From a virus, in IMG/VR virus record IMGVR_UViG_3300050138_000417, positions 1 to 46,610 of that record: 46,610 nt of DNA. One strand, given 5' to 3'. The notes beneath the pieces are model-generated. The model searched no databases. It was not told the origin of the DNA and was given only the letters and a program-made list of their open reading frames with translations. Within the stretch, counting starts at the first letter, position 1. Every line of letters starts with the position of its first letter. Shown here one piece after another: positions 1 to 46,610 of the stretch. A program made the translations under genes and the position numbers.

Positions 1-1141
1 CCGGCAATCCCGGCGTATGTGGCAGCACGCACACCAAATCTTGTGACGCGCCACTCGTGCGCTGAATGCGAATACTCGCATCAACCACATCCAACGCCGT
101 ATTTGAACCGGGAGCCGTCGTTCCCGAAAATCCTGCATCCGCTATGTTCAAGCTGAAAGACGTTGTACTATTGTCATTAATCGTGCCCACAAGATAGAGC
201 GGTTGCAGCGTGTCGGCTTTCGAGGCATATACATTTCGTCCGGTGATGTTGGCCGACAAGGCACCAAGCGGAACAGTGACGGCTATTTTTCCATTTACAG
301 TGTGATCAATGACGATGACTTGTGAAGATACGGGCGACACTGTTGTTTCGCCGGATGCTTCTGTGAGGAATGAAACGGCAATGACATGAGAACCGTTCGT
401 TACGTTTCCGGCACCACTACCCAGCACGGCGGTTGGCTGTAATGGCGGAAGCACAAATGAATCGGCCAAGAAAATACCGTGCAGTTGATTGTGCGCCTTT
501 GCGTAGTACAACTGCCCTGTTTCGTAATCAATGGCATACGGTCGCGAACCGTTGGCTTTGTCAAAAATCGCAGTCGGCGGATACAGGTACACGGCATCCG
601 GCGGTCCAGGTGTTAGTGTTTTTGTCGCGACGTCTGCCAGACCTTTCGACGTGACGTACCAGCCCTGCCCACCGGCTGTCACAAAGGTATTGTTCGTGAG
701 TCCAAGTACGATCAAACGCTTCCCGCCAAAGATCGGTGAACCTCCGTTGAAAACATTGGCGCCTGCTGACGGTACAATAACACCACCGCCGCCTGTTCCT
801 CCGCTGCTGATGCTGCTACCGGATGTTCCTCCTGGAGCGCCCGTGCCGTCACCCGTGCCGACGCCGCTGCCCGTGCTGCTGCCGCCGCCAGATGTCGGCG
901 CCCCGCCCGTGCCCGCGACCGCCATTGGTGTCCCGCCGAGAATGACCCCGCCCGCATTCGCGATATTGAACTTCCGGAGACCCGGCCGCTTCCGCAATGC
1001 CCCGCCGTGCGCGTTCACCATCTCGACAGACGCATTTTGAGAGGCGCGCAACGAGTCCTCAGCCAAATTCGGCTCCAGGGTGTTCCAGTCGAGGATCACC
1101 CCGGAATGCCCGAGCGTGTAGATGGAAATTTTGCCGGCCAC
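1..1141 (-). CDS. Virion structural protein, N-terminal part (cut by window edge)
   Basis: This frame runs from a GTG at 1141 off the left edge without a stop, so it has no complete entry of its own. The first 60 residues carry GHSGVILDWN (11-20) and GGALRKRPGL (46-55), an N-terminal pattern I associate with tail or connector proteins of many podo- and siphoviruses. Residues about 75-120 are Gly/Ser/Thr-rich low complexity, followed by a beta-rich region. The frame joins exactly, without a stop, to the frame that enters at 46610 (end 46075), giving 558 residues on a circular molecule. The GTG lies 5 nt after the stop of the upstream gene and its ribosome site is weak, so translational coupling is likely. 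Virion role is sure from context; the exact position in the tail is not. Confidence 0.8.
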   Translation of the reverse strand, partial: MAGKISIYTLGHSGVILDWNTLEPNLAEDSLRASQNASVEMVNAHGGALRKRPGLRKFNIANAGGVILGGTPMAVAGTGGAPTSGGGSSTGSGVGTGDGTGAPGGTSGSSISSGGTGGGGVIVPSAGANVFNGGSPIFGGKRLIVLGLTNNTFVTAGGQGWYVTSKGLADVATKTLTPGPPDAVYLYPPTAIFDKANGSRPYAIDYETGQLYYAKAHNQLHGIFLADSFVLPPLQPTAVLGSGAGNVTNGSHVIAVSFLTEASGETTVSPVSSQVIVIDHTVNGKIAVTVPLGALSANITGRNVYASKADTLQPLYLVGTINDNSTTSFSLNIADAGFSGTTAPGSNTALDVVDASIRIQRTSGASQDLVCVLPHTPGLP

Positions 1142-1146
1142 GACAG

Positions 1147-1542
1147 TTAGCCGCCGAGGAACATTTCAGCCGTCGCGCTGGCTGTGTCAGACGTGTAGCT
1201 GATCGCCGTGAATCCCGCGGTCGCGGACGTACTGGCGCACCAGTTGCAAAACACGCCACCCGGCTGCACCTTGACCGCCGCGACAAATGCCCCGCCTTGG
1301 TACGTCATCGTCAGGAGGATCACCGCCGTCGCGTGGGTGTTCTTGAAATAGAACTGAAGGACATTCGCACACGGCAGATCGAACGCATGAATGTTGTAGT
1401 TGTCCGCCGCCAGCGTGATGGCGTCGAACTTCCCGGCCACGCCGTTGTACGAAATCGCCCCAATCGAGCGATTGACGATGTTGACACCGGACGCATCTTG
1501 CTGATTCAACACCAGCGACAGGTTGTTTTGTGAGACAGACAT
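1147..1542 (-). CDS. Conserved virion-associated protein, unknown
   Basis: 131 residues, no recognised domain. The sequence is Ala/Thr/Val-rich with alternating polar and hydrophobic stretches, suggesting a compact beta protein such as a decoration or fibre-base subunit (inference). The start has a good ribosome site (AAAGGA) followed by CATTTATG. It sits inside the late virion cluster, just upstream of the RKRPG-type structural protein. Function is assigned from context only. Confidence 0.75.
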   Translation of the reverse strand: MSVSQNNLSLVLNQQDASGVNIVNRSIGAISYNGVAGKFDAITLAADNYNIHAFDLPCANVLQFYFKNTHATAVILLTMTYQGGAFVAAVKVQPGGVFCNWCASTSATAGFTAISYTSDTASATAEMFLGG

Positions 1543-1553
1543 AAATGGTCCTT

Positions 1554-1724
1554 TTACTTGTGCAGCCCTTGCAAAATCGTCGCGAGACGCGCCTGCTGGC
1601 CGGTTTTGCCGGAGGCGCCCTGATGGGTCTTAGCAAATCCCATCGGTGACTCACCGGCGGCGTGCGCTTTCTTCGTCAACGCGCCGGGATGAGAAATTGC
1701 CTTCTGAATCCAATGTTTCGCCAT
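1554..1724 (-). CDS. Small conserved phage protein (MAKHWI family)
   Basis: 56 residues beginning MAKHWIQKAISHPGALTKKA and ending in a basic, Gln/Leu-rich helix. Proteins of this pattern (MAKHWI..A...PGAL ... at the N terminus, about 55-70 residues) are common next to virion genes in tailed phages and have no known function. A longer in-frame extension exists upstream, but the ATG at 1724 is 1 nt past the upstream stop (1726-1728) and gives the family N terminus, so I chose it. Confidence 0.8.
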   Translation of the reverse strand: MAKHWIQKAISHPGALTKKAHAAGESPMGFAKTHQGASGKTGQQARLATILQGLHK

Positions 1725-1725
1725 A

Positions 1726-2460
1726 CTACATGCCCAGCCCCCAGCCGAGGAACAAATCCTCGACCACATCAGGCTCTTGTTCCTCGCGCGGGGTCAACCG
1801 CACCAGGAGGTTTTGTTTTTCCGTCGCGTAGACACCCAACCACCCCGGATCGGGCTGTCGTGCCTCGTTGTCTTTCGCACGGGCGTACGCAATCGTCCAG
1901 GCTTTGAGCGCGTTGTCGGCACCGCCGGGCACGAACAAATTGTCGCTGTCTTTCGTGATCGTCGGCAACGACGGGTTGTACACCAATCGTACCGGAATGT
2001 CGGTCGTAAATGTGGGAGCCGTCAAAATTTTGGGCGGGCCAATCGGCGACCCGACGCCGGTCAGTTGGTAGTACACCTGTCGTGCCGGCGAACTGAAGGC
2101 CGCGAACGGCGACTGCGTGCGCGCGACGGCGAAGTCGGCTTCTTTGTACTTCTTCGGCACGAATGTAATCGCGCGCGTCGAGGATGTGATGGTCGTGTCG
2201 GCCGGTTCGATCAACTGCACGCGGAAGCAGTCTTGTGGAACACCCGAGATTTCCATTTGGTTCGCGCGCAACACGAGTCCCGGATCGGTCGCCACTTTGA
2301 AGTAGTGATCCTGATGCAAGTCCAGAATCGCGCCCCAGAGGTCCGTTTTGCCGTTGTCCATGATGGACGCCAGCTCAGGGTCCGACCAGAAGCGCGCGAC
2401 CGGCTCGACGAGCTGGGCGCGGACTTGCGTGATGATGTTGGCGACGGTCGTGGCGGCCAT
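1726..2460 (-). CDS. Head-tail connector or adaptor-like virion protein
   Basis: 244 residues. It begins with a helical stretch (TTVANIITQVRAQLVEP) and has the repeated pattern of a beta-rich core with helical ends. Position between portal/capsid genes and tail proteins, length, and a C-terminal helical pair (ALKAWTIAYARAKDNE) fit the adaptor or tail-tube-A-like proteins that sit under the portal in podoviruses. This is inference from context and general sequence character; no diagnostic motif is visible. The start ATG directly abuts the TAA of the upstream small gene. Confidence 0.65.
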   Translation of the reverse strand: MAATTVANIITQVRAQLVEPVARFWSDPELASIMDNGKTDLWGAILDLHQDHYFKVATDPGLVLRANQMEISGVPQDCFRVQLIEPADTTITSSTRAITFVPKKYKEADFAVARTQSPFAAFSSPARQVYYQLTGVGSPIGPPKILTAPTFTTDIPVRLVYNPSLPTITKDSDNLFVPGGADNALKAWTIAYARAKDNEARQPDPGWLGVYATEKQNLLVRLTPREEQEPDVVEDLFLGWGLGM

Positions 2461-2583
2461 TTATTTCGTCCAGGCGGGCACGGCAATCGTCGTGTGGTTC
2501 GGTCCGGGTACATTCAGCCAACCGAAATGCTGGTACGAATGGTACAGATGTGCGCTGATCAGGAACAGCAACATTTTCTGCAT
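2461..2583 (-). CDS. 40-residue membrane-type small protein
   Basis: The 40-residue frame begins MQKMLLFLISAHLYHSYQ and has a strong ribosome site (AAGGAG) overlapping the stop of the upstream gene. The N-terminal half is hydrophobic and could be one membrane segment; the rest is aromatic and Pro-rich. The stop codon abuts the start of the 1726-2460 gene, so it is embedded in a tightly packed operon. No function is recognised; the strong ribosome site and exact packing argue that it is real. Confidence 0.65.
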   Translation of the reverse strand: MQKMLLFLISAHLYHSYQHFGWLNVPGPNHTTIAVPAWTK

Positions 2584-2593
2584 CGCGCGCTCC

Positions 2594-2995
2594 TTAATTG
2601 GCGGTGTTCGCCGTCGAATTCTCGTTGATGGTCGTGTTCAGACGCATATAGCCTTCCCACGTCACCTGTCCGACCGCGCCGGCGGCGCTGACATCGAGCA
2701 GGAAATCCTTGTCCTGCGTCAACTGCACGCCCGTGCTGCCGAAGTCGTAGTTGGCCTGTCCGCCAACACTGACATCAATCGCGGGTGTGATGAGAATGGG
2801 AGTGCCCGCCGAATCCTTGAACGTCCACGTCTTGCCGGCGCTGCCTGCCGTGATGGTGACGTTGATACTCTGAATCCAAATGCTGTAGTTGACGCGCGCC
2901 GTGACCAGCGTTTGATCGTCAGTCGCCGCTGCAATCGCCAGCGAACCGCTGATGTCGCGATATTGGCGTCGTCGCCGAAGTGCTCCGTCGTCCAT
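2594..2995 (-). CDS. Virion protein, beta-rich, unknown
   Basis: 133 residues, with a short basic N terminus (LRRRRQYRD) and then a Thr/Ala/Val/Gly-rich region typical of beta-sandwich capsid or tail decoration proteins. The start codon is 1 nt past the upstream stop (2997-2999), with AGG inside that stop region. I see no family motif; the virion role comes from its place in the late operon. Confidence 0.7.
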   Translation of the reverse strand: MDDGALRRRRQYRDISGSLAIAAATDDQTLVTARVNYSIWIQSINVTITAGSAGKTWTFKDSAGTPILITPAIDVSVGGQANYDFGSTGVQLTQDKDFLLDVSAAGAVGQVTWEGYMRLNTTINENSTANTAN

Positions 2996-2996
2996 G

Positions 2997-3200
2997 TTAG
3001 CCTCGAACCTTCTTCAACTCGTGGTCACTCGGAATTCGATCGCTCGGCCCCGGCACCACGATGCGTTTCTCCGCGGGGAGCGCCGCGAGTTTTCCGGCGA
3101 GGTACTGGATGACACCATAGATCGCGTTCGCATTCGCGATCGCCTGCGCGTGTTCCTGTTGCTTCTCGGCCAGCTCCCGTTCGATCTCTGCGCGCTCCAT
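2997..3200 (-). CDS. Small coiled-coil protein
   Basis: 67 residues. Residues 1-45 form a predicted charged coiled coil (ERAEIERELAEKQQEHAQAI...), followed by a short basic tail with VVPGPSDR. GGAGG precedes a CATTTATG start. It is probably a small structural or assembly factor made with the virion genes; function unknown. Confidence 0.7.
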   Translation of the reverse strand: MERAEIERELAEKQQEHAQAIANANAIYGVIQYLAGKLAALPAEKRIVVPGPSDRIPSDHELKKVRG

Positions 3201-3230
3201 AAATGTCCGTCCTCCCAGACGATAGCGTGA

Positions 3231-3261
3231 AGCCTATCAAGACGTGATGCCTTGATAGGCT
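3231..3261. terminator. Perfect 11-bp hairpin downstream of 3270-3863
   Basis: AGCCTATCAAG (3231-3241) and its exact complement (3251-3261) enclose a 9-nt loop. It lies between the stop of the 3270-3863 gene and the start of the 2997-3200 gene. No T-tract follows on the minus strand, so it could be an RNA-processing or mRNA-stability hairpin rather than a true rho-independent terminator. Confidence 0.6.
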
Positions 3262-3269
3262 CCAGACGA

Positions 3270-3863
3270 TTAGCTGTTCGTGACACCCGTATGCACACCA
3301 ACAGTCGCGTTCGCGGACCAGCCAGCCGTGCCGACCGATTCCACGATGACCTGATCGCCGATGATGGCCGCATTCGCGACCAAATTGACATGCGTGGCAC
3401 CGAAACCCGCGGTACCAATCACGATGGCGCTGCCATCTGCCGCCGCGCCAACCAGCGCCATGTTCGTGCCTTCTGCCGACGTGATGATGTACGCGGTGGT
3501 GGGAGAAACTTCGATGATGAACTTGAATCGAAGTCCTGCCGCGAGCGCCGGCAACGTGACCGTGAACCCGCCCGCGAGCGCGAGCCCGAAGGTCTTATCG
3601 GAATCGGCCGCCGTCAGAAGACGCGTGGTGATCAAACGTTCGTACGCGAAGGAGCCCTGCGCGCCGTTGATGACCGGATTCGTGAGCGTTTTGTTGGTGA
3701 GCGTCTGCACACCGCTGACATCGCCGAGTGCGACAGCCGAACCGGCGACGTTGTGGTACAGCACATCGCTGACCGACCCGACGCCAGCGGCCAGCGACCG
3801 ATCCGGCGCCCGCGCAATCAGATCGGCGGTGGAAGCAAATTTGTGAACGTAATGGTCGGCCAT
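3270..3863 (-). CDS. Head fibre or decoration-like virion protein
   Basis: 197 residues. The stretch VQTLTNKTLTNPVI (about 53-66) is a motif common in phage head fibres, decoration proteins and tail-fibre shafts. The C-terminal two thirds are Ala/Thr/Gly/Val-rich beta sequence with no charged clusters. It is flanked by a strong terminator upstream (3884-3924) and a hairpin downstream, so it is set apart as its own unit, consistent with a separately dosed abundant virion protein (inference). Confidence 0.7.
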   Translation of the reverse strand: MADHYVHKFASTADLIARAPDRSLAAGVGSVSDVLYHNVAGSAVALGDVSGVQTLTNKTLTNPVINGAQGSFAYERLITTRLLTAADSDKTFGLALAGGFTVTLPALAAGLRFKFIIEVSPTTAYIITSAEGTNMALVGAAADGSAIVIGTAGFGATHVNLVANAAIIGDQVIVESVGTAGWSANATVGVHTGVTNS

Positions 3864-3883
3864 GATCGAATCCTTAGTGCACG

Positions 3884-3924
3884 CAAAAAGGACGTTGAGA
3901 GGCGCGGAGTGCGCCCCTCAACGT
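3884..3924 (-). terminator. Rho-independent terminator
   Basis: On the minus strand a 14-bp stem (arms 3911-3924 and 3892-3905, one G-U pair) with a 5-nt loop is followed by CC and five T. This is a textbook intrinsic terminator just downstream of the 3935-4429 gene, ending the transcript that carries the capsid genes. Confidence 0.85.
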
Positions 3925-3934
3925 ACCCGTGAAA

Positions 3935-4429
3935 TTATCCGACGATGATGAACCCGTTCGGACCGTCGCCGGTCGTGGTGTCCGACCCACCGGCCGCTGT
4001 GGTTTCCGACGCGACACGAATGCCCGTCGCGAACACGTAGCCTGGCTGGAAGATGGCCGCGATTTCGTCATTGCCGAGCAGCATCGCAAACGTGAATTTG
4101 ACGTTGGCGCCAGACGCGCCACCGGCCACGGTCGCGGAGTCGTTGACTTTGAAGTACGCCGCCGTCGCCGTGTTCTGCTTCTTGGCGTACAACGCGTACA
4201 TCGTGCAGCCGCTTACGGACAGTTCGGGGACGGTCGCGACATCGTGCGTATCCACGTTGCTGAACGTCAAGTACTGGAGCTTTGGATTGCCCTTCTGGGT
4301 CGCCAGCCAGAGCTTGAGGGACTTGAGGAACGCCGAACGCTCCACGGGCGAACTGTTCACCGTGTTGGTGAATTCATTCACCCGCTGCCACACCAGATTC
4401 GCGCCTTCGAGAGCTTTTGCTACCGTCAT
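3935..4429 (-). CDS. Virion protein upstream of terminator, unknown
   Basis: 164 residues: a helical N-terminal third (TVAKALEGANLVWQRVNEF...) then an Ala/Thr/Gly-rich beta region. It is the last gene before the intrinsic terminator 3884-3924 in the capsid transcription unit. Candidate roles are capsid cement or neck protein, but no motif decides between them. Within the 62-nt gap before it (4430-4491) there is only a weak resemblance to the late promoters. Confidence 0.7.
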   Translation of the reverse strand: MTVAKALEGANLVWQRVNEFTNTVNSSPVERSAFLKSLKLWLATQKGNPKLQYLTFSNVDTHDVATVPELSVSGCTMYALYAKKQNTATAAYFKVNDSATVAGGASGANVKFTFAMLLGNDEIAAIFQPGYVFATGIRVASETTAAGGSDTTTGDGPNGFIIVG

Positions 4430-4491
4430 TGTCGTCTACCTCGCCCCGCCAAATGGTGCTGTGACTACTTGGACCGGGTACTACTAGGGGT

Positions 4492-5079
4492 TTACCGCGT
4501 GAAAATCGCGACTGGCGATTCTTTCGGCGTAAAACCGTTGAGGGGCATTTGGCGGGCGGACGGCTTTGCGGCCTTGTCTCCGTATCCGACGCGCTGCCCC
4601 GTTCGCGCTTTGTACGACCGCCATGCGTCTCGCGCACGATGGTCGATGTCCGAGATCATTGTCCGTCGCTTCTGCTGCTCGATGTCAAGTTCGACATCCT
4701 CACACATTTGCGCGACACGTTCCCCTCCACCATTTGCGACCGTGTCGTGGTCTTTCAACCACTGGAGAATGCCGTGCCGGCGCGTCGATTCGCCGATCAG
4801 ATGCCGCACGTAAATGAGATTGTGCTTGGCGAGAATGTCGCCGTCAAGCCCCGCGGACTCGGCGACCAGCTTCTTGTCCAGGTAGTCAAGTTCGACCATC
4901 GCGTTGCTGAAGTGCCGACGCCGCGCCAGGATGAACGCCATCCGATGTCGCGACGGGAACACGACCAGTTGCGAATCGTAGTCGTAGATGGACTGCAACC
5001 ACCACACGGGCGGGTCCGCCAGCTTGAACGGATTTTCCGTCCGGAGATAGTTGCCGAGATGATCGACACGGTTCGGCAC
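4492..5079 (-). CDS. Conserved phage protein (LGNYLRTENPF type), unknown
   Basis: 195 residues from a GTG at 5079. The N-terminal part (DHLGNYLRTENPFKLADPP, WWLQSIYDYDSQLVVFPSR) is a pattern I recognise from hypothetical proteins near capsid genes in other phages; the function is unknown. A longer open frame continues to 5217, but that would overlap 139 nt of the Cys-rich gene 5079-5264, whose TAG overlaps this GTG by one base (TAGTG), so I prefer the shorter, coupled start. An upstream GTG at 5085 is another option. The C terminus is basic and helical. Confidence 0.7.
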   Translation of the reverse strand: MPNRVDHLGNYLRTENPFKLADPPVWWLQSIYDYDSQLVVFPSRHRMAFILARRRHFSNAMVELDYLDKKLVAESAGLDGDILAKHNLIYVRHLIGESTRRHGILQWLKDHDTVANGGGERVAQMCEDVELDIEQQKRRTMISDIDHRARDAWRSYKARTGQRVGYGDKAAKPSARQMPLNGFTPKESPVAIFTR

Positions 5080-5264
5080 TAGCACGTCACCGTTGTCGGT
5101 GGGGCGATCCACGTCGGGCCTATCCACGTCGGTTGCGGATAGTACGGCATTGGAATCCACGGCGCGTCTTGATGTCCGCCGCGCCCGCAATGCGGACAGT
5201 AACCGCAGTTCGGACACGCTGCCTGTTGCGGCTGCACCGGTTGATTCGTTTGAAGCTTGTCCAT
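5079..5264 (-). CDS. Small zinc-ribbon, proline/tyrosine-rich protein
   Basis: 61 residues with CPNCGYCPHCGRGG at 18-31, a compact Cys-rich metal-binding knuckle, followed by a Pro/Trp/Tyr-rich tail (WIPMPYYPQPTW). Similar short Cys-knuckle plus aromatic-Pro proteins occur next to capsid genes in other phages; role unknown. It overlaps the following gene by one base, which suggests coupled translation. Confidence 0.75.
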   Translation of the reverse strand: MDKLQTNQPVQPQQAACPNCGYCPHCGRGGHQDAPWIPMPYYPQPTWIGPTWIAPPTTVTC

Positions 5265-5270
5265 GTGCGT

Positions 5271-5702
5271 TTACCCGAGCGTTCGCGCCAAATTTGCGTC
5301 GTAATCGCCCGAACCCGCGCCATCGACGCCCGCTTCGTACGGGTCGAACTCCTTGTGGAGCAGCTTGACGTTCTGTCGCATCGGGCTGTTGTGGAACTCG
5401 CCCGAGCGGTCCACAACTTCGAGCTTGCCGTCCGCGCGATCGAGCACTTCCTGCGGGATCGGCGTGACGTTGTCCTTCGAGCCCTTCACGCCGACGAGCG
5501 CGATAAACTTCGACGGATTGATCGGATGCTTGCTGCCCATCAGCGGATTCTGCCGCTTGGCGTACGGCACCGCAATCAGCGGAAAGCCGGGATTCTCGCC
5601 CGGATGAATGGTCATGTCCTCGCCGTCGTACCGCACGTTCAGATCGCGATTTGTGCGATTGATCAGCGTGACTGAATCCTTGTAAACGCCCAATACACCC
5701 AT
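5271..5702 (-). CDS. Conserved virion-associated protein
   Basis: 143 residues, starting MGVLGVYKDSVTLINRTNRD with a beta-type N terminus (LNVRYDGEDMTIHPGENP). Proteins of this type follow the major capsid gene in other podovirus-like genomes. Here the HNH gene separates it from the capsid gene, which suggests the HNH gene was inserted between once-adjacent virion genes. The start has AGGAGGGGAG and then CATTTATG. Confidence 0.75.
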   Translation of the reverse strand: MGVLGVYKDSVTLINRTNRDLNVRYDGEDMTIHPGENPGFPLIAVPYAKRQNPLMGSKHPINPSKFIALVGVKGSKDNVTPIPQEVLDRADGKLEVVDRSGEFHNSPMRQNVKLLHKEFDPYEAGVDGAGSGDYDANLARTLG

Positions 5703-5715
5703 AAATGCTCCCCTC

Positions 5716-6234
5716 CTAAATGTCGTTGTCCGAAGTTTGTGTCGCGGTTCGGACAGATTGCCGTTCGTCCCAGTGTAGCTTACGATGGCAGTTCGCGCAT
5801 ATCACATCGCACTTCGCTATTTCGGCATACAGCCGATCGAGACCGAAGCGCCGAATGAATCCAATATGTCCAAGTTTGTTTTTCTTTCCATCTCGATGAT
5901 GAAAGTCCAGACATGCCGGGTGCTTTTCAGTGCACCGAATACAACCGTTTGCACGAGCATCAAGAAGAATTTGCTTTTTCTGTTCATGTGCTCGCTGCCA
6001 AGAATCCCGGTACTGCTCAGGGTTGGCCTTTCGCCATGCTTGTGTTTTCGCTCGCTGTCGTTCGTGATACCCAGGCTCCGCGTAGCGTCGTTGAAGTTTG
6101 GCTTGATTACATTGACGGCAATTTCTTGTTCGTCCGTCGAATGTCCGTGTGCTCGCAATCCATACGGTGTTGGCTTCGGTGTACTCATGTCCACTTCGGC
6201 AATGCGTCGGTCGCGTTCGTTTGTAAAGAGCCAT
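5716..6234 (-). CDS. HNH homing-type endonuclease
   Basis: 172 residues. Cys pairs at C99/C102 and C147/C150 flank the HNH core: LDFHHRD (110-116, catalytic H113 or H114), then a loop and CDVICANCHRKLHW (143-156). A further Cys set (C12, C39, C42) may form an N-terminal zinc finger for DNA binding. The gene lies alone between the major capsid gene and a virion gene, as free-standing homing endonucleases of phages do. It has its own promoter (6252-6281) and a hairpin over its start (6232-6272). The ribosome site GGAGG is 6 nt before the ATG. AT content and codon choice look less GC-rich than in the neighbours, consistent with mobility. Confidence 0.9.
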   Translation of the reverse strand: MALYKRTRPTHCRSGHEYTEANTVWIASTRTFDGRTRNCRQCNQAKLQRRYAEPGYHERQRAKTQAWRKANPEQYRDSWQRAHEQKKQILLDARANGCIRCTEKHPACLDFHHRDGKKNKLGHIGFIRRFGLDRLYAEIAKCDVICANCHRKLHWDERQSVRTATQTSDNDI

Positions 6235-6272
6235 ACTGAACCTCCGAAGGCATTCTACAGAGGCTCAGTATG
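6232..6272 (-). promoter_or_regulatory. RNA hairpin sequestering the HNH ribosome site and start codon
   Basis: On the minus strand, CATACTGAGCCTC (6272-6260) pairs with GAGGTTCAGTATG (6244-6232): 13 bp with one G-U, loop 15 nt. The 3' arm holds most of the Shine-Dalgarno GGAGG (6245-6241) and the whole ATG (6234-6232). Transcripts reading through from the capsid gene should therefore be translation-blocked. Confidence 0.75.
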
Positions 6273-6281
6273 CTTTGTCAA
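6252..6281 (-). promoter_or_regulatory. Putative sigma70-type promoter of the HNH gene
   Basis: TTGACA (6281-6276), 18-nt spacer, TAGAAT (6257-6252) on the minus strand. The -10 lies in the loop of the start-site hairpin, so transcription would begin near 6246-6244 and omit the 5' arm. The Shine-Dalgarno would then sit at the very 5' end of the RNA. Confidence 0.65.
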
Positions 6282-6309
6282 TCGCCTTCTAGTAATACCA
6301 GATTAAGTC

Positions 6310-6325
6310 CTTCAACTCGTTGAAG
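6310..6325 (-). terminator. Weak hairpin after the major capsid gene
   Basis: CTTCAA/TTGAAG with a 4-nt loop lies 9 nt past the capsid stop codon. No clear T-tract follows. It may be a weak terminator or a 3'-end stabilising hairpin. Confidence 0.3.
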
Positions 6326-6334
6326 ATAAAAGGC

Positions 6335-7681
6335 TTAAAGCTCTGGAACAACTACTAGGGTCTGACCCGTAACTCCATCCCACCGAGCACACACCGCCGG
6401 ATTTCCGACGAAGTTCTGCTTGCGGGCGAACCACCACGCCTCGAACGCGTGCCGCGCGTTGTCGCCGACACCATCGCGCACCAGGATGCTGCCATCCTCG
6501 TCCACGAACCGGCCCGGCTCGGCCACGTACTGCTTGGCCTGCATCCGTTTCTCGTCGATGAAGAACACCTGGGACAGTCCCAGCGTCCGAATCGGGGTGA
6601 CGGACACTTCGCCCATCGTGATGTCGCCGGCCGGGTCGCCGAACGCCTTCGTGCCCGGATCGGTCTTCTTGTTGTCCGTCGGCCCGTACGAGTACCGGCG
6701 ATCGGCCTCGGTCAGCTTCAGGAACTCGCGACGCACCGAGGGGTGCATCAGGAGGCGGGACACATTCCCGTTCAACTTCTGGTAGAGCACGTCGGCGGTG
6801 CGCTGCATGGCATCCGTCGCGAGTGCACCCACCGCCGCGACCACGTACGACTTGTAGAGCGGCACGAGGCTGCGCTGCACTTCGTAGTAGTTCGCCCGGT
6901 TGGTGCCGTCGTCGATCAGCGCGGGGAGACCCCAGTACGCATGCTCGTACGACGTGTCGAGGATGTCCGTGACGCCGGAATTGGCGACCTGGACGAGATA
7001 GTCGTCATCCGCCCACGCGGTGTTGACGGCCGCATCGGCGTCGAAATCGAGGCCGGTTTCCGCAACAGCCACGACCTTGACGACACCCGCCCGCAGCGAG
7101 CCGTCCGCCGGATTGACCGCGCCCAGGTACATGCCCACCTGGATAAAGCGGTTGCCGAAGCTGGCGCCCGCGATGTTGCCGGGGTTGTCCACCGCAATCG
7201 CGAGGGTGTTCGTGCCCGGATCGCCCGCTAGCGCGCAGAGAATGCCGCGTCCGTCGCACGACAACGCGAACTCTTCACGCTTGGCGATGTCGTCGATGAT
7301 ACGGGTCATCTCGTCTTTCTTCGCCGAGCGCCACGCCGCTTCGGACGACACGCTGTCGTCCATCGCTTCCTGCGTCAGCCGGAGCCGCGCCATCATCTTG
7401 CGGATGTGGACGGTGCCGTTGATGTGCCGCTGTGCGCCGGCGCCCGCGAACGCGCCGTCTTCGGCGACGAACATCGGGGACGGGTTGCGGCCGACGTGCG
7501 CCTCGAACGTTTGGCCTTTGCCGCCTTTGTAATCCACCTTCTCGACCTTGAACACGTCGGTCAGGGGATTGGTGTTGTTCACACCTTCGGCGATGCCTTC
7601 CTCGAAGACTTCCTTGTAGAGTCCGTAGACGGCGGTGCTGTCCGCGCCGACGCCGGGGGACGATGAGAGAGTCGTGCTCAT
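6335..7681 (-). CDS. Major capsid protein (HK97 fold)
   Basis: 448 residues, the usual size for an unprocessed HK97-fold capsid protein. Features include an extended N-terminal arm, an E-loop-like region with GGKGQTFEAHVGRNPSPMFV (53-72), a long spine-helix segment (AMDDSVSSEAAWRSAKKDEM) and a C-terminal P-domain pattern with MHPSVRREFL and YVAEPGRF. Directly upstream lies a scaffold gene (stop-to-start gap 15 nt) and a promoter before that. The final residues (WDGVTGQTLVVVPEL) and the place in the portal-scaffold-capsid order make the call firm. It forms the icosahedral head shell. Confidence 0.92.
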   Translation of the reverse strand: MSTTLSSSPGVGADSTAVYGLYKEVFEEGIAEGVNNTNPLTDVFKVEKVDYKGGKGQTFEAHVGRNPSPMFVAEDGAFAGAGAQRHINGTVHIRKMMARLRLTQEAMDDSVSSEAAWRSAKKDEMTRIIDDIAKREEFALSCDGRGILCALAGDPGTNTLAIAVDNPGNIAGASFGNRFIQVGMYLGAVNPADGSLRAGVVKVVAVAETGLDFDADAAVNTAWADDDYLVQVANSGVTDILDTSYEHAYWGLPALIDDGTNRANYYEVQRSLVPLYKSYVVAAVGALATDAMQRTADVLYQKLNGNVSRLLMHPSVRREFLKLTEADRRYSYGPTDNKKTDPGTKAFGDPAGDITMGEVSVTPIRTLGLSQVFFIDEKRMQAKQYVAEPGRFVDEDGSILVRDGVGDNARHAFEAWWFARKQNFVGNPAVCARWDGVTGQTLVVVPEL

Positions 7682-7696
7682 GACTGTGTCTGTCCG

Positions 7697-8581
7697 TTAC
7701 TGCCGGAAGTTGACGCCCATCTCCTTCGCACGGGTCACGGCGAAGTCGAGGCGATCATCCAGCGATTTGAACGACGCGGGTCGCGCGGTTTGCGTGACCT
7801 GGGACCGGCCCTGCGAGGAGGGCACGGCGCGCGTTCGTGTTGAGGTGTGCGCGGCGGCGGTCCGACGCGCGGGAGCGATGAAGTCGTCCGTGTACTCTTT
7901 CACGAACTCGTCGAGGAGCTTGGCGTCGCCATCCTCGTACCGGGAGATGGTCTTGGACTGTCCCTCGGTTTCGATTTCGGCCGTCGCCCGCGACTTGATC
8001 CACGCGGAGAATTGCGTCCGCATGGCGGTCGTCTGCCGCGGCGTCAGTTCGTCCATGTTCATCGCCTCGGCAATCTTGTCGCCGATGTAGGCGACCTGTT
8101 CATTGCCGTGACGCTGCCACTGACGCAGTTCCGCCTGGGTCGCGGCCTCGGCGTGATCGGGTACGGCCAGGAGGCGATCCACCTGTTCGTCCGTCAGCGC
8201 CGAAAACTTCCGCATGATGCCCATGCCGGGAAGATTGAAAAAGGCTTCGCGAATCGCTTCGGCTTTCTTCGAGTCGGGATCGGGCGTTTGAGTACCGGCC
8301 AGCGCCGCAATCTTGCGATCACGTTCGACGATGTCAGCTTCGAGCTGCTTCGCACGCTGAGCCTGTGTCGAGACTTCATTGAACCGATGCCGTGGAATCC
8401 AGTCTGTCCGATCTTCTTTGTAGGTGTAGCCTGTTGCACCGGATTGCGCGCCGGGTGTCGCGGGCGCTACGCCTGCGGAAGTACCTGCTGGAGTCTGTGT
8501 ACCGGATGCGCCTGCGCCCGCCTGTGACCCGTCACCGGAAGCGGTGCCTGCGCCTTGCTGTGTCGTCTGTTCGTCTGCCAT
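7697..8581 (-). CDS. Capsid scaffolding protein
   Basis: 294 residues. The first 50 are Gly/Ala/Thr/Gln low complexity; the centre (70-190) is charged and helical (VSTQAQRAKQLEADIVERDRK...); the C terminus is basic and ends DFAVTRAKEMGVNF. This acidic-helical design and the position immediately before the major capsid gene are typical of phage scaffolds that guide prohead assembly and leave before DNA packaging. A promoter (8637-8666) and a leader hairpin (8598-8613) precede it, fitting high expression together with the capsid gene. Confidence 0.85.
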   Translation of the reverse strand: MADEQTTQQGAGTASGDGSQAGAGASGTQTPAGTSAGVAPATPGAQSGATGYTYKEDRTDWIPRHRFNEVSTQAQRAKQLEADIVERDRKIAALAGTQTPDPDSKKAEAIREAFFNLPGMGIMRKFSALTDEQVDRLLAVPDHAEAATQAELRQWQRHGNEQVAYIGDKIAEAMNMDELTPRQTTAMRTQFSAWIKSRATAEIETEGQSKTISRYEDGDAKLLDEFVKEYTDDFIAPARRTAAAHTSTRTRAVPSSQGRSQVTQTARPASFKSLDDRLDFAVTRAKEMGVNFRQ

Positions 8582-8597
8582 GATCTACCTTTGTTGT

Positions 8598-8613
8598 CGC
8601 GGTCAGGACCGCG
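8598..8613 (-). promoter_or_regulatory. Leader hairpin before the scaffold gene
   Basis: CGCGGTC/GACCGCG, a 7-bp arm pair with a 2-nt centre (in practice 6 bp with a 4-nt loop), lies in the scaffold leader just 5' of the ribosome site (AAAGGTAG). It may stabilise the mRNA 5' end or tune translation. Confidence 0.45.
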
Positions 8614-8636
8614 TGATCGTCTGCACTTCGTCTTTC

Positions 8637-8666
8637 ACACTACGTGGTACGGGTTTTGCTTGTCAA
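8637..8666 (-). promoter_or_regulatory. Late-type promoter for scaffold and capsid genes
   Basis: TTGACA (8666-8661), 18-nt spacer containing CCCGTACCACG, then TAGTGTGA (8642-8635). The -35 overlaps the stop codon of the DUF1353 gene. It matches the promoter at 14965-14994 over most of its length, including the spacer, which is more than sigma70 recognition would require. Confidence 0.65.
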
Positions 8667-9166
8667 CTTTTCAGCCCACCCTTGTACGACCCGCCCCCGA
8701 ACATGTGCACCGCCTGGTACATCGTGTTACGCGTCCACCAACCGACGCCGAGCGCCGTCATCGCCTCCAGAAAGACGTGATCGGCCTGATCCTTAGTCGC
8801 GATACCCTTTGTACGGTAGAGGTAGTCGTGTACGACCGCCGCTTTGCCGTATTTGCCTGTCGGAGGCAAGATATTCCACATGAGCTTCGGAACCGACGCG
8901 AAATCTGTCAGAAAACCAGCCAGAATCTTGATGGGCGGGTGGGGAAACACATCCGTTCGGTAGTCAAACTCACTGATGAGCTTCCAATTTCGCCCGTCGA
9001 TGTACTCCAACACCAGTGGCTCAAGGAAACGTGGATCGGCGGCGGGCGACGACGGGACCGGCGGTTTGTCCGGTTCCGGAGCCGTGGAAATAACACGCCC
9101 TAAAGGGGTTAGCGAGAGAACGGCTACATTTGTGTCCGCTTTTATGGCCGCTTTGGTGTCTGCCAT
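8663..9166 (-). CDS. DUF1353 family protein
   Basis: 167 residues. The family signature is clear: AGFLTDFASVPKLMWNILPP (about 84-103), then AAVVHDYLYR, then a helical end DQADHVFLEAMTALGV and RNTMYQAVHMFGG. DUF1353 proteins are widespread in tailed phages, often near virion or lysis genes. The His-Asp (HDYLYR) and TDFASVP motifs suggest an enzyme, but no activity is established as far as I know. The first 45 residues are a Pro-rich extension. The start overlaps the portal stop by one base (TAATG). Confidence 0.85.
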   Translation of the reverse strand: MADTKAAIKADTNVAVLSLTPLGRVISTAPEPDKPPVPSSPAADPRFLEPLVLEYIDGRNWKLISEFDYRTDVFPHPPIKILAGFLTDFASVPKLMWNILPPTGKYGKAAVVHDYLYRTKGIATKDQADHVFLEAMTALGVGWWTRNTMYQAVHMFGGGSYKGGLKS

Positions 9167-11688
9167 TACGACTGTCCTTGATCGCCACCGATCGGATGCT
9201 GCGTTAGGTACGTTTTCGCGCGCGCGAGCCGCGCTTCGTTGATGGCGGCCGGACCTTGTGCGGCCGGACCGGCGGCGTTGGGTGCCGCGGGGCTGCTTTG
9301 CGCCTGACCAACCCCTGGACTGGTCGCGTTCCGATTCGAGTTACCGGCGGCTTGGGCTGCGCCGTGTGCCCCTTGTGCTTCAGGCGGTCCACCGGACGGC
9401 TGAGCAGGCGGCGCGCCGTTCGCGGGCGCCGTCGTGTTGATCATGACGCCGTTGGCGTCAAGAATGCCCATCGACACCTGTGCGATCGCCAGATCGATAT
9501 GCGTGAGGTACGCATCGACCATCTGCATCGCCGCGGGATATTGCGCGAACACTTTGCGCCCGCGATCCGAGAGACACCACTTGATGAGTTCGTTGCGGTG
9601 AATCTGCGGGTTGTACCACCGCCGGTAGATCAACGGCCCGACCTGCGGCATCGGTTGGCCAGTCTGCTGCGACTGCAACGCGGCCTGCTGCGCCTGCATT
9701 TGCATTTGCTGCATAATTTGCGGATTCGCCAACACTTTCTCGAACGCATCCATGTTCATCCAGGCTTCTTGCACCTGGGCGTCGATGGCCGGCATCAAGC
9801 GTTCCTCGCCGAACTTCCGCAGAATTTCCATCTTCTGATCGGGGTCGGACGGATCGATGAGCCCCAAGGTCGCGAGATGATCGATCGCCGCGCGCTCCAT
9901 CAAGGCCGTCTTCGCGGTGATCGTGCCGTCCTCGATGATGATCTCGATGCTGCCCGAGAGATCGGCCTTCTTGAACGTGTCGAACGCCCAACCCTTCGAC
10001 GGCGTCAGTACCGAGCGCAGCCGCGTCTCGTCGCCGAACTCGCGTTCGATTTCGAGGGCGTCGCCATACCATCCTTTGTACACTTCCGCGCGCGACTTGA
10101 ACGCGGACGCGTGTCGGCCGGTCGCCCGTTCGTACAGGAAAGACATCGCCGCGTAGGCTTCGGTGCCGCTTGGCTTTTCGCCCTTCATGATGTCAAACGT
10201 GCCCATCAGCTCTTCGGCTTCCTGCTTCACGAGCGCGCGATACATGAAGACCGATTGATTGACGCCCTCGCCGGGAATGCGCTCGGGTTTCGCGTTACCG
10301 CCCGCGACCAACGGATTCCACTTCACGACCAATCCCGGCTCGCCGGTGAACTTCTCGACCTCGGCGCCCTTCGGCTCCAACCACACGGGATTCGCCATGC
10401 GGCCAATGGTCATCATGATGTGCGAGTCGAGTTGATTGAGCTGATCCTGTTTCTGAATCGCCGGATCGATGAGCCCCGAGCCCATGACACGTCCGCCGAC
10501 GTGCTCATAGCGGCCGTGATGAAACGTGAACAAGGGGTCGCCTTTGGCGTTGTGGTACGGCAGCGGGCCAGGCAACGCTTCGGCATCCGAGTGAATGACG
10601 ACCGGATTGCCGTCACCCGCGATGCGAATGACTTGCCCCTCGGGGAAGTCGGCGCACGGCTTCACCCAGAAGTCGTACTCGACGATGCCTTCGCTGTCGG
10701 TGTTCGCGCCGCCCGACGCGAAGTACGGCGGGGCAATGCCGATGTCGCCTTGGAATGGCAACGTCTTGAAAATCTGCATCGTCCGCTCTTGTGGCGTCTT
10801 CGTGAAGGAGAGTGACTTATTGTAGCCACCCGCGATCATATCGTCCGACTGCTCGTAGTACTCCTTCATCCGCCAGCGCATCCGAATGCTGTACGGCGCG
10901 TCGTCGTACTGGTCGTACATCAGCGGGAACGCGATCTCGAACGGGGACAGCGCCATCGTCGCGCCCTTCGGCAGCGGGATGGTATCGACCATCGGCGAGC
11001 CGTCAGGGTTGGTCGCCGGCATGAACGATGTGCTGCCACAGCTCGGACACTTCTGTCCGGCGTTCGCGATGTCCACTTCCGAGAAGGTCTGCTGACACTG
11101 AGTACACGTTTCGTGTTTGACCTGTGTCGTGCCGTTCTTCAGATCCTTGTTGACGTACGTGTGCAACCACGCGTTGCCAGTCACGAGCAACCAGAAATCG
11201 AACTCGTTCATGACGTGCGTCATGTTGTGCGACTGGTACAAGATCGGTCCGTAATCATCCGCGACACCCGCGGTCACAACACTTTCGTTGTCCTCGCCCA
11301 AGGGTCGCGCGCTCGCGCCGTAATTAATGCTGGCAAAGTTCGCGCGGATGGACTGAATGCCCTCTTTGCACACGTTCGTGACCGGACGGGGAATCCACTT
11401 CGCGAGTCGTTTGTCTTGCCAAGCGCCACGTTTGGAATCGTAGTAGATCCACTGCCGATTCAAGATATACCAGATGTTCCGCATCCACTGGCGCTCGAAA
11501 ATCCACCGCTGGTCAAAGGACTCCTTTTTCCAGTCCTTGCACTTGTCGAGCAACTGTTGATCGGACCATGTCTTTGGCCCGCCGATGTTGCCGAGCATCG
11601 ACGATTGTCCAGGCTGCTGGCCGTCGCCGGGCTGAATCGATGATGTGCTGCCCGCGCCGAGCGCCGTCAAATTGGGTGTGAGTGCCAT
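9166..11688 (-). CDS. Portal protein with zinc-ribbon insert
   Basis: 840 residues, at the long end for portals, consistent with a P22-like long-barrel form. The N-terminal 100 residues are typical (WKKESFDQRWIFERQWMRNI, LNRQWIYYD). A C4 zinc ribbon (C195, C198, C214, C217) is inserted in the wing region. The core includes GYNKSLSFTKTPQERTMQ, and the stem/clip is followed by a Gln/Ala-rich barrel helix (about 655-680). The last 90 residues are Pro/Ala/Gln low complexity. The portal dodecamer is the DNA entry pore and connects to the tail; its place next to the terminase confirms the call. Confidence 0.92.
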   Translation of the reverse strand: MALTPNLTALGAGSTSSIQPGDGQQPGQSSMLGNIGGPKTWSDQQLLDKCKDWKKESFDQRWIFERQWMRNIWYILNRQWIYYDSKRGAWQDKRLAKWIPRPVTNVCKEGIQSIRANFASINYGASARPLGEDNESVVTAGVADDYGPILYQSHNMTHVMNEFDFWLLVTGNAWLHTYVNKDLKNGTTQVKHETCTQCQQTFSEVDIANAGQKCPSCGSTSFMPATNPDGSPMVDTIPLPKGATMALSPFEIAFPLMYDQYDDAPYSIRMRWRMKEYYEQSDDMIAGGYNKSLSFTKTPQERTMQIFKTLPFQGDIGIAPPYFASGGANTDSEGIVEYDFWVKPCADFPEGQVIRIAGDGNPVVIHSDAEALPGPLPYHNAKGDPLFTFHHGRYEHVGGRVMGSGLIDPAIQKQDQLNQLDSHIMMTIGRMANPVWLEPKGAEVEKFTGEPGLVVKWNPLVAGGNAKPERIPGEGVNQSVFMYRALVKQEAEELMGTFDIMKGEKPSGTEAYAAMSFLYERATGRHASAFKSRAEVYKGWYGDALEIEREFGDETRLRSVLTPSKGWAFDTFKKADLSGSIEIIIEDGTITAKTALMERAAIDHLATLGLIDPSDPDQKMEILRKFGEERLMPAIDAQVQEAWMNMDAFEKVLANPQIMQQMQMQAQQAALQSQQTGQPMPQVGPLIYRRWYNPQIHRNELIKWCLSDRGRKVFAQYPAAMQMVDAYLTHIDLAIAQVSMGILDANGVMINTTAPANGAPPAQPSGGPPEAQGAHGAAQAAGNSNRNATSPGVGQAQSSPAAPNAAGPAAQGPAAINEARLARAKTYLTQHPIGGDQGQS

Positions 11689-11693
11689 AAAAG

Positions 11694-12077
11694 TTACTCT
11701 TTGAACGTGAGATGACCTTCCGCGTCATGTCCAATGCCAAGACTTGCGGCTTCAATTTCGCCGACATCCTCGAAGCTCGGCATTGACCCGTTGAAATCCA
11801 ATCCACTGATGGTGCCCGGCCGTGTCGGCACAATTTCCGGCACCGGAAAATGCAGGCCCGTCGCCTTGCCCATCAAAATGCTGTTCTGCTTCTCCAACGC
11901 GTTGACGCGATGGCGCATCCAGTCGATCGTCATATCGTCTTTGGCCTTTTGAGCGCGAATCTCCTCGATACGCGCGACCACATCGCGATTGAACGCCCGT
12001 ACATCAGAAATTTCCAATGCTTGTCGTTTGTTGTCGCCAACAATGAGATCAAAAAACGCTTTGCTGATCCACATCAT
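11694..12077 (-). CDS. Coiled-coil protein between terminase and portal, unknown
   Basis: 127 residues. Residues 15-70 are helical and charged (KRQALEISDVRAFNRDV, RIEEIRAQKAKDD) with heptad-like spacing; the rest is Pro/Gly-rich. It lies 14 nt after the large terminase and 5 nt before the portal. It may assist packaging or portal assembly (context only). Confidence 0.7.
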   Translation of the reverse strand: MMWISKAFFDLIVGDNKRQALEISDVRAFNRDVVARIEEIRAQKAKDDMTIDWMRHRVNALEKQNSILMGKATGLHFPVPEIVPTRPGTISGLDFNGSMPSFEDVGEIEAASLGIGHDAEGHLTFKE

Positions 12078-12091
12078 GATCCTCCGATCAC

Positions 12092-13663
12092 TTATCCGTA
12101 GAAACTGTCGAAGCTCGATCCCGCTTCGGTCATGTCGTTGCCGTACATATCGCCGAGTGGATAGTCAGGCGCACTGGGTTGCAAGTCGCGTTCGTTCCCG
12201 CGATTGCCAAACTTCTGCATGCGCTCGATCTCGAACCGCGTCTGATTGTCGAGACTCCGCAAGTCACGTCCGGCGACCAATTCAATCGGCTTCGGGAGTG
12301 ACGGCCACGTCATCAACGCGTAGCGCACGCAGTCGGGCAGCTCGTCTTCCTTCTTGAAGACGTGCTCCTTGTCCTTCTTCTGGCCGTCCGACATTTTGTT
12401 GTCGGCGAAGCGGTACTTCTTCATCTGCTCGTAGAGCCGCGGACACGTGTACGCAATCTTGTACTGCTTCGTGTAGAGCCACGACATCACGCGCTGGATG
12501 CCGGCCATCTGATCGTTCTCGGCAGGGGCCACGAGGACGCCGTGTGCGTTGAATTCCAAACGGAGCTGCGCTTCGTTGCGATTGGCGGTCCAGAGGACTT
12601 CGCGCACGTTCAGCGCCGTCGCGAATGTTTGTCGAATCGTCAGGAGATGCTGCGAAAAGGATCGCTGGCGTTCGAGATAGTCGTTGACGGCGACTATGCC
12701 TTTGTCCGTGACCACATGTGCCACGCTCCCGAACGGATGGTCAGCTCCAGAATCGAGACCCACAATGACGCGACGCGACGGATCGATCGCAGGCCACTCA
12801 GGAATCCAATCTCGTACTGCGGATTCGTCGGCCAGGACGGCATCTTCGATCCACTCGCCATACACGCTCCCCGTGAAGTTCTGCCGCTCGCCCAGATACT
12901 CCTGCGCGAACAACTGCGGCGGCATCGTCTGCCGCGCTTCTTCGATTTCCCCGGCGCGGAAGGTCGCCATGTACGGGTTGTCGATCGTGCGCCAACGCGC
13001 CGCCCAGAAGCCCGGCTTTTTGTCGATGAGCGCCGGCTTCTCGATACGTTCGTACGTCCAGTCAAAACCATCAACGGAACTTGTGAAGAAACACACGCCG
13101 CCGTGGTCCGTCAGCGACGGTCGGAAATAGTCCCACGCGAGTTCGTCGATGAAGGCGGCCTCGTCCATCCACGCCCAGTGCGGACCGACGCCGCAATGCG
13201 CGCGATCCGGATCGTCGAGGGACCGGAACATCACCTGCGCGCCGTTGATCAGCGTCAACGTCTCGTCTTCGGCGTTCCAGTCGGCGCACCAGTGCCGCGG
13301 AATCAGTTTCAGCAACGTGGGCATCGTCGCGTCGTGCAGAATCTTGTAGGTCGGCCCCATCACCCAGCCAAGGGTATTGGGCACCATCATTTCTTCGCGC
13401 GCGCCCCAAGCACCGACAACGCTTTTTCCGCCACGGCGACCAGCAAACGCCCCCAGGCGGCGATACACGCGCGGCGCCAGGAGCGTATCTTCTTTGCCGC
13501 AGGATGGGCAGCGGAATAATCCATCGGAGCCACAAAATCCGATCTTCTGGCAGCACGTCGCAAACCGCATCCGCCGCGCCCGCAGAAATTCAATTTGATA
13601 CGGGTTGTAAAGAAGCGCCTTCCCTACATCCAACCCGACATTGGGCGGCAATCGCTTTGACAT
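12092..13663 (-). CDS. terL: Large terminase subunit
   Basis: 523 residues, with a P-loop ATPase and a nuclease domain. Walker A is GRRGGKS (75-81); Walker B is WMDEAA with D167/E168; a coupling-motif-like FTSS follows. The RNase H-like nuclease starts at VIVGLDSGADH (first acidic residue of the catalytic cluster), and EDELPDCVRYALMTW gives the last conserved Asp. The N terminus carries a Cys-rich segment (C37, C38, C44, C52, C55) with RCPSCGKED, a zinc ribbon not typical of minimal terminases. It pumps DNA into the prohead through the portal and cuts concatemers. The stop of the RapZ-like gene abuts its ATG. Confidence 0.95.
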   Translation of the reverse strand: MSKRLPPNVGLDVGKALLYNPYQIEFLRARRMRFATCCQKIGFCGSDGLFRCPSCGKEDTLLAPRVYRRLGAFAGRRGGKSVVGAWGAREEMMVPNTLGWVMGPTYKILHDATMPTLLKLIPRHWCADWNAEDETLTLINGAQVMFRSLDDPDRAHCGVGPHWAWMDEAAFIDELAWDYFRPSLTDHGGVCFFTSSVDGFDWTYERIEKPALIDKKPGFWAARWRTIDNPYMATFRAGEIEEARQTMPPQLFAQEYLGERQNFTGSVYGEWIEDAVLADESAVRDWIPEWPAIDPSRRVIVGLDSGADHPFGSVAHVVTDKGIVAVNDYLERQRSFSQHLLTIRQTFATALNVREVLWTANRNEAQLRLEFNAHGVLVAPAENDQMAGIQRVMSWLYTKQYKIAYTCPRLYEQMKKYRFADNKMSDGQKKDKEHVFKKEDELPDCVRYALMTWPSLPKPIELVAGRDLRSLDNQTRFEIERMQKFGNRGNERDLQPSAPDYPLGDMYGNDMTEAGSSFDSFYG

Positions 13664-13918
13664 TTACTTCGCGTTCCGATGAAATTTCGATGTACGCAGT
13701 TCCGTCGCGACGCGATCGACCATCACCTTCGAGCGATGCTCGCCCTTGTCACACCCGACTGCCACCGTTTCTTTCGGATGTGCCTTCACGTAGTCACGAA
13801 TCTCCTGAAAGCGCGCGGTGAACCACGGCGACTTCGTATCATGAGAAAGATCCCGAATGTCCCAAGTTTTACTGGCTTTGGGAGGTGTACCTTTGTCGAA
13901 CCCGAAGCTGATTAGCAC
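13664..13918 (-). CDS. RapZ C-terminal-domain-like protein
   Basis: 84 residues from a GTG. It begins LISFGFDKGTPPKASKTWDI and contains VAVGCDKGEHRSKVMVDRVA (52-71), which matches the C-terminal domain of bacterial RapZ (ISFGFKYG.P..AD...DVR ... GCTGG.HRSV). In RapZ this domain binds the sRNA GlmZ and the sugar signal GlcN6P; in the phage there is no kinase-like N-terminal domain. The role is unknown; an RNA-binding or small-molecule-binding adaptor is possible. It lies between small and large terminase genes, overlaps the upstream gene by 7 nt and abuts terL. Confidence 0.75.
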   Translation of the reverse strand: MLISFGFDKGTPPKASKTWDIRDLSHDTKSPWFTARFQEIRDYVKAHPKETVAVGCDKGEHRSKVMVDRVATELRTSKFHRNAK

Positions 13919-14079
13919 GTCGGTTTGGTGTCAAGCGCCGCCATCGACGGCCGCGCCATCGGATCGGATGAAGCCGCATTTTTCTTGGCGAACGGGTTCG
14001 GTTTCTTCGCGGGGATGCCCGGCGCCCCTTGCTTCTTTGGCCCTTTGCCGAACATGTCAGCCAGATTTTTCTTTGCCAT
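13912..14079 (-). CDS. Small basic protein, unknown
   Basis: 55 residues, very rich in Lys, Pro and Ala (AKKNLADMFGKGPKKQGAPG, AKKPNPFAKKNAA). It is probably disordered and may bind nucleic acid. The ATG at 14079 follows GAGGAG; a longer frame to 14118 lacks such a site. It overlaps both neighbours by a few bases inside the terminase operon. Confidence 0.65.
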   Translation of the reverse strand: MAKKNLADMFGKGPKKQGAPGIPAKKPNPFAKKNAASSDPMARPSMAALDTKPTC

Positions 14080-14341
14080 AACCCTGAATCTCCTCGTGAG
14101 TGAAGATCGACACGCCATGCGCGCCGAGTTTCCCGGTGTCCGGATCGCCGATTACGCGGATGACGAGCGCCCCCAGGCGCAGACCGTCATCAGCTTTGAT
14201 TTCCAACACTTGCACCAAATCTTGCCGCACCGTCCCGATGTCGAAAATCGAAAAGGACGGACAACAATCAGGAGGCCGAAGGTCCGCAAGCCGCTTGGGC
14301 GCGGTGGATGCGGGACGTTGCTCGTCGTCGTAGCCGTACAC
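14057..14341 (-). CDS. Hypothetical protein in terminase operon
   Basis: 94 residues from a GTG with AAGGGG 9 nt upstream. The second half (DDGLRLGALVIRVIGD, LGAHGVSIFTHEEIQ) looks like a small alpha/beta fold. No family recognised. It overlaps the following gene by 23 nt and follows the small terminase by 12 nt. Confidence 0.65.
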   Translation of the reverse strand: MYGYDDEQRPASTAPKRLADLRPPDCCPSFSIFDIGTVRQDLVQVLEIKADDGLRLGALVIRVIGDPDTGKLGAHGVSIFTHEEIQGYGKEKSG

Positions 14342-14353
14342 GGCGGCATCCCC

Positions 14354-14938
14354 TTACTCCTCGGTCTCGATAATTTCCGCGTCGAGCGGAATGTCCATGC
14401 CGCGGACGCCGCCAGCCGTACCGGGCCGGATGATGATGGGCGATCCGCCGTGCGGCGTGGGCGGCATCTCGACCTGCACACGCAGCGACATGCCGACGCT
14501 GAGATTCTGATCGCCCTTGATGACCTGATGCTGCTTGAAGATGCCGAAGCCTTTCGCGGCCTCAACCGTCACGTCCTTGTCGCGCTCGTCGAGAAATTCG
14601 TTGACGTTCCGGACCACCTTGTCCTTCAGGACGATGTCGATCTTGTCTTCCACGTCGGGCAGCGAGTTGATGTTCAGCCAGCCGCGCGCGTGGGCGCGTT
14701 TCAGGTACGTGCGAATGGTCTCTTTCGAGTACCCGACCGTGGCCGCGATGTCGTCCGCCGACACGCCTTGCGCGCGGAGGGCAATAACCGCGATGCAGGT
14801 TTTGTAGACGATGGAGTTGTCGGGCGGTTTTACAAACGGAGCCGTGACCGGACCGTCATGACCGTCGCCTCGCGACGCCTGCACAGGCGCAGCGGACCCG
14901 CCGGAGGATGGAACGGGGGCAGACGGTTCAGTGGACAT
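14354..14938 (-). CDS. terS: Small terminase subunit-like HTH protein
   Basis: 194 residues. Residues about 50-88 form a helix-turn-helix (IALRAQGVSADDIAATVGYS, then KETIRTYLKRAHARG) as in small terminases that recognise phage DNA. Next comes a helical oligomerisation-like part (VEDKIDIVLKDKVVRNVNEF) and a C-terminal beta segment with IIIRPGTAGG. The first 35 residues are Pro/Ser-rich and disordered. It is first in the leftward operon, behind its own promoter, and in the order TerS-TerL-portal. An alternative is a transcription regulator, less likely given the context. Confidence 0.8.
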   Translation of the reverse strand: MSTEPSAPVPSSGGSAAPVQASRGDGHDGPVTAPFVKPPDNSIVYKTCIAVIALRAQGVSADDIAATVGYSKETIRTYLKRAHARGWLNINSLPDVEDKIDIVLKDKVVRNVNEFLDERDKDVTVEAAKGFGIFKQHQVIKGDQNLSVGMSLRVQVEMPPTPHGGSPIIIRPGTAGGVRGMDIPLDAEIIETEE

Positions 14939-14964
14939 GGTTGGCGATCACGGCTCCAAGTGTC

Positions 14965-14994
14965 ACGGTACTTGGTACAGGAATTGCATGTCAA
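14965..14994 (-). promoter_or_regulatory. Late-type promoter for the terminase operon
   Basis: TTGACA (14994-14989), 18-nt spacer with CCTGTACCAAG, then TACCGTGA (14970-14963) on the minus strand, about 25 nt before the small terminase ATG. It is nearly superimposable on the promoter at 8637-8666. The -35 overlaps the ATG of the divergent endonuclease VII gene. Confidence 0.65.
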
Positions 14995-15371
14995 GACACA
15001 TGCCCGGAAAGAATACAATCTGGCGCCAAAATAACCCCGCCAAAGCACAGCTCCAGCGAGATCGAGAACGTGAACGCCGCAAAGACGGACGACCGCGAGA
15101 ATGTCAAATTAGGCATCTTTATGGTATTTCTCTAGAAACACATAATAGACTTCTGCGCGAACAAGAAAACAAATGCGGGTGCTGTGGCGACGAATTCACA
15201 AAAACTCCCAACGTTGATCACGATCACAAAACACAAGCGATTCGTGGCCTTCTTTGCTCTAGCTGTAATAGCGGACTTGGTATGTTCAAGGACAATCCTT
15301 CGCGACTCCAAAAAGCCATCACATACTTACAAAAAGCCCGTCCATTCATCCCCTACAGCCGATCCTACTAA
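14988..15371 (+). CDS. Recombination endonuclease VII family protein
   Basis: 127 residues. The signature is intact: LYGISLETHNRLLREQENKC, then CGCCG, VDHDHKTQAIRGLLCSSCN and SGLGMFKDNPSRLQKAITYL. The Cys pairs hold zinc and the DHDH is the catalytic His-Me finger core. T4 endonuclease VII resolves Holliday junctions and branched DNA before packaging; small free-standing members may also act as homing enzymes. I chose the ATG at 14988, with AGGA upstream; an open frame extends to 14931 but would cross the divergent promoter. Confidence 0.88.
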   Translation: MSRHMPGKNTIWRQNNPAKAQLQRDRERERRKDGRPRECQIRHLYGISLETHNRLLREQENKCGCCGDEFTKTPNVDHDHKTQAIRGLLCSSCNSGLGMFKDNPSRLQKAITYLQKARPFIPYSRSY

Positions 15372-15407
15372 CGGGCATTTGGTACGACATTTGCAAGGGC
15401 GAGCGAG

Positions 15408-15629
15408 ATGGACCCAAAGCCAGCCGAACCACTTGACGACTTTTTGCTGCGACAGCAACAGCGATTTCGTCATACCCTCCAGTTCGGCGAACAACGCGTA
15501 CGCGACCGCAAAGCGGATTTGGAACAATTCGACATCGAAGTCCGAAAGCAACCCGGCACACAAACGTGCTTGTCTCACCAAATTACAGGATGGCATCGTG
15601 ACCACGACTCCAACCGCTACAACGACTGA
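15408..15629 (+). CDS. Hypothetical small protein
   Basis: 73 residues, charged and helical (PLDDFLLRQQQRFRHTLQFG, EQRVRDRKADLEQFD). A purine-rich stretch precedes the ATG. The end overlaps the next gene by 32 nt. No family recognised; moderately likely to be real. Confidence 0.5.
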   Translation: MDPKPAEPLDDFLLRQQQRFRHTLQFGEQRVRDRKADLEQFDIEVRKQPGTQTCLSHQITGWHRDHDSNRYND

Positions 15630-15897
15630 TCTCAAGGCGATCCGGCACGAGGAAGTGGAACGCGCGGCGGCGGAAATGTTGGCGAAGGGTAAGACGCCCG
15701 CGGAAGTCCGCCGTTTGTTCAGTCAGTACGGCGTGCGGTGGGAGTACCAGTTCAAGGGTCAGGGGCGTCGGGAACGGATAAAGCGACTCCGGAAGCAGGG
15801 CCGGACGTTGTGCCGCTGCGGCCTGGAGAGTTACGACGGGAACGATCCGGAGGGACTCGGGCCGGCCTGCCTCGAAAAGAAGTGGAGCGCCTCGTGA
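15598..15897 (+). CDS. Small Cys-containing early protein
   Basis: 99 residues from a GTG with AGGATG upstream. Residues about 23-42 form a helical, HTH-like unit (AAAEMLAKGKTPAEVRRLFS, then QYGVRWEYQ), followed by basic RRERIKRLRKQGR and CRCGLESYDGNDPEGLGPAC. The C-terminal Cys pattern (CRCG ... GPAC) suggests a metal site, and the first part a nucleic-acid-binding element. The function is unknown. A longer open frame reaches back to 15184 but overlaps two genes. Confidence 0.65.
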   Translation: MTTTPTATTTDLKAIRHEEVERAAAEMLAKGKTPAEVRRLFSQYGVRWEYQFKGQGRRERIKRLRKQGRTLCRCGLESYDGNDPEGLGPACLEKKWSAS

Positions 15898-16268
15898 CCG
15901 CCGGTGAGCGTACAGTACTCGCCGGAGAAGTCGTGGTGACATTCGTACTGTACGCCTTGCTCTGGGCGGTCTCATTGAGCCAGCCGCGGGTCGCCATTTC
16001 TGTCAATCCGCACGTCCTACCATTTGACGCCGCGCTGCGGCTGACCTGTACCGTCCCGCGGGATGCCGCGAACCGCTGGCTCCAGTACGGCCTGGGGACC
16101 GATGACGTGAGCGGCCGGCAGCTTGACGGCGACAAGGCGCCGAGCATTTGGACGGTGTTCGTGCCGCATGTTCCCTGTGCCAGTACGGCGTGGTGCGCGG
16201 TGACCACAAGCGCCGAACGGACGTACACCGCCTCGACCGCGATTCTTGTATCAGGCTGCGAACAGTAG
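15894..16268 (+). CDS. Early exported or membrane-anchored protein
   Basis: 124 residues from a GTG that overlaps the upstream TGA (GTGA). A hydrophobic segment VVVTFVLYALLWAVSLS (about 13-29) is a signal anchor or uncleaved signal. The remainder is beta-type with four Cys (LTCTV, VPCAS, WCAVT, GCEQ), like a small Ig-like extracytoplasmic domain. As an early, surface-directed phage protein it could act in superinfection exclusion (inference). It is the last gene before the 0.9 kb non-coding control region. Confidence 0.65.
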   Translation: MTAGERTVLAGEVVVTFVLYALLWAVSLSQPRVAISVNPHVLPFDAALRLTCTVPRDAANRWLQYGLGTDDVSGRQLDGDKAPSIWTVFVPHVPCASTAWCAVTTSAERTYTASTAILVSGCEQ

Positions 16269-16348
16269 CCGAACGTCGCTCCTTCCTGTAACAGACTCCT
16301 CGTACAGTACGACTAGGGGCAGCGCGCCGCCGGACGGCGTACGCCCGC

Positions 16349-16966
16349 AACCACACTCATTTCTTCTCTTTAGTAGTAGCAGACCACACACAAAGGCGTA
16401 ATGCCTACTATATCAGTGTGGTTACATAGACTTACACAGAAGAGATAGACACCAACATCAACATACACAGACACTTACAGAACCACACAAATAAACACAT
16501 TTGTGTGCTTAGAAATGTGTGTGGTTGCCATTTCCTTCAGTAATTCGCGCCGAGGGCTGCACACGCCTTCTCTCTGCCATACAAAATCGAGATCAACAAA
16601 ACCGCATTTCGATGGCTGTAAGTGAAGGGTCACCACACACATATGCAAAAGTGTGAGTGTGGTTGGAGTGGTCGAGGGGTACTGATACAAGTGTCCTTGA
16701 TACAAGTGTCCCGGTACTAGTACCTGTGCCCCAGGACATTTGTGACGCTGGCCCCCGCCTGCCGTACTAACGAATCGTCCGCAAGTCGCTGTATCGACTA
16801 GGCTTACCTCAGAAAAAATTTCGCTCAGTGTCCGTCGCCTGCCTACCGCCCCCGGCTGCCGGCGCGGCAAGCCTGCCTGCCGTCCGCCATGCATGTACAT
16901 TTGAATGAATGAATGATGAACAGCGACACACGACCATTTACCACACTGATAAACAGGCAACCACAC
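16349..16966. repeat. AACCACAC box array, cluster 1
   Basis: Plus-strand copies start at 16349, 16382 (GACCACAC), 16481, 16631 (CACCACAC), 16939 (TACCACAC) and 16959; minus-strand copies (GTGTGGTT) start at 16416, 16519 and 16657. The extended consensus is AACCACAC followed by TC, TG or AC and then AT. The copies at 16511-16528 and 16957-16974 share 18 identical bases in opposite orientation. Confidence 0.85.
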
Positions 16967-17138
16967 ACATTTCCATTTGCCAGGCAATCGCGCGAGGTGA
17001 CGGTGCTGCGGCCTGTTCGAGCTGCCGTATGGTCGGCTTGGGGACATTTGTATCGGGTACTGATACAGACGGCCGGCCGTGAGGTACTAGTACTGGTACG
17101 CAGTCGGGTGACAGCGGGTACTAGTACGCTGATACAGG
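16677..17138. repeat. TGATACA and GGTACTAGTAC repeat set
   Basis: TGATACAAGTGTCC occurs twice in tandem (16683-16696, 16698-16711). The perfect palindrome GGTACTAGTACC is at 16713-16724, and GGTACTAGTAC recurs at 17083-17093 and 17117-17127. GGGTACTGATACA is identical at 16677-16689 and 17055-17067, the latter facing TGTATC (17049-17054). Another TGATACAGG lies at 17130-17138. Confidence 0.85.
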
Positions 17139-17172
17139 CGTACCCGGCACATTTATTGCTGTGTAAGGCTAA

Positions 17173-17478
17173 ATGCTTGCCGCTGCGTTATTCGAGAAGA
17201 TTTGCCCTATCTGCCTACACCACTACAAGAAACGTCCAGCCCACGATCACAACCATACAACTGGCCTGTATCGAGGTTTCATCTGTCGGAGCTGCAATCG
17301 CGGTCTCGCGTTCTTCGGTGAAAGCCAAACACAACTATTAAATGCTGCAAACGTGGCTCTCATAGGCCATAAGTACCGAGGACAAGGGTACTTCGTCGAT
17401 TTGGGCGCGCTCAGTCGAGCGGCCTCCTACCTCATTGATGACAATTTCGGATACAACATAGACGACTGTTCTATTTAG
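17173..17478 (+). CDS. Second endonuclease VII-like protein
   Basis: 101 residues. CPICLHHYKKRPAHDHNHTT and GLYRGFICRSCNRGLAFFGE show the zinc Cys pairs and the His-Me finger (HDHNH) of the endonuclease VII family. It lacks the YGIS...NRLL leader helix seen in the 14988-15371 protein and has an unrelated C-terminal 45 residues (VDLGALSRAASYLIDDNFGY). It is flanked on both sides by repeat boxes, so it may be a mobile HNH gene placed in the control region. The start follows AAGG; other starts are possible. Confidence 0.8.
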   Translation: MLAAALFEKICPICLHHYKKRPAHDHNHTTGLYRGFICRSCNRGLAFFGESQTQLLNAANVALIGHKYRGQGYFVDLGALSRAASYLIDDNFGYNIDDCSI

Positions 17479-17504
17479 GTACGCCGAGAAGTACATCGAT
17501 TCTC

Positions 17505-17532
17505 GATACAAGACACGTCCAACATTTGTATC
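17505..17532. repeat. GATACAA/TTGTATC inverted pair
   Basis: GATACAA (17505-17511) and TTGTATC (17526-17532) face each other across 14 nt, and the left half continues ...GACACGTCC, similar to the TGATACAAGTGTCC repeats of the control region. It sits in the 126-nt gap before the small-gene block. Confidence 0.6.
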
Positions 17533-17604
17533 AAGGTCCGGCGGCCGAATGTCTAGCGTTTTGATATGTCAGAGCTTGGTATGTCGTTTGCTTAATACCT
17601 GAGC

Positions 17605-17811
17605 ATGACGACTATCACAAAGCCTCTCATCTTTCGCAAAACCTTTTACTACCGCACGTACGACGACGCGCGCGTAATGCTGGCCAGACTTGTAACAGAC
17701 AATCCGAATGCTCGAATTGTCGAGTATGGGCGAGGGTTCGCCATTCAACAGGAACGCTCCGGAAAGTACTGGGGCGAGGGACGGTCGTTTGGTACGACCG
17801 CGTGGAGCTGA
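17605..17811 (+). CDS. Small conserved phage protein (IVEYGRGFAIQ type)
   Basis: 68 residues with RTYDDARVMLARLVTDNPNA, then RIVEYGRGFAIQQERSGKYW. I have seen short proteins with this IVEYGRG.AIQ...G.YW core in other phages; the function is unknown. The ribosome site is poor, which is unusual for this block. It is the first gene of the small-gene block after the repeat region. Confidence 0.7.
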   Translation: MTTITKPLIFRKTFYYRTYDDARVMLARLVTDNPNARIVEYGRGFAIQQERSGKYWGEGRSFGTTAWS

Positions 17812-17813
17812 GC

Positions 17814-17900
17814 ATGAGACGTCATCTCCGTACCTTCATCGGCCAATCGCTCGTTCGTACATGCGATTGGCTACTGGCCCGAATCGAATTGAGGAGCTGA
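17814..17900 (+). CDS. 28-residue leader-type ORF
   Basis: A 28-residue frame (MRRHLRTFIGQSLVRTCDW...) starts 2 nt after the preceding stop and ends in GAGGAGCTGA, which supplies the ribosome site of the next gene. It may be a coupling leader peptide or chance. It is basic and helical. Confidence 0.35.
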   Translation: MRRHLRTFIGQSLVRTCDWLLARIELRS

Positions 17901-17905
17901 ACATC

Positions 17906-18130
17906 ATGAGAACCGATGCCACGATTGACGGTCGGCAAGTACACGTCCCGAATGCGTCACACCTGGGATACGACAAATGGGTGGCGCAAGTAGGCGATTG
18001 GGTTGTTTGGTCGTACGAGCCCGGTACGGGCGATTGTATCGGCCGTATGATCGGCCGTGTTCACTACGCGCCACCGTGCGGAGAAACGCCAGCGATCAAA
18101 GACTACATCGAAGTGTTACAGCTTTCGTGA
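17906..18130 (+). CDS. Small early protein, unknown
   Basis: 74 residues (MRTDATIDGRQVHVPNASHL...). The core DWVVWSYEPGTGDCIGRMIG looks like a small SH3-type beta barrel. GAGGAG precedes the ATG. Part of the small-gene block; function not recognised. Confidence 0.7.
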   Translation: MRTDATIDGRQVHVPNASHLGYDKWVAQVGDWVVWSYEPGTGDCIGRMIGRVHYAPPCGETPAIKDYIEVLQLS

Positions 18131-18151
18131 ACAAATAGAGGAGAAACGTAC

Positions 18152-18427
18152 ATGAGAACCATCATTCGTAACAGTTTTGCTCGGCAGTCGATTCTATCGG
18201 AACGTGTTCGTACAAACGCCACGTATCCGCCAGTGCAGAAGGATTGCACCGAATGCGGCAACGTTCGACGTACGCCAAAAGGCGAAACGTGGCTGTACCG
18301 CTTTCATGTAGACGACGATCAAGGCAGTCGGCACAGCGGACCGATCGCCGGCGGGAAGTTGTTTTGCTCGCGGAACTGCGCCGAGTCGTACACCGGACAG
18401 TCATTCGATGAAACGAGGAGATCATGA
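18152..18427 (+). CDS. Small zinc-finger-like early protein
   Basis: 91 residues. CTECG (32-36) and FCSRNCAESY (71-80) give a C2...C2 zinc site around a beta core (GETWLYRFHVDD). Related short Cys proteins occur in small-gene blocks of other phages. GAGGAG lies 10 nt before the ATG, and the gene's end overlaps the next start by 4 nt (ATGA). Confidence 0.75.
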   Translation: MRTIIRNSFARQSILSERVRTNATYPPVQKDCTECGNVRRTPKGETWLYRFHVDDDQGSRHSGPIAGGKLFCSRNCAESYTGQSFDETRRS

Positions 18428-18777
18428 GCACACCAAACGTACGATCGCTCGCTGACTTCAAACGGTTCCTAGCACTCCCAGGCGCAACAGTACAGGTCAT
18501 TCGCAATGATTGGAGCGATCCGACCAAGACGATCCATCCGATCGTGCCGAAGGCAGGATACTGGGACACGAAGCAAGTACAGAAGCTTCAATCGAACACG
18601 GTACAGTTTACGTCCGGTAGTTGGTTGACGTTTCCGAAGGCATCACACGCGAAGTTTGACGACGATACCGTGTCGTTGTGTATGCAACAGGATGGCACGT
18701 TTTCACAGCTCCTCGTGTACAGGTTGTCACTCGTTGATCTGACGCCGGCCGCCGATACGCTTACGGGAGGATGGTAG
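18424..18777 (+). CDS. Conserved small phage protein, unknown
   Basis: 117 residues. The first 40 (LADFKRFLALPGATVQVIRN) resemble a motif seen in phage hypothetical proteins in which a short helix is followed by a beta strand. GSWLTFPKASHAKFDDDTVS forms the central part. No enzyme motif. The start overlaps the previous stop. Confidence 0.7.
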   Translation: MSTPNVRSLADFKRFLALPGATVQVIRNDWSDPTKTIHPIVPKAGYWDTKQVQKLQSNTVQFTSGSWLTFPKASHAKFDDDTVSLCMQQDGTFSQLLVYRLSLVDLTPAADTLTGGW

Positions 18778-18781
18778 CATC

Positions 18782-19156
18782 ATGAGGTACAACGACTGCG
18801 ATACGTTTACGCGCGCCTACATCGACTGCGCGCTGTGGTCGTCAACCGATGAAAGTACGCCTCAGGGTGGCGAACCGTTTGACGCAAACTACACCGGCAC
18901 CGATCTGCCGGCAGAGACAATCGAGCGCATGGCGGCCGACTGCGCGCGGTTTCAGGAAGTCCACGCGGACGATCTGAGCCTTGCGCGAAGTGCCGACTAT
19001 AACGGCCACGATTTTTGGTTGACGCGAAACGGCCACGGCGCGGGATTTTGGGATCGTGGCCTGGGCGAAGTGGGCGAACGTCTGAGCCTTGCCGCGCGCG
19101 CCTTTGGAGAATCGAATCTGTACATTGGCGACGATGGCAGGATCTACGTATCGTAA
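18782..19156 (+). CDS. Conserved phage protein (YIDCALWSSTDE type)
   Basis: 124 residues of a family very common in tailed phages: FTRAYIDCALWSSTDE near the N terminus, then a helical part, and the near-invariant GHDFWLTRNGHGAGFWDRGL (about 77-96) followed by EVGERLSLAARAFGE and YIGDDGRIYV. Function unknown; the conserved His, Trp and Arg suggest ligand binding. The ATG follows GGGAGGATGGTAGC. Confidence 0.85.
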   Translation: MRYNDCDTFTRAYIDCALWSSTDESTPQGGEPFDANYTGTDLPAETIERMAADCARFQEVHADDLSLARSADYNGHDFWLTRNGHGAGFWDRGLGEVGERLSLAARAFGESNLYIGDDGRIYVS

Positions 19157-19188
19157 ACACCGATCGAAAACATAGCAGAGGAGCATTT

Positions 19189-19587
19189 ATGGCCAAACGT
19201 GAATCCCGCGATCTGTACGATCAGCAAAACCGACTCATGGCGATCGGCATCTCGCGCGAGGACACTGAAGCATTGCGCCGGATCAGTATGACCTTGCGCC
19301 GATGGTTCGAGCACGAGTGCGGCACGGATAACGGCTGTATCGAGCGCGACGAAACGACCAACAAAGCGTACTGGCTCAATTCGATCAGCATGCGCCGTAC
19401 GCCCATTGCGGACCGCGAGACCGGCGCCAGAAAACGACTCGCGCGGATCATGGCGCAGTACCCAACATTGATCGCGTACGTGCAAGGCGACTGTCGTGGG
19501 TGCGCGCTGTACGTGCTCACGGCGGACCAGCTCGACTCGAAGGATTCCATTGACAGCATTTATACGCGCGGCATTGCCGTAGCGTAG
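19189..19587 (+). CDS. Conserved small-block protein, unknown
   Basis: 132 residues. A helical N terminus (DLYDQQNRLMAIGISREDTE, ALRRISMTLRRWFEHECGTD) is followed by a beta region with the ending LIAYVQGDCRGCALYVL. I recognise the general pattern from other phage genomes where it lies next to the YIDCALWSS gene. AGAGGAG and CATTTATG mark the start; a longer open frame to 19015 has no ribosome site. Confidence 0.75.
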   Translation: MAKRESRDLYDQQNRLMAIGISREDTEALRRISMTLRRWFEHECGTDNGCIERDETTNKAYWLNSISMRRTPIADRETGARKRLARIMAQYPTLIAYVQGDCRGCALYVLTADQLDSKDSIDSIYTRGIAVA

Positions 19588-19596
19588 GAGGACAAC

Positions 19597-19836
19597 GTGC
19601 GATATTTACAGCTAGACAGAGACGCGCCGCCTGTACCAAACGGCTTACGGCCGCGCATTGGTGTCGAGTACGGTTGCGGCGCAAAAGACTGCCGCGCGTG
19701 TTACGAAGTCATTCCGCCGCACCATTTGCGCACGGCAGACTTTGTACCGGATGTACGGGCGCGCGCGGAGGAACGCGATCGATCGGACAATGATGACGCC
19801 GAACCGCGCGACGATGAGATCGGCGACGGGCTCTAA
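19597..19836 (+). CDS. Small Cys-containing early protein
   Basis: 79 residues from a GTG with AGGAGGA upstream. EYGCGAKDCRACYEV (29-43) has four Cys-type ligands; the C-terminal 25 residues are acidic (RSDNDDAEPRDDEIGD), a possible DNA mimic tail. Function unknown. Confidence 0.6.
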   Translation: MRYLQLDRDAPPVPNGLRPRIGVEYGCGAKDCRACYEVIPPHHLRTADFVPDVRARAEERDRSDNDDAEPRDDEIGDGL

Positions 19837-19875
19837 CGGCTACGGGGGCATAGTACGCCCCAGGAGGAAACGATC

Positions 19876-20058
19876 ATGACGTTGTACTGTATCCGCGTCC
19901 GCTTGCACGTCTCCGGCGTCGAAAAGACGATCCGGTGTACGACCATGACGGAACGCGCGTTGGTCGGCATCGCGGTGGGCGAGCACGCGGACATTGTGCG
20001 GGAGTTCGAGATCGATTCGGACGTAACCGGCTTGAAGGAAGGGTACAGTACCGATTGA
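19876..20058 (+). CDS. Hypothetical 60-residue protein
   Basis: 60 residues with AGGAGG before the ATG. It is a small alpha/beta protein with LHVSGVEKTIRCTTMTERAL and an acidic C terminus. No family recognised. Confidence 0.6.
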   Translation: MTLYCIRVRLHVSGVEKTIRCTTMTERALVGIAVGEHADIVREFEIDSDVTGLKEGYSTD

Positions 20059-20131
20059 CCCTTTGGCACGCATTTTGCCGCGATCGAAGGTATAGCAGCG
20101 AGTAAACACATTTATCCGGGAGGACACATTT

Positions 20132-20668
20132 ATGACAACCGAAGAACTACAACAGAAGCTCGACGAAATGGACGATGGCGTACTGCGCTCAGGCGCGCAT
20201 CCGGCCGGCGGACGCGTGTTCTGCGCGCTCGAATTCAAATCACAAGTAGACGGCATTCCATGGATAGACAACCCAACGAAAACCGGCATGCCAGATCTAC
20301 GGCCGTTGAACGATACGTACTGGCCCTCCGACAAGGCGCGGACGGACGCATTGCTGCCGGTGTTAGCGGCATTGTGGGACTACGCCAAATGGTCGGACGC
20401 GCGGAAAGCGCGATGGTTAGAGATCGTCTTAGTCAAAACGACGAACCGCTGGATCGTGACGCTGCCGTGGTTTGTGCAACACCCGCAGCCAGGACAAGCG
20501 ATGATCCGAACAAAGGCGGATGTTGTAGCGTGGGCAGCGTGGGCAGCGGAGGCAGCGGAGGCAGCGGGGGCAGTGTGGGCAGCGAAGGCAGCGGAGAAAG
20601 CGGAGGCAGTTTTGCCAGAAGTCTGCAAGTTGTGGATTCGGGCGGCCGAAGAAACGGAGGGATTGTAA
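20132..20668 (+). CDS. Protein with C-terminal AAW/AAE/AAK triplet repeat
   Basis: 178 residues. The first 120 look globular (GGRVFCALEFKSQVDGIPW, WDYAKWSDARKARWLEI). Residues about 132-158 are a run of Ala-Ala-X triplets with X = Trp, Glu or Lys (AWAAWAAEAAEAAG...). The DNA there is a degenerate 9-bp tandem repeat (GCAGCGGAG-like, 20526-20617). Such a run should form one amphipathic helix and is prone to slippage. GGAGG and CATTTATG mark the start; a tandem copy of ACACATTTAT lies 17 nt further upstream. Confidence 0.7.
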   Translation: MTTEELQQKLDEMDDGVLRSGAHPAGGRVFCALEFKSQVDGIPWIDNPTKTGMPDLRPLNDTYWPSDKARTDALLPVLAALWDYAKWSDARKARWLEIVLVKTTNRWIVTLPWFVQHPQPGQAMIRTKADVVAWAAWAAEAAEAAGAVWAAKAAEKAEAVLPEVCKLWIRAAEETEGL

Positions 20669-20895
20669 TGAGTATCAAAGACCGCGGATTTGCAAGCATG
20701 GACAAGGCGAAGCAGCACGCGATCGCCACGAAAGGCGGCAAGGCGGCACACAAGGCCGGCACGGCGCACACCTGGTCAAGTGCGGAGGCGCGGGAGGCCG
20801 GCAGGAAGGGCGGCCTGGCATCGCGAGGGGGTAAGGGCAAGTTAGATGGGGTGGTCGTCACCATGGGCACGCCAGGAGGCGCCGATGTCCTCTAA
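20668..20895 (+). CDS. KGG-repeat stress-type protein
   Basis: 75 residues. KDRGFASMDKAKQHAIATKG and GKAAHKAGTAHTW, then SAEAREAGRKGGLASRGGKG, match the KGG domain of the con-10/GsiB-like general stress proteins (RGFASMD...IASKGG.AAH..G.AH.....EAREAGRKGG). In bacteria these small hydrophilic proteins protect against desiccation or stress. The role in a phage is not known. The ATG overlaps the upstream TAA (TAATG). Confidence 0.8.
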   Translation: MSIKDRGFASMDKAKQHAIATKGGKAAHKAGTAHTWSSAEAREAGRKGGLASRGGKGKLDGVVVTMGTPGGADVL

Positions 20896-21175
20896 GCGCG
20901 CATCTGAGCGCATCGCACACAACGATACGTGGTTAGTTCGTGTGGGATTGAAACGCGCACGGTACGTGGTATCTGGACAATACGCCGAGGACATCAAGCC
21001 TCCTGTCTGTCGGCCAGGGTACGACAAGCCGCTCCCCGACTACTCCGCGCGTCTCGCGCGCCGTACGGGAACCTCTGTATCAGCCGTCATCGCGCGTCTT
21101 GATACAGATGTACAACCACACTCATTACGAGATGGGTGTGTGGTGGAGTCAAGTCACTGTGAGTACGACAGTTAA
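20885..21175 (+). CDS. Hypothetical early protein reading into repeat cluster 2
   Basis: 96 residues from the ATG at 20885, with CAGGAGG upstream; a longer frame to 20846 lacks a site. The N-terminal half is basic (KRASERIAHNDTWLVRVGLK); the second half (SARLARRTGTSVSAVIARLD) looks like a short HTH. The last 30 codons run across the TGATACA and AACCACAC boxes of cluster 2, so regulatory DNA overlaps coding DNA. Confidence 0.6.
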   Translation: MSSKRASERIAHNDTWLVRVGLKRARYVVSGQYAEDIKPPVCRPGYDKPLPDYSARLARRTGTSVSAVIARLDTDVQPHSLRDGCVVESSHCEYDS

Positions 21176-21256
21176 GGGTCAACCACACTGATTTAGAGGT
21201 GCCGGTACGCCTTTCGGTGTGGACTGCTAGTACTAAAGAATAGGTGTGGTGTGGTT
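21077..21256. repeat. Second repeat cluster (AACCACAC, TGATACA boxes)
   Basis: TGTATCA (21077-21083) faces TTGATACA (21099-21106). AACCACAC copies start at 21114 and 21181; GTGTGGTG or GTGTGGTT copies start at 21138, 21244 and 21249. Flanks are conserved with cluster 1: AACCACACTCATT at 16349 and 21114, ACCACACTGAT at 16940 and 21182. CTAGTACT (21227-21234) resembles the ACTAGTAC core. Confidence 0.8.
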
Positions 21257-21284
21257 AGCTCAGCAAGGCGTACGAAGGTATAGT
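21255..21284 (+). promoter_or_regulatory. Putative promoter overlapping AACCACAC boxes
   Basis: TTAGCT (21255-21260), 18-nt spacer, TATAGT (21279-21284), 23 nt before the gene at 21308. The -35 overlaps the GTGTGGTT box 21249-21256, so those boxes could be operators. CGAAGGTATAG also occurs in the gap before the 20132 gene. Confidence 0.5.
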
Positions 21285-21307
21285 ACGTAGTTTTCTAGGA
21301 GGAAAAC

Positions 21308-21703
21308 ATGACAAGTCGTGAATCGTTCATTCAGGGATTGTTGGACGCGGCGAGCTTCTTTCAGACGAACCCCGAGATCGCTACACCGTCGTCGCTGATT
21401 ATTAATCAGTGGGTCGAATCAAAAGACGCGATGGCGGTGTACGCGCGCGTGGCGGGCGGTTGGCAAAAGGAGTACTGGGATACCAATTTCGCTTTGCGTC
21501 GGGTGTTCTCAGGCGGCGTGGTGTTCGACGTGAACATCCAGCGCGATCAGGTATGCAAGCAAGTCGTGACCGGCAAGAAGGTTATCCCGGCCGAGCCCGC
21601 GAAACTCATCCCCGCATCGCCCGAGCGCGAAGTGGACGTAACAGAGTGGGTGTGCGACGAAGGATCGTTGCTCGCGCCGGAGCCGGCCGCTACGGGGGCA
21701 TAG
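21308..21703 (+). CDS. Conserved phage protein (VCKQVVTGKKVIPAEP type)
   Basis: 131 residues. RESFIQGLLDAASFFQTNPE and the C-terminal part VCKQVVTGKKVIPAEPAKLI ... VTEWVCDEGSLLA are a pattern shared by many actinophage and proteobacterial phage small early proteins; the function is unknown. It is preceded by a promoter candidate, AGGAGG and a good ATG. It starts the second early transcription unit. Confidence 0.8.
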   Translation: MTSRESFIQGLLDAASFFQTNPEIATPSSLIINQWVESKDAMAVYARVAGGWQKEYWDTNFALRRVFSGGVVFDVNIQRDQVCKQVVTGKKVIPAEPAKLIPASPEREVDVTEWVCDEGSLLAPEPAATGA

Positions 21704-21711
21704 CAGGGAAC

Positions 21712-22104
21712 ATGTGGTACGGGTCTTGCACCGGGCAAGACTCGTCCCTCCAAATGTTCACCTACGAACACTTACTGGCGCAACAACCGCCGTCCGATAG
21801 CTCGGGCAACCGGGCCGCGGCAGCAGCATTTGTGGTAATCCTGACGACGGCACTGGAAGGCACAAATGTTGGTGCCGGATTGTCGGCCGCGCAAAAGAAC
21901 TACCTGTACCGCCTGCGCGCGACCTGGGCGAAGCGGGCGGCCGGCACGGATCTCCGCTGGAATGTCGCCGGCTCGCGGCCGGGGCGTCCGAAGAAAGGGA
22001 CAGGCGGGCCGAAACAGCGCAAGCCCGATCCCGGCGAAGCGACGCCGCTGTTCCAATCGCTGATGCGGAAGTACGGCGGACGACCGACAGGAGACCCTGA
22101 ATGA
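21712..22104 (+). CDS. Hypothetical protein upstream of RHH-like gene
   Basis: 130 residues. The middle is helical (AAAAAFVVILTTALEGTNVG, LSAAQKNYLYRLRATWAKRA); residues about 85-115 are basic, Gly/Pro-rich (GSRPGRPKKGTGGPKQRKPD). It may be a DNA-binding accessory. The ATG at 21712 follows AGGGA; the stop overlaps the next start by 4 nt. Confidence 0.65.
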   Translation: MWYGSCTGQDSSLQMFTYEHLLAQQPPSDSSGNRAAAAAFVVILTTALEGTNVGAGLSAAQKNYLYRLRATWAKRAAGTDLRWNVAGSRPGRPKKGTGGPKQRKPDPGEATPLFQSLMRKYGGRPTGDPE

Positions 22105-22622
22105 GTTGGCATGAGTACCGCGGGAAGCATGACCCCGCAAATTTCACGGTACCACCCGAACTCGAAAAGGGCCGGTCGATGAAAATCCAAGCGTGGATTC
22201 AATCGCACCACTATCGACTGTTGAACGAAATTGCGCGCACGGGACACTTTCCGTTTAGTGAACGCACAGATGTCGTTCGGTGGTGCATCATGTTCGGCTT
22301 GCAGTACTTGGATACGCTGGAACCGGGCACGACGCGCTCGATCATGTCGCAGGCGAACATCATCAATCGACGCCTGCAACAGCAGATTCACGACGCGACG
22401 TTCATCAAGACGCTGACGAATTTGCGGCAAGTGGTGCAGGACGCCAAAGGGCGGGGCGATGAAGATGCGGCGCGCGAGGAGATTCAGCAAGCGTGCTATG
22501 ACATCAGCCGCATGCCCGAGGAACCGGACCGCACGTTGCGGTGGAAGTTGAAGTACATCGATGCGATGCGGACGGAGTTTCGTGATTATTTGCCGGACGG
22601 CTGGACAGGGAGCGCACAATGA
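22101..22622 (+). CDS. Ribbon-helix-helix-like early protein
   Basis: 173 residues. Residues about 25-70 (SMKIQAWIQSHHYRLLNEIA ... TDVVRWCIMFGLQYLDTL) fit a ribbon-helix-helix DNA-binding unit with a strand and two helices. The rest is helical (ANIINRRLQQQIHDATFIKT, REEIQQACYDISR). It is a candidate early regulator that might read the repeat boxes (inference). ATGA overlaps on both sides tie it to its neighbours. Confidence 0.7.
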   Translation: MSWHEYRGKHDPANFTVPPELEKGRSMKIQAWIQSHHYRLLNEIARTGHFPFSERTDVVRWCIMFGLQYLDTLEPGTTRSIMSQANIINRRLQQQIHDATFIKTLTNLRQVVQDAKGRGDEDAAREEIQQACYDISRMPEEPDRTLRWKLKYIDAMRTEFRDYLPDGWTGSAQ

Positions 22623-23218
22623 TATTTGAACCTTTTCAGAAGATTGCCCGCTTGAAGCGCGAGTGCATGATCAGCGAGAAAATCGACGGCACAAACGCGC
22701 AGATTCAGATCGTGCCACTGGCGCTTGTCGGCGTGGATCTCGTCGGCAACTGGGAAGCCTTGACGGTTGCGCGCAACGAGACGCATGTGATGTTCGCGGG
22801 TTCACGGTCGCGGTATATCACGGCGCAGGACGACAACTACGGCTTTGCAAAGTGGGTTGTCGCACACGCGGACGAACTGTGGACGCTTGGCGATGGTCGG
22901 CATTACGGCGAATGGTGGGGACTCGGCATTCAACGCGGCTACGGCCAAACCGAAAAGCGGTTCAGTCTGTTCAATGCATGGCGCTGGAATGACGAGAATC
23001 CGAATCGACCGGCGTGTGTCGGCGTTGTGCCGAATCTCTATACCGGACCATTCTCGACTGACGCCACGAGCGCGCAACTGGAACGTCTGCGGACGCTTGG
23101 ATCGGTCGCGGCTCCAGGCTACATGAAAGCCGAAGGGATCGTGATTTACTTGTCGGCCGCGCGCACCTACTTCAAGCAGACGCTTGAAAAGGATGACGAA
23201 CCGAAATCGCGCGCATGA
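22619..23218 (+). CDS. RNA ligase (DRB0094-like nucleotidyltransferase fold)
   Basis: 199 residues. Nucleotidyltransferase motifs in order: I, EKIDGTNA with the adenylated Lys K21; Ia, GSRSR (61-65); III, YGEWWG (96-101); IV, AEGIVIY (171-177); V, YFKQTLE with K186. It should seal RNA ends with ATP through a Lys-AMP intermediate. Phage RNA ligases often repair tRNAs cut by host anticodon nucleases. No partner kinase/phosphatase is seen. It overlaps the helicase gene by 4 nt. Confidence 0.88.
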   Translation: MIFEPFQKIARLKRECMISEKIDGTNAQIQIVPLALVGVDLVGNWEALTVARNETHVMFAGSRSRYITAQDDNYGFAKWVVAHADELWTLGDGRHYGEWWGLGIQRGYGQTEKRFSLFNAWRWNDENPNRPACVGVVPNLYTGPFSTDATSAQLERLRTLGSVAAPGYMKAEGIVIYLSAARTYFKQTLEKDDEPKSRA

Positions 23219-24867
23219 AGACCAAACATCCGCCGTTGCCGCCGCCGTGCGACTTGGGCTTCGCGCCGAAATTTGCGTCCTGGCACGATGCACAAGTCGA
23301 GGCCATCGATCGCGTCGTCTTTTCTGATAAACGGTTCTACGGTTTGAACATTCCGACTGGCGGCGGCAAATCAGGAGCGGGCTTAGGCATCGCCCTTTTA
23401 CACCCAAAGGTGAAACGTGCGCTTTATCTTACAAGTACCAAAGGACTCGAAGATCAGCTTGCCGTGGACGGCGCGCCCCTTGGCCTCCTTGACGTACGCG
23501 GTCAGAGAAACTATCCGTGCCGCGCACTTGAACCGGGAGGACAGCTTGATCGTTATCGCCGTGGACGGTTTGCGCCCACATGCGACGAGGGTCCGTGTCA
23601 TTCGGGACTCCGCTGTACCCTCGCCCCGAACCGGAAGGAACCCAATATCCGGCCGGATTGTGCGTACTACGGCGCTGTCTGGGACGCGCGGGGTGCCCAA
23701 CTGGTCAGTACCAACTACGCCATGTATCTCACCAGTGCTGCCTACGCTGAAGGACTGGGAGACTTTGATCTCCTCATTCTCGACGAAGCTCACGATACCG
23801 ACAAGGAACTCGAAGCATTTCTCACACTCGAAATCACGGGCGACGACTGCCGGCTCGTCGGCTCGAAGTTCCTCAAAGGCGTCGAAGACCTCCACACGTG
23901 GAAAGACTGGGCGACCCATCACCGCGGGCCGCTCGCGTCGAAGCTCGAACAACTCGAACTGATGCCGCCGCAGACACCCGAGGAGGCCGCCGATCGGCGG
24001 AAGCTCAAAACGGTGTTCGCGCGGCTTGACCAGTTGAGCAAGATTGACGCACTCGACTGGATTCTCGATAGCAATGGCACGGTCGCGAAATTCGCCCCGC
24101 GGCGTGTCGCGAAGTACGCCGAGGAGTTCTTGTTTCGCGGCATCCCGCATGTCGTCCTGATGTCCGCCACGCTCACACGCAAGACCATGAACGACCTGGG
24201 CATCGACAAGGCGCAGTACGACTACTGGGAATGCCCCTCGTCGTTCGATGTCCGTCGTCGCCCCATTTACAGCGTGAACACCATTCCGACGTGCCGGGTG
24301 AACTACACGATGTCGAAGGATGATAAGTACACGTGGCTGCGACGGATCGATCGTATCATCGAGACGCGGCGCGAGCTGGGCTGGAAGGGCATCATTCACA
24401 CGGTCAGCTATCAGCGGATGCGGGATCTTGTCGCCGACAGTGAACACAAGGATTTGTTCGTGATCCACGACTCGGCCGGGACGAAGGAAGCCGTCAAGGT
24501 GTTCAAAGAAGCGGACGGTCCGCGCATCCTCGTGTCCCCTTCAATGGTCACGGGGTACGATTTTGCCTACGATCAGTGTCAGTACCAAATAATTGCAAAG
24601 GTTCCTTTTCCGGACATGTCGTCCGCTATCATGAAAGTCCGCAAAGAATACGATAAGGACTACGGCAATCATCTGACGATGCAAAAGCTCATTCAGGCGT
24701 GCGGCCGAGGTATGCGCGCGGCTGACGATTTTTGCGAAGTGATGATCGTGGATGATCATTTCGAGTGGTTCTTCTCGTGGATGCGGAAGCACGGGTGTCC
24801 GAAGTGGTTCGTAGATGCGGTCGAATACGTCGATTCGATTCCCGAACCATTGCTGGTTGATTTCTAG
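23215..24867 (+). CDS. DinG/XPD-like SF2 helicase with Fe-S-type cysteines
   Basis: 550 residues. Walker A is PTGGGKS (47-53); Walker B is ILDEAHD (188-194); MSATLT marks motif III; VSPSMVTGYDFAYDQ and QACGRGMRAADD are motifs V and VI. Between Walker A and B lie five Cys (102, 123, 128, 134, 149), the place where XPD/DinG helicases hold a 4Fe-4S cluster. These enzymes unwind DNA 5'-3' or resolve R-loops. No DnaB-type helicase is found, so this may be the main phage helicase. It forms one coupled unit with the RNA ligase. Confidence 0.9.
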   Translation: MKTKHPPLPPPCDLGFAPKFASWHDAQVEAIDRVVFSDKRFYGLNIPTGGGKSGAGLGIALLHPKVKRALYLTSTKGLEDQLAVDGAPLGLLDVRGQRNYPCRALEPGGQLDRYRRGRFAPTCDEGPCHSGLRCTLAPNRKEPNIRPDCAYYGAVWDARGAQLVSTNYAMYLTSAAYAEGLGDFDLLILDEAHDTDKELEAFLTLEITGDDCRLVGSKFLKGVEDLHTWKDWATHHRGPLASKLEQLELMPPQTPEEAADRRKLKTVFARLDQLSKIDALDWILDSNGTVAKFAPRRVAKYAEEFLFRGIPHVVLMSATLTRKTMNDLGIDKAQYDYWECPSSFDVRRRPIYSVNTIPTCRVNYTMSKDDKYTWLRRIDRIIETRRELGWKGIIHTVSYQRMRDLVADSEHKDLFVIHDSAGTKEAVKVFKEADGPRILVSPSMVTGYDFAYDQCQYQIIAKVPFPDMSSAIMKVRKEYDKDYGNHLTMQKLIQACGRGMRAADDFCEVMIVDDHFEWFFSWMRKHGCPKWFVDAVEYVDSIPEPLLVDF

Positions 24868-24878
24868 AGGAGACACAT

Positions 24879-25082
24879 TTGGCGTCATCCAACTTGGACA
24901 GGGCACGTACTCGACAGGCGACACTCGCGGACGCGCATAGCCGCATCAAGCACGCGCTCGCGACCATCGGGGCTATCCCGCTCGACCAGATCCGCCGAGA
25001 AGGGATCGGGTGCAGGGCGCTGTTCGTCGCGCTGGCGGACTTGGAAGTCGCCGAGCAGATGTTGGCACAGGCGTTGCAATAG
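24879..25082 (+). CDS. Small helical protein, TTG start
   Basis: 67 residues from a TTG in the context GAGGAGACACATTTG, the same start region as other genes here with ATG replaced by TTG. It is wholly helical (LDRARTRQATLADAHSRIKH, IGCRALFVALADLEVAEQML). It may act with the next gene, the Acb2-like protein. Function unknown. Confidence 0.6.
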   Translation: MASSNLDRARTRQATLADAHSRIKHALATIGAIPLDQIRREGIGCRALFVALADLEVAEQMLAQALQ

Positions 25083-25103
25083 TCACACAGCACAGGAGAG
25101 ATG

Positions 25104-25319
25104 ATGATTGACAAACCGTTTGCGTACCACAAGCCAAGCGCGGAAGGTCTCGTGAAAATCACGAACCTGCGCGAAGCCTTCTCGGCGGTCAAGGCGGCCA
25201 TCGAGACCAACTGTTCGCCATCACGTCAGACTGCCGTGGCGATCACAGAATTGGAAACGTCCGCCATGTGGGCAATCAAGGCGGTTGTCTTCAACGACGA
25301 CACCAGTCAGGTCGAATAG
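25104..25319 (+). CDS. Acb2-like anti-CBASS cyclic-nucleotide sponge candidate
   Basis: 71 residues. ITNLREAFSAVKAAIETNCS, then PSRQTAVAITELETSAMWAI and KAVVFNDD match the helical hairpin of the Acb2/Tad1-type family (SRE..LA.T.LE.A.MWA.KA). In characterised members a hexamer binds CBASS (and some Thoeris) signal molecules and blocks defence. Length fits the small family. The ATG at 25104 has better spacing from AGGAG than the one at 25101. The assignment is from motif memory; a profile search would settle it. Confidence 0.72.
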   Translation: MIDKPFAYHKPSAEGLVKITNLREAFSAVKAAIETNCSPSRQTAVAITELETSAMWAIKAVVFNDDTSQVE

Positions 25320-25362
25320 TTCGACCACTCGTTCATTCACTTCAGAGGAGACAGGAACATTT

Positions 25363-26190
25363 ATGGCCGAACAGAAGTACGTGTCGATGGACCCCGATGC
25401 CGCCCGCGAGTCGAGCGGCTTGCCGTCCGATTTCGACGGGACGTGGTCGGGGTTCAAGTTCACGAAGGAAGCGCCGGACAACTACGCGGCGGAAGGCAAC
25501 CCCATCTTTGCGGTGGTGGAGATCCTTCAGGACGGTGACGCGCCCGCGGAGGAGCGGACGATCACCCAGTCGTACGGACTCGGTGGCAAAGCCGGCGACG
25601 AGTTCACCATCACCGAGGACGGCTTCGCGCTCATCCCGACCGGCGAGGAATCGACCATTCGCGGCGGCTCGAAGTGGCACTCGTTTCTGAAGTGCGCGAA
25701 GGAGCAGGGCTTGGCGCCGGCCATCCTGAATTCCGGCCACTTCAAGGCGGCGCTCGGCACCCGCGCGCACTGGAAGCGCATCGACGACGCCAAGTTGCTC
25801 GGCAAGGAGCGGGACTTCCAGGACGACAAGCGCAAGAAGTCGAAGTTCCCGCCGCAAACGTTGGTCATCACGAAGATCCTGACGGGTGCAAGTGTGGCGA
25901 CGACCCACACGGCGGCGCCGGCCGGCAACACCAACGAAGCCGCGGCCGGTTCGGGCGATCTGGACACCGATACGTCACTCGTGCTGCTCGAAGTGCTCGG
26001 CGGCGCGAAGGACAAGACGGTGCAGCGGTCACAGCTCACCCTTCTGTTGTCGAAGGCGGCGATGAAGATGCCAAATCGGCAGGAGATCGCGAAGCGCGGC
26101 TCCGACGAGAAGTTCCTACTGGGGCTGGTCGAGCAGGGCTTCATCAAGTACGACCCGGCGGCGAAGCCTCAGGTGGTCACCGCCGTCTAG
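25363..26190 (+). CDS. Conserved phage replication-region protein, possibly ssDNA-binding
   Basis: 275 residues. The N-terminal 170 form a beta-rich domain (GTWSGFKFTKEA, ERTITQSYGLGGKAGDEFTI ... WHSFLKCAKEQGLAPAIL), a layout seen in phage hypothetical proteins next to recombination genes. An Ala/Gly linker (185-200) leads to a C-terminal helical wing-like domain (RSQLTLLLSKAAMKMPNRQE). It could be the phage single-strand binding or annealing partner, since no other SSB is visible (inference). A strong terminator follows at 26241-26273. The start has GAGGAG and CATTTATG. Confidence 0.7.
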   Translation: MAEQKYVSMDPDAARESSGLPSDFDGTWSGFKFTKEAPDNYAAEGNPIFAVVEILQDGDAPAEERTITQSYGLGGKAGDEFTITEDGFALIPTGEESTIRGGSKWHSFLKCAKEQGLAPAILNSGHFKAALGTRAHWKRIDDAKLLGKERDFQDDKRKKSKFPPQTLVITKILTGASVATTHTAAPAGNTNEAAAGSGDLDTDTSLVLLEVLGGAKDKTVQRSQLTLLLSKAAMKMPNRQEIAKRGSDEKFLLGLVEQGFIKYDPAAKPQVVTAV

Positions 26191-26240
26191 GACTGCAACC
26201 CGGCGCCGACACTAGGCGAGTACCGGGTAGGTGCCGTGTA

Positions 26241-26273
26241 GCCCCGAGCGGTCGCAGATTCGGGGCAATTTTT
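26241..26273 (+). terminator. Rho-independent terminator
   Basis: GCCCCGA (26241-26247) and TCGGGGC (26260-26266), loop 12 nt, followed by AATTTTT. It closes the unit that ends with the 25363-26190 gene. Confidence 0.85.
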
Positions 26274-26289
26274 CAGGAGGAGAGATTCC

Positions 26290-26616
26290 ATGCGACGTTT
26301 TCTAGCATTCACACTCGTGTTGATGGTCCTCCTCTCGTCGCCCATGTCGGCCCAGTCGCCGAAAACGGTCGCGACGCTGCGCTGGCTGGCGCTTGGCGGC
26401 CTGACCGCCAATGTCGTCACGGTCGTGCACCCGCAGAAGTCGGATGTCCGCGCGGCGCTGCTCGCCGGGGCGGCGTGGGGCACGACTTGGGCGTACTTCG
26501 AGCCGCGCAACAAGAAGGCCGCCGTGGCCCTGTACGTGCTGATGGCAGTCGGGAATGCCTGGGGCGCGGGGTACAAGATACACGCGCGCTGGGGCACGAC
26601 AGAACCGCAATTTTAG
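26290..26616 (+). CDS. Small membrane protein with signal peptide
   Basis: 108 residues. MRRFLAFTLVLMVLLSSPMS is a signal peptide or membrane segment with a likely cleavage after AQS. Two more hydrophobic segments follow (LRWLALGGLTANVVTVV and VALYVLMAVGNAWGAGYKI). It may be an inner-membrane protein made early. AGGAGGAG precedes the ATG. Function unknown. Confidence 0.7.
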   Translation: MRRFLAFTLVLMVLLSSPMSAQSPKTVATLRWLALGGLTANVVTVVHPQKSDVRAALLAGAAWGTTWAYFEPRNKKAAVALYVLMAVGNAWGAGYKIHARWGTTEPQF

Positions 26617-26628
26617 GAGGCAACATTT

Positions 26629-26811
26629 ATGGCTAAGAGCAAGCAAATGTTCACGCAATCGGCCGTCGTCGCGAAGGAGATTTGCGACGGCGAGGCGAGT
26701 GTTAGCGTGACCGTGAAGGTCAAGAGCGAGACCGAAGCGTTGGCGGTCAACGCGAAACAGGATCTCGAAAAAGCGGTCAAGGCCGCCATCGACGGACTGG
26801 CCGAAGTCTAG
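26629..26811 (+). CDS. Small helical/beta protein, unknown
   Basis: 60 residues: a beta half (SVSVTVKVKSETEALAVNAK) and an acidic helix (QDLEKAVKAAIDGLAEV). GGAGG with CATTTATG marks the start. No family recognised. Confidence 0.65.
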   Translation: MAKSKQMFTQSAVVAKEICDGEASVSVTVKVKSETEALAVNAKQDLEKAVKAAIDGLAEV

Positions 26812-26835
26812 TAACACTCACACAAGGAGGACAGC

Positions 26836-27048
26836 ATGAAATCCGAGCAGCTTCAGCAGATCATCAAGGATAAGAACGACAAGCGCGAGCGCGAGGCCGT
26901 CTACACGGCCGACCAACTCATCGAGCAGATCGTCGGTGAGCAGGCGAAGATCGAACACGCAAAGACGAACATCGACAATCTTCGCAAGCAGCTCGCCGCG
27001 CTTACGATCGACCAGATTGACCCGACGACGATTCTCGGCGAGGCATAG
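26836..27048 (+). CDS. Small coiled-coil protein
   Basis: 70 residues, nearly all charged helix (SEQLQQIIKDKNDKREREAV ... AKIEHAKTNIDNLRKQLAAL), a probable coiled coil. AAGGAGGA precedes the ATG. Function unknown. Confidence 0.65.
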   Translation: MKSEQLQQIIKDKNDKREREAVYTADQLIEQIVGEQAKIEHAKTNIDNLRKQLAALTIDQIDPTTILGEA

Positions 27049-27051
27049 TCA

Positions 27052-27303
27052 ATGCCTGTCACCATCCAGGGCATTCGCGTCACCGACATTCACATCGAGG
27101 CCGATGTCGAGCACGGCGGCTATACCGTCAAGACGGCTGGCTACAGTCTGATTTCGTCAACCGGGAAGATTCTCGCGAAGCAAATGATCGGCGGCTACAA
27201 CGCAATGGCGCTTGAAGCGTCTTCGGCGACAAAGAAGGCGCTTGACGTGTTCACACAGAGCTACGTCAACGACGTGCAAGCATTGCTCGGCTTGATGGAA
27301 TAG
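27052..27303 (+). CDS. Hypothetical small protein
   Basis: 83 residues. The N terminus is beta (TIQGIRVTDIHIEADVEHGG), the C terminus helical (SSATKKALDVFTQSYVNDVQ). It follows the upstream stop by 3 nt and has no strong ribosome site of its own, which implies coupling. No family recognised. Confidence 0.65.
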   Translation: MPVTIQGIRVTDIHIEADVEHGGYTVKTAGYSLISSTGKILAKQMIGGYNAMALEASSATKKALDVFTQSYVNDVQALLGLME

Positions 27304-27312
27304 CAACATTTT

Positions 27313-27387
27313 CGCCGTGGGTTCCGAATCGCGCACTTCAGTGTCGCGTGGCGCAAAAACGCTCATACCCACGGCGCCTTTTCCTTT
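27313..27387 (+). terminator. Long-loop stem with T-rich tail
   Basis: CGCCGTGGGT (27313-27322) and ACCCACGGCG (27367-27376) form a perfect 10-bp stem around a 44-nt loop that itself contains GCG-rich pairing. CC and TTTTCCTTT follow. It may be a terminator or a structured RNA between the small-gene block and the nuclease operon. Confidence 0.55.
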
Positions 27388-27399
27388 CTCTGAGGATAC

Positions 27400-28020
27400 A
27401 TGGACATCGAGCGCATCGACGACCCGGAACTGATCGCGCGCCTCGGCCAGTCCGAAGGGCCGCGCACGCGCGACAAGTTGCACCTGTCTGACATCTATGG
27501 TTCGTTGATGCGCGAGCTCCAACCCGCGCGATTTGACAAACGCGACACTTCTGGCAACAAGACGCCGATGGATCTGGTGAAGGTCGAAACCGGCCTCGTC
27601 ATGGAGAACATGTTGGAGCGCGGCTTGCGCGAGAAGTTCGCGACCGTGCGACCTGGCGAAATTGTCAGCGACGAAGGCGTCTACATGTCGCCGGACGGGG
27701 TCAACCCGACCGAGTGTTGCGGGGAAGAATACAAATGTACCTGGATGTCGTCCCGTAATAGCAAAGGCACGACGCCGTACACGGATGAGTACGGCATGCC
27801 GACGCCGAAGTACTTACACTGGTTCTTACAAATGAAGGGATACGCCAAGTGGCTCCAAACCGACACCTTTCTGCTGCGAACGCTGCACATCAACGGGAAC
27901 TACGCGCATCCCTACCAGCCGGAGTTTCTGACGCATCGCATCCGCTTTCCGCAAGCCGAAATCGACGAGAACTGGGATCTGCTCATGATGCACGCTCGGC
28001 GACGGGGGATGTTGTTGTAA
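27400..28020 (+). CDS. PD-(D/E)XK nuclease (Cas4/RecB-like)
   Basis: 206 residues. SPDGV supplies D99, EEYKC gives E110 and K112: the spaced D...E-X-K core of PD-(D/E)XK nucleases. The following helix HWFLQMKGYAKWLQTD has the Gln usual in RecB/Cas4-type enzymes. It likely trims DNA ends in recombination with the Sak4-like ATPase downstream. It heads a tightly coupled operon with TAATG or ATGA overlaps down to about 31.9 kb. Confidence 0.8.
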   Translation: MDIERIDDPELIARLGQSEGPRTRDKLHLSDIYGSLMRELQPARFDKRDTSGNKTPMDLVKVETGLVMENMLERGLREKFATVRPGEIVSDEGVYMSPDGVNPTECCGEEYKCTWMSSRNSKGTTPYTDEYGMPTPKYLHWFLQMKGYAKWLQTDTFLLRTLHINGNYAHPYQPEFLTHRIRFPQAEIDENWDLLMMHARRRGMLL

Positions 28021-28289
28021 TGGACGCCATGCATGACGCCGATGATCTGCTCTCACGCATGAAGGATGTCGCCTGCGAAGTCATCGACGACGAGACAAAG
28101 CGTGGTAAATTTGTCTCACTCCGACAAGGTTTAGACAGCATTGAAGACGAATTTTTCGAGCTTCGTGTGCTTGCTGTTTCTGCGCCTAAGCAGAAAATCA
28201 ACTACAAGAAAATCTATATGCAGACTATCCGCGTGGCTGCGCGTGCTGTCAAGATGATGCAGCTCGCGAAAGACAAGGGAGGATTCTAA
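28020..28289 (+). CDS. Helical protein, unknown
   Basis: 89 residues, all-helical and charged (DADDLLSRMKDVACEVIDDE, RVAARAVKMMQLAKDKGGF). Proteins of this type, ending AVKMMQLAK, lie beside recombination genes in other phages. TAATG overlap upstream; overlaps the next start by one base. Confidence 0.7.
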   Translation: MDAMHDADDLLSRMKDVACEVIDDETKRGKFVSLRQGLDSIEDEFFELRVLAVSAPKQKINYKKIYMQTIRVAARAVKMMQLAKDKGGF

Positions 28290-28489
28290 TGGTTAAAATG
28301 TCCGATCAAGAAGAACTTGAACTGTGGATCGGGGCGTCAATCGATCTAATTCTTTTGACACTTTGCCGCGAGCGCAAACCCAGCAAGAAGGAAATAGTCA
28401 CGATGCGTGTACTCGCGCACGATATTATCGAGTCCACATCAATCCTAAAGCTGGGGTGGTCACTCGTCCCTAGAAAGAAGAAGCGATAA
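28289..28489 (+). CDS. Small helical protein, unknown
   Basis: 66 residues (MVKMSDQEELELWIGASIDL...), basic at the end (VPRKKKR). The TAATG overlap with both neighbours shows it belongs to the nuclease-Sak4 operon. No family recognised. Confidence 0.65.
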   Translation: MVKMSDQEELELWIGASIDLILLTLCRERKPSKKEIVTMRVLAHDIIESTSILKLGWSLVPRKKKR

Positions 28490-28866
28490 TGGCGAATGTC
28501 AGCCGGGCGCTCCGGCATAAACGACACTTGCGGCGTCACGCGAACCAAATGCTGCGCGCGGCGAAGGGCTCGCGGAAAGACGCGCTCAAGTACTTCTCGT
28601 TGCTCATGACGGTCCTGGCTCAGAAGGGCGGCGAGATCGTCGTCACGAAGGGCACCATCGAGCAGGTGGAAGCGAAGCTCACACGGCTGTCATTTGAGAT
28701 CGTCAAGGACAAGTACGTGCCAGAAGAGTTCACGATTCGACTTGTCGAGGCACCCGAGCCGGCGACCATTGCGGACCCTGAGAACGCCGACAGCTCCGGC
28801 GAGCCATTCGACGACGGCGAAGACGGAATGGATGTTGCATCGGAAGGCGCACAGGAAATCCCGTAA
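28489..28866 (+). CDS. Hypothetical protein of recombination operon
   Basis: 125 residues. It has a basic helical N terminus (RALRHKRHLRRHANQMLRAA), a beta/helix centre (GGEIVVTKGTIEQVEAKLTR) and an acidic disordered tail (DSSGEPFDDGEDGMD). The acidic tail resembles those of single-strand binding proteins, but no OB fold can be claimed. Overlaps both neighbours by one base. Confidence 0.65.
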   Translation: MANVSRALRHKRHLRRHANQMLRAAKGSRKDALKYFSLLMTVLAQKGGEIVVTKGTIEQVEAKLTRLSFEIVKDKYVPEEFTIRLVEAPEPATIADPENADSSGEPFDDGEDGMDVASEGAQEIP

Positions 28867-29228
28867 TGGCTACAGTCAAACCCGCCATGTGGCATCTCGA
28901 CGACGCGCTGCGGCTCGTGCGTGAGCTTCAGCCCGTCGCCAAAGGGTTCGGCTATCACATCTGCTTGGGCGGCGGCATCCTGAATCGGAGCGTGTCGTAT
29001 CACGATCTCGACCTGTACTACTTGCCGCTCATCGGTGAGCGCATCGACGAATCCGGGCTCATCGAGTCGATGGAGATCGGCTGGGGGAAAAGCACACGCG
29101 CGGTGTCCGGCGGCGAGCCCACGGCGCCCTACAGCGCCAAATTGCGGTTCACGCTCGACGATCATCCGATCAATCAATTTCACGGCACGCTGGAAGTGTT
29201 CATTCTGGCAACAAAGGGAGTCTGTTGA
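28866..29228 (+). CDS. Nucleotidyltransferase-fold protein
   Basis: 120 residues. LGGGILNRSVSYHDLDLYYL (34-53) fits the pol-beta-type nucleotidyltransferase core: GG helix followed by D-X-D (D47, D49). Later acidic residues (LRFTLDDHP) might supply the third carboxylate. Members of this minimal kind are found in phages; the substrate is unknown. The TGA overlaps the ATG of the Sak4-like gene. Confidence 0.65.
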   Translation: MATVKPAMWHLDDALRLVRELQPVAKGFGYHICLGGGILNRSVSYHDLDLYYLPLIGERIDESGLIESMEIGWGKSTRAVSGGEPTAPYSAKLRFTLDDHPINQFHGTLEVFILATKGVC

Positions 29229-30007
29229 TGGCGACACCGAGCGATTGGAGCAAGTACGAACTTCTCAGCGAAGACGACCCGACATGCATTACCTGGGCCT
29301 CGCGCGGGCTCGACGGTTCGGGCAAGTCGTACTTCGCCTGCACGACTCCGGCGCCCATCTTCGTCTGCGGCTTCGACCCGCACGGCATGTCGCGCGTGGA
29401 CAAAAGTGTCCGCGCCGGCAAGGAGATCAAAATTGGTCGCTACGGCTTCAACCATCTGAAGCAGGAAGACGACCGCGAAAAGGTCAAGAAGGCGGCACGC
29501 CTCATTTGGAACGACTTCGTCGAAGCGTACACCGAAGCCTTGAAGCATGTCCGCACCGTCATTTGGGACCGTGAGGACTTGGCGTGGGAGCTGCGGCGGT
29601 ACGCGGCGTTCGGCGGCGAAAAGAACGAGGGGAGCCGCACCGGGGCACTCGACTACGGCGATTTGAACAGTGAGTACTCCGGGCTCATTCAGATGGCACG
29701 CGACGCGAATGTCAATCTCGGGTTGTTGCAAGGGTACACCGAGAAGTGGGTCGCGAAGTTTGACCCGCAATCCGGCAAGATGCGGAACTACAACACGGGC
29801 GACTTGGTGCCGGACGGCTTCAAGAAGGTCGCGGATCATGTGGACATCACGTTGAACCATTCGTGGGACGCGAAGCAGAAGGAGTACGTCGTCGCGATCG
29901 GGAAGTTCCCGGCAAAGGAATGGAAAGACAAGACCATCGCCAATTTGTCGTTCGGCGAAATGGCGATCAACGCGTTTCCGGAGTCGGATGTGTCGTCGTG
30001 GATGTAA
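29228..30007 (+). CDS. Sak4-like RecA-type recombination ATPase
   Basis: 259 residues. Walker A is GLDGSGKS (27-34); Walker B is TVIWDRED with D114. The size, core order and C-terminal NLSFGEMAINAFPE fit the Sak4-type single-domain RecA proteins of phages, which promote single-strand annealing recombination. The gene lies with a PD-(D/E)XK nuclease, as annealing ATPases usually do. I chose ATG 29228, which overlaps the upstream TGA, over the TTG at 29225. Confidence 0.85.
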   Translation: MATPSDWSKYELLSEDDPTCITWASRGLDGSGKSYFACTTPAPIFVCGFDPHGMSRVDKSVRAGKEIKIGRYGFNHLKQEDDREKVKKAARLIWNDFVEAYTEALKHVRTVIWDREDLAWELRRYAAFGGEKNEGSRTGALDYGDLNSEYSGLIQMARDANVNLGLLQGYTEKWVAKFDPQSGKMRNYNTGDLVPDGFKKVADHVDITLNHSWDAKQKEYVVAIGKFPAKEWKDKTIANLSFGEMAINAFPESDVSSWM

Positions 30008-30516
30008 AGGCGCCTGCCCCCGTGCCTCAACCGGGAACGCGAGCAGCGTTCGATTGGCGTGAGAGACTGGGCCACATCATCGACCACGCGATGCACATTC
30101 GGTCAGAGGGTGTCCGCAAGGCCGTCGTGGATTTGCTTTACGAGTTCGATGCACTTCCCGACGCGCCTGCCCCCGCGTCCGCGCCACCGCTGGACGCCCA
30201 ACGGCTTGATGCTGTGGTGACAGCATTTGAGGCATTAACTGCGGCTGGTTATACCCTCCACGGATCTTCGGGACCGTTGACCAAGCAGTGCTTTATCGAC
30301 GCAATAGTTCTGGCGCTGAACGCTGTCGCGCCGCCCCGCGAGACGCAGGCCCCGCCAGCCGAGGACGGTTATCACAAGGGCATCTACAAGAGCCGATGCT
30401 GTTCGACGTTGAAGGCGAATCCCTACACGTTCGACTCGTGCCCAGCATGCGGAAGAAACCTCGGATGGGAACGCGCCATCGCTCCGGCCCCGCCAGCCGA
30501 GAAGGAGAAGCCGTGA
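29998..30516 (+). CDS. Protein with C-terminal zinc ribbon
   Basis: 172 residues from a GTG overlapping the Sak4-like gene by 10 nt. Residues 17-55 are helical (RERLGHIIDHAMHIRSEGVR), Pro-rich linkers follow (APAPASAPPLD, APPRETQAPPAED), and RCCSTLKANPYTFDSCPACG near 135-154 is a zinc ribbon. APPAE blocks repeat near the C terminus. A later start is possible because the ribosome site is weak. Confidence 0.6.
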   Translation: MDVKAPAPVPQPGTRAAFDWRERLGHIIDHAMHIRSEGVRKAVVDLLYEFDALPDAPAPASAPPLDAQRLDAVVTAFEALTAAGYTLHGSSGPLTKQCFIDAIVLALNAVAPPRETQAPPAEDGYHKGIYKSRCCSTLKANPYTFDSCPACGRNLGWERAIAPAPPAEKEKP

Positions 30517-30728
30517 CGTACCGCATTCTCAAACGGCACGACGCGCACTTCGAGCTGCAATACCAGGACGCGTTGCGGCGCTGGACATCGGCCACACGCG
30601 AGAACCCGTTTAAGTCTGAGGTAGACGTGTACGACCACATGATCGCGAAGGGGCTTGATGTCGGGAATGCCCCGCCCGAGGTTGTGGTCGTGCCGTTGTC
30701 ACACGGCGGACTGACGAGCCGCAAATGA
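30513..30728 (+). CDS. Small hypothetical protein
   Basis: 71 residues from a GTG that overlaps the upstream TGA (GTGA), with AAGGAG before it. TYRILKRHDAHFELQYQDAL has the look of a small alpha/beta domain. An upstream open frame is a shadow of the zinc-ribbon gene. Function unknown. Confidence 0.65.
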   Translation: MTYRILKRHDAHFELQYQDALRRWTSATRENPFKSEVDVYDHMIAKGLDVGNAPPEVVVVPLSHGGLTSRK

Positions 30729-30904
30729 AACGTCTGACGATTGTCACACCGTTCAGCGCGGAACAGTACCTACAGACAAAGTTGTGCTACTCCAATGGCG
30801 AGGTGTTGACGGTACTGTACTACGACACGCGTGGCCTGTTGCACGAGCGGCGTATCACACGCCCGTACACGCTAGAAGTCGAAACCTACGAGGAACACAC
30901 ATGA
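30725..30904 (+). CDS. 59-residue protein before the methylase
   Basis: 59 residues (MKRLTIVTPFSAEQYLQTKL...). The ATG overlaps the previous TGA and its own TGA overlaps the methylase ATG (ATGA on both sides), so it is well supported by packing. No family recognised. Confidence 0.65.
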   Translation: MKRLTIVTPFSAEQYLQTKLCYSNGEVLTVLYYDTRGLLHERRITRPYTLEVETYEEHT

Positions 30905-31557
30905 ACGCGCCAATCTTTTTCGAGAATGCCGGCGACGAGCGCGGCACGCCGCAAAGTTTCTTCGACGCCTTGAACGCTGAATTTCATTTCGACCTGGACG
31001 CGGCGGCGGATGCGCGCAACAAAAAGTGTGAGCTGTACTTCGGGCAGGGCGGCATCGCGAATGACGCGCTCGAAGAAGACTGGGGCGGCGAAGGCACGAC
31101 TGTGTTCTTGAATCCGCCGTACTCGGTCGCTGGGGCATTTGTCGCGAAGGCGCGCGAGGAGGCCGATAAGGGCGCAACGGTGGTCCTGTTGCTGCCGGTG
31201 CGAAGCGACAACAAATGGTTCCATCGCTTCATCTGGGATACGAGCGTAAGCCGTCCTGAGATGTCTGGTGGCGATCATGGTCCTTGGCCGATCGACGGTG
31301 ATTTTCGTCCTGGTGTCCGCTTCCGTTTCGTGCCTGGCCGCCTGAACTTCGAGCTGAAGGTGCCTCTCGACATCCGCGCCTGGATTCGCTCGGAAGCGCC
31401 GAAGGAGCCCGACGCGGAATGGTTCAAGGGCATGGTCGCCTCGACGGGGTTGCCGAAGATGGCGATCGAGCGCATCCTGCTCGACTACCCGGATGAAGAC
31501 TTGATGGAAGCGGCGCCGTTTCCGTCGTGCGTCGTCATCTTCACAAAGGCGACGTAA
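30901..31557 (+). CDS. Phage DNA N6-adenine methyltransferase
   Basis: 218 residues. GTPQSFFDALNAEFHFDLDA (15-34) and the catalytic NPPYS (71-75), followed by AREEADKGATVVLLLPVRSD, are the family signature of phage N-6-adenine methylases (Dam-type). The target is not deducible. The central part contains a segment about 107-140 (SVSRPEMSGGDHGPWPIDGD) that is longer than in compact members. It may protect phage DNA from host restriction. The ATG overlaps the upstream TGA. Confidence 0.88.
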   Translation: MNAPIFFENAGDERGTPQSFFDALNAEFHFDLDAAADARNKKCELYFGQGGIANDALEEDWGGEGTTVFLNPPYSVAGAFVAKAREEADKGATVVLLLPVRSDNKWFHRFIWDTSVSRPEMSGGDHGPWPIDGDFRPGVRFRFVPGRLNFELKVPLDIRAWIRSEAPKEPDAEWFKGMVASTGLPKMAIERILLDYPDEDLMEAAPFPSCVVIFTKAT

Positions 31558-31761
31558 ATGTTGCGTCGCATTGTCATCGAACACGCCAGCGGACTCCGGC
31601 AGATTGTCGGGACGCTGACGACCGAGGCGGAAGTGCCGCCGGGACGTTTACAAGGGCCGCTTGGATCGGCGTGGCTCGCGCATGTCGGCGCGACGTACTG
31701 CCGGTATCACTTGCTCGAACCGCCTACATTTGATCCGAAGGTGCTTGATGCCAATGTATGA
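31558..31761 (+). CDS. Small hypothetical protein
   Basis: 67 residues (MLRRIVIEHASGLRQIVGTL...). It begins immediately after the methylase stop and overlaps the next gene by 14 nt. Beta-rich; no family recognised. Confidence 0.6.
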   Translation: MLRRIVIEHASGLRQIVGTLTTEAEVPPGRLQGPLGSAWLAHVGATYCRYHLLEPPTFDPKVLDANV

Positions 31762-31918
31762 CTGGAAGTGTCCGTGCTGCAAAGGCGAGTTTGAGAAAAA
31801 TGTTCCGCTCGATTTGCCGATCGCGGTGATTTGCCCGCACTGTCTCGTACGGTGTGAGAAGCTGCCAAGCGCCCCGCCGTTCACGGTCAAGGGCGGCACG
31901 CCGAAATTCCACAAGTAA
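31748..31918 (+). CDS. FmdB-type zinc ribbon protein
   Basis: 56 residues. YDWKCPCCKGEFEKN, ICPHC and the ending GGTPKFHK match the FmdB-like zinc ribbon (MP.Y...C..C...F......CP.C ... GG.P.FH). Such short proteins in bacteria are suspected regulators; phage versions have unknown roles. ATG 31748 overlaps the upstream gene. Confidence 0.75.
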   Translation: MPMYDWKCPCCKGEFEKNVPLDLPIAVICPHCLVRCEKLPSAPPFTVKGGTPKFHK

Positions 31919-31944
31919 ATGTACCTGTCCGAGCACCCACATTT

Positions 31945-32730
31945 ATGATCATCGTTGACGAGCGCGGCGGCTCGCACGGGCATGACGGCGCAATGCGACG
32001 TCTGAAGGACATCCGCGAGGCCGGCGCGGACGCCGATCTCGGCCACTTGGACTTCGGCGACTATGGCTTCGTCGGGAATGGTCCCGAGGGCGATGTCATG
32101 GTCGGCGTCGAGTTGAAAACGGTCAGCGATCTATTGACATCGCTCCGCTCGGAACGGCTTGCGGGCTTCCAGATTCGCGGCATGTTGAAAATGTACCAGT
32201 ACCAGTGGCTCGTCGCCGAAGGCATGTGGCGGCACGGCGACCGCGGGCGCTTCGAGTACTTCCACGGCGGGCACTGGCAAGCGTACAACCACGGGTCGCA
32301 TCGCGAGTACCTCCAGTGGGACGCCTTCCAAGCGTGGCTGATCGGGCTCGTCCAGCCGCCGCGGCTCGGGTATTGGCACACCCTCACGCGCGCGGAGACA
32401 GCGGCCTGGGTGAAGGCGCTCCACGACTGGTGGAGCAAGCCGTACGACGAGCACAGCGCGTATAAGGGCATTTATATCGCCCCACCGAACTTCGCGAGCT
32501 TCGACCCGCCGAGCGATTTCGTGCGGATGATTTCGACCATCGACAAGCTCGGGTGGACGCGGGCGATGGCGATCGAGAAGTTCATCATGGACGGATGCTT
32601 GACCCCGATGGAGGACGGCGACAAAGCGGCGTGTCTCATCGCGATGACACCGAAGCAGCTCGCGGAAATTGACGGCATTGGCAAGGGAATTGCAAAGACC
32701 ATCTGGCGAGCCTTCCATGCCCAACAGTGA
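31945..32730 (+). CDS. ERCC4-type nuclease with helix-hairpin-helix
   Basis: 261 residues. The nuclease core LDFGDYGFVGNG (35-46) and GVELKTVSDLLTSLRSERLA (54-73) follows the XPF/ERCC4 pattern (GD...E.K...DL..S), with D39, E56 and K58 catalytic. The C-terminal LAEIDGIGKGIAKTIWRAF is a helix-hairpin-helix for DNA. XPF-family enzymes cut branched or flapped DNA. The insert SREYLQWDAFQAWL between core and HhH is helical. The start has CATTTATG but only a weak GAG upstream. Confidence 0.85.
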   Translation: MIIVDERGGSHGHDGAMRRLKDIREAGADADLGHLDFGDYGFVGNGPEGDVMVGVELKTVSDLLTSLRSERLAGFQIRGMLKMYQYQWLVAEGMWRHGDRGRFEYFHGGHWQAYNHGSHREYLQWDAFQAWLIGLVQPPRLGYWHTLTRAETAAWVKALHDWWSKPYDEHSAYKGIYIAPPNFASFDPPSDFVRMISTIDKLGWTRAMAIEKFIMDGCLTPMEDGDKAACLIAMTPKQLAEIDGIGKGIAKTIWRAFHAQQ

Positions 32731-33058
32731 CCCGTTCGACGAGCAGGATTTCCCGTACACCGCGGCGGACGCGGAGCGTGACCGGATTGATGCGATCCGG
32801 ACGTTCCGCGTCCTCCTGCTCGACGGGACGCACGAAGTCATCTTCGCGCACTTCTGGGAGAACGCCGGACCGGCCGGCCACTGGAACTTCTACACCATTG
32901 ACATTTACGGCCAGAATCGGATTCGCGACAGCTTCGGCGCGCATATCGTCCGGAAGGTCGAGGAAACGACGGAAATGTCCTCGCCGCCGTTGGTTGTTCG
33001 GACGCGCAAAAAGCCCGAGCCGCGCGTGATTACGAAAATGCCTGCGGGGAAGATGTGA
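32717..33058 (+). CDS. Hypothetical protein of replication operon
   Basis: 113 residues. It has an acidic N terminus (NSDPFDEQDFPYTAADAERD) and a beta centre (FRVLLLDGTHEVIFAHFWEN). The start overlaps the ERCC4 gene by 14 nt. No family recognised. Confidence 0.65.
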   Translation: MPNSDPFDEQDFPYTAADAERDRIDAIRTFRVLLLDGTHEVIFAHFWENAGPAGHWNFYTIDIYGQNRIRDSFGAHIVRKVEETTEMSSPPLVVRTRKKPEPRVITKMPAGKM

Positions 33059-33342
33059 AGACGCGCGCCGAGCAGAACGCGTATCAAAACCGCTGGCGGA
33101 CCATTCAACGCGCCGCCTTGCGACAAGCGGGGTTGTGTCGCGATTGTCAGCGCCCAAGTGCCGGTCGAGCGCGATGCGCCGCGTGCGCCGAGCCGTACCA
33201 GCACCGCAAATGTACCCCTGACGCGCTGAATGCCAGTGTCCGGGCGCTCGCGTATGACAGGCAGCCACGACTCCAGGATCGCCGGCAGAACGGCAAGCGT
33301 GAAGCCGGACTGGCGTGGGCCTTGACGCTGCGATACTTCTAA
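33055..33342 (+). CDS. Small zinc-binding basic protein
   Basis: 95 residues from a GTG that overlaps the upstream TGA. CRDCQRPSAGRARCAACAE (28-46) gives a C4 zinc knuckle, as in the N terminus of some HNH or DksA-like proteins, but there is no HNH core. The flanks are Arg-rich, which suggests nucleic-acid binding. Confidence 0.65.
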   Translation: MKTRAEQNAYQNRWRTIQRAALRQAGLCRDCQRPSAGRARCAACAEPYQHRKCTPDALNASVRALAYDRQPRLQDRRQNGKREAGLAWALTLRYF

Positions 33343-33551
33343 TGACTGGCACTGAGGCTCGCGCTTATCTCAATCGCTACGATGTAGCGTGTTTCACCGC
33401 GCGCGTCACTGGCCGTGTCGTGTTCGGTCAGCTTTGGATGTCCGATCCAACAACCGATCTGATACTCAAAGCACACTATGCGGACTATGTTGCCGACGCG
33501 ATCAATAGTGCAACTCCGCTTTCTTCCTTCTTCGGCGGCTGTAAAACGTAA
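33342..33551 (+). CDS. Small hypothetical protein before the polymerase
   Basis: 69 residues (MTGTEARAYLNRYDVACFTA...). TAATG overlaps tie it to both neighbours, the downstream one being the polymerase. A small alpha/beta fold is likely; function unknown. Confidence 0.65.
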   Translation: MTGTEARAYLNRYDVACFTARVTGRVVFGQLWMSDPTTDLILKAHYADYVADAINSATPLSSFFGGCKT

Positions 33552-36328
33552 TGGGTATCGGACTCCGCACCAAAGGCGAAGGCCCGCTCGATGCAAATGT
33601 CATGGTCATCGGGGATTGGTCCTCGAAGGACGATGCGCGCACCGGCCGCCCGTTCTCGCAGCGCGGCAAAGCGGGCAAGGAAATTTCGCGCTTCCTGAAC
33701 GGCGGTTCGTTGCCCGATCGCTTCGACTGTTACATCACCACCTGGATCAAAGAGTGGTGTGGTGAAGACGGCGAGTACACAAACGCCGATTTTGAGCGTG
33801 ACCGCCCGGAGCTGGAGTCGGAAATTCGTGCGGTCCAGCCAAAGGTCATTGTGCCGCTCGGGCGCCCGATGATGCAGTTTTTTCTGGGCGACGTGGACAT
33901 GGAGGAATGTCACTCGATCCCCTGGTATCTGCCGATTGACAGTCCTGTACGTTCGCTATTCGCGAACCCCGAACAAGTGGTCATCTTTCCGATCTACAAC
34001 CCGGCGGCCGGCTTTCGGTCGCCCGAAATTTCGGCCACGATTGCATACGGATTCGCCCAGCTTGAAACCGTGTTGGCCGGCGAAGTCAAACCGCGTATCC
34101 TGTACGACGACCCCATCCCCAACCCCATTTACGAGGAAGTGACCAGTGCCGAGCAAATCGACGCCGTCATGCTCGACGCCACGCGCATTTCGACCGACAC
34201 GGAAGGGTACGACTACGCGCCCTGGTCCGCGCAAATCACCACCAAGGCGGGGCACGCCTATATCCTCCGGTACGAGATCGGCGGCAAACGTAACCCCCTC
34301 CTCGACCATTTCGTGTCCTGGGTCAACGCGTGCGGCGACCAGTACACCTTTATCTTCCACAACGCGCTGCACGATCTCGCGGTTTTCCGTGCTCTGGGGA
34401 TTGCGACGGACCGGCTACACTTTCACGACACGATGCTCATGTCGTACGCGTTGCAGTTGGAGCCGCAGGGGTTGAAACCCTTGTGCGCGCGGTGGTGCAA
34501 CATGAAAATGGAGCACTACGACGAAGTGATGGGCGACGTGTCATTCCGACTCGCGCAAGACTGGCTGCTGTCGTCAATGGAAAACGAGGAGTTAGAGTAT
34601 GAAGTCCGCTGCCACGACGAGTTCACGCGCCTCTGCACAACGCCGTTCGTTAACAAAGCTGGCAAAACGGTGCCGGGCCGAAAGCTCAAAGTCGATCCAA
34701 AGTTACCCAAGTCCGCCCTCCACAAGTCCATTGAGCGGTGCCTTAAATCAAAGCGTCCTCGTGGACTCTGGGACGATCAAGTCATCGATCTCCACATCGA
34801 AGCCGAAGGGAAGTACGGACCCATGTGGGTCGGCACCCTCGATCATGTGCCATTGCCACGTGCCATCGGGTACGCCGGACGCGACTCTGACGGCACTCAT
34901 CGACTCGCTCCATGCCTGGAAGAACGCCTTCGAGCGAACGACCTCTGGCCGGTCTATCAGGCTGACCTTCGGACCGTCCCGCTTATCGACCGAATGCAGC
35001 AAATCGGGATTCGACCTAACCTCACGCACTTTGCCGCCCTCAGTACGGACTTGGGCTTTGAGCTTGTCGAAATCCGAACGCGCCTCGCTGAACACCTTAC
35101 TGGAATGGGGATGCTTGACGTTGATGACGCCTTCGCCTTCAACCCCAACGGACGCGATCAAGTCGCGGACCTACTATTCACCAAGTTTGGTATCGCCAGT
35201 CTCAAGCGTACCCCCGGCGGCGACGACAGCACCAACGACAAAGTGCTCGAAGCTCTGGAAAAAGATTCGCATTTGGATCGGGACATAAGGGATGTCGTTG
35301 CCATCATCCGCGAGTACCGCGAAACGTACAAGCTCAAAAGCACATTTGTCGATGCCATCCCCGACTTCGTCAACCGCTGGCCGCACGACGGACGGATTCA
35401 TGCCACGTTTCGCATCACTCGTGTCGTCACCGGGCGGCTGGCGTGTAGTGATCCGAACCTGCTCGCGATGCCCAAGCACGGGAAGTTTGCCAAACGCTTC
35501 CGCGCGGGGTTCGTCTGTCGCGATGACGCACTTTTTGGCTCGTGGGATCTTAGTCAAATTGAGCTGCGGGTGCTCGCTCACCTTTCACAAGATCCGGTGC
35601 TCCTCGACGCATTTCGGACTGGCAAAGACTTACACGCGTCCCTGGCCCAGCGCATCTTCGGCGTCGCGCCCAAAGACCAGGACGAGTCTAAACACCGGCT
35701 CCCCGCGAAAGCTGTGAACTTCGGCATCCCAATGGGCATGACGAACATCGGGCTCTGCTTGGAGCTGCGGAAGAACGGCGTCGATATCGGCGAGGATGAC
35801 GCGCAAAAATGGCTCGACGAAACCATGAAACTCTACGCGAATGTGCCTGTGTATCAGCAAAACAAAATTGCGGAAGCTAAACGCTGCGGTTACGTCATGG
35901 ATCTGCGCGGCCGTCGTCGGTACATTGGCGGCATTCGTAGCTATGACGACGCGACCCGATCCGAAGCGGAACGGTTCGCTTTCAGCACGCCGATCCAGGC
36001 GGGCGCCCAAGAGATCATGAAGGAGGCCGAGAGTTATGTGTACACTGATATTTTGTTGCCGGCGTGGGCGCGTGGCGATTACGTGGAGCCCCTTATTCAG
36101 ATTCACGATGACCTGCTGCTCGAATCGACGCTCCTCCACGACGGAGTGATCACGCCGCATCCGACGAAGCCGAAGAAAAGTGTCATCGCGTTTGCGGATC
36201 TGTCCTTGCACAACGCGATGGTGCATGCCATGACGAAAGTGCCGGCGCACTGGCTGTCGGTGCCAATCGAAACCGAAGGGACCGCCGGATCTAATTGGGG
36301 AGAGATGTATGCCATCCGCCAAGCCTGA
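33551..36328 (+). CDS. Family A DNA polymerase with N-terminal UDG-like domain
   Basis: 925 residues in three parts. Residues about 15-175 resemble a family 4-type uracil-DNA glycosylase (VMVIGDWSSKDD, GRPFSQRGKAG, DCYITTWIK, PKVIVPLGRPMMQFFLG), but the usual EAPG and HP motifs read DWSS and NPAA, so it is probably not catalytic. Residues about 190-455 are a 3'-5' exonuclease (STDTEGY, HNALHDLAVFRAL, YAGRDSDGT). The rest is PolA: motif A SWDLSQIELRVLAHLSQD, motif B RLPAKAVNFGIPMGMT, motif C IQIHDDLLLES. It replicates the phage genome. No separate primase was recognised. Confidence 0.93.
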   Translation: MGIGLRTKGEGPLDANVMVIGDWSSKDDARTGRPFSQRGKAGKEISRFLNGGSLPDRFDCYITTWIKEWCGEDGEYTNADFERDRPELESEIRAVQPKVIVPLGRPMMQFFLGDVDMEECHSIPWYLPIDSPVRSLFANPEQVVIFPIYNPAAGFRSPEISATIAYGFAQLETVLAGEVKPRILYDDPIPNPIYEEVTSAEQIDAVMLDATRISTDTEGYDYAPWSAQITTKAGHAYILRYEIGGKRNPLLDHFVSWVNACGDQYTFIFHNALHDLAVFRALGIATDRLHFHDTMLMSYALQLEPQGLKPLCARWCNMKMEHYDEVMGDVSFRLAQDWLLSSMENEELEYEVRCHDEFTRLCTTPFVNKAGKTVPGRKLKVDPKLPKSALHKSIERCLKSKRPRGLWDDQVIDLHIEAEGKYGPMWVGTLDHVPLPRAIGYAGRDSDGTHRLAPCLEERLRANDLWPVYQADLRTVPLIDRMQQIGIRPNLTHFAALSTDLGFELVEIRTRLAEHLTGMGMLDVDDAFAFNPNGRDQVADLLFTKFGIASLKRTPGGDDSTNDKVLEALEKDSHLDRDIRDVVAIIREYRETYKLKSTFVDAIPDFVNRWPHDGRIHATFRITRVVTGRLACSDPNLLAMPKHGKFAKRFRAGFVCRDDALFGSWDLSQIELRVLAHLSQDPVLLDAFRTGKDLHASLAQRIFGVAPKDQDESKHRLPAKAVNFGIPMGMTNIGLCLELRKNGVDIGEDDAQKWLDETMKLYANVPVYQQNKIAEAKRCGYVMDLRGRRRYIGGIRSYDDATRSEAERFAFSTPIQAGAQEIMKEAESYVYTDILLPAWARGDYVEPLIQIHDDLLLESTLLHDGVITPHPTKPKKSVIAFADLSLHNAMVHAMTKVPAHWLSVPIETEGTAGSNWGEMYAIRQA

Positions 36329-36698
36329 ACTGACCGCGACCGTCGAAACCGAAATTGTCGTCGCGCCCGACGTGGTTGCGTGCCTGTCCGCAAAACTGGG
36401 AACGTACCAGTCCATCAAACAGGACATCGCGCTGCTCGAAGACGCCCTGGCGCGCGAGGCGGCCGACATCAAAGGGACGTTGGAGCTGCACGGCCTGAAG
36501 AAATGCCGGGTCGATGGTATCCCCGTGTGTATTGTCGAAGGGGTGTCCACACGCATGGACAAACTGAAGTTCGTCGCGCTCGGCGGCGACCTGAAGATGC
36601 TCGAAGCCGCGAAGGTGTCGAAGCCAAAGAAGGCGTACTTGAAAGTGGGCGAGGAAAAAGCGTCCTACACAAAAGGGGACAGTTCGGACCAGGAATAG
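36309..36698 (+). CDS. Small protein downstream of polymerase
   Basis: 129 residues. It has a helical coiled segment (SIKQDIALLEDALAREAADI) and a basic beta C terminus (KVSKPKKAYLKVGEEKASY). The start, after GGGGAGAG, overlaps the polymerase end by 20 nt. It might be a polymerase accessory; no family recognised. Confidence 0.7.
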   Translation: MPSAKPELTATVETEIVVAPDVVACLSAKLGTYQSIKQDIALLEDALAREAADIKGTLELHGLKKCRVDGIPVCIVEGVSTRMDKLKFVALGGDLKMLEAAKVSKPKKAYLKVGEEKASYTKGDSSDQE

Positions 36699-36705
36699 GA
36701 CACTC

Positions 36706-37257
36706 ATGACCATTTGGTTCACGAGCGACACGCATTTCGGCCACCGCAATATGGTCGAAAAGTTTACCCTGGCAGACGGATCGCCTGCGCGAAAATTTGC
36801 CTCTGTCGAGGAGATGGACGAGACGATGATTACGCGCTGGAACGAAGTGGTACGCCCGTCTGACCATGTATACCATCTCGGCGACGTGACGATGCACCGG
36901 CAGCTCGGGCAAATCAAGTACTCGGTCCTCGACCGTCTGGCCGGGCACAAACGTCTCGTGCTTGGCAACCACGATGCGGACAAGGTTGAAAACTATCTCC
37001 AGTGGTTTGAGAAAATTTTCGCCAGTCGTGTGCTCGACCAAATCTTGTTCACGCACATCCCAGTACATCCTGAATCGCTTGGACGGTTTCGCGCGAATGT
37101 TCACGGGCACACACACCATCAATGCTTGCCGCCAGTAACGAAAATCGACCAGAAGGGGTACGGTCGCGTAGAACGTGTCGTGCCGTACATCAACATTTGT
37201 GTTGAGCAAACGGACTATCGTCCGCTCAGTCTCGAACAAATCAAAGCGATGATTTGA
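36706..37257 (+). CDS. Calcineurin-like metallophosphoesterase
   Basis: 183 residues. The metal motifs are intact: SDTHFGH (7-13), HLGDV (D60), LGNHD (N88, H89), THIPVHP and VHGHTH. Compact phosphoesterases of this type are frequent in phages and may act on RNA 5' ends, nucleotides or 2',3'-cyclic phosphates. It closes the replication operon. Confidence 0.88.
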   Translation: MTIWFTSDTHFGHRNMVEKFTLADGSPARKFASVEEMDETMITRWNEVVRPSDHVYHLGDVTMHRQLGQIKYSVLDRLAGHKRLVLGNHDADKVENYLQWFEKIFASRVLDQILFTHIPVHPESLGRFRANVHGHTHHQCLPPVTKIDQKGYGRVERVVPYINICVEQTDYRPLSLEQIKAMI

Positions 37258-37502
37258 TGCTGAGTGACATTCTCGCCCGGCACCCTGGCCCGTACCGCTT
37301 CTGCCTGACGCGCGCCTTCGTCGGCCGCCCCGGCTTCCACACGACACAATGGCTCCCGCGGGCATTCTCCGACGACCAGATCGAAAATGTTGCCATTCGC
37401 ATTCTGAGCGCCAACCCCCATCGTCCGGTCGAGGGGATTGGCGTCTGGTCGGAGCGCGAGCAGTTGTTCGTGACGGAAATTAGAGGCGGGCAGGATCTAT
37501 GA
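37257..37502 (+). CDS. Hypothetical protein, last rightward gene
   Basis: 81 residues from the ATG overlapping the upstream TGA. GRPGFHTTQWLPRAFSDDQI is a pattern seen in short phage proteins of unknown role. Its last 23 nt overlap the end of the convergent deoxyribonucleotidase gene, with no terminator between. Confidence 0.65.
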   Translation: MLSDILARHPGPYRFCLTRAFVGRPGFHTTQWLPRAFSDDQIENVAIRILSANPHRPVEGIGVWSEREQLFVTEIRGGQDL

Positions 37503-38085
37503 GCTTGAGACTGTCGAGCATGTCCGCGACCGACTCGACCCGTTTGACACAAATGGCGCTCGTGTCGAGATCCTGATTCCACGGGCGATCGAGCAAGAAC
37601 GTTTGCGTCGCCGGGCTCTGCGTCACGACATCCACCACATTTTCGCTGCGGTCGTCGATGTACGCGTCCAATGCCAGTGCCTTCGCGTGCCGGCCTTTCT
37701 CGCCCGACACGATGACAGTCGGTTCCCACTCGAATTGCCCCGCGTGCGTCGCCAGCCAACACACCGTTTGTTCCTCGACGAGCACGCCCGGCCGGCTGGT
37801 GATGAACGTGACATCATGGCGTTCGGCAATGGCGTACACGCGTTCGAGGAGCGTCATGGCGTCCCAGTACGGGGACAGTTTCAGCCAGAAGGTCGGGTCG
37901 GCCTTGATGTCCTCCCAGACGGCCGACACTTCCTCACGCGTGTATCCGAGCGCGTCAGGATAGTGCCAGGTGTGCGGCTCGTAGTTCGCCGGATGCAGAT
38001 CGCGGCCGGACTTCGCGACGATGCGCGCCATAAATGAATGGTTCCAGTTGGCGAACACGCCGTCCACGTCAAACCCAATTTTCAT
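37480..38085 (-). CDS. HAD-family 5'(3')-deoxyribonucleotidase-like phosphatase
   Basis: 201 residues. MKIGFDVDGVFANW shows the DXDGV motif (D6, D8); FITSRPG is motif II; the Lys after GEKGRHAKA and AYIDDRSENV give motifs III and IV. It should dephosphorylate deoxynucleoside monophosphates. The ATG at 38085 follows GAAAGGA; an open frame to 38145 starts inside the upstream gene. With the next gene it forms a nucleotide-pool module. Confidence 0.85.
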   Translation of the reverse strand: MKIGFDVDGVFANWNHSFMARIVAKSGRDLHPANYEPHTWHYPDALGYTREEVSAVWEDIKADPTFWLKLSPYWDAMTLLERVYAIAERHDVTFITSRPGVLVEEQTVCWLATHAGQFEWEPTVIVSGEKGRHAKALALDAYIDDRSENVVDVVTQSPATQTFLLDRPWNQDLDTSAICVKRVESVADMLDSLKLIDPARL

Positions 38086-38525
38086 CGTTTCTGTCCTTTC
38101 AAGTACTCGTGCAAGTACCCTGAGACGTTGAACAAGATCGCGCACAAGGCGTCTTCGAGTAGATCGCTGTAGTGATCGCCGTGATTAGGAGCCGGGCCAC
38201 GGTGCAGCCGCCACCACTCCATGAAATGCCGCCAGCCGGACTTCATGTACGCGTCGAACGGAATGCCCTTCTGCCAGTTGTCGGAGTCGCGCACGGTGCC
38301 ATCACGCTGCACACGATTTTTGTGCATGTACGCCGCGTAGCGTTCGAGGACCAGCGGGCTGAGGAACCCTTCGTAGTCGTACTTGGTGGTGTCCTGATCG
38401 CGCGTCGCGCCGGTCTCGAAAGTCCGTACCGTTTTCGACTCCACAAAAATGTTGTCGATCTCTTTGCGGTGCCGTTCGCACAGCCAGCGTTCCTCTTGGT
38501 CACATCCACACGATTCTGCACTCAT
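38082..38525 (-). CDS. dATP/dGTP diphosphohydrolase-like protein (DUF5664 type)
   Basis: 147 residues. KYDYEGFLSPLVLERYAAYM, then HKNRVQRDGTVRDSDNWQKG and SGWRHFMEWWRLHRG are typical of the phage family annotated as dATP/dGTP diphosphohydrolase N-terminal domain. It probably hydrolyses a purine dNTP. The ATG at 38525 overlaps the TGA of the upstream gene (ATGA), better than a start at 38549. It overlaps the nucleotidase gene by 4 nt. Confidence 0.78.
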   Translation of the reverse strand: MSAESCGCDQEERWLCERHRKEIDNIFVESKTVRTFETGATRDQDTTKYDYEGFLSPLVLERYAAYMHKNRVQRDGTVRDSDNWQKGIPFDAYMKSGWRHFMEWWRLHRGPAPNHGDHYSDLLEDALCAILFNVSGYLHEYLKGQKR

Positions 38526-38740
38526 ACGGTTCGCTCGTTTCTTCGGCATACGCCTGTGGCAAGGATTCTACGCAGATCCGACAACGCTCTGGCTTCCGAT
38601 CGCCAATCGCTCGGACTGGCACTCGTCACGAAAATCTGCCCGCTCGGCAATCGGTACACGCGATGGTTGTTCGTGCGTTCGAGCACAGCGCCGCACGCCT
38701 GCAACGCGTCGGCAAGTCTCGTCCTGGCTTCTCGTTTCAT
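38522..38740 (-). CDS. HicA-like small protein
   Basis: 72 residues. NNHRVYRLPSGQIFVTSASP, then SDWRSEARALSDLRRIL, resembles the HicA/YcfA-type dsRNA-binding-like fold (NH..Y.LP.G..F....P.D.R....AL.DL...L). HicA toxins cleave mRNA with a His; here the His follows Asn-Asn at 25-27. No HicB antitoxin gene is next to it. GAGGAG lies upstream of the ATG. Confidence 0.6.
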   Translation of the reverse strand: MKREARTRLADALQACGAVLERTNNHRVYRLPSGQIFVTSASPSDWRSEARALSDLRRILATGVCRRNERTV

Positions 38741-38953
38741 CTACGTGTGCTCCTCAAATGGCGTGACTGGAAGATGCGCGACAAACTGCTGGAGCAGCAT
38801 TTCCCAGCCCAGCGCGCGTTCATGATCATTGACGACGCCACGATAGATCATCTTTGACCGTTCGGCACTCCCGTCACCGACCAGTACTTCAACCGTATAG
38901 TCGCTGACAGGCGCCAGATTGGATTTGTTGACGAACACAACGATAAGGGCCAC
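38741..38953 (-). CDS. Small hypothetical protein
   Basis: 70 residues from a GTG with GGAG 8 nt upstream, overlapping the previous TAG by one base (TAGTG). It is a beta/helix protein with a hydrophobic N terminus (ALIVVFVNKSN). A longer frame to 39079 lies inside the upstream gene. Function unknown. Confidence 0.65.
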   Translation of the reverse strand: MALIVVFVNKSNLAPVSDYTVEVLVGDGSAERSKMIYRGVVNDHERALGWEMLLQQFVAHLPVTPFEEHT

Positions 38954-39246
38954 TACGGTATCTCCACAATAGTCTTCAGTTTCTTGGTGCGCGTCGGACG
39001 CTTCCGTTTGATCGGCCCGACACTGACAATCATCCCGACCGGAATGAACGTGTACCCCCGGTACGTGTCGTCGCCGCACTTTTCGGATGCAATCGACACG
39101 CCAATGTCGTCGTGTCGCAACAAGAGGCCGTACGAAGCGACCTCAATGGCTTCGTGCGGAATCTCGTGCAGCGAGTACGCGCCCGTGGCGCTGCCGTGGG
39201 CGTCCTTCCAAATGACCTTCACAAGTGTGTAGAGCGGCAAATCCAC
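38953..39246 (-). CDS. Conserved phage protein (DAHGSATGAYSLHEIPH type)
   Basis: 97 residues from a GTG after GGAGGAGG. WKDAHGSATGAYSLHEIPHE, VASYGLLLRHDDIGVSIASE and YRGYTFIPVGMIVSVGPIKR form a pattern I know from many phages, always unnamed. The C-terminal tail is basic (KRKRPTRTKKLK). Confidence 0.75.
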   Translation of the reverse strand: MDLPLYTLVKVIWKDAHGSATGAYSLHEIPHEAIEVASYGLLLRHDDIGVSIASEKCGDDTYRGYTFIPVGMIVSVGPIKRKRPTRTKKLKTIVEIP

Positions 39247-39270
39247 AAAAGCCTCCTCCGAGTGTGTACG

Positions 39271-40137
39271 TTACGGCGTGCCCGTGATACCAAATTTCAG
39301 CGCGAGTCCGGCCAGTGCCGCTACGCCGTACTTCACGTACGGAGACGACCAGAAGGCGTCCCATTTCGTTTTGACATTCGCCTCGAAGGTGTCCAAGTCT
39401 ACGCGCTCGGCGTCGATCTTGGCTTCGATACGTACAAGCGCGGCGGCTTGCTGCACAATGAGGGCCGTCCAGTCGGTTGTGAGCACGGGCGGCGCTGGGG
39501 GTGTAATCACTGGCGCCGGGGTGACACTGGGCGGCGGGACGACTACCACAGGGGGCGGAATGACCACCGGCAAGGGTGGCACTGGCGGCGCCGCGAAGCT
39601 CCAATCGCCCTGGTCAGCCGCGGGGAACAACACCAGATTCGAACGTTCCGAGGGGCCGTACGGGCCGCCGTTGTCGCGCGCGTTGCCACTCGTCACCAGA
39701 ATGCCAATCTGCTCCCCGGGCTGCACTGGCCCATGCGTCTGCATCGGGCTCCAGCGGGTGCCGTAGTACCAGTTCGCCGCGAAGTCAGACGGCGCGTCGC
39801 CCACGCCATCACGCCCGTTCCACATCTGGATAAACCCGCTGCCGACCCACTGGCCGTTGATGTTGAGAAACAACCAGACGGTGTACTCGATGGGACCGGC
39901 GAATCCCGGCGGGGTGATGTCCGGCCATCGGGTCGGCCCATCGCGCTTCGTGAAGTCTACGCGCATGTTCGATTGCGCAATGTGAATGCCGGTGATGGTC
40001 GCGGTCGCCGGCCAGTTTCGGATGTCTGGGGCGTTGGCAATTTGCACTGAGGCGATGGGGACCGCGTCCTGCGCGAACGCAACATTTGGGGTCCACAGCA
40101 ACAGCGGAAGGGCGAGCGCACGGAACCAGCGTTTCAT
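39271..40137 (-). CDS. Exported protein with Pro-rich stalk and C-terminal helix
   Basis: 288 residues. MKRWFRALALPLLLWTPNVA is a signal peptide with a likely cut after FAQ. Residues about 40-180 form a beta domain (RVDFTKRDGPTRWPD, GPIEYTVWLFLNINGQW). A Pro-rich stalk (about 185-228) leads to a coiled coil (LIVQQAAALVRIEAKIDAER) and a hydrophobic end (YVKYGVAALAGLALKFGI). It may sit in the envelope near the lysis genes; a spanin-like role is conceivable but the lipobox and sizes do not match. Unknown. Confidence 0.75.
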   Translation of the reverse strand: MKRWFRALALPLLLWTPNVAFAQDAVPIASVQIANAPDIRNWPATATITGIHIAQSNMRVDFTKRDGPTRWPDITPPGFAGPIEYTVWLFLNINGQWVGSGFIQMWNGRDGVGDAPSDFAANWYYGTRWSPMQTHGPVQPGEQIGILVTSGNARDNGGPYGPSERSNLVLFPAADQGDWSFAAPPVPPLPVVIPPPVVVVPPPSVTPAPVITPPAPPVLTTDWTALIVQQAAALVRIEAKIDAERVDLDTFEANVKTKWDAFWSSPYVKYGVAALAGLALKFGITGTP

Positions 40138-40161
40138 TTCTTGTCTCCTGTAGTAGTACGA

Positions 40162-41310
40162 CTACGATACGAGCACGGGCCACGTCGCTGTGCGGCCACG
40201 ATCACGATCCATCAAGAACAACTGCTGGCGCGGCGTCTCGAACGCGGCCTTGATACTAAGAGCGAAGGCGTTGTACCCAATCGTCGAGCCGTTCGAGATG
40301 AAGTTGGGGCCGATGTGCGCTTGGTGGAAATGCCCGAACACATCCAGCACAGGCACCCGCTTGCCGGTACCAATCAACGACTTGTTCCATTCGTTGATCG
40401 CCTTGTTCACCGGAATGTAGATGCCACCCACGCCGCCTTGATACTTGATCTCGTGGCCGTGATGAAAGCGGATGGGCATGCCGTACACATCCACGAAGGA
40501 GTGGTACCCCTCGGGCACGATGAATTGTAGCCGCTTCTCGCCGCGGTAGTACTTCGCGAGTGACTGGTACATGAAGTATTCGAGTGAGTGGCCGTTCTCC
40601 GACGAGACGCGCGTCGTCTTCGTCGTGCGCGCATGATTGCCGCTGTGGCATGGCAGCACCAGATCGAGCTTCGAGTGGTTCAACAGGAAGTCGATGCCGC
40701 TGGCGATACGGTTCTGCGCTTCGAGGATCGCGTAGATCGGTTGCAGGTCGTTGTTCTCGGCGAATTCCTCGTGAATGTCGTTGCTGATGAAGTCGCCCAG
40801 CAGCGGGAGAATCATGTGCGGAATCACGATGTCCTGCTGGAGCAGACGGGTCAACCGCAGCGAGCCCTTGAAGAAGTTGTCCATGCGGATGCGCGAGATG
40901 TCGATGTTGTGTTCGTTCAGGCCATTGACCTGTCCGAGCTTCACGCGTTCTTCAAGATGTGTGTCGCTGAACACCGCGACGATCGTGCCTTCACTTTTGC
41001 CGGTGCCCTTGCGTTGCTGGGGGTGAATCGTGTACGTGTCGATGCCTTCGGCGATGCGGCCAGACACGTTCAAGTCGTGTTCCAAGCCCTCGATAGTCTT
41101 CAGCGACTCGGCGTACTTGGCCTTCAGATCGGTGATGACCGCTGAGGATCGCACCTTGTCACGGTCGGTCGCGATTTGCTCGACAGGCTTCAGAACGACC
41201 GGCACCGCCCGCTTGAGGTTATAGCATTTCTGGCAGTACCCAGTGGCACACTGGCGGGCGATGAGCGTGCCGCAGCTACCCTTACACTTCACATCGCGTT
41301 TGGATGGCAC
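40162..41310 (-). CDS. Metallophosphoesterase with N-terminal zinc ribbon
   Basis: 382 residues from a GTG with AAGGAG upstream. The first 35 residues hold Cys pairs (CKGSCGTLIARQCATGYCQK, C), a zinc ribbon. A coiled region follows. The phosphoesterase core has VFSDTHLEE, LLGDFISND, PCHSGNHAR, HHGHE and FGHFHQAH. It is larger than the 183-residue phosphoesterase and of a different subgroup, with a possible nucleic acid substrate suggested by the zinc ribbon. Confidence 0.85.
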   Translation of the reverse strand: MPSKRDVKCKGSCGTLIARQCATGYCQKCYNLKRAVPVVLKPVEQIATDRDKVRSSAVITDLKAKYAESLKTIEGLEHDLNVSGRIAEGIDTYTIHPQQRKGTGKSEGTIVAVFSDTHLEERVKLGQVNGLNEHNIDISRIRMDNFFKGSLRLTRLLQQDIVIPHMILPLLGDFISNDIHEEFAENNDLQPIYAILEAQNRIASGIDFLLNHSKLDLVLPCHSGNHARTTKTTRVSSENGHSLEYFMYQSLAKYYRGEKRLQFIVPEGYHSFVDVYGMPIRFHHGHEIKYQGGVGGIYIPVNKAINEWNKSLIGTGKRVPVLDVFGHFHQAHIGPNFISNGSTIGYNAFALSIKAAFETPRQQLFLMDRDRGRTATWPVLVS

Positions 41311-41342
41311 AGGTACTCCTTATGGTCGAGTTAAGAACGGAT

Positions 41343-41356
41343 CACCCGAACGGGTG
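41343..41356 (-). terminator. Small hairpin after the lysozyme gene
   Basis: CACCC/GGGTG with a 4-nt loop lies in the 61-nt gap after the lysozyme stop. There is no clear T-tract, so terminator function is weak; it may separate the lysis and phosphoesterase genes. Confidence 0.3.
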
Positions 41357-41371
41357 CAAGATGTGTGCCGC

Positions 41372-41827
41372 TTACGCCGCGGCGGGGGGCGGGGTCGTCA
41401 ACGCCGGGCAATCGTGCCCAGTTTGCAGCATGTACTCCAAATCGACCGCCCGGTGCCCCACCTGGGCGTGCCAGAGCGACTGCTGGAAGCCGACGACACA
41501 TCCGGGCCAGTCGCCGCGCTGCGCCGCGCCGAGCGCATCGTGGAAGCCGAGAATCTTCCGGCCGAGGTTGAAGACGATTTCGACGAACGCGCGGGTCCGT
41601 ACCTCATCCAGCGTGTTGACCCACGGCAGCAGCTCTAGTGTCAGCGCCTGAGCCGTATGGATGTCTTCGTCGAGGATGAAACGCGAGGCCGCCTTCGAGA
41701 GTCCGTCTGCGGTGAAATTGTGCCCGACCCCGCCCGTCCAGTTACCTTCGGTGTCTTTGTACAGATGGAGACGCTCACCCTCATGGATCAGCAAGCTCGC
41801 GCGGAGGCGATCCGGATTCACGACCAT
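41372..41827 (-). CDS. Endolysin: T4-type lysozyme (glycoside hydrolase 24)
   Basis: 151 residues. HEGERLHLYKDTEGNWTGGV contains the catalytic triad pattern E16 ... D25 ... T31, as in T4 lysozyme (E11, D20, T26), and GHNF follows. FVEIVFNLGRKILGFHDALG is the second lobe. It cleaves peptidoglycan at the end of infection. There is no signal peptide, so a holin is needed; the gene directly upstream is the candidate. Its ATG abuts that gene's stop. The last 9 residues are Pro/Ala. Confidence 0.92.
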   Translation of the reverse strand: MVVNPDRLRASLLIHEGERLHLYKDTEGNWTGGVGHNFTADGLSKAASRFILDEDIHTAQALTLELLPWVNTLDEVRTRAFVEIVFNLGRKILGFHDALGAAQRGDWPGCVVGFQQSLWHAQVGHRAVDLEYMLQTGHDCPALTTPPPAAA

Positions 41828-42073
41828 TTACAACATCCGCTCGACGATGCGATCGAGCTTTTCCGTTTGGCTACGCTGCTCGTTCTTCAAATCTGTCAAC
41901 TTCTCGTTGATGCCGTTGAACAAGATCGAGTCGATCCGTTCATGCTCGTCGAGCTGCTGTTGGACCGGGCTGATGTGCGCGTTGATCACGCGTTTGACGA
42001 GATAACCGGCGGTCGGTACCACTACAGCCGCAACGGAGGACACAGGAACGACAAGATCAAGCCAAGGTGCCAT
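41828..42073 (-). CDS. Membrane-anchored coiled-coil protein, holin candidate
   Basis: 81 residues. One hydrophobic segment (LVVPVSSVAAVVVPTAGYLV, about 7-26) is followed by a charged coiled coil (QQQLDEHERIDSILFNGINE, QTEKLDRIVERML). Position directly before the lysozyme fits a holin of the single-segment type, but a membrane tether is also possible. The stop abuts the lysozyme ATG. Confidence 0.65.
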   Translation of the reverse strand: MAPWLDLVVPVSSVAAVVVPTAGYLVKRVINAHISPVQQQLDEHERIDSILFNGINEKLTDLKNEQRSQTEKLDRIVERML

Positions 42074-42074
42074 T

Positions 42075-43250
42075 TTATTTCAGTCCTTGCATCGCGGCAT
42101 CGAGTTTCGCCTGCGCGGCAGCGGCAAGACGATCACGGGCCTGCTGAAGTCCGGACGGTCCGGTGGCATCGGTGATACCTGGTACTTCGTTGGCCGAGGC
42201 TTCCATCGCGTGGACGAGATGCACACGATCGCTCCAGTCCTGTCCGGTAGTTGACCCTGAAACTTCAGGGTACTGTTTCATGGACGCAGCCAGGGTGTCA
42301 CGTGGCCCTAACCAGTTTGCTGCGACATCGGGCGGAATGTTATCGGGAACAATCGTCTGTACAGACGGCGGCGCGGCCGAGGGAGGAGGCGTCGGTGTAG
42401 GTGCCGCTTCTGTGGGCGTAGTTGGCGGGTTCGGCGGCCACGAGACGGTACTTTTCGGCGTCCAGCCCTCAGGAGGCGTTGTCGGTGCGGTTGCGGTCTC
42501 TGGTGTCTCAGCGACACCAAACCGGCTCGCCAACGACGCCAATCCTTCTTGTACCGTATTTGGCAAGGCCTCGCCCGCCGCCGACAATGCTGGTCCTGTG
42601 GTGCGCGCAATAGACGGCGCCGCGAGTGCCACAGCTTCAGACACGCCATGCGGTACGCCAAACATCGCCAGCAGTGGATCAAACGCCGCACCCGTCACGG
42701 CACGACCGGCTTTCTTGGCGAGCGCCTGTACGGCCGTCGGCTTCGCCGCCGCTTCAGCCACGCCGTATTTGGTCAACGCCCCGCCGGTCGCACTCAGTGC
42801 GGGTTTCAGGCCGATACCCTTGACTCCGGCACCGACGCCGTAATTGATCGCCTCATTTTTGGCGAGATCAGTCCCGACATCTTTGACGAGATTTCCTGCG
42901 CCCGACAGGAGCGTATCACCCACGCCCTCGCCGCTGACAGGCCCAAAAATGCCGCCGCCTTGTTCGTGCATAATTTTCAGGCGGCTGTACGCGTCCGCGA
43001 CTTTATTCGCCACAGAACCCGCGGCCGATCCGAGCGCCGTCGCAGCCGGACTTTTGAATCCCAACATCGCCCCAAGCGACGACAACGCACTCGGCGCGGA
43101 CAACACACTGGTTTGCGACGATCCAACCGGATCAATGCCGCGCTGTCCGGTGCGTGTCAGCGCGTCTTCAATCTGCGCGTCCGTCATATCGCTGTACTGG
43201 CCTGGATGCGCTGTCCGTACGGCCGCCGCGTCTTGGTACATTTGTGGCAT
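42075..43250 (-). CDS. Virion or ejection-type protein, Ala/Gly-rich
   Basis: 391 residues with a short helical N terminus (QYSDMTDAQIEDALTRTGQR), long Ala/Gly/Leu-rich stretches (about 50-240), a Pro/Thr-rich linker (about 255-300) and a helical end. Such compositions are common in podovirus internal or ejection proteins. It lies between the lysis genes and the tail genes, coupled by TAATG to the next-upstream gene. Function inferred from context. Confidence 0.65.
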   Translation of the reverse strand: MPQMYQDAAAVRTAHPGQYSDMTDAQIEDALTRTGQRGIDPVGSSQTSVLSAPSALSSLGAMLGFKSPAATALGSAAGSVANKVADAYSRLKIMHEQGGGIFGPVSGEGVGDTLLSGAGNLVKDVGTDLAKNEAINYGVGAGVKGIGLKPALSATGGALTKYGVAEAAAKPTAVQALAKKAGRAVTGAAFDPLLAMFGVPHGVSEAVALAAPSIARTTGPALSAAGEALPNTVQEGLASLASRFGVAETPETATAPTTPPEGWTPKSTVSWPPNPPTTPTEAAPTPTPPPSAAPPSVQTIVPDNIPPDVAANWLGPRDTLAASMKQYPEVSGSTTGQDWSDRVHLVHAMEASANEVPGITDATGPSGLQQARDRLAAAAQAKLDAAMQGLK

Positions 43251-44365
43251 TAGCGAAGTCCTGCCGGATCGTCCGGCGCAGCAGACCCCGTTGGTCGCGC
43301 GTACGGGCCGCCGGTCACACCCAGTGCGGCGTCCGCCGCGTCCAACTCGTCGCTATTTTTTGCATTCGCGTACGTCGTCAACCACCGCTCAGCCGCCGCC
43401 ACACCGCCGCGAATCGCATCAGGCTCCTGGTTCTCGTTCAACGTCTTATCGAACAGCCCAATCAACGCCGGATTCCCGCCGCGCGAGTTCACGGCGCCAG
43501 AAATGGCCGCTTTTAAATTGAGTAACTGCCCTTGAAACTGCTTCATGGCATTTACGCCGCCGGGATGCAGCATTTCGGACAGTCCGTTAAGTCCGGGTGT
43601 AGACGCCGCCACATTGGTAAACCGCGAGGCGACCGGACCCAGTACTCCTTGGTGTTCAAGGGTATCAATCATTTGCTGGGTCGGCGCAATCTGCTCCAAC
43701 CCTCGTGTCGCCATCGTCTGTCGCGAGATAATTTGTGCGGGCGTGGCCACTTGCGTCCACGTACTCTGCCCTTTCGGGTTGATCGTCTGACGCCACTGTG
43801 GCGCGGTTTCGGCCCCGGCGGTCCCTGACGGCGGCGCGGCCGATCGCGTCGCCTCGGCGGCGGTGGCCTCGTCTTTTTGTTTTTGGAGCGCCAGGGCGCC
43901 CGTGGTCTTTGCGGCTTCGAGATCCAACGCCTGTTTGCCTTTGAGCACATCCGGCGCGAGGGCGGTTGTTTGCGCCGCATCGCGCATTTGTTTCCCGGCC
44001 GGCGACAGAAAATCCGCAATGAGTTTATTACTTGCGTCCTGTGTGTCCTGTTCGGCGGTGCGTGACGCCACGTCAGACGGTGAGGCACCCGACGCGAACG
44101 CGGTCGGCTGCAAACGCCCACTCACGACACCCGGACTTTTGTCGTACGATCCGCCCGCGCCGTACACCGATTCTGTGCCAAGCGATTTCTTCTCGGCATC
44201 GAGGGCTTCGCGCGACGCATCCTGTCCGGCAATATCGGGACTGTATATGGTCTTGCCGCCCGCCTGCATCGCGGCCAAAGCGTCAGGAGACACCCCCAAC
44301 AACTGTGCCAGGGAATCGGTCGGATCGGGATTTAGTGTCGTCGGAAGCGGAGCAGGGATCGCCAT
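43250..44365 (-). CDS. Virion-associated protein, helical, unknown
   Basis: 371 residues. The N-terminal part is disordered and acidic; the middle is helical (AQTTALAPDVLKGKQALDLE, AAKTTGALALQKQKDEATAA); the C-terminal 150 are helical with MATRGLEQIAPTQQMIDTLE and NALLNLK-like segments. It could be an internal virion protein. TAATG overlaps join it to both neighbours. Confidence 0.65.
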   Translation of the reverse strand: MAIPAPLPTTLNPDPTDSLAQLLGVSPDALAAMQAGGKTIYSPDIAGQDASREALDAEKKSLGTESVYGAGGSYDKSPGVVSGRLQPTAFASGASPSDVASRTAEQDTQDASNKLIADFLSPAGKQMRDAAQTTALAPDVLKGKQALDLEAAKTTGALALQKQKDEATAAEATRSAAPPSGTAGAETAPQWRQTINPKGQSTWTQVATPAQIISRQTMATRGLEQIAPTQQMIDTLEHQGVLGPVASRFTNVAASTPGLNGLSEMLHPGGVNAMKQFQGQLLNLKAAISGAVNSRGGNPALIGLFDKTLNENQEPDAIRGGVAAAERWLTTYANAKNSDELDAADAALGVTGGPYARPTGSAAPDDPAGLR

Positions 44366-44715
44366 TATTCAGTTCCTTGTACGCGAGGTACAGCATTGGC
44401 GTTCGTGCGTGTGCGCTGTACCGCAAGAGCAGACGGTGAATTCGGGTCTTGTGTATCTTCGGCAGGATTCAACGCCTGTAGACTCATCGGCAGCGTATTC
44501 AGCACACCGCCAGACGGTGCTTTTGGCGTCGGACCAATTTTGATGCCGCCCGGCTGACTCGCGCCCAGCGCATCAAGCATCTGGCCCCAGCCGGTCCCGA
44601 TAAAGGGGTCGAAATTGGTGTCCGCGGCGCCCGTCCCGACGGTGTCCGGTACACTGGTCGCCGGGCCTTTTGGCGCAAAGGCCGTATTCAGGCGCGCATT
44701 GCGGTTACTCAACAT
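44365..44715 (-). CDS. Small disordered virion-operon protein
   Basis: 116 residues, rich in Pro, Gly, Asn and Thr (FAPKGPATSVPDTVGTG, ALNPAEDTQDPNSPSALAVQ); mostly disordered, no motif. The start has CATTTATG after GGGGTA. It is likely a virion or assembly protein. Confidence 0.65.
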   Translation of the reverse strand: MLSNRNARLNTAFAPKGPATSVPDTVGTGAADTNFDPFIGTGWGQMLDALGASQPGGIKIGPTPKAPSGGVLNTLPMSLQALNPAEDTQDPNSPSALAVQRTRTNANAVPRVQGTE

Positions 44716-44764
44716 AAATGTACCCCTTCAGTATGTCGCGATTCGGCGCAAGCCATCAAGCTCA

Positions 44765-46060
44765 TTAGTTGCGCTCCAGCAGCCACGCGCTGTGGGCGAA
44801 GGTGCGGTCGTTCGCGCCGGTTGAACACAGGACCAGCCACAGGTACATGTCCTGCCCGGCGAGGTTCGCCACGGTCATCGTGATGGCCGCGCTGTTGTTG
44901 ACGCGCAAGGTCGCCGATGTCGCGCTCGCCCAGGCGATGCTGAGACAGTACGGGGTGGTCGCGGCAATGGCGGCAATTTGGGCGCTCACTGACTGGGTCG
45001 TCCCGTCTGATGTGACGCCGACCCACCCGCCGTCATTGGCGCCATGCGCGGTACTGTACCGAATCGCGATGAATTGCTGCGTGTGCAGATCATCGGTGTT
45101 CGTTGGCGCGGCATTGCTGTTGGTCAAAATGAACCAGAAGCGCCACGGCGTCGCGCCGACTTCGGTAATCGTCTGCGTCCGCAGGTACCACTCCATGACG
45201 GGCTTGTGGTCCCACCAACAACACGCGGAGGAGTTGCCCGCCGCACGGCCGATGACCGCCGTCGTGTTGCCGTACCGCGTCCAAAAGCCGGTTGCGTCTT
45301 TCACGAGTGAGGTTGAGCCCGAAATGGTGCCGTCCGTGACACCGCTCGTGATGGGACCGACCGCGTTGAACGTGGCCGCCCAGCCCGAAAACCGACTCGT
45401 GATCCGTGGCGTCAGCCCGACGACGCTTGACGCCGCCGCGCCTTCCAATAGATCGCCGCCGCGCGCATTGCCGCCCGGCGTATCCGTGACAATGCCGGAC
45501 GTGCTGCTGCTCGTGACGCCGGCCCATGTCCCGTCGCCGCGCCAGAAGGTCGCCGCCGTCGCACCGGTGCCGCCGTTCAAATTGCCAACCGGGAGATTCC
45601 CGGTCACGCCGTTCGAGAGATCGACTTGCGCCCACGCCGGATTGTTCGAGCTGCCGGTGTTCGAAAGGTACCGAGTCGCACTGGCATTCTTCGCCAACTT
45701 GGCGATGGTGTTCGCGGCTGATCCGTAGAAAATGTCGCCTTGCGAGCACGTCGTCAACCCCGTCCCGCCGCGCGTCACCGCCAACGATCCCGTCCACCCG
45801 AGCGTGACCGTTGTGGCGGCGAGCAACGCCGCGGTGGGCGATCCGCTCAACGTCACCGTGACATTCGTGTCGTCCACTTTCGACAACGCGACCCCAGTGA
45901 CACTTCCCGCCGACGCGCCCACTTTTTTCAAGTCCTCGAACAGCACTTGAAACATGTAGTCGGCGTTCGCAACGAGCGAGGGCAAATCACGAAGATCGGA
46001 CAAGGCACCGACCGGCCCTTGATCGAGCCGGTACGGCATGGAGCGTGTCAGGACCGCCAT
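44765..46060 (-). CDS. Tail fibre or spike protein
   Basis: 431 residues. The N-terminal 50 are a possible virion-attachment part (LPSLVANADYMFQVLFEDLK). Residues about 90-200 form a repeat-type shaft (TRGGTGLTTCSQGD, LNGGTGATAATFWRGDGTWA), a motif shared by many phage tail fibres. The C-terminal part is a beta receptor-binding domain with GGWVGVTSDGTTQSVSAQIA. It probably recognises the host surface. The ribosome site (ATTTAGGACG) is close to the ATG. Confidence 0.85.
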   Translation of the reverse strand: MAVLTRSMPYRLDQGPVGALSDLRDLPSLVANADYMFQVLFEDLKKVGASAGSVTGVALSKVDDTNVTVTLSGSPTAALLAATTVTLGWTGSLAVTRGGTGLTTCSQGDIFYGSAANTIAKLAKNASATRYLSNTGSSNNPAWAQVDLSNGVTGNLPVGNLNGGTGATAATFWRGDGTWAGVTSSSTSGIVTDTPGGNARGGDLLEGAAASSVVGLTPRITSRFSGWAATFNAVGPITSGVTDGTISGSTSLVKDATGFWTRYGNTTAVIGRAAGNSSACCWWDHKPVMEWYLRTQTITEVGATPWRFWFILTNSNAAPTNTDDLHTQQFIAIRYSTAHGANDGGWVGVTSDGTTQSVSAQIAAIAATTPYCLSIAWASATSATLRVNNSAAITMTVANLAGQDMYLWLVLCSTGANDRTFAHSAWLLERN

Positions 46061-46074
46061 CGTCCTAAATGTAC

Positions 46075-46610
46075 TTAGTACAGACCGGCGGTGGACTGCC
46101 CAGACGAAGTCGCGAGTTTGCTGCCGGCCAACCCGCCGAGAATCTGCTGCAAGAGATTTTGCTGCGCGAGCTGTTTCTGCTGGGCGAGCGTCGCCGCGGC
46201 TTCCTGCTGCTGAATGTCCTGCCCGCGCCCGGTGACGGCCGCCGACTGGTTCGCCAAGACATCGGTGTTCGCCAGACCCGCATTGGTGCTGGCCTCGGTG
46301 TTCGCTTCCGCCCCCATCGTGTTCGTGGCCTTTGCCAGAATGTTCGCCGCGCCTTCGGCCTGACCGCCCGATCCGAGCATGCCCTGTGCGCCCATTTCGC
46401 CGTTGAGGGCATCGAGCGAGGCGCGCGACAGATTGCCGGCAGTGTCTTTCGCGCGCGCAAAGGCTTGCTGGTTGGCGGCCTGCATGTCTGGCATCTGGAC
46501 TTGCGGAATCGGCGCCCCCGACCCGCCGGATGTGCCGCCGGACGTGCCGGTGCCTGTCGAGGTACCGCCCGCCCCGCCGGTATCCAATCCAGTGATCGAA
46601 GCGGGCGTAG
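46075..46610 (-). CDS. Virion structural protein, C-terminal part (cut by window edge)
   Basis: The frame enters from the right edge with no start: TPASITGLDTGGAG, then Gly/Ser/Thr-rich low complexity, then about 130 residues of Ala/Gln-rich helix (DMQAANQQAFARAKDTAGNL, QQEAAATLAQQKQLAQQNLL, QQILGG), ending TAGLY. It is the C-terminal continuation of the frame 1141-1: one base at position 1 plus two bases at 46610-46609 complete an Ala codon, and both lengths sum to 1677 nt, 558 residues plus stop. A TTG at 46587 might look like a start but is internal. Confidence 0.8.
   Translation of the reverse strand, partial: TPASITGLDTGGAGGTSTGTGTSGGTSGGSGAPIPQVQMPDMQAANQQAFARAKDTAGNLSRASLDALNGEMGAQGMLGSGGQAEGAANILAKATNTMGAEANTEASTNAGLANTDVLANQSAAVTGRGQDIQQQEAAATLAQQKQLAQQNLLQQILGGLAGSKLATSSGQSTAGLY

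Follow-up and report, generated by a model that had tools for sequence, protein, structure and literature searches.

The window analysed here is an IMG/VR virus record of 46,610 nucleotides (IMGVR_UViG_3300050138_000417), taken over its full length. One open frame of 566 codons spans its two ends, which makes the map either a circle or a circular permutation. Its genes are of podovirus type and include those for portal, TerL, PolA-type polymerase, SF2 helicase, RNA ligase and endonuclease VII. From the area of a 904-bp intergenic region that separates late from early genes, called the hub below, two gene arms run in opposite directions and converge near 37.4 kb. The hub and a second intergenic region of 412 bp (20896-21307) each contain an array of short repeats, and between them lies a block of small genes. 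The features of the locus are listed in Table 1. A search against Rfam gave no relevant match.

Table 1. Genes and repeat features around the two arrays of the window.
Feature	Position	Strand	Basis
Large terminase subunit (TerL)	12092-13663	-	phrog_2, 1.1e-33
HTH protein, probable small terminase subunit (TerS)	14354-14938	-	position, HTH
Conserved gene between TerS and hub	15184-15897	+	homologs L014:2494-2850 (26.7%), G004 (38.7%)
Intergenic hub with array 1	16269-17172	.	box counts, k-mer scan, shuffles
Array 1: nine ACCACAC boxes, mixed orientation	16349-16966	.	
CE1 (AACCACAC ... TTTAGTAGTAGCAGACCACAC ... ATCAGTGTGGTT)	16349-16423	+	
GGGTACTGATACA, TGATACAAGTGTCC, GGTACTAGTACC boxes	16677-16723	+	
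A-tract element (GAAAAAATTTCG) with GC-rich box, facing TerS; putative packaging site	16812-16880	-	
Second cluster, GATACA and GTACTAGTAC boxes	17049-17143	+	
Bracketed block, about ten small genes (first endonuclease VII-like)	17173-20667	+	
KGG-motif protein, right-hand conserved anchor	20668-20895	+	PF10685, 2.8e-09; homolog L014:6690-6941
Inverted TGTATCA/TGATACA pair	21076-21107	.	
Array 2: five ACCACAC boxes and one CCACAC	21114-21256	.	
CE2, inverted relative to CE1	21181-21256	-	full-length alignment with CE1, score 81; shuffle maximum 35
First gene after CE2	21308-21703	+	
Conserved small protein	21754-22104	+	start set by L014 and L015 homologs; 41-43% identity
RHH-like candidate DNA-binding protein, conserved	22101-22622	+	homologs in seven other phages
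SF2 DNA helicase	23215-24867	+	phrog_2488, 1.2e-69

The two repeat arrays are real. In the hub we counted nine ACCACAC boxes versus 0.38 expected, four TGATACA versus 0.12 and three GTACTAGTAC versus 0.00; in the second intergenic region, ACCACAC was found five times (0.14 expected) and TGATACA twice (0.06 expected). Expected values come from 500 dinucleotide shuffles of the same stretches, none of which reached the observed counts. Such a count had been proposed as a check by an earlier, first-pass annotation of this DNA, and it placed both motifs far above chance in the two regions and at background over the remainder of the genome (4 ACCACAC for 5.2 expected with dinucleotide shuffles, 2 TGATACA for 1.8). 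An unbiased k-mer scan of the whole genome also returned CACACA and ACCACAC, at ~16350, as the top local clusters. The first-pass annotation had placed nine boxes in array 1 and five in array 2, and its coordinates were right: ACCACAC starts at 16350+, 16383+, 16416-, 16482+, 16519-, 16632+, 16657-, 16940+ and 16960+, then at 21115+, 21138-, 21182+, 21244- and 21249-, the shorter CCACAC being at 21217-. The conserved flank that it had reported at 16349 and 21114 was recovered as AACCACACTCATT, exact at both positions and nowhere else in the genome, and so was the exact repeat of GGGTACTGATACA at 16677 and 17055. Its proposal that three repeat families are shared by the arrays stood for TGATACA, present in both, but not for the full GTACTAGTAC palindromes, which are all near array 1 (16714, 17084 and 17118), array 2 having just a half-palindrome, CTAGTAC, at 21227. 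The tetranucleotide GTAC is over-represented genome-wide (254 versus 79 outside the block) and therefore has no array specificity.

Arrays 1 and 2 share a composite element (CE) of ~75 bp, in inverted orientation. Both copies have the same order, AACCACAC then AGTANTAGCAGWCCACAC then ATCAGTGTGGTT, and their cores are identical at 30 of 34 bases (88%), the best of 500 shuffles reaching 25. This inverted element common to both arrays had been missed by the first-pass annotation. The exact CE core had no match in any other viral contig.

The window had no near match in the phage collection and no prophage relative was found in genome contigs. The RHH-like protein, the DNA polymerase and the portal, used as single queries, returned zero relatives among viral contigs, where helicase and TerL alignments did find some. 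The helicase alignment led to L013/L014 and L015/G004, whose helicases are about 60% identical to that of the window. L013 is identical to L014 over the stretch compared, and L014 is contiguous. For the second phage, L022 (the left end of G004, reverse-complemented) and L015 were joined into G4, which assumes circular closure and has the same layout as L014. The genes flanking the block are conserved in both phages, with TerS and the + strand gene on the left and the KGG protein, the RHH-like protein and the helicase on the right. The block itself is another gene set in L014 and G4, placed on the - strand and mutually shared (it includes a 381-codon gene, 63% identical), and no window gene of the block before KGG has a homolog in it. 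The difference in block between the window and these two phages is an evolutionary exchange.

The CE pair is found at the same two sites and in the same inverted arrangement in L014 and G004, which makes three phages to date. In G4 the pair (11553-11599, + strand; 16638-16685, - strand) aligned with a score of 65 versus a shuffle maximum of 42, and the CE1 counterpart scored 43 versus 33 at most (0 of 300 shuffles); bracketing of the block in G004 depends on the circular closure of the contig. The second copy of L014 (7764-7816, - strand) matches both G4 copies (0 of 300 shuffles); its CE1 counterpart, with boxes spelled ACCATACTGATTTT, is less secure, 12 of 300 shuffles being equally good. 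The inverted pair was unsupported in G001, L018 and L026. A signal in L021 was rejected, as it is GC-rich and unlike CE. In L014 and G004, ACCATAC replaces ACCACAC, and most GTACTGAT boxes lie in the hub (L014, 5 of 7 copies; G4, 6 of 9). A loss of boxes in relatives with conserved neighbouring genes, which had been envisaged as evidence against the arrays, is true only of the literal AACCACAC; ACCATAC and GTACTGAT are kept in both phages.

The first-pass annotation had offered three roles for the arrays: a cassette swapped by recombination, an operator set for a phage regulator, or an origin with iterons. The first would have the inverted CE pair invert or swap the bracketed block, and the non-homologous, oppositely oriented block between flanks conserved on both sides agrees with it. 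Nevertheless, the Pfam/PHROG matches of the proteins searched near the arrays (a subset of the ORFs) include no recombinase, the CE copies are imperfect where near-identical inverted repeats would be expected, and CE2, lying to the right of KGG, does not coincide exactly with the limit of the exchanged genes. We consider this role very improbable.

In the window CE2 ends 52 bp 5' of the first gene of the replication operon, and in L014 and G004 it lies at most about 25 bp from the next gene; the operon that follows encodes the RHH-like protein, RNA ligase and helicase in the window, and the RHH-like protein and helicase in the two others. Within a genome the two CE copies spell their boxes alike, ACCACAC for the window and ACCATAC for G004, which is what a single protein reading both would lead one to expect. 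The RHH-like protein is a natural candidate for this binder, because its gene is always 5' of the helicase gene (8 of 8 phages aligned). Neither profiles nor a low-confidence structure model confirmed its RHH fold, and fold searches starting from this model and from that of TerS gave no useful information.

Such an arrangement could be purely transcriptional, boxes and CE being operators at which a phage regulator would control the early operons, before the block and before the replication operon. Both window arrays are directly 5' of + strand operons, CE2 keeps its place before the replication operon in all three phages, and the perfect palindromes of the hubs suit dimeric regulators. However, the hub of L014 and G004, with its CE1, lies between genes that converge on it, the + gene and those of the - block, and no gene reads outward from it. 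A promoter-operator role for CE1 is therefore unlikely in these two phages, a simple early-promoter operator is disfavoured for the hub, and a role at the DNA level fits better. In addition, an operator alone leaves about 900 bp of packed boxes unexplained. No sigma-70-like promoter was found in the window, although the sigma-70 consensus may not be that of the host, and no consistent promoter spacing from the GTGTGGTT boxes was found by eye. The operator set keeps the support of CE2; as a complete explanation it is the main rival to the reading preferred below, and we hold it to be rather unlikely.

In more distant phages, the position is kept and the repeats differ. TerL relatives have unrelated arrays at the same spot, made of GTACAGTACCCAC (L026), AGGTTGAGTGTCC (L030), CAACAGTT (L036), CAAGCGCTTG (L038) or ATATAGTAATA (L052); the array repeats there are GAAACTGTACAGTTTC in G4/G004 and CGGTACC in G001. 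At this spot G001 also has three DnaA boxes within 53 bp (TTATCCACA, TTTTCCACA and TTATCAACA), and MW202795 a DnaA-box cluster. That relatives keep the layout, each with its own repeats, suggests an origin-like locus. Arrays are present there too in phages without the helicase and polymerase of the window, which counts against an origin.

Inside hub array 1, a second type of element was found. The pattern GAAAAA(A)TT(T), with a GC-rich stretch after it, is located 5' of the TerS-like gene in 10 of 11 TerS phages, versus 1.02 expected from shuffles, in a sample that is partly post hoc, the motif having first been noticed in some of these 11 phages. The element is always on the same strand, at 0.4 to 4.4 kb from TerS; G4 has a variant, GAAAAAATCG, missed by the strict pattern. 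In several of these phages TerS is present and window-like helicase and polymerase were undetected, some of the records being fragments. The A-tract element therefore tracks packaging, not replication, and its use as the unwinding element of an origin was dropped for the same co-occurrence with TerS. A reverse search with the A-tract word GAAAAAATTTTCGTG was not informative: most of the 46 stretches returned came from AT-rich phages lacking this TerS, and only those from TerS phages known beforehand fitted. The element is probably a packaging site, with terminase presumably recognising or cutting the DNA at 16812-16880. TerS is itself a probable assignment, based mainly on position, plus the HTH. 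Twelve of the 22 records searched have a homolog 5' of TerL, and just two members of the 17-member alignment match phrog_7067 'terminase small subunit', weakly; in the structure model the HTH has a pLDDT of about 90 and the remainder is low.

Packaging might be extended to the arrays as a whole, the boxes being small-terminase binding sites that flank a cos or pac cut at the A-tract. In HK97, the site bound by the small terminase is 15-29 bp away from the cos cut and contains an A-tract (PMC11331095). In our phages TerS divergence parallels array divergence, and the A-tract occurs 5' of TerS even in some without the helicase and polymerase of the window. Packaging nevertheless leaves unexplained CE2 and array 2, more than 4 kb away and before the replication operon, and the boxes stand on both sides of the A-tract across 600 bp. 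We find it improbable that packaging accounts for the boxes.

The reading that we tentatively prefer, from sequence comparison, is that the hub is a replication origin beside a packaging site, and that the phage initiator also autoregulates its operon via CE2. A phage-encoded DNA-binding protein, probably from the operon downstream of CE2, would bind the hub boxes and start replication; the same protein would bind CE2 and regulate its own operon, like iteron-type initiators; independently of this, terminase would recognise or cut the DNA at the A-tract element at 16812. Kept position with diverging boxes, convergent flanking genes, the DnaA boxes of two relatives and CE2 on the promoter side of the operon all fit an origin with an autoregulating initiator. 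The origin proposed in the first-pass annotation gains from these observations in the relatives. In the window the arrays do consist of repeated boxes clustered above chance, as initiator-specific boxes are, but box spacings, from 20 to 113 bp, correspond to 1.9, 2.2, 2.4, 3.1, 3.5, 4.2, 5.9, 6.3 and 10.8 turns with no consistent phase. This counts against plasmid-type iterons only, as lambda-type inverted iterons need not obey the plasmid phasing rule. The window has no DnaA box, no initiator protein was identified for the hub and the CE pair comes from no more than three phages, all of which count against an origin. The possibility that ACCACAC is a variant DnaA box was rejected, the core TTWTNCACA being absent and the sequence different. 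GC content is 36-44% at 16350-16549 versus 59% for the genome. The cumulative GC skew, which the first-pass annotation had suggested looking at, has its minimum at 17704, in agreement with an origin, but it cannot separate replication from transcription because it follows gene orientation.

More speculatively, and with considerable doubt on our part, origin, packaging site and autoregulatory twin element might form a module widespread in podophages, in which the boxes of the twin element evolve together within each genome and diverge between genomes, and the twins bracket exchanged blocks. If the proposed reading of the hub is right, it would provide a sequence-only handle on the start of replication and packaging in a large group of uncultured podophages, as well as a natural series of protein-DNA co-evolution, where site and operon are constant and box spelling varies. 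The twin element makes the controller testable: one protein should bind both copies of its own genome, and not those of relatives.

Multi-site phage operators are known, for instance the stoperators of mycobacteriophage L5. Like these, the window has short asymmetric boxes repeated in intergenic regions; unlike these, it has two dense clusters and a CE, no repressor was found and the boxes do not spread genome-wide. With the cos and pac sites of lambda, HK97 and SPP1, the locus shares a conserved A-tract with a GC-rich neighbour, on one strand 5' of the TerS-like gene; it differs in the variable distance to TerS and in the arrays, which such sites do not explain. Compared to iteron origins (lambda ori, plasmids P1, F and R6K), the boxes are short, mostly inverted and unphased, no AT-rich DUE was confidently identified in the window, the initiator is only a candidate, and the second array lies 4.2 kb off, beyond the gene block. 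The likeness to iteron origins is in the replicon-specific clusters of boxes, whose position is kept while their sequence differs between relatives, in the DnaA boxes that two relatives have there and, for those with an autoregulated initiator, in a related element of boxes placed at the replication operon's promoter.

Array 1, the nine ACCACAC boxes of the window hub, contains a stretch rich in A and C and poor in G (16430-16500), with base fractions of 0.52 for A and 0.04 for G at 16450-16499. Imperfect GCAGCGGAG repeats are found at 20530-20620, where they encode an alanine/glutamate-rich stretch of gene 20132-20668. GTAC is in strong genome-wide excess in the window (254 counted versus 79 expected outside the block of small genes; z 7.1, trinucleotide model). 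This excess is common to L014 and G004, the nearest relatives, to the more distant G001 and to the TerL relative L026, and is not shared by MW202554, MW202795, L052 or L018.

Two further genes of the window
Feature	Position	Remark
Small protein, upstream of TerL	13664-13918	match to RapZ C-terminal domain PF22740, 1e-10
DNA methyltransferase gene	30784-31557	

Upstream of the KGG gene, CGGTTAGACG direct repeats were seen in L014 (6592-6632) and in the hub-to-KGG region of G004; the window lacks them. G001 carries three DnaA-like boxes, TTATCCACA, TTTTCCACA and TTATCAACA (L003:3191-3250), adjoined by an array of CGGTACC boxes. In L052, whose TerL/TerS type is that of the window phage, ATATAGTAATA units are packed as direct repeats (reverse complement, 14520-14640); ACTATAT, present seven times in this array, ranks among the strongest repeat clusters at the locus, and the array looks iteron-like.
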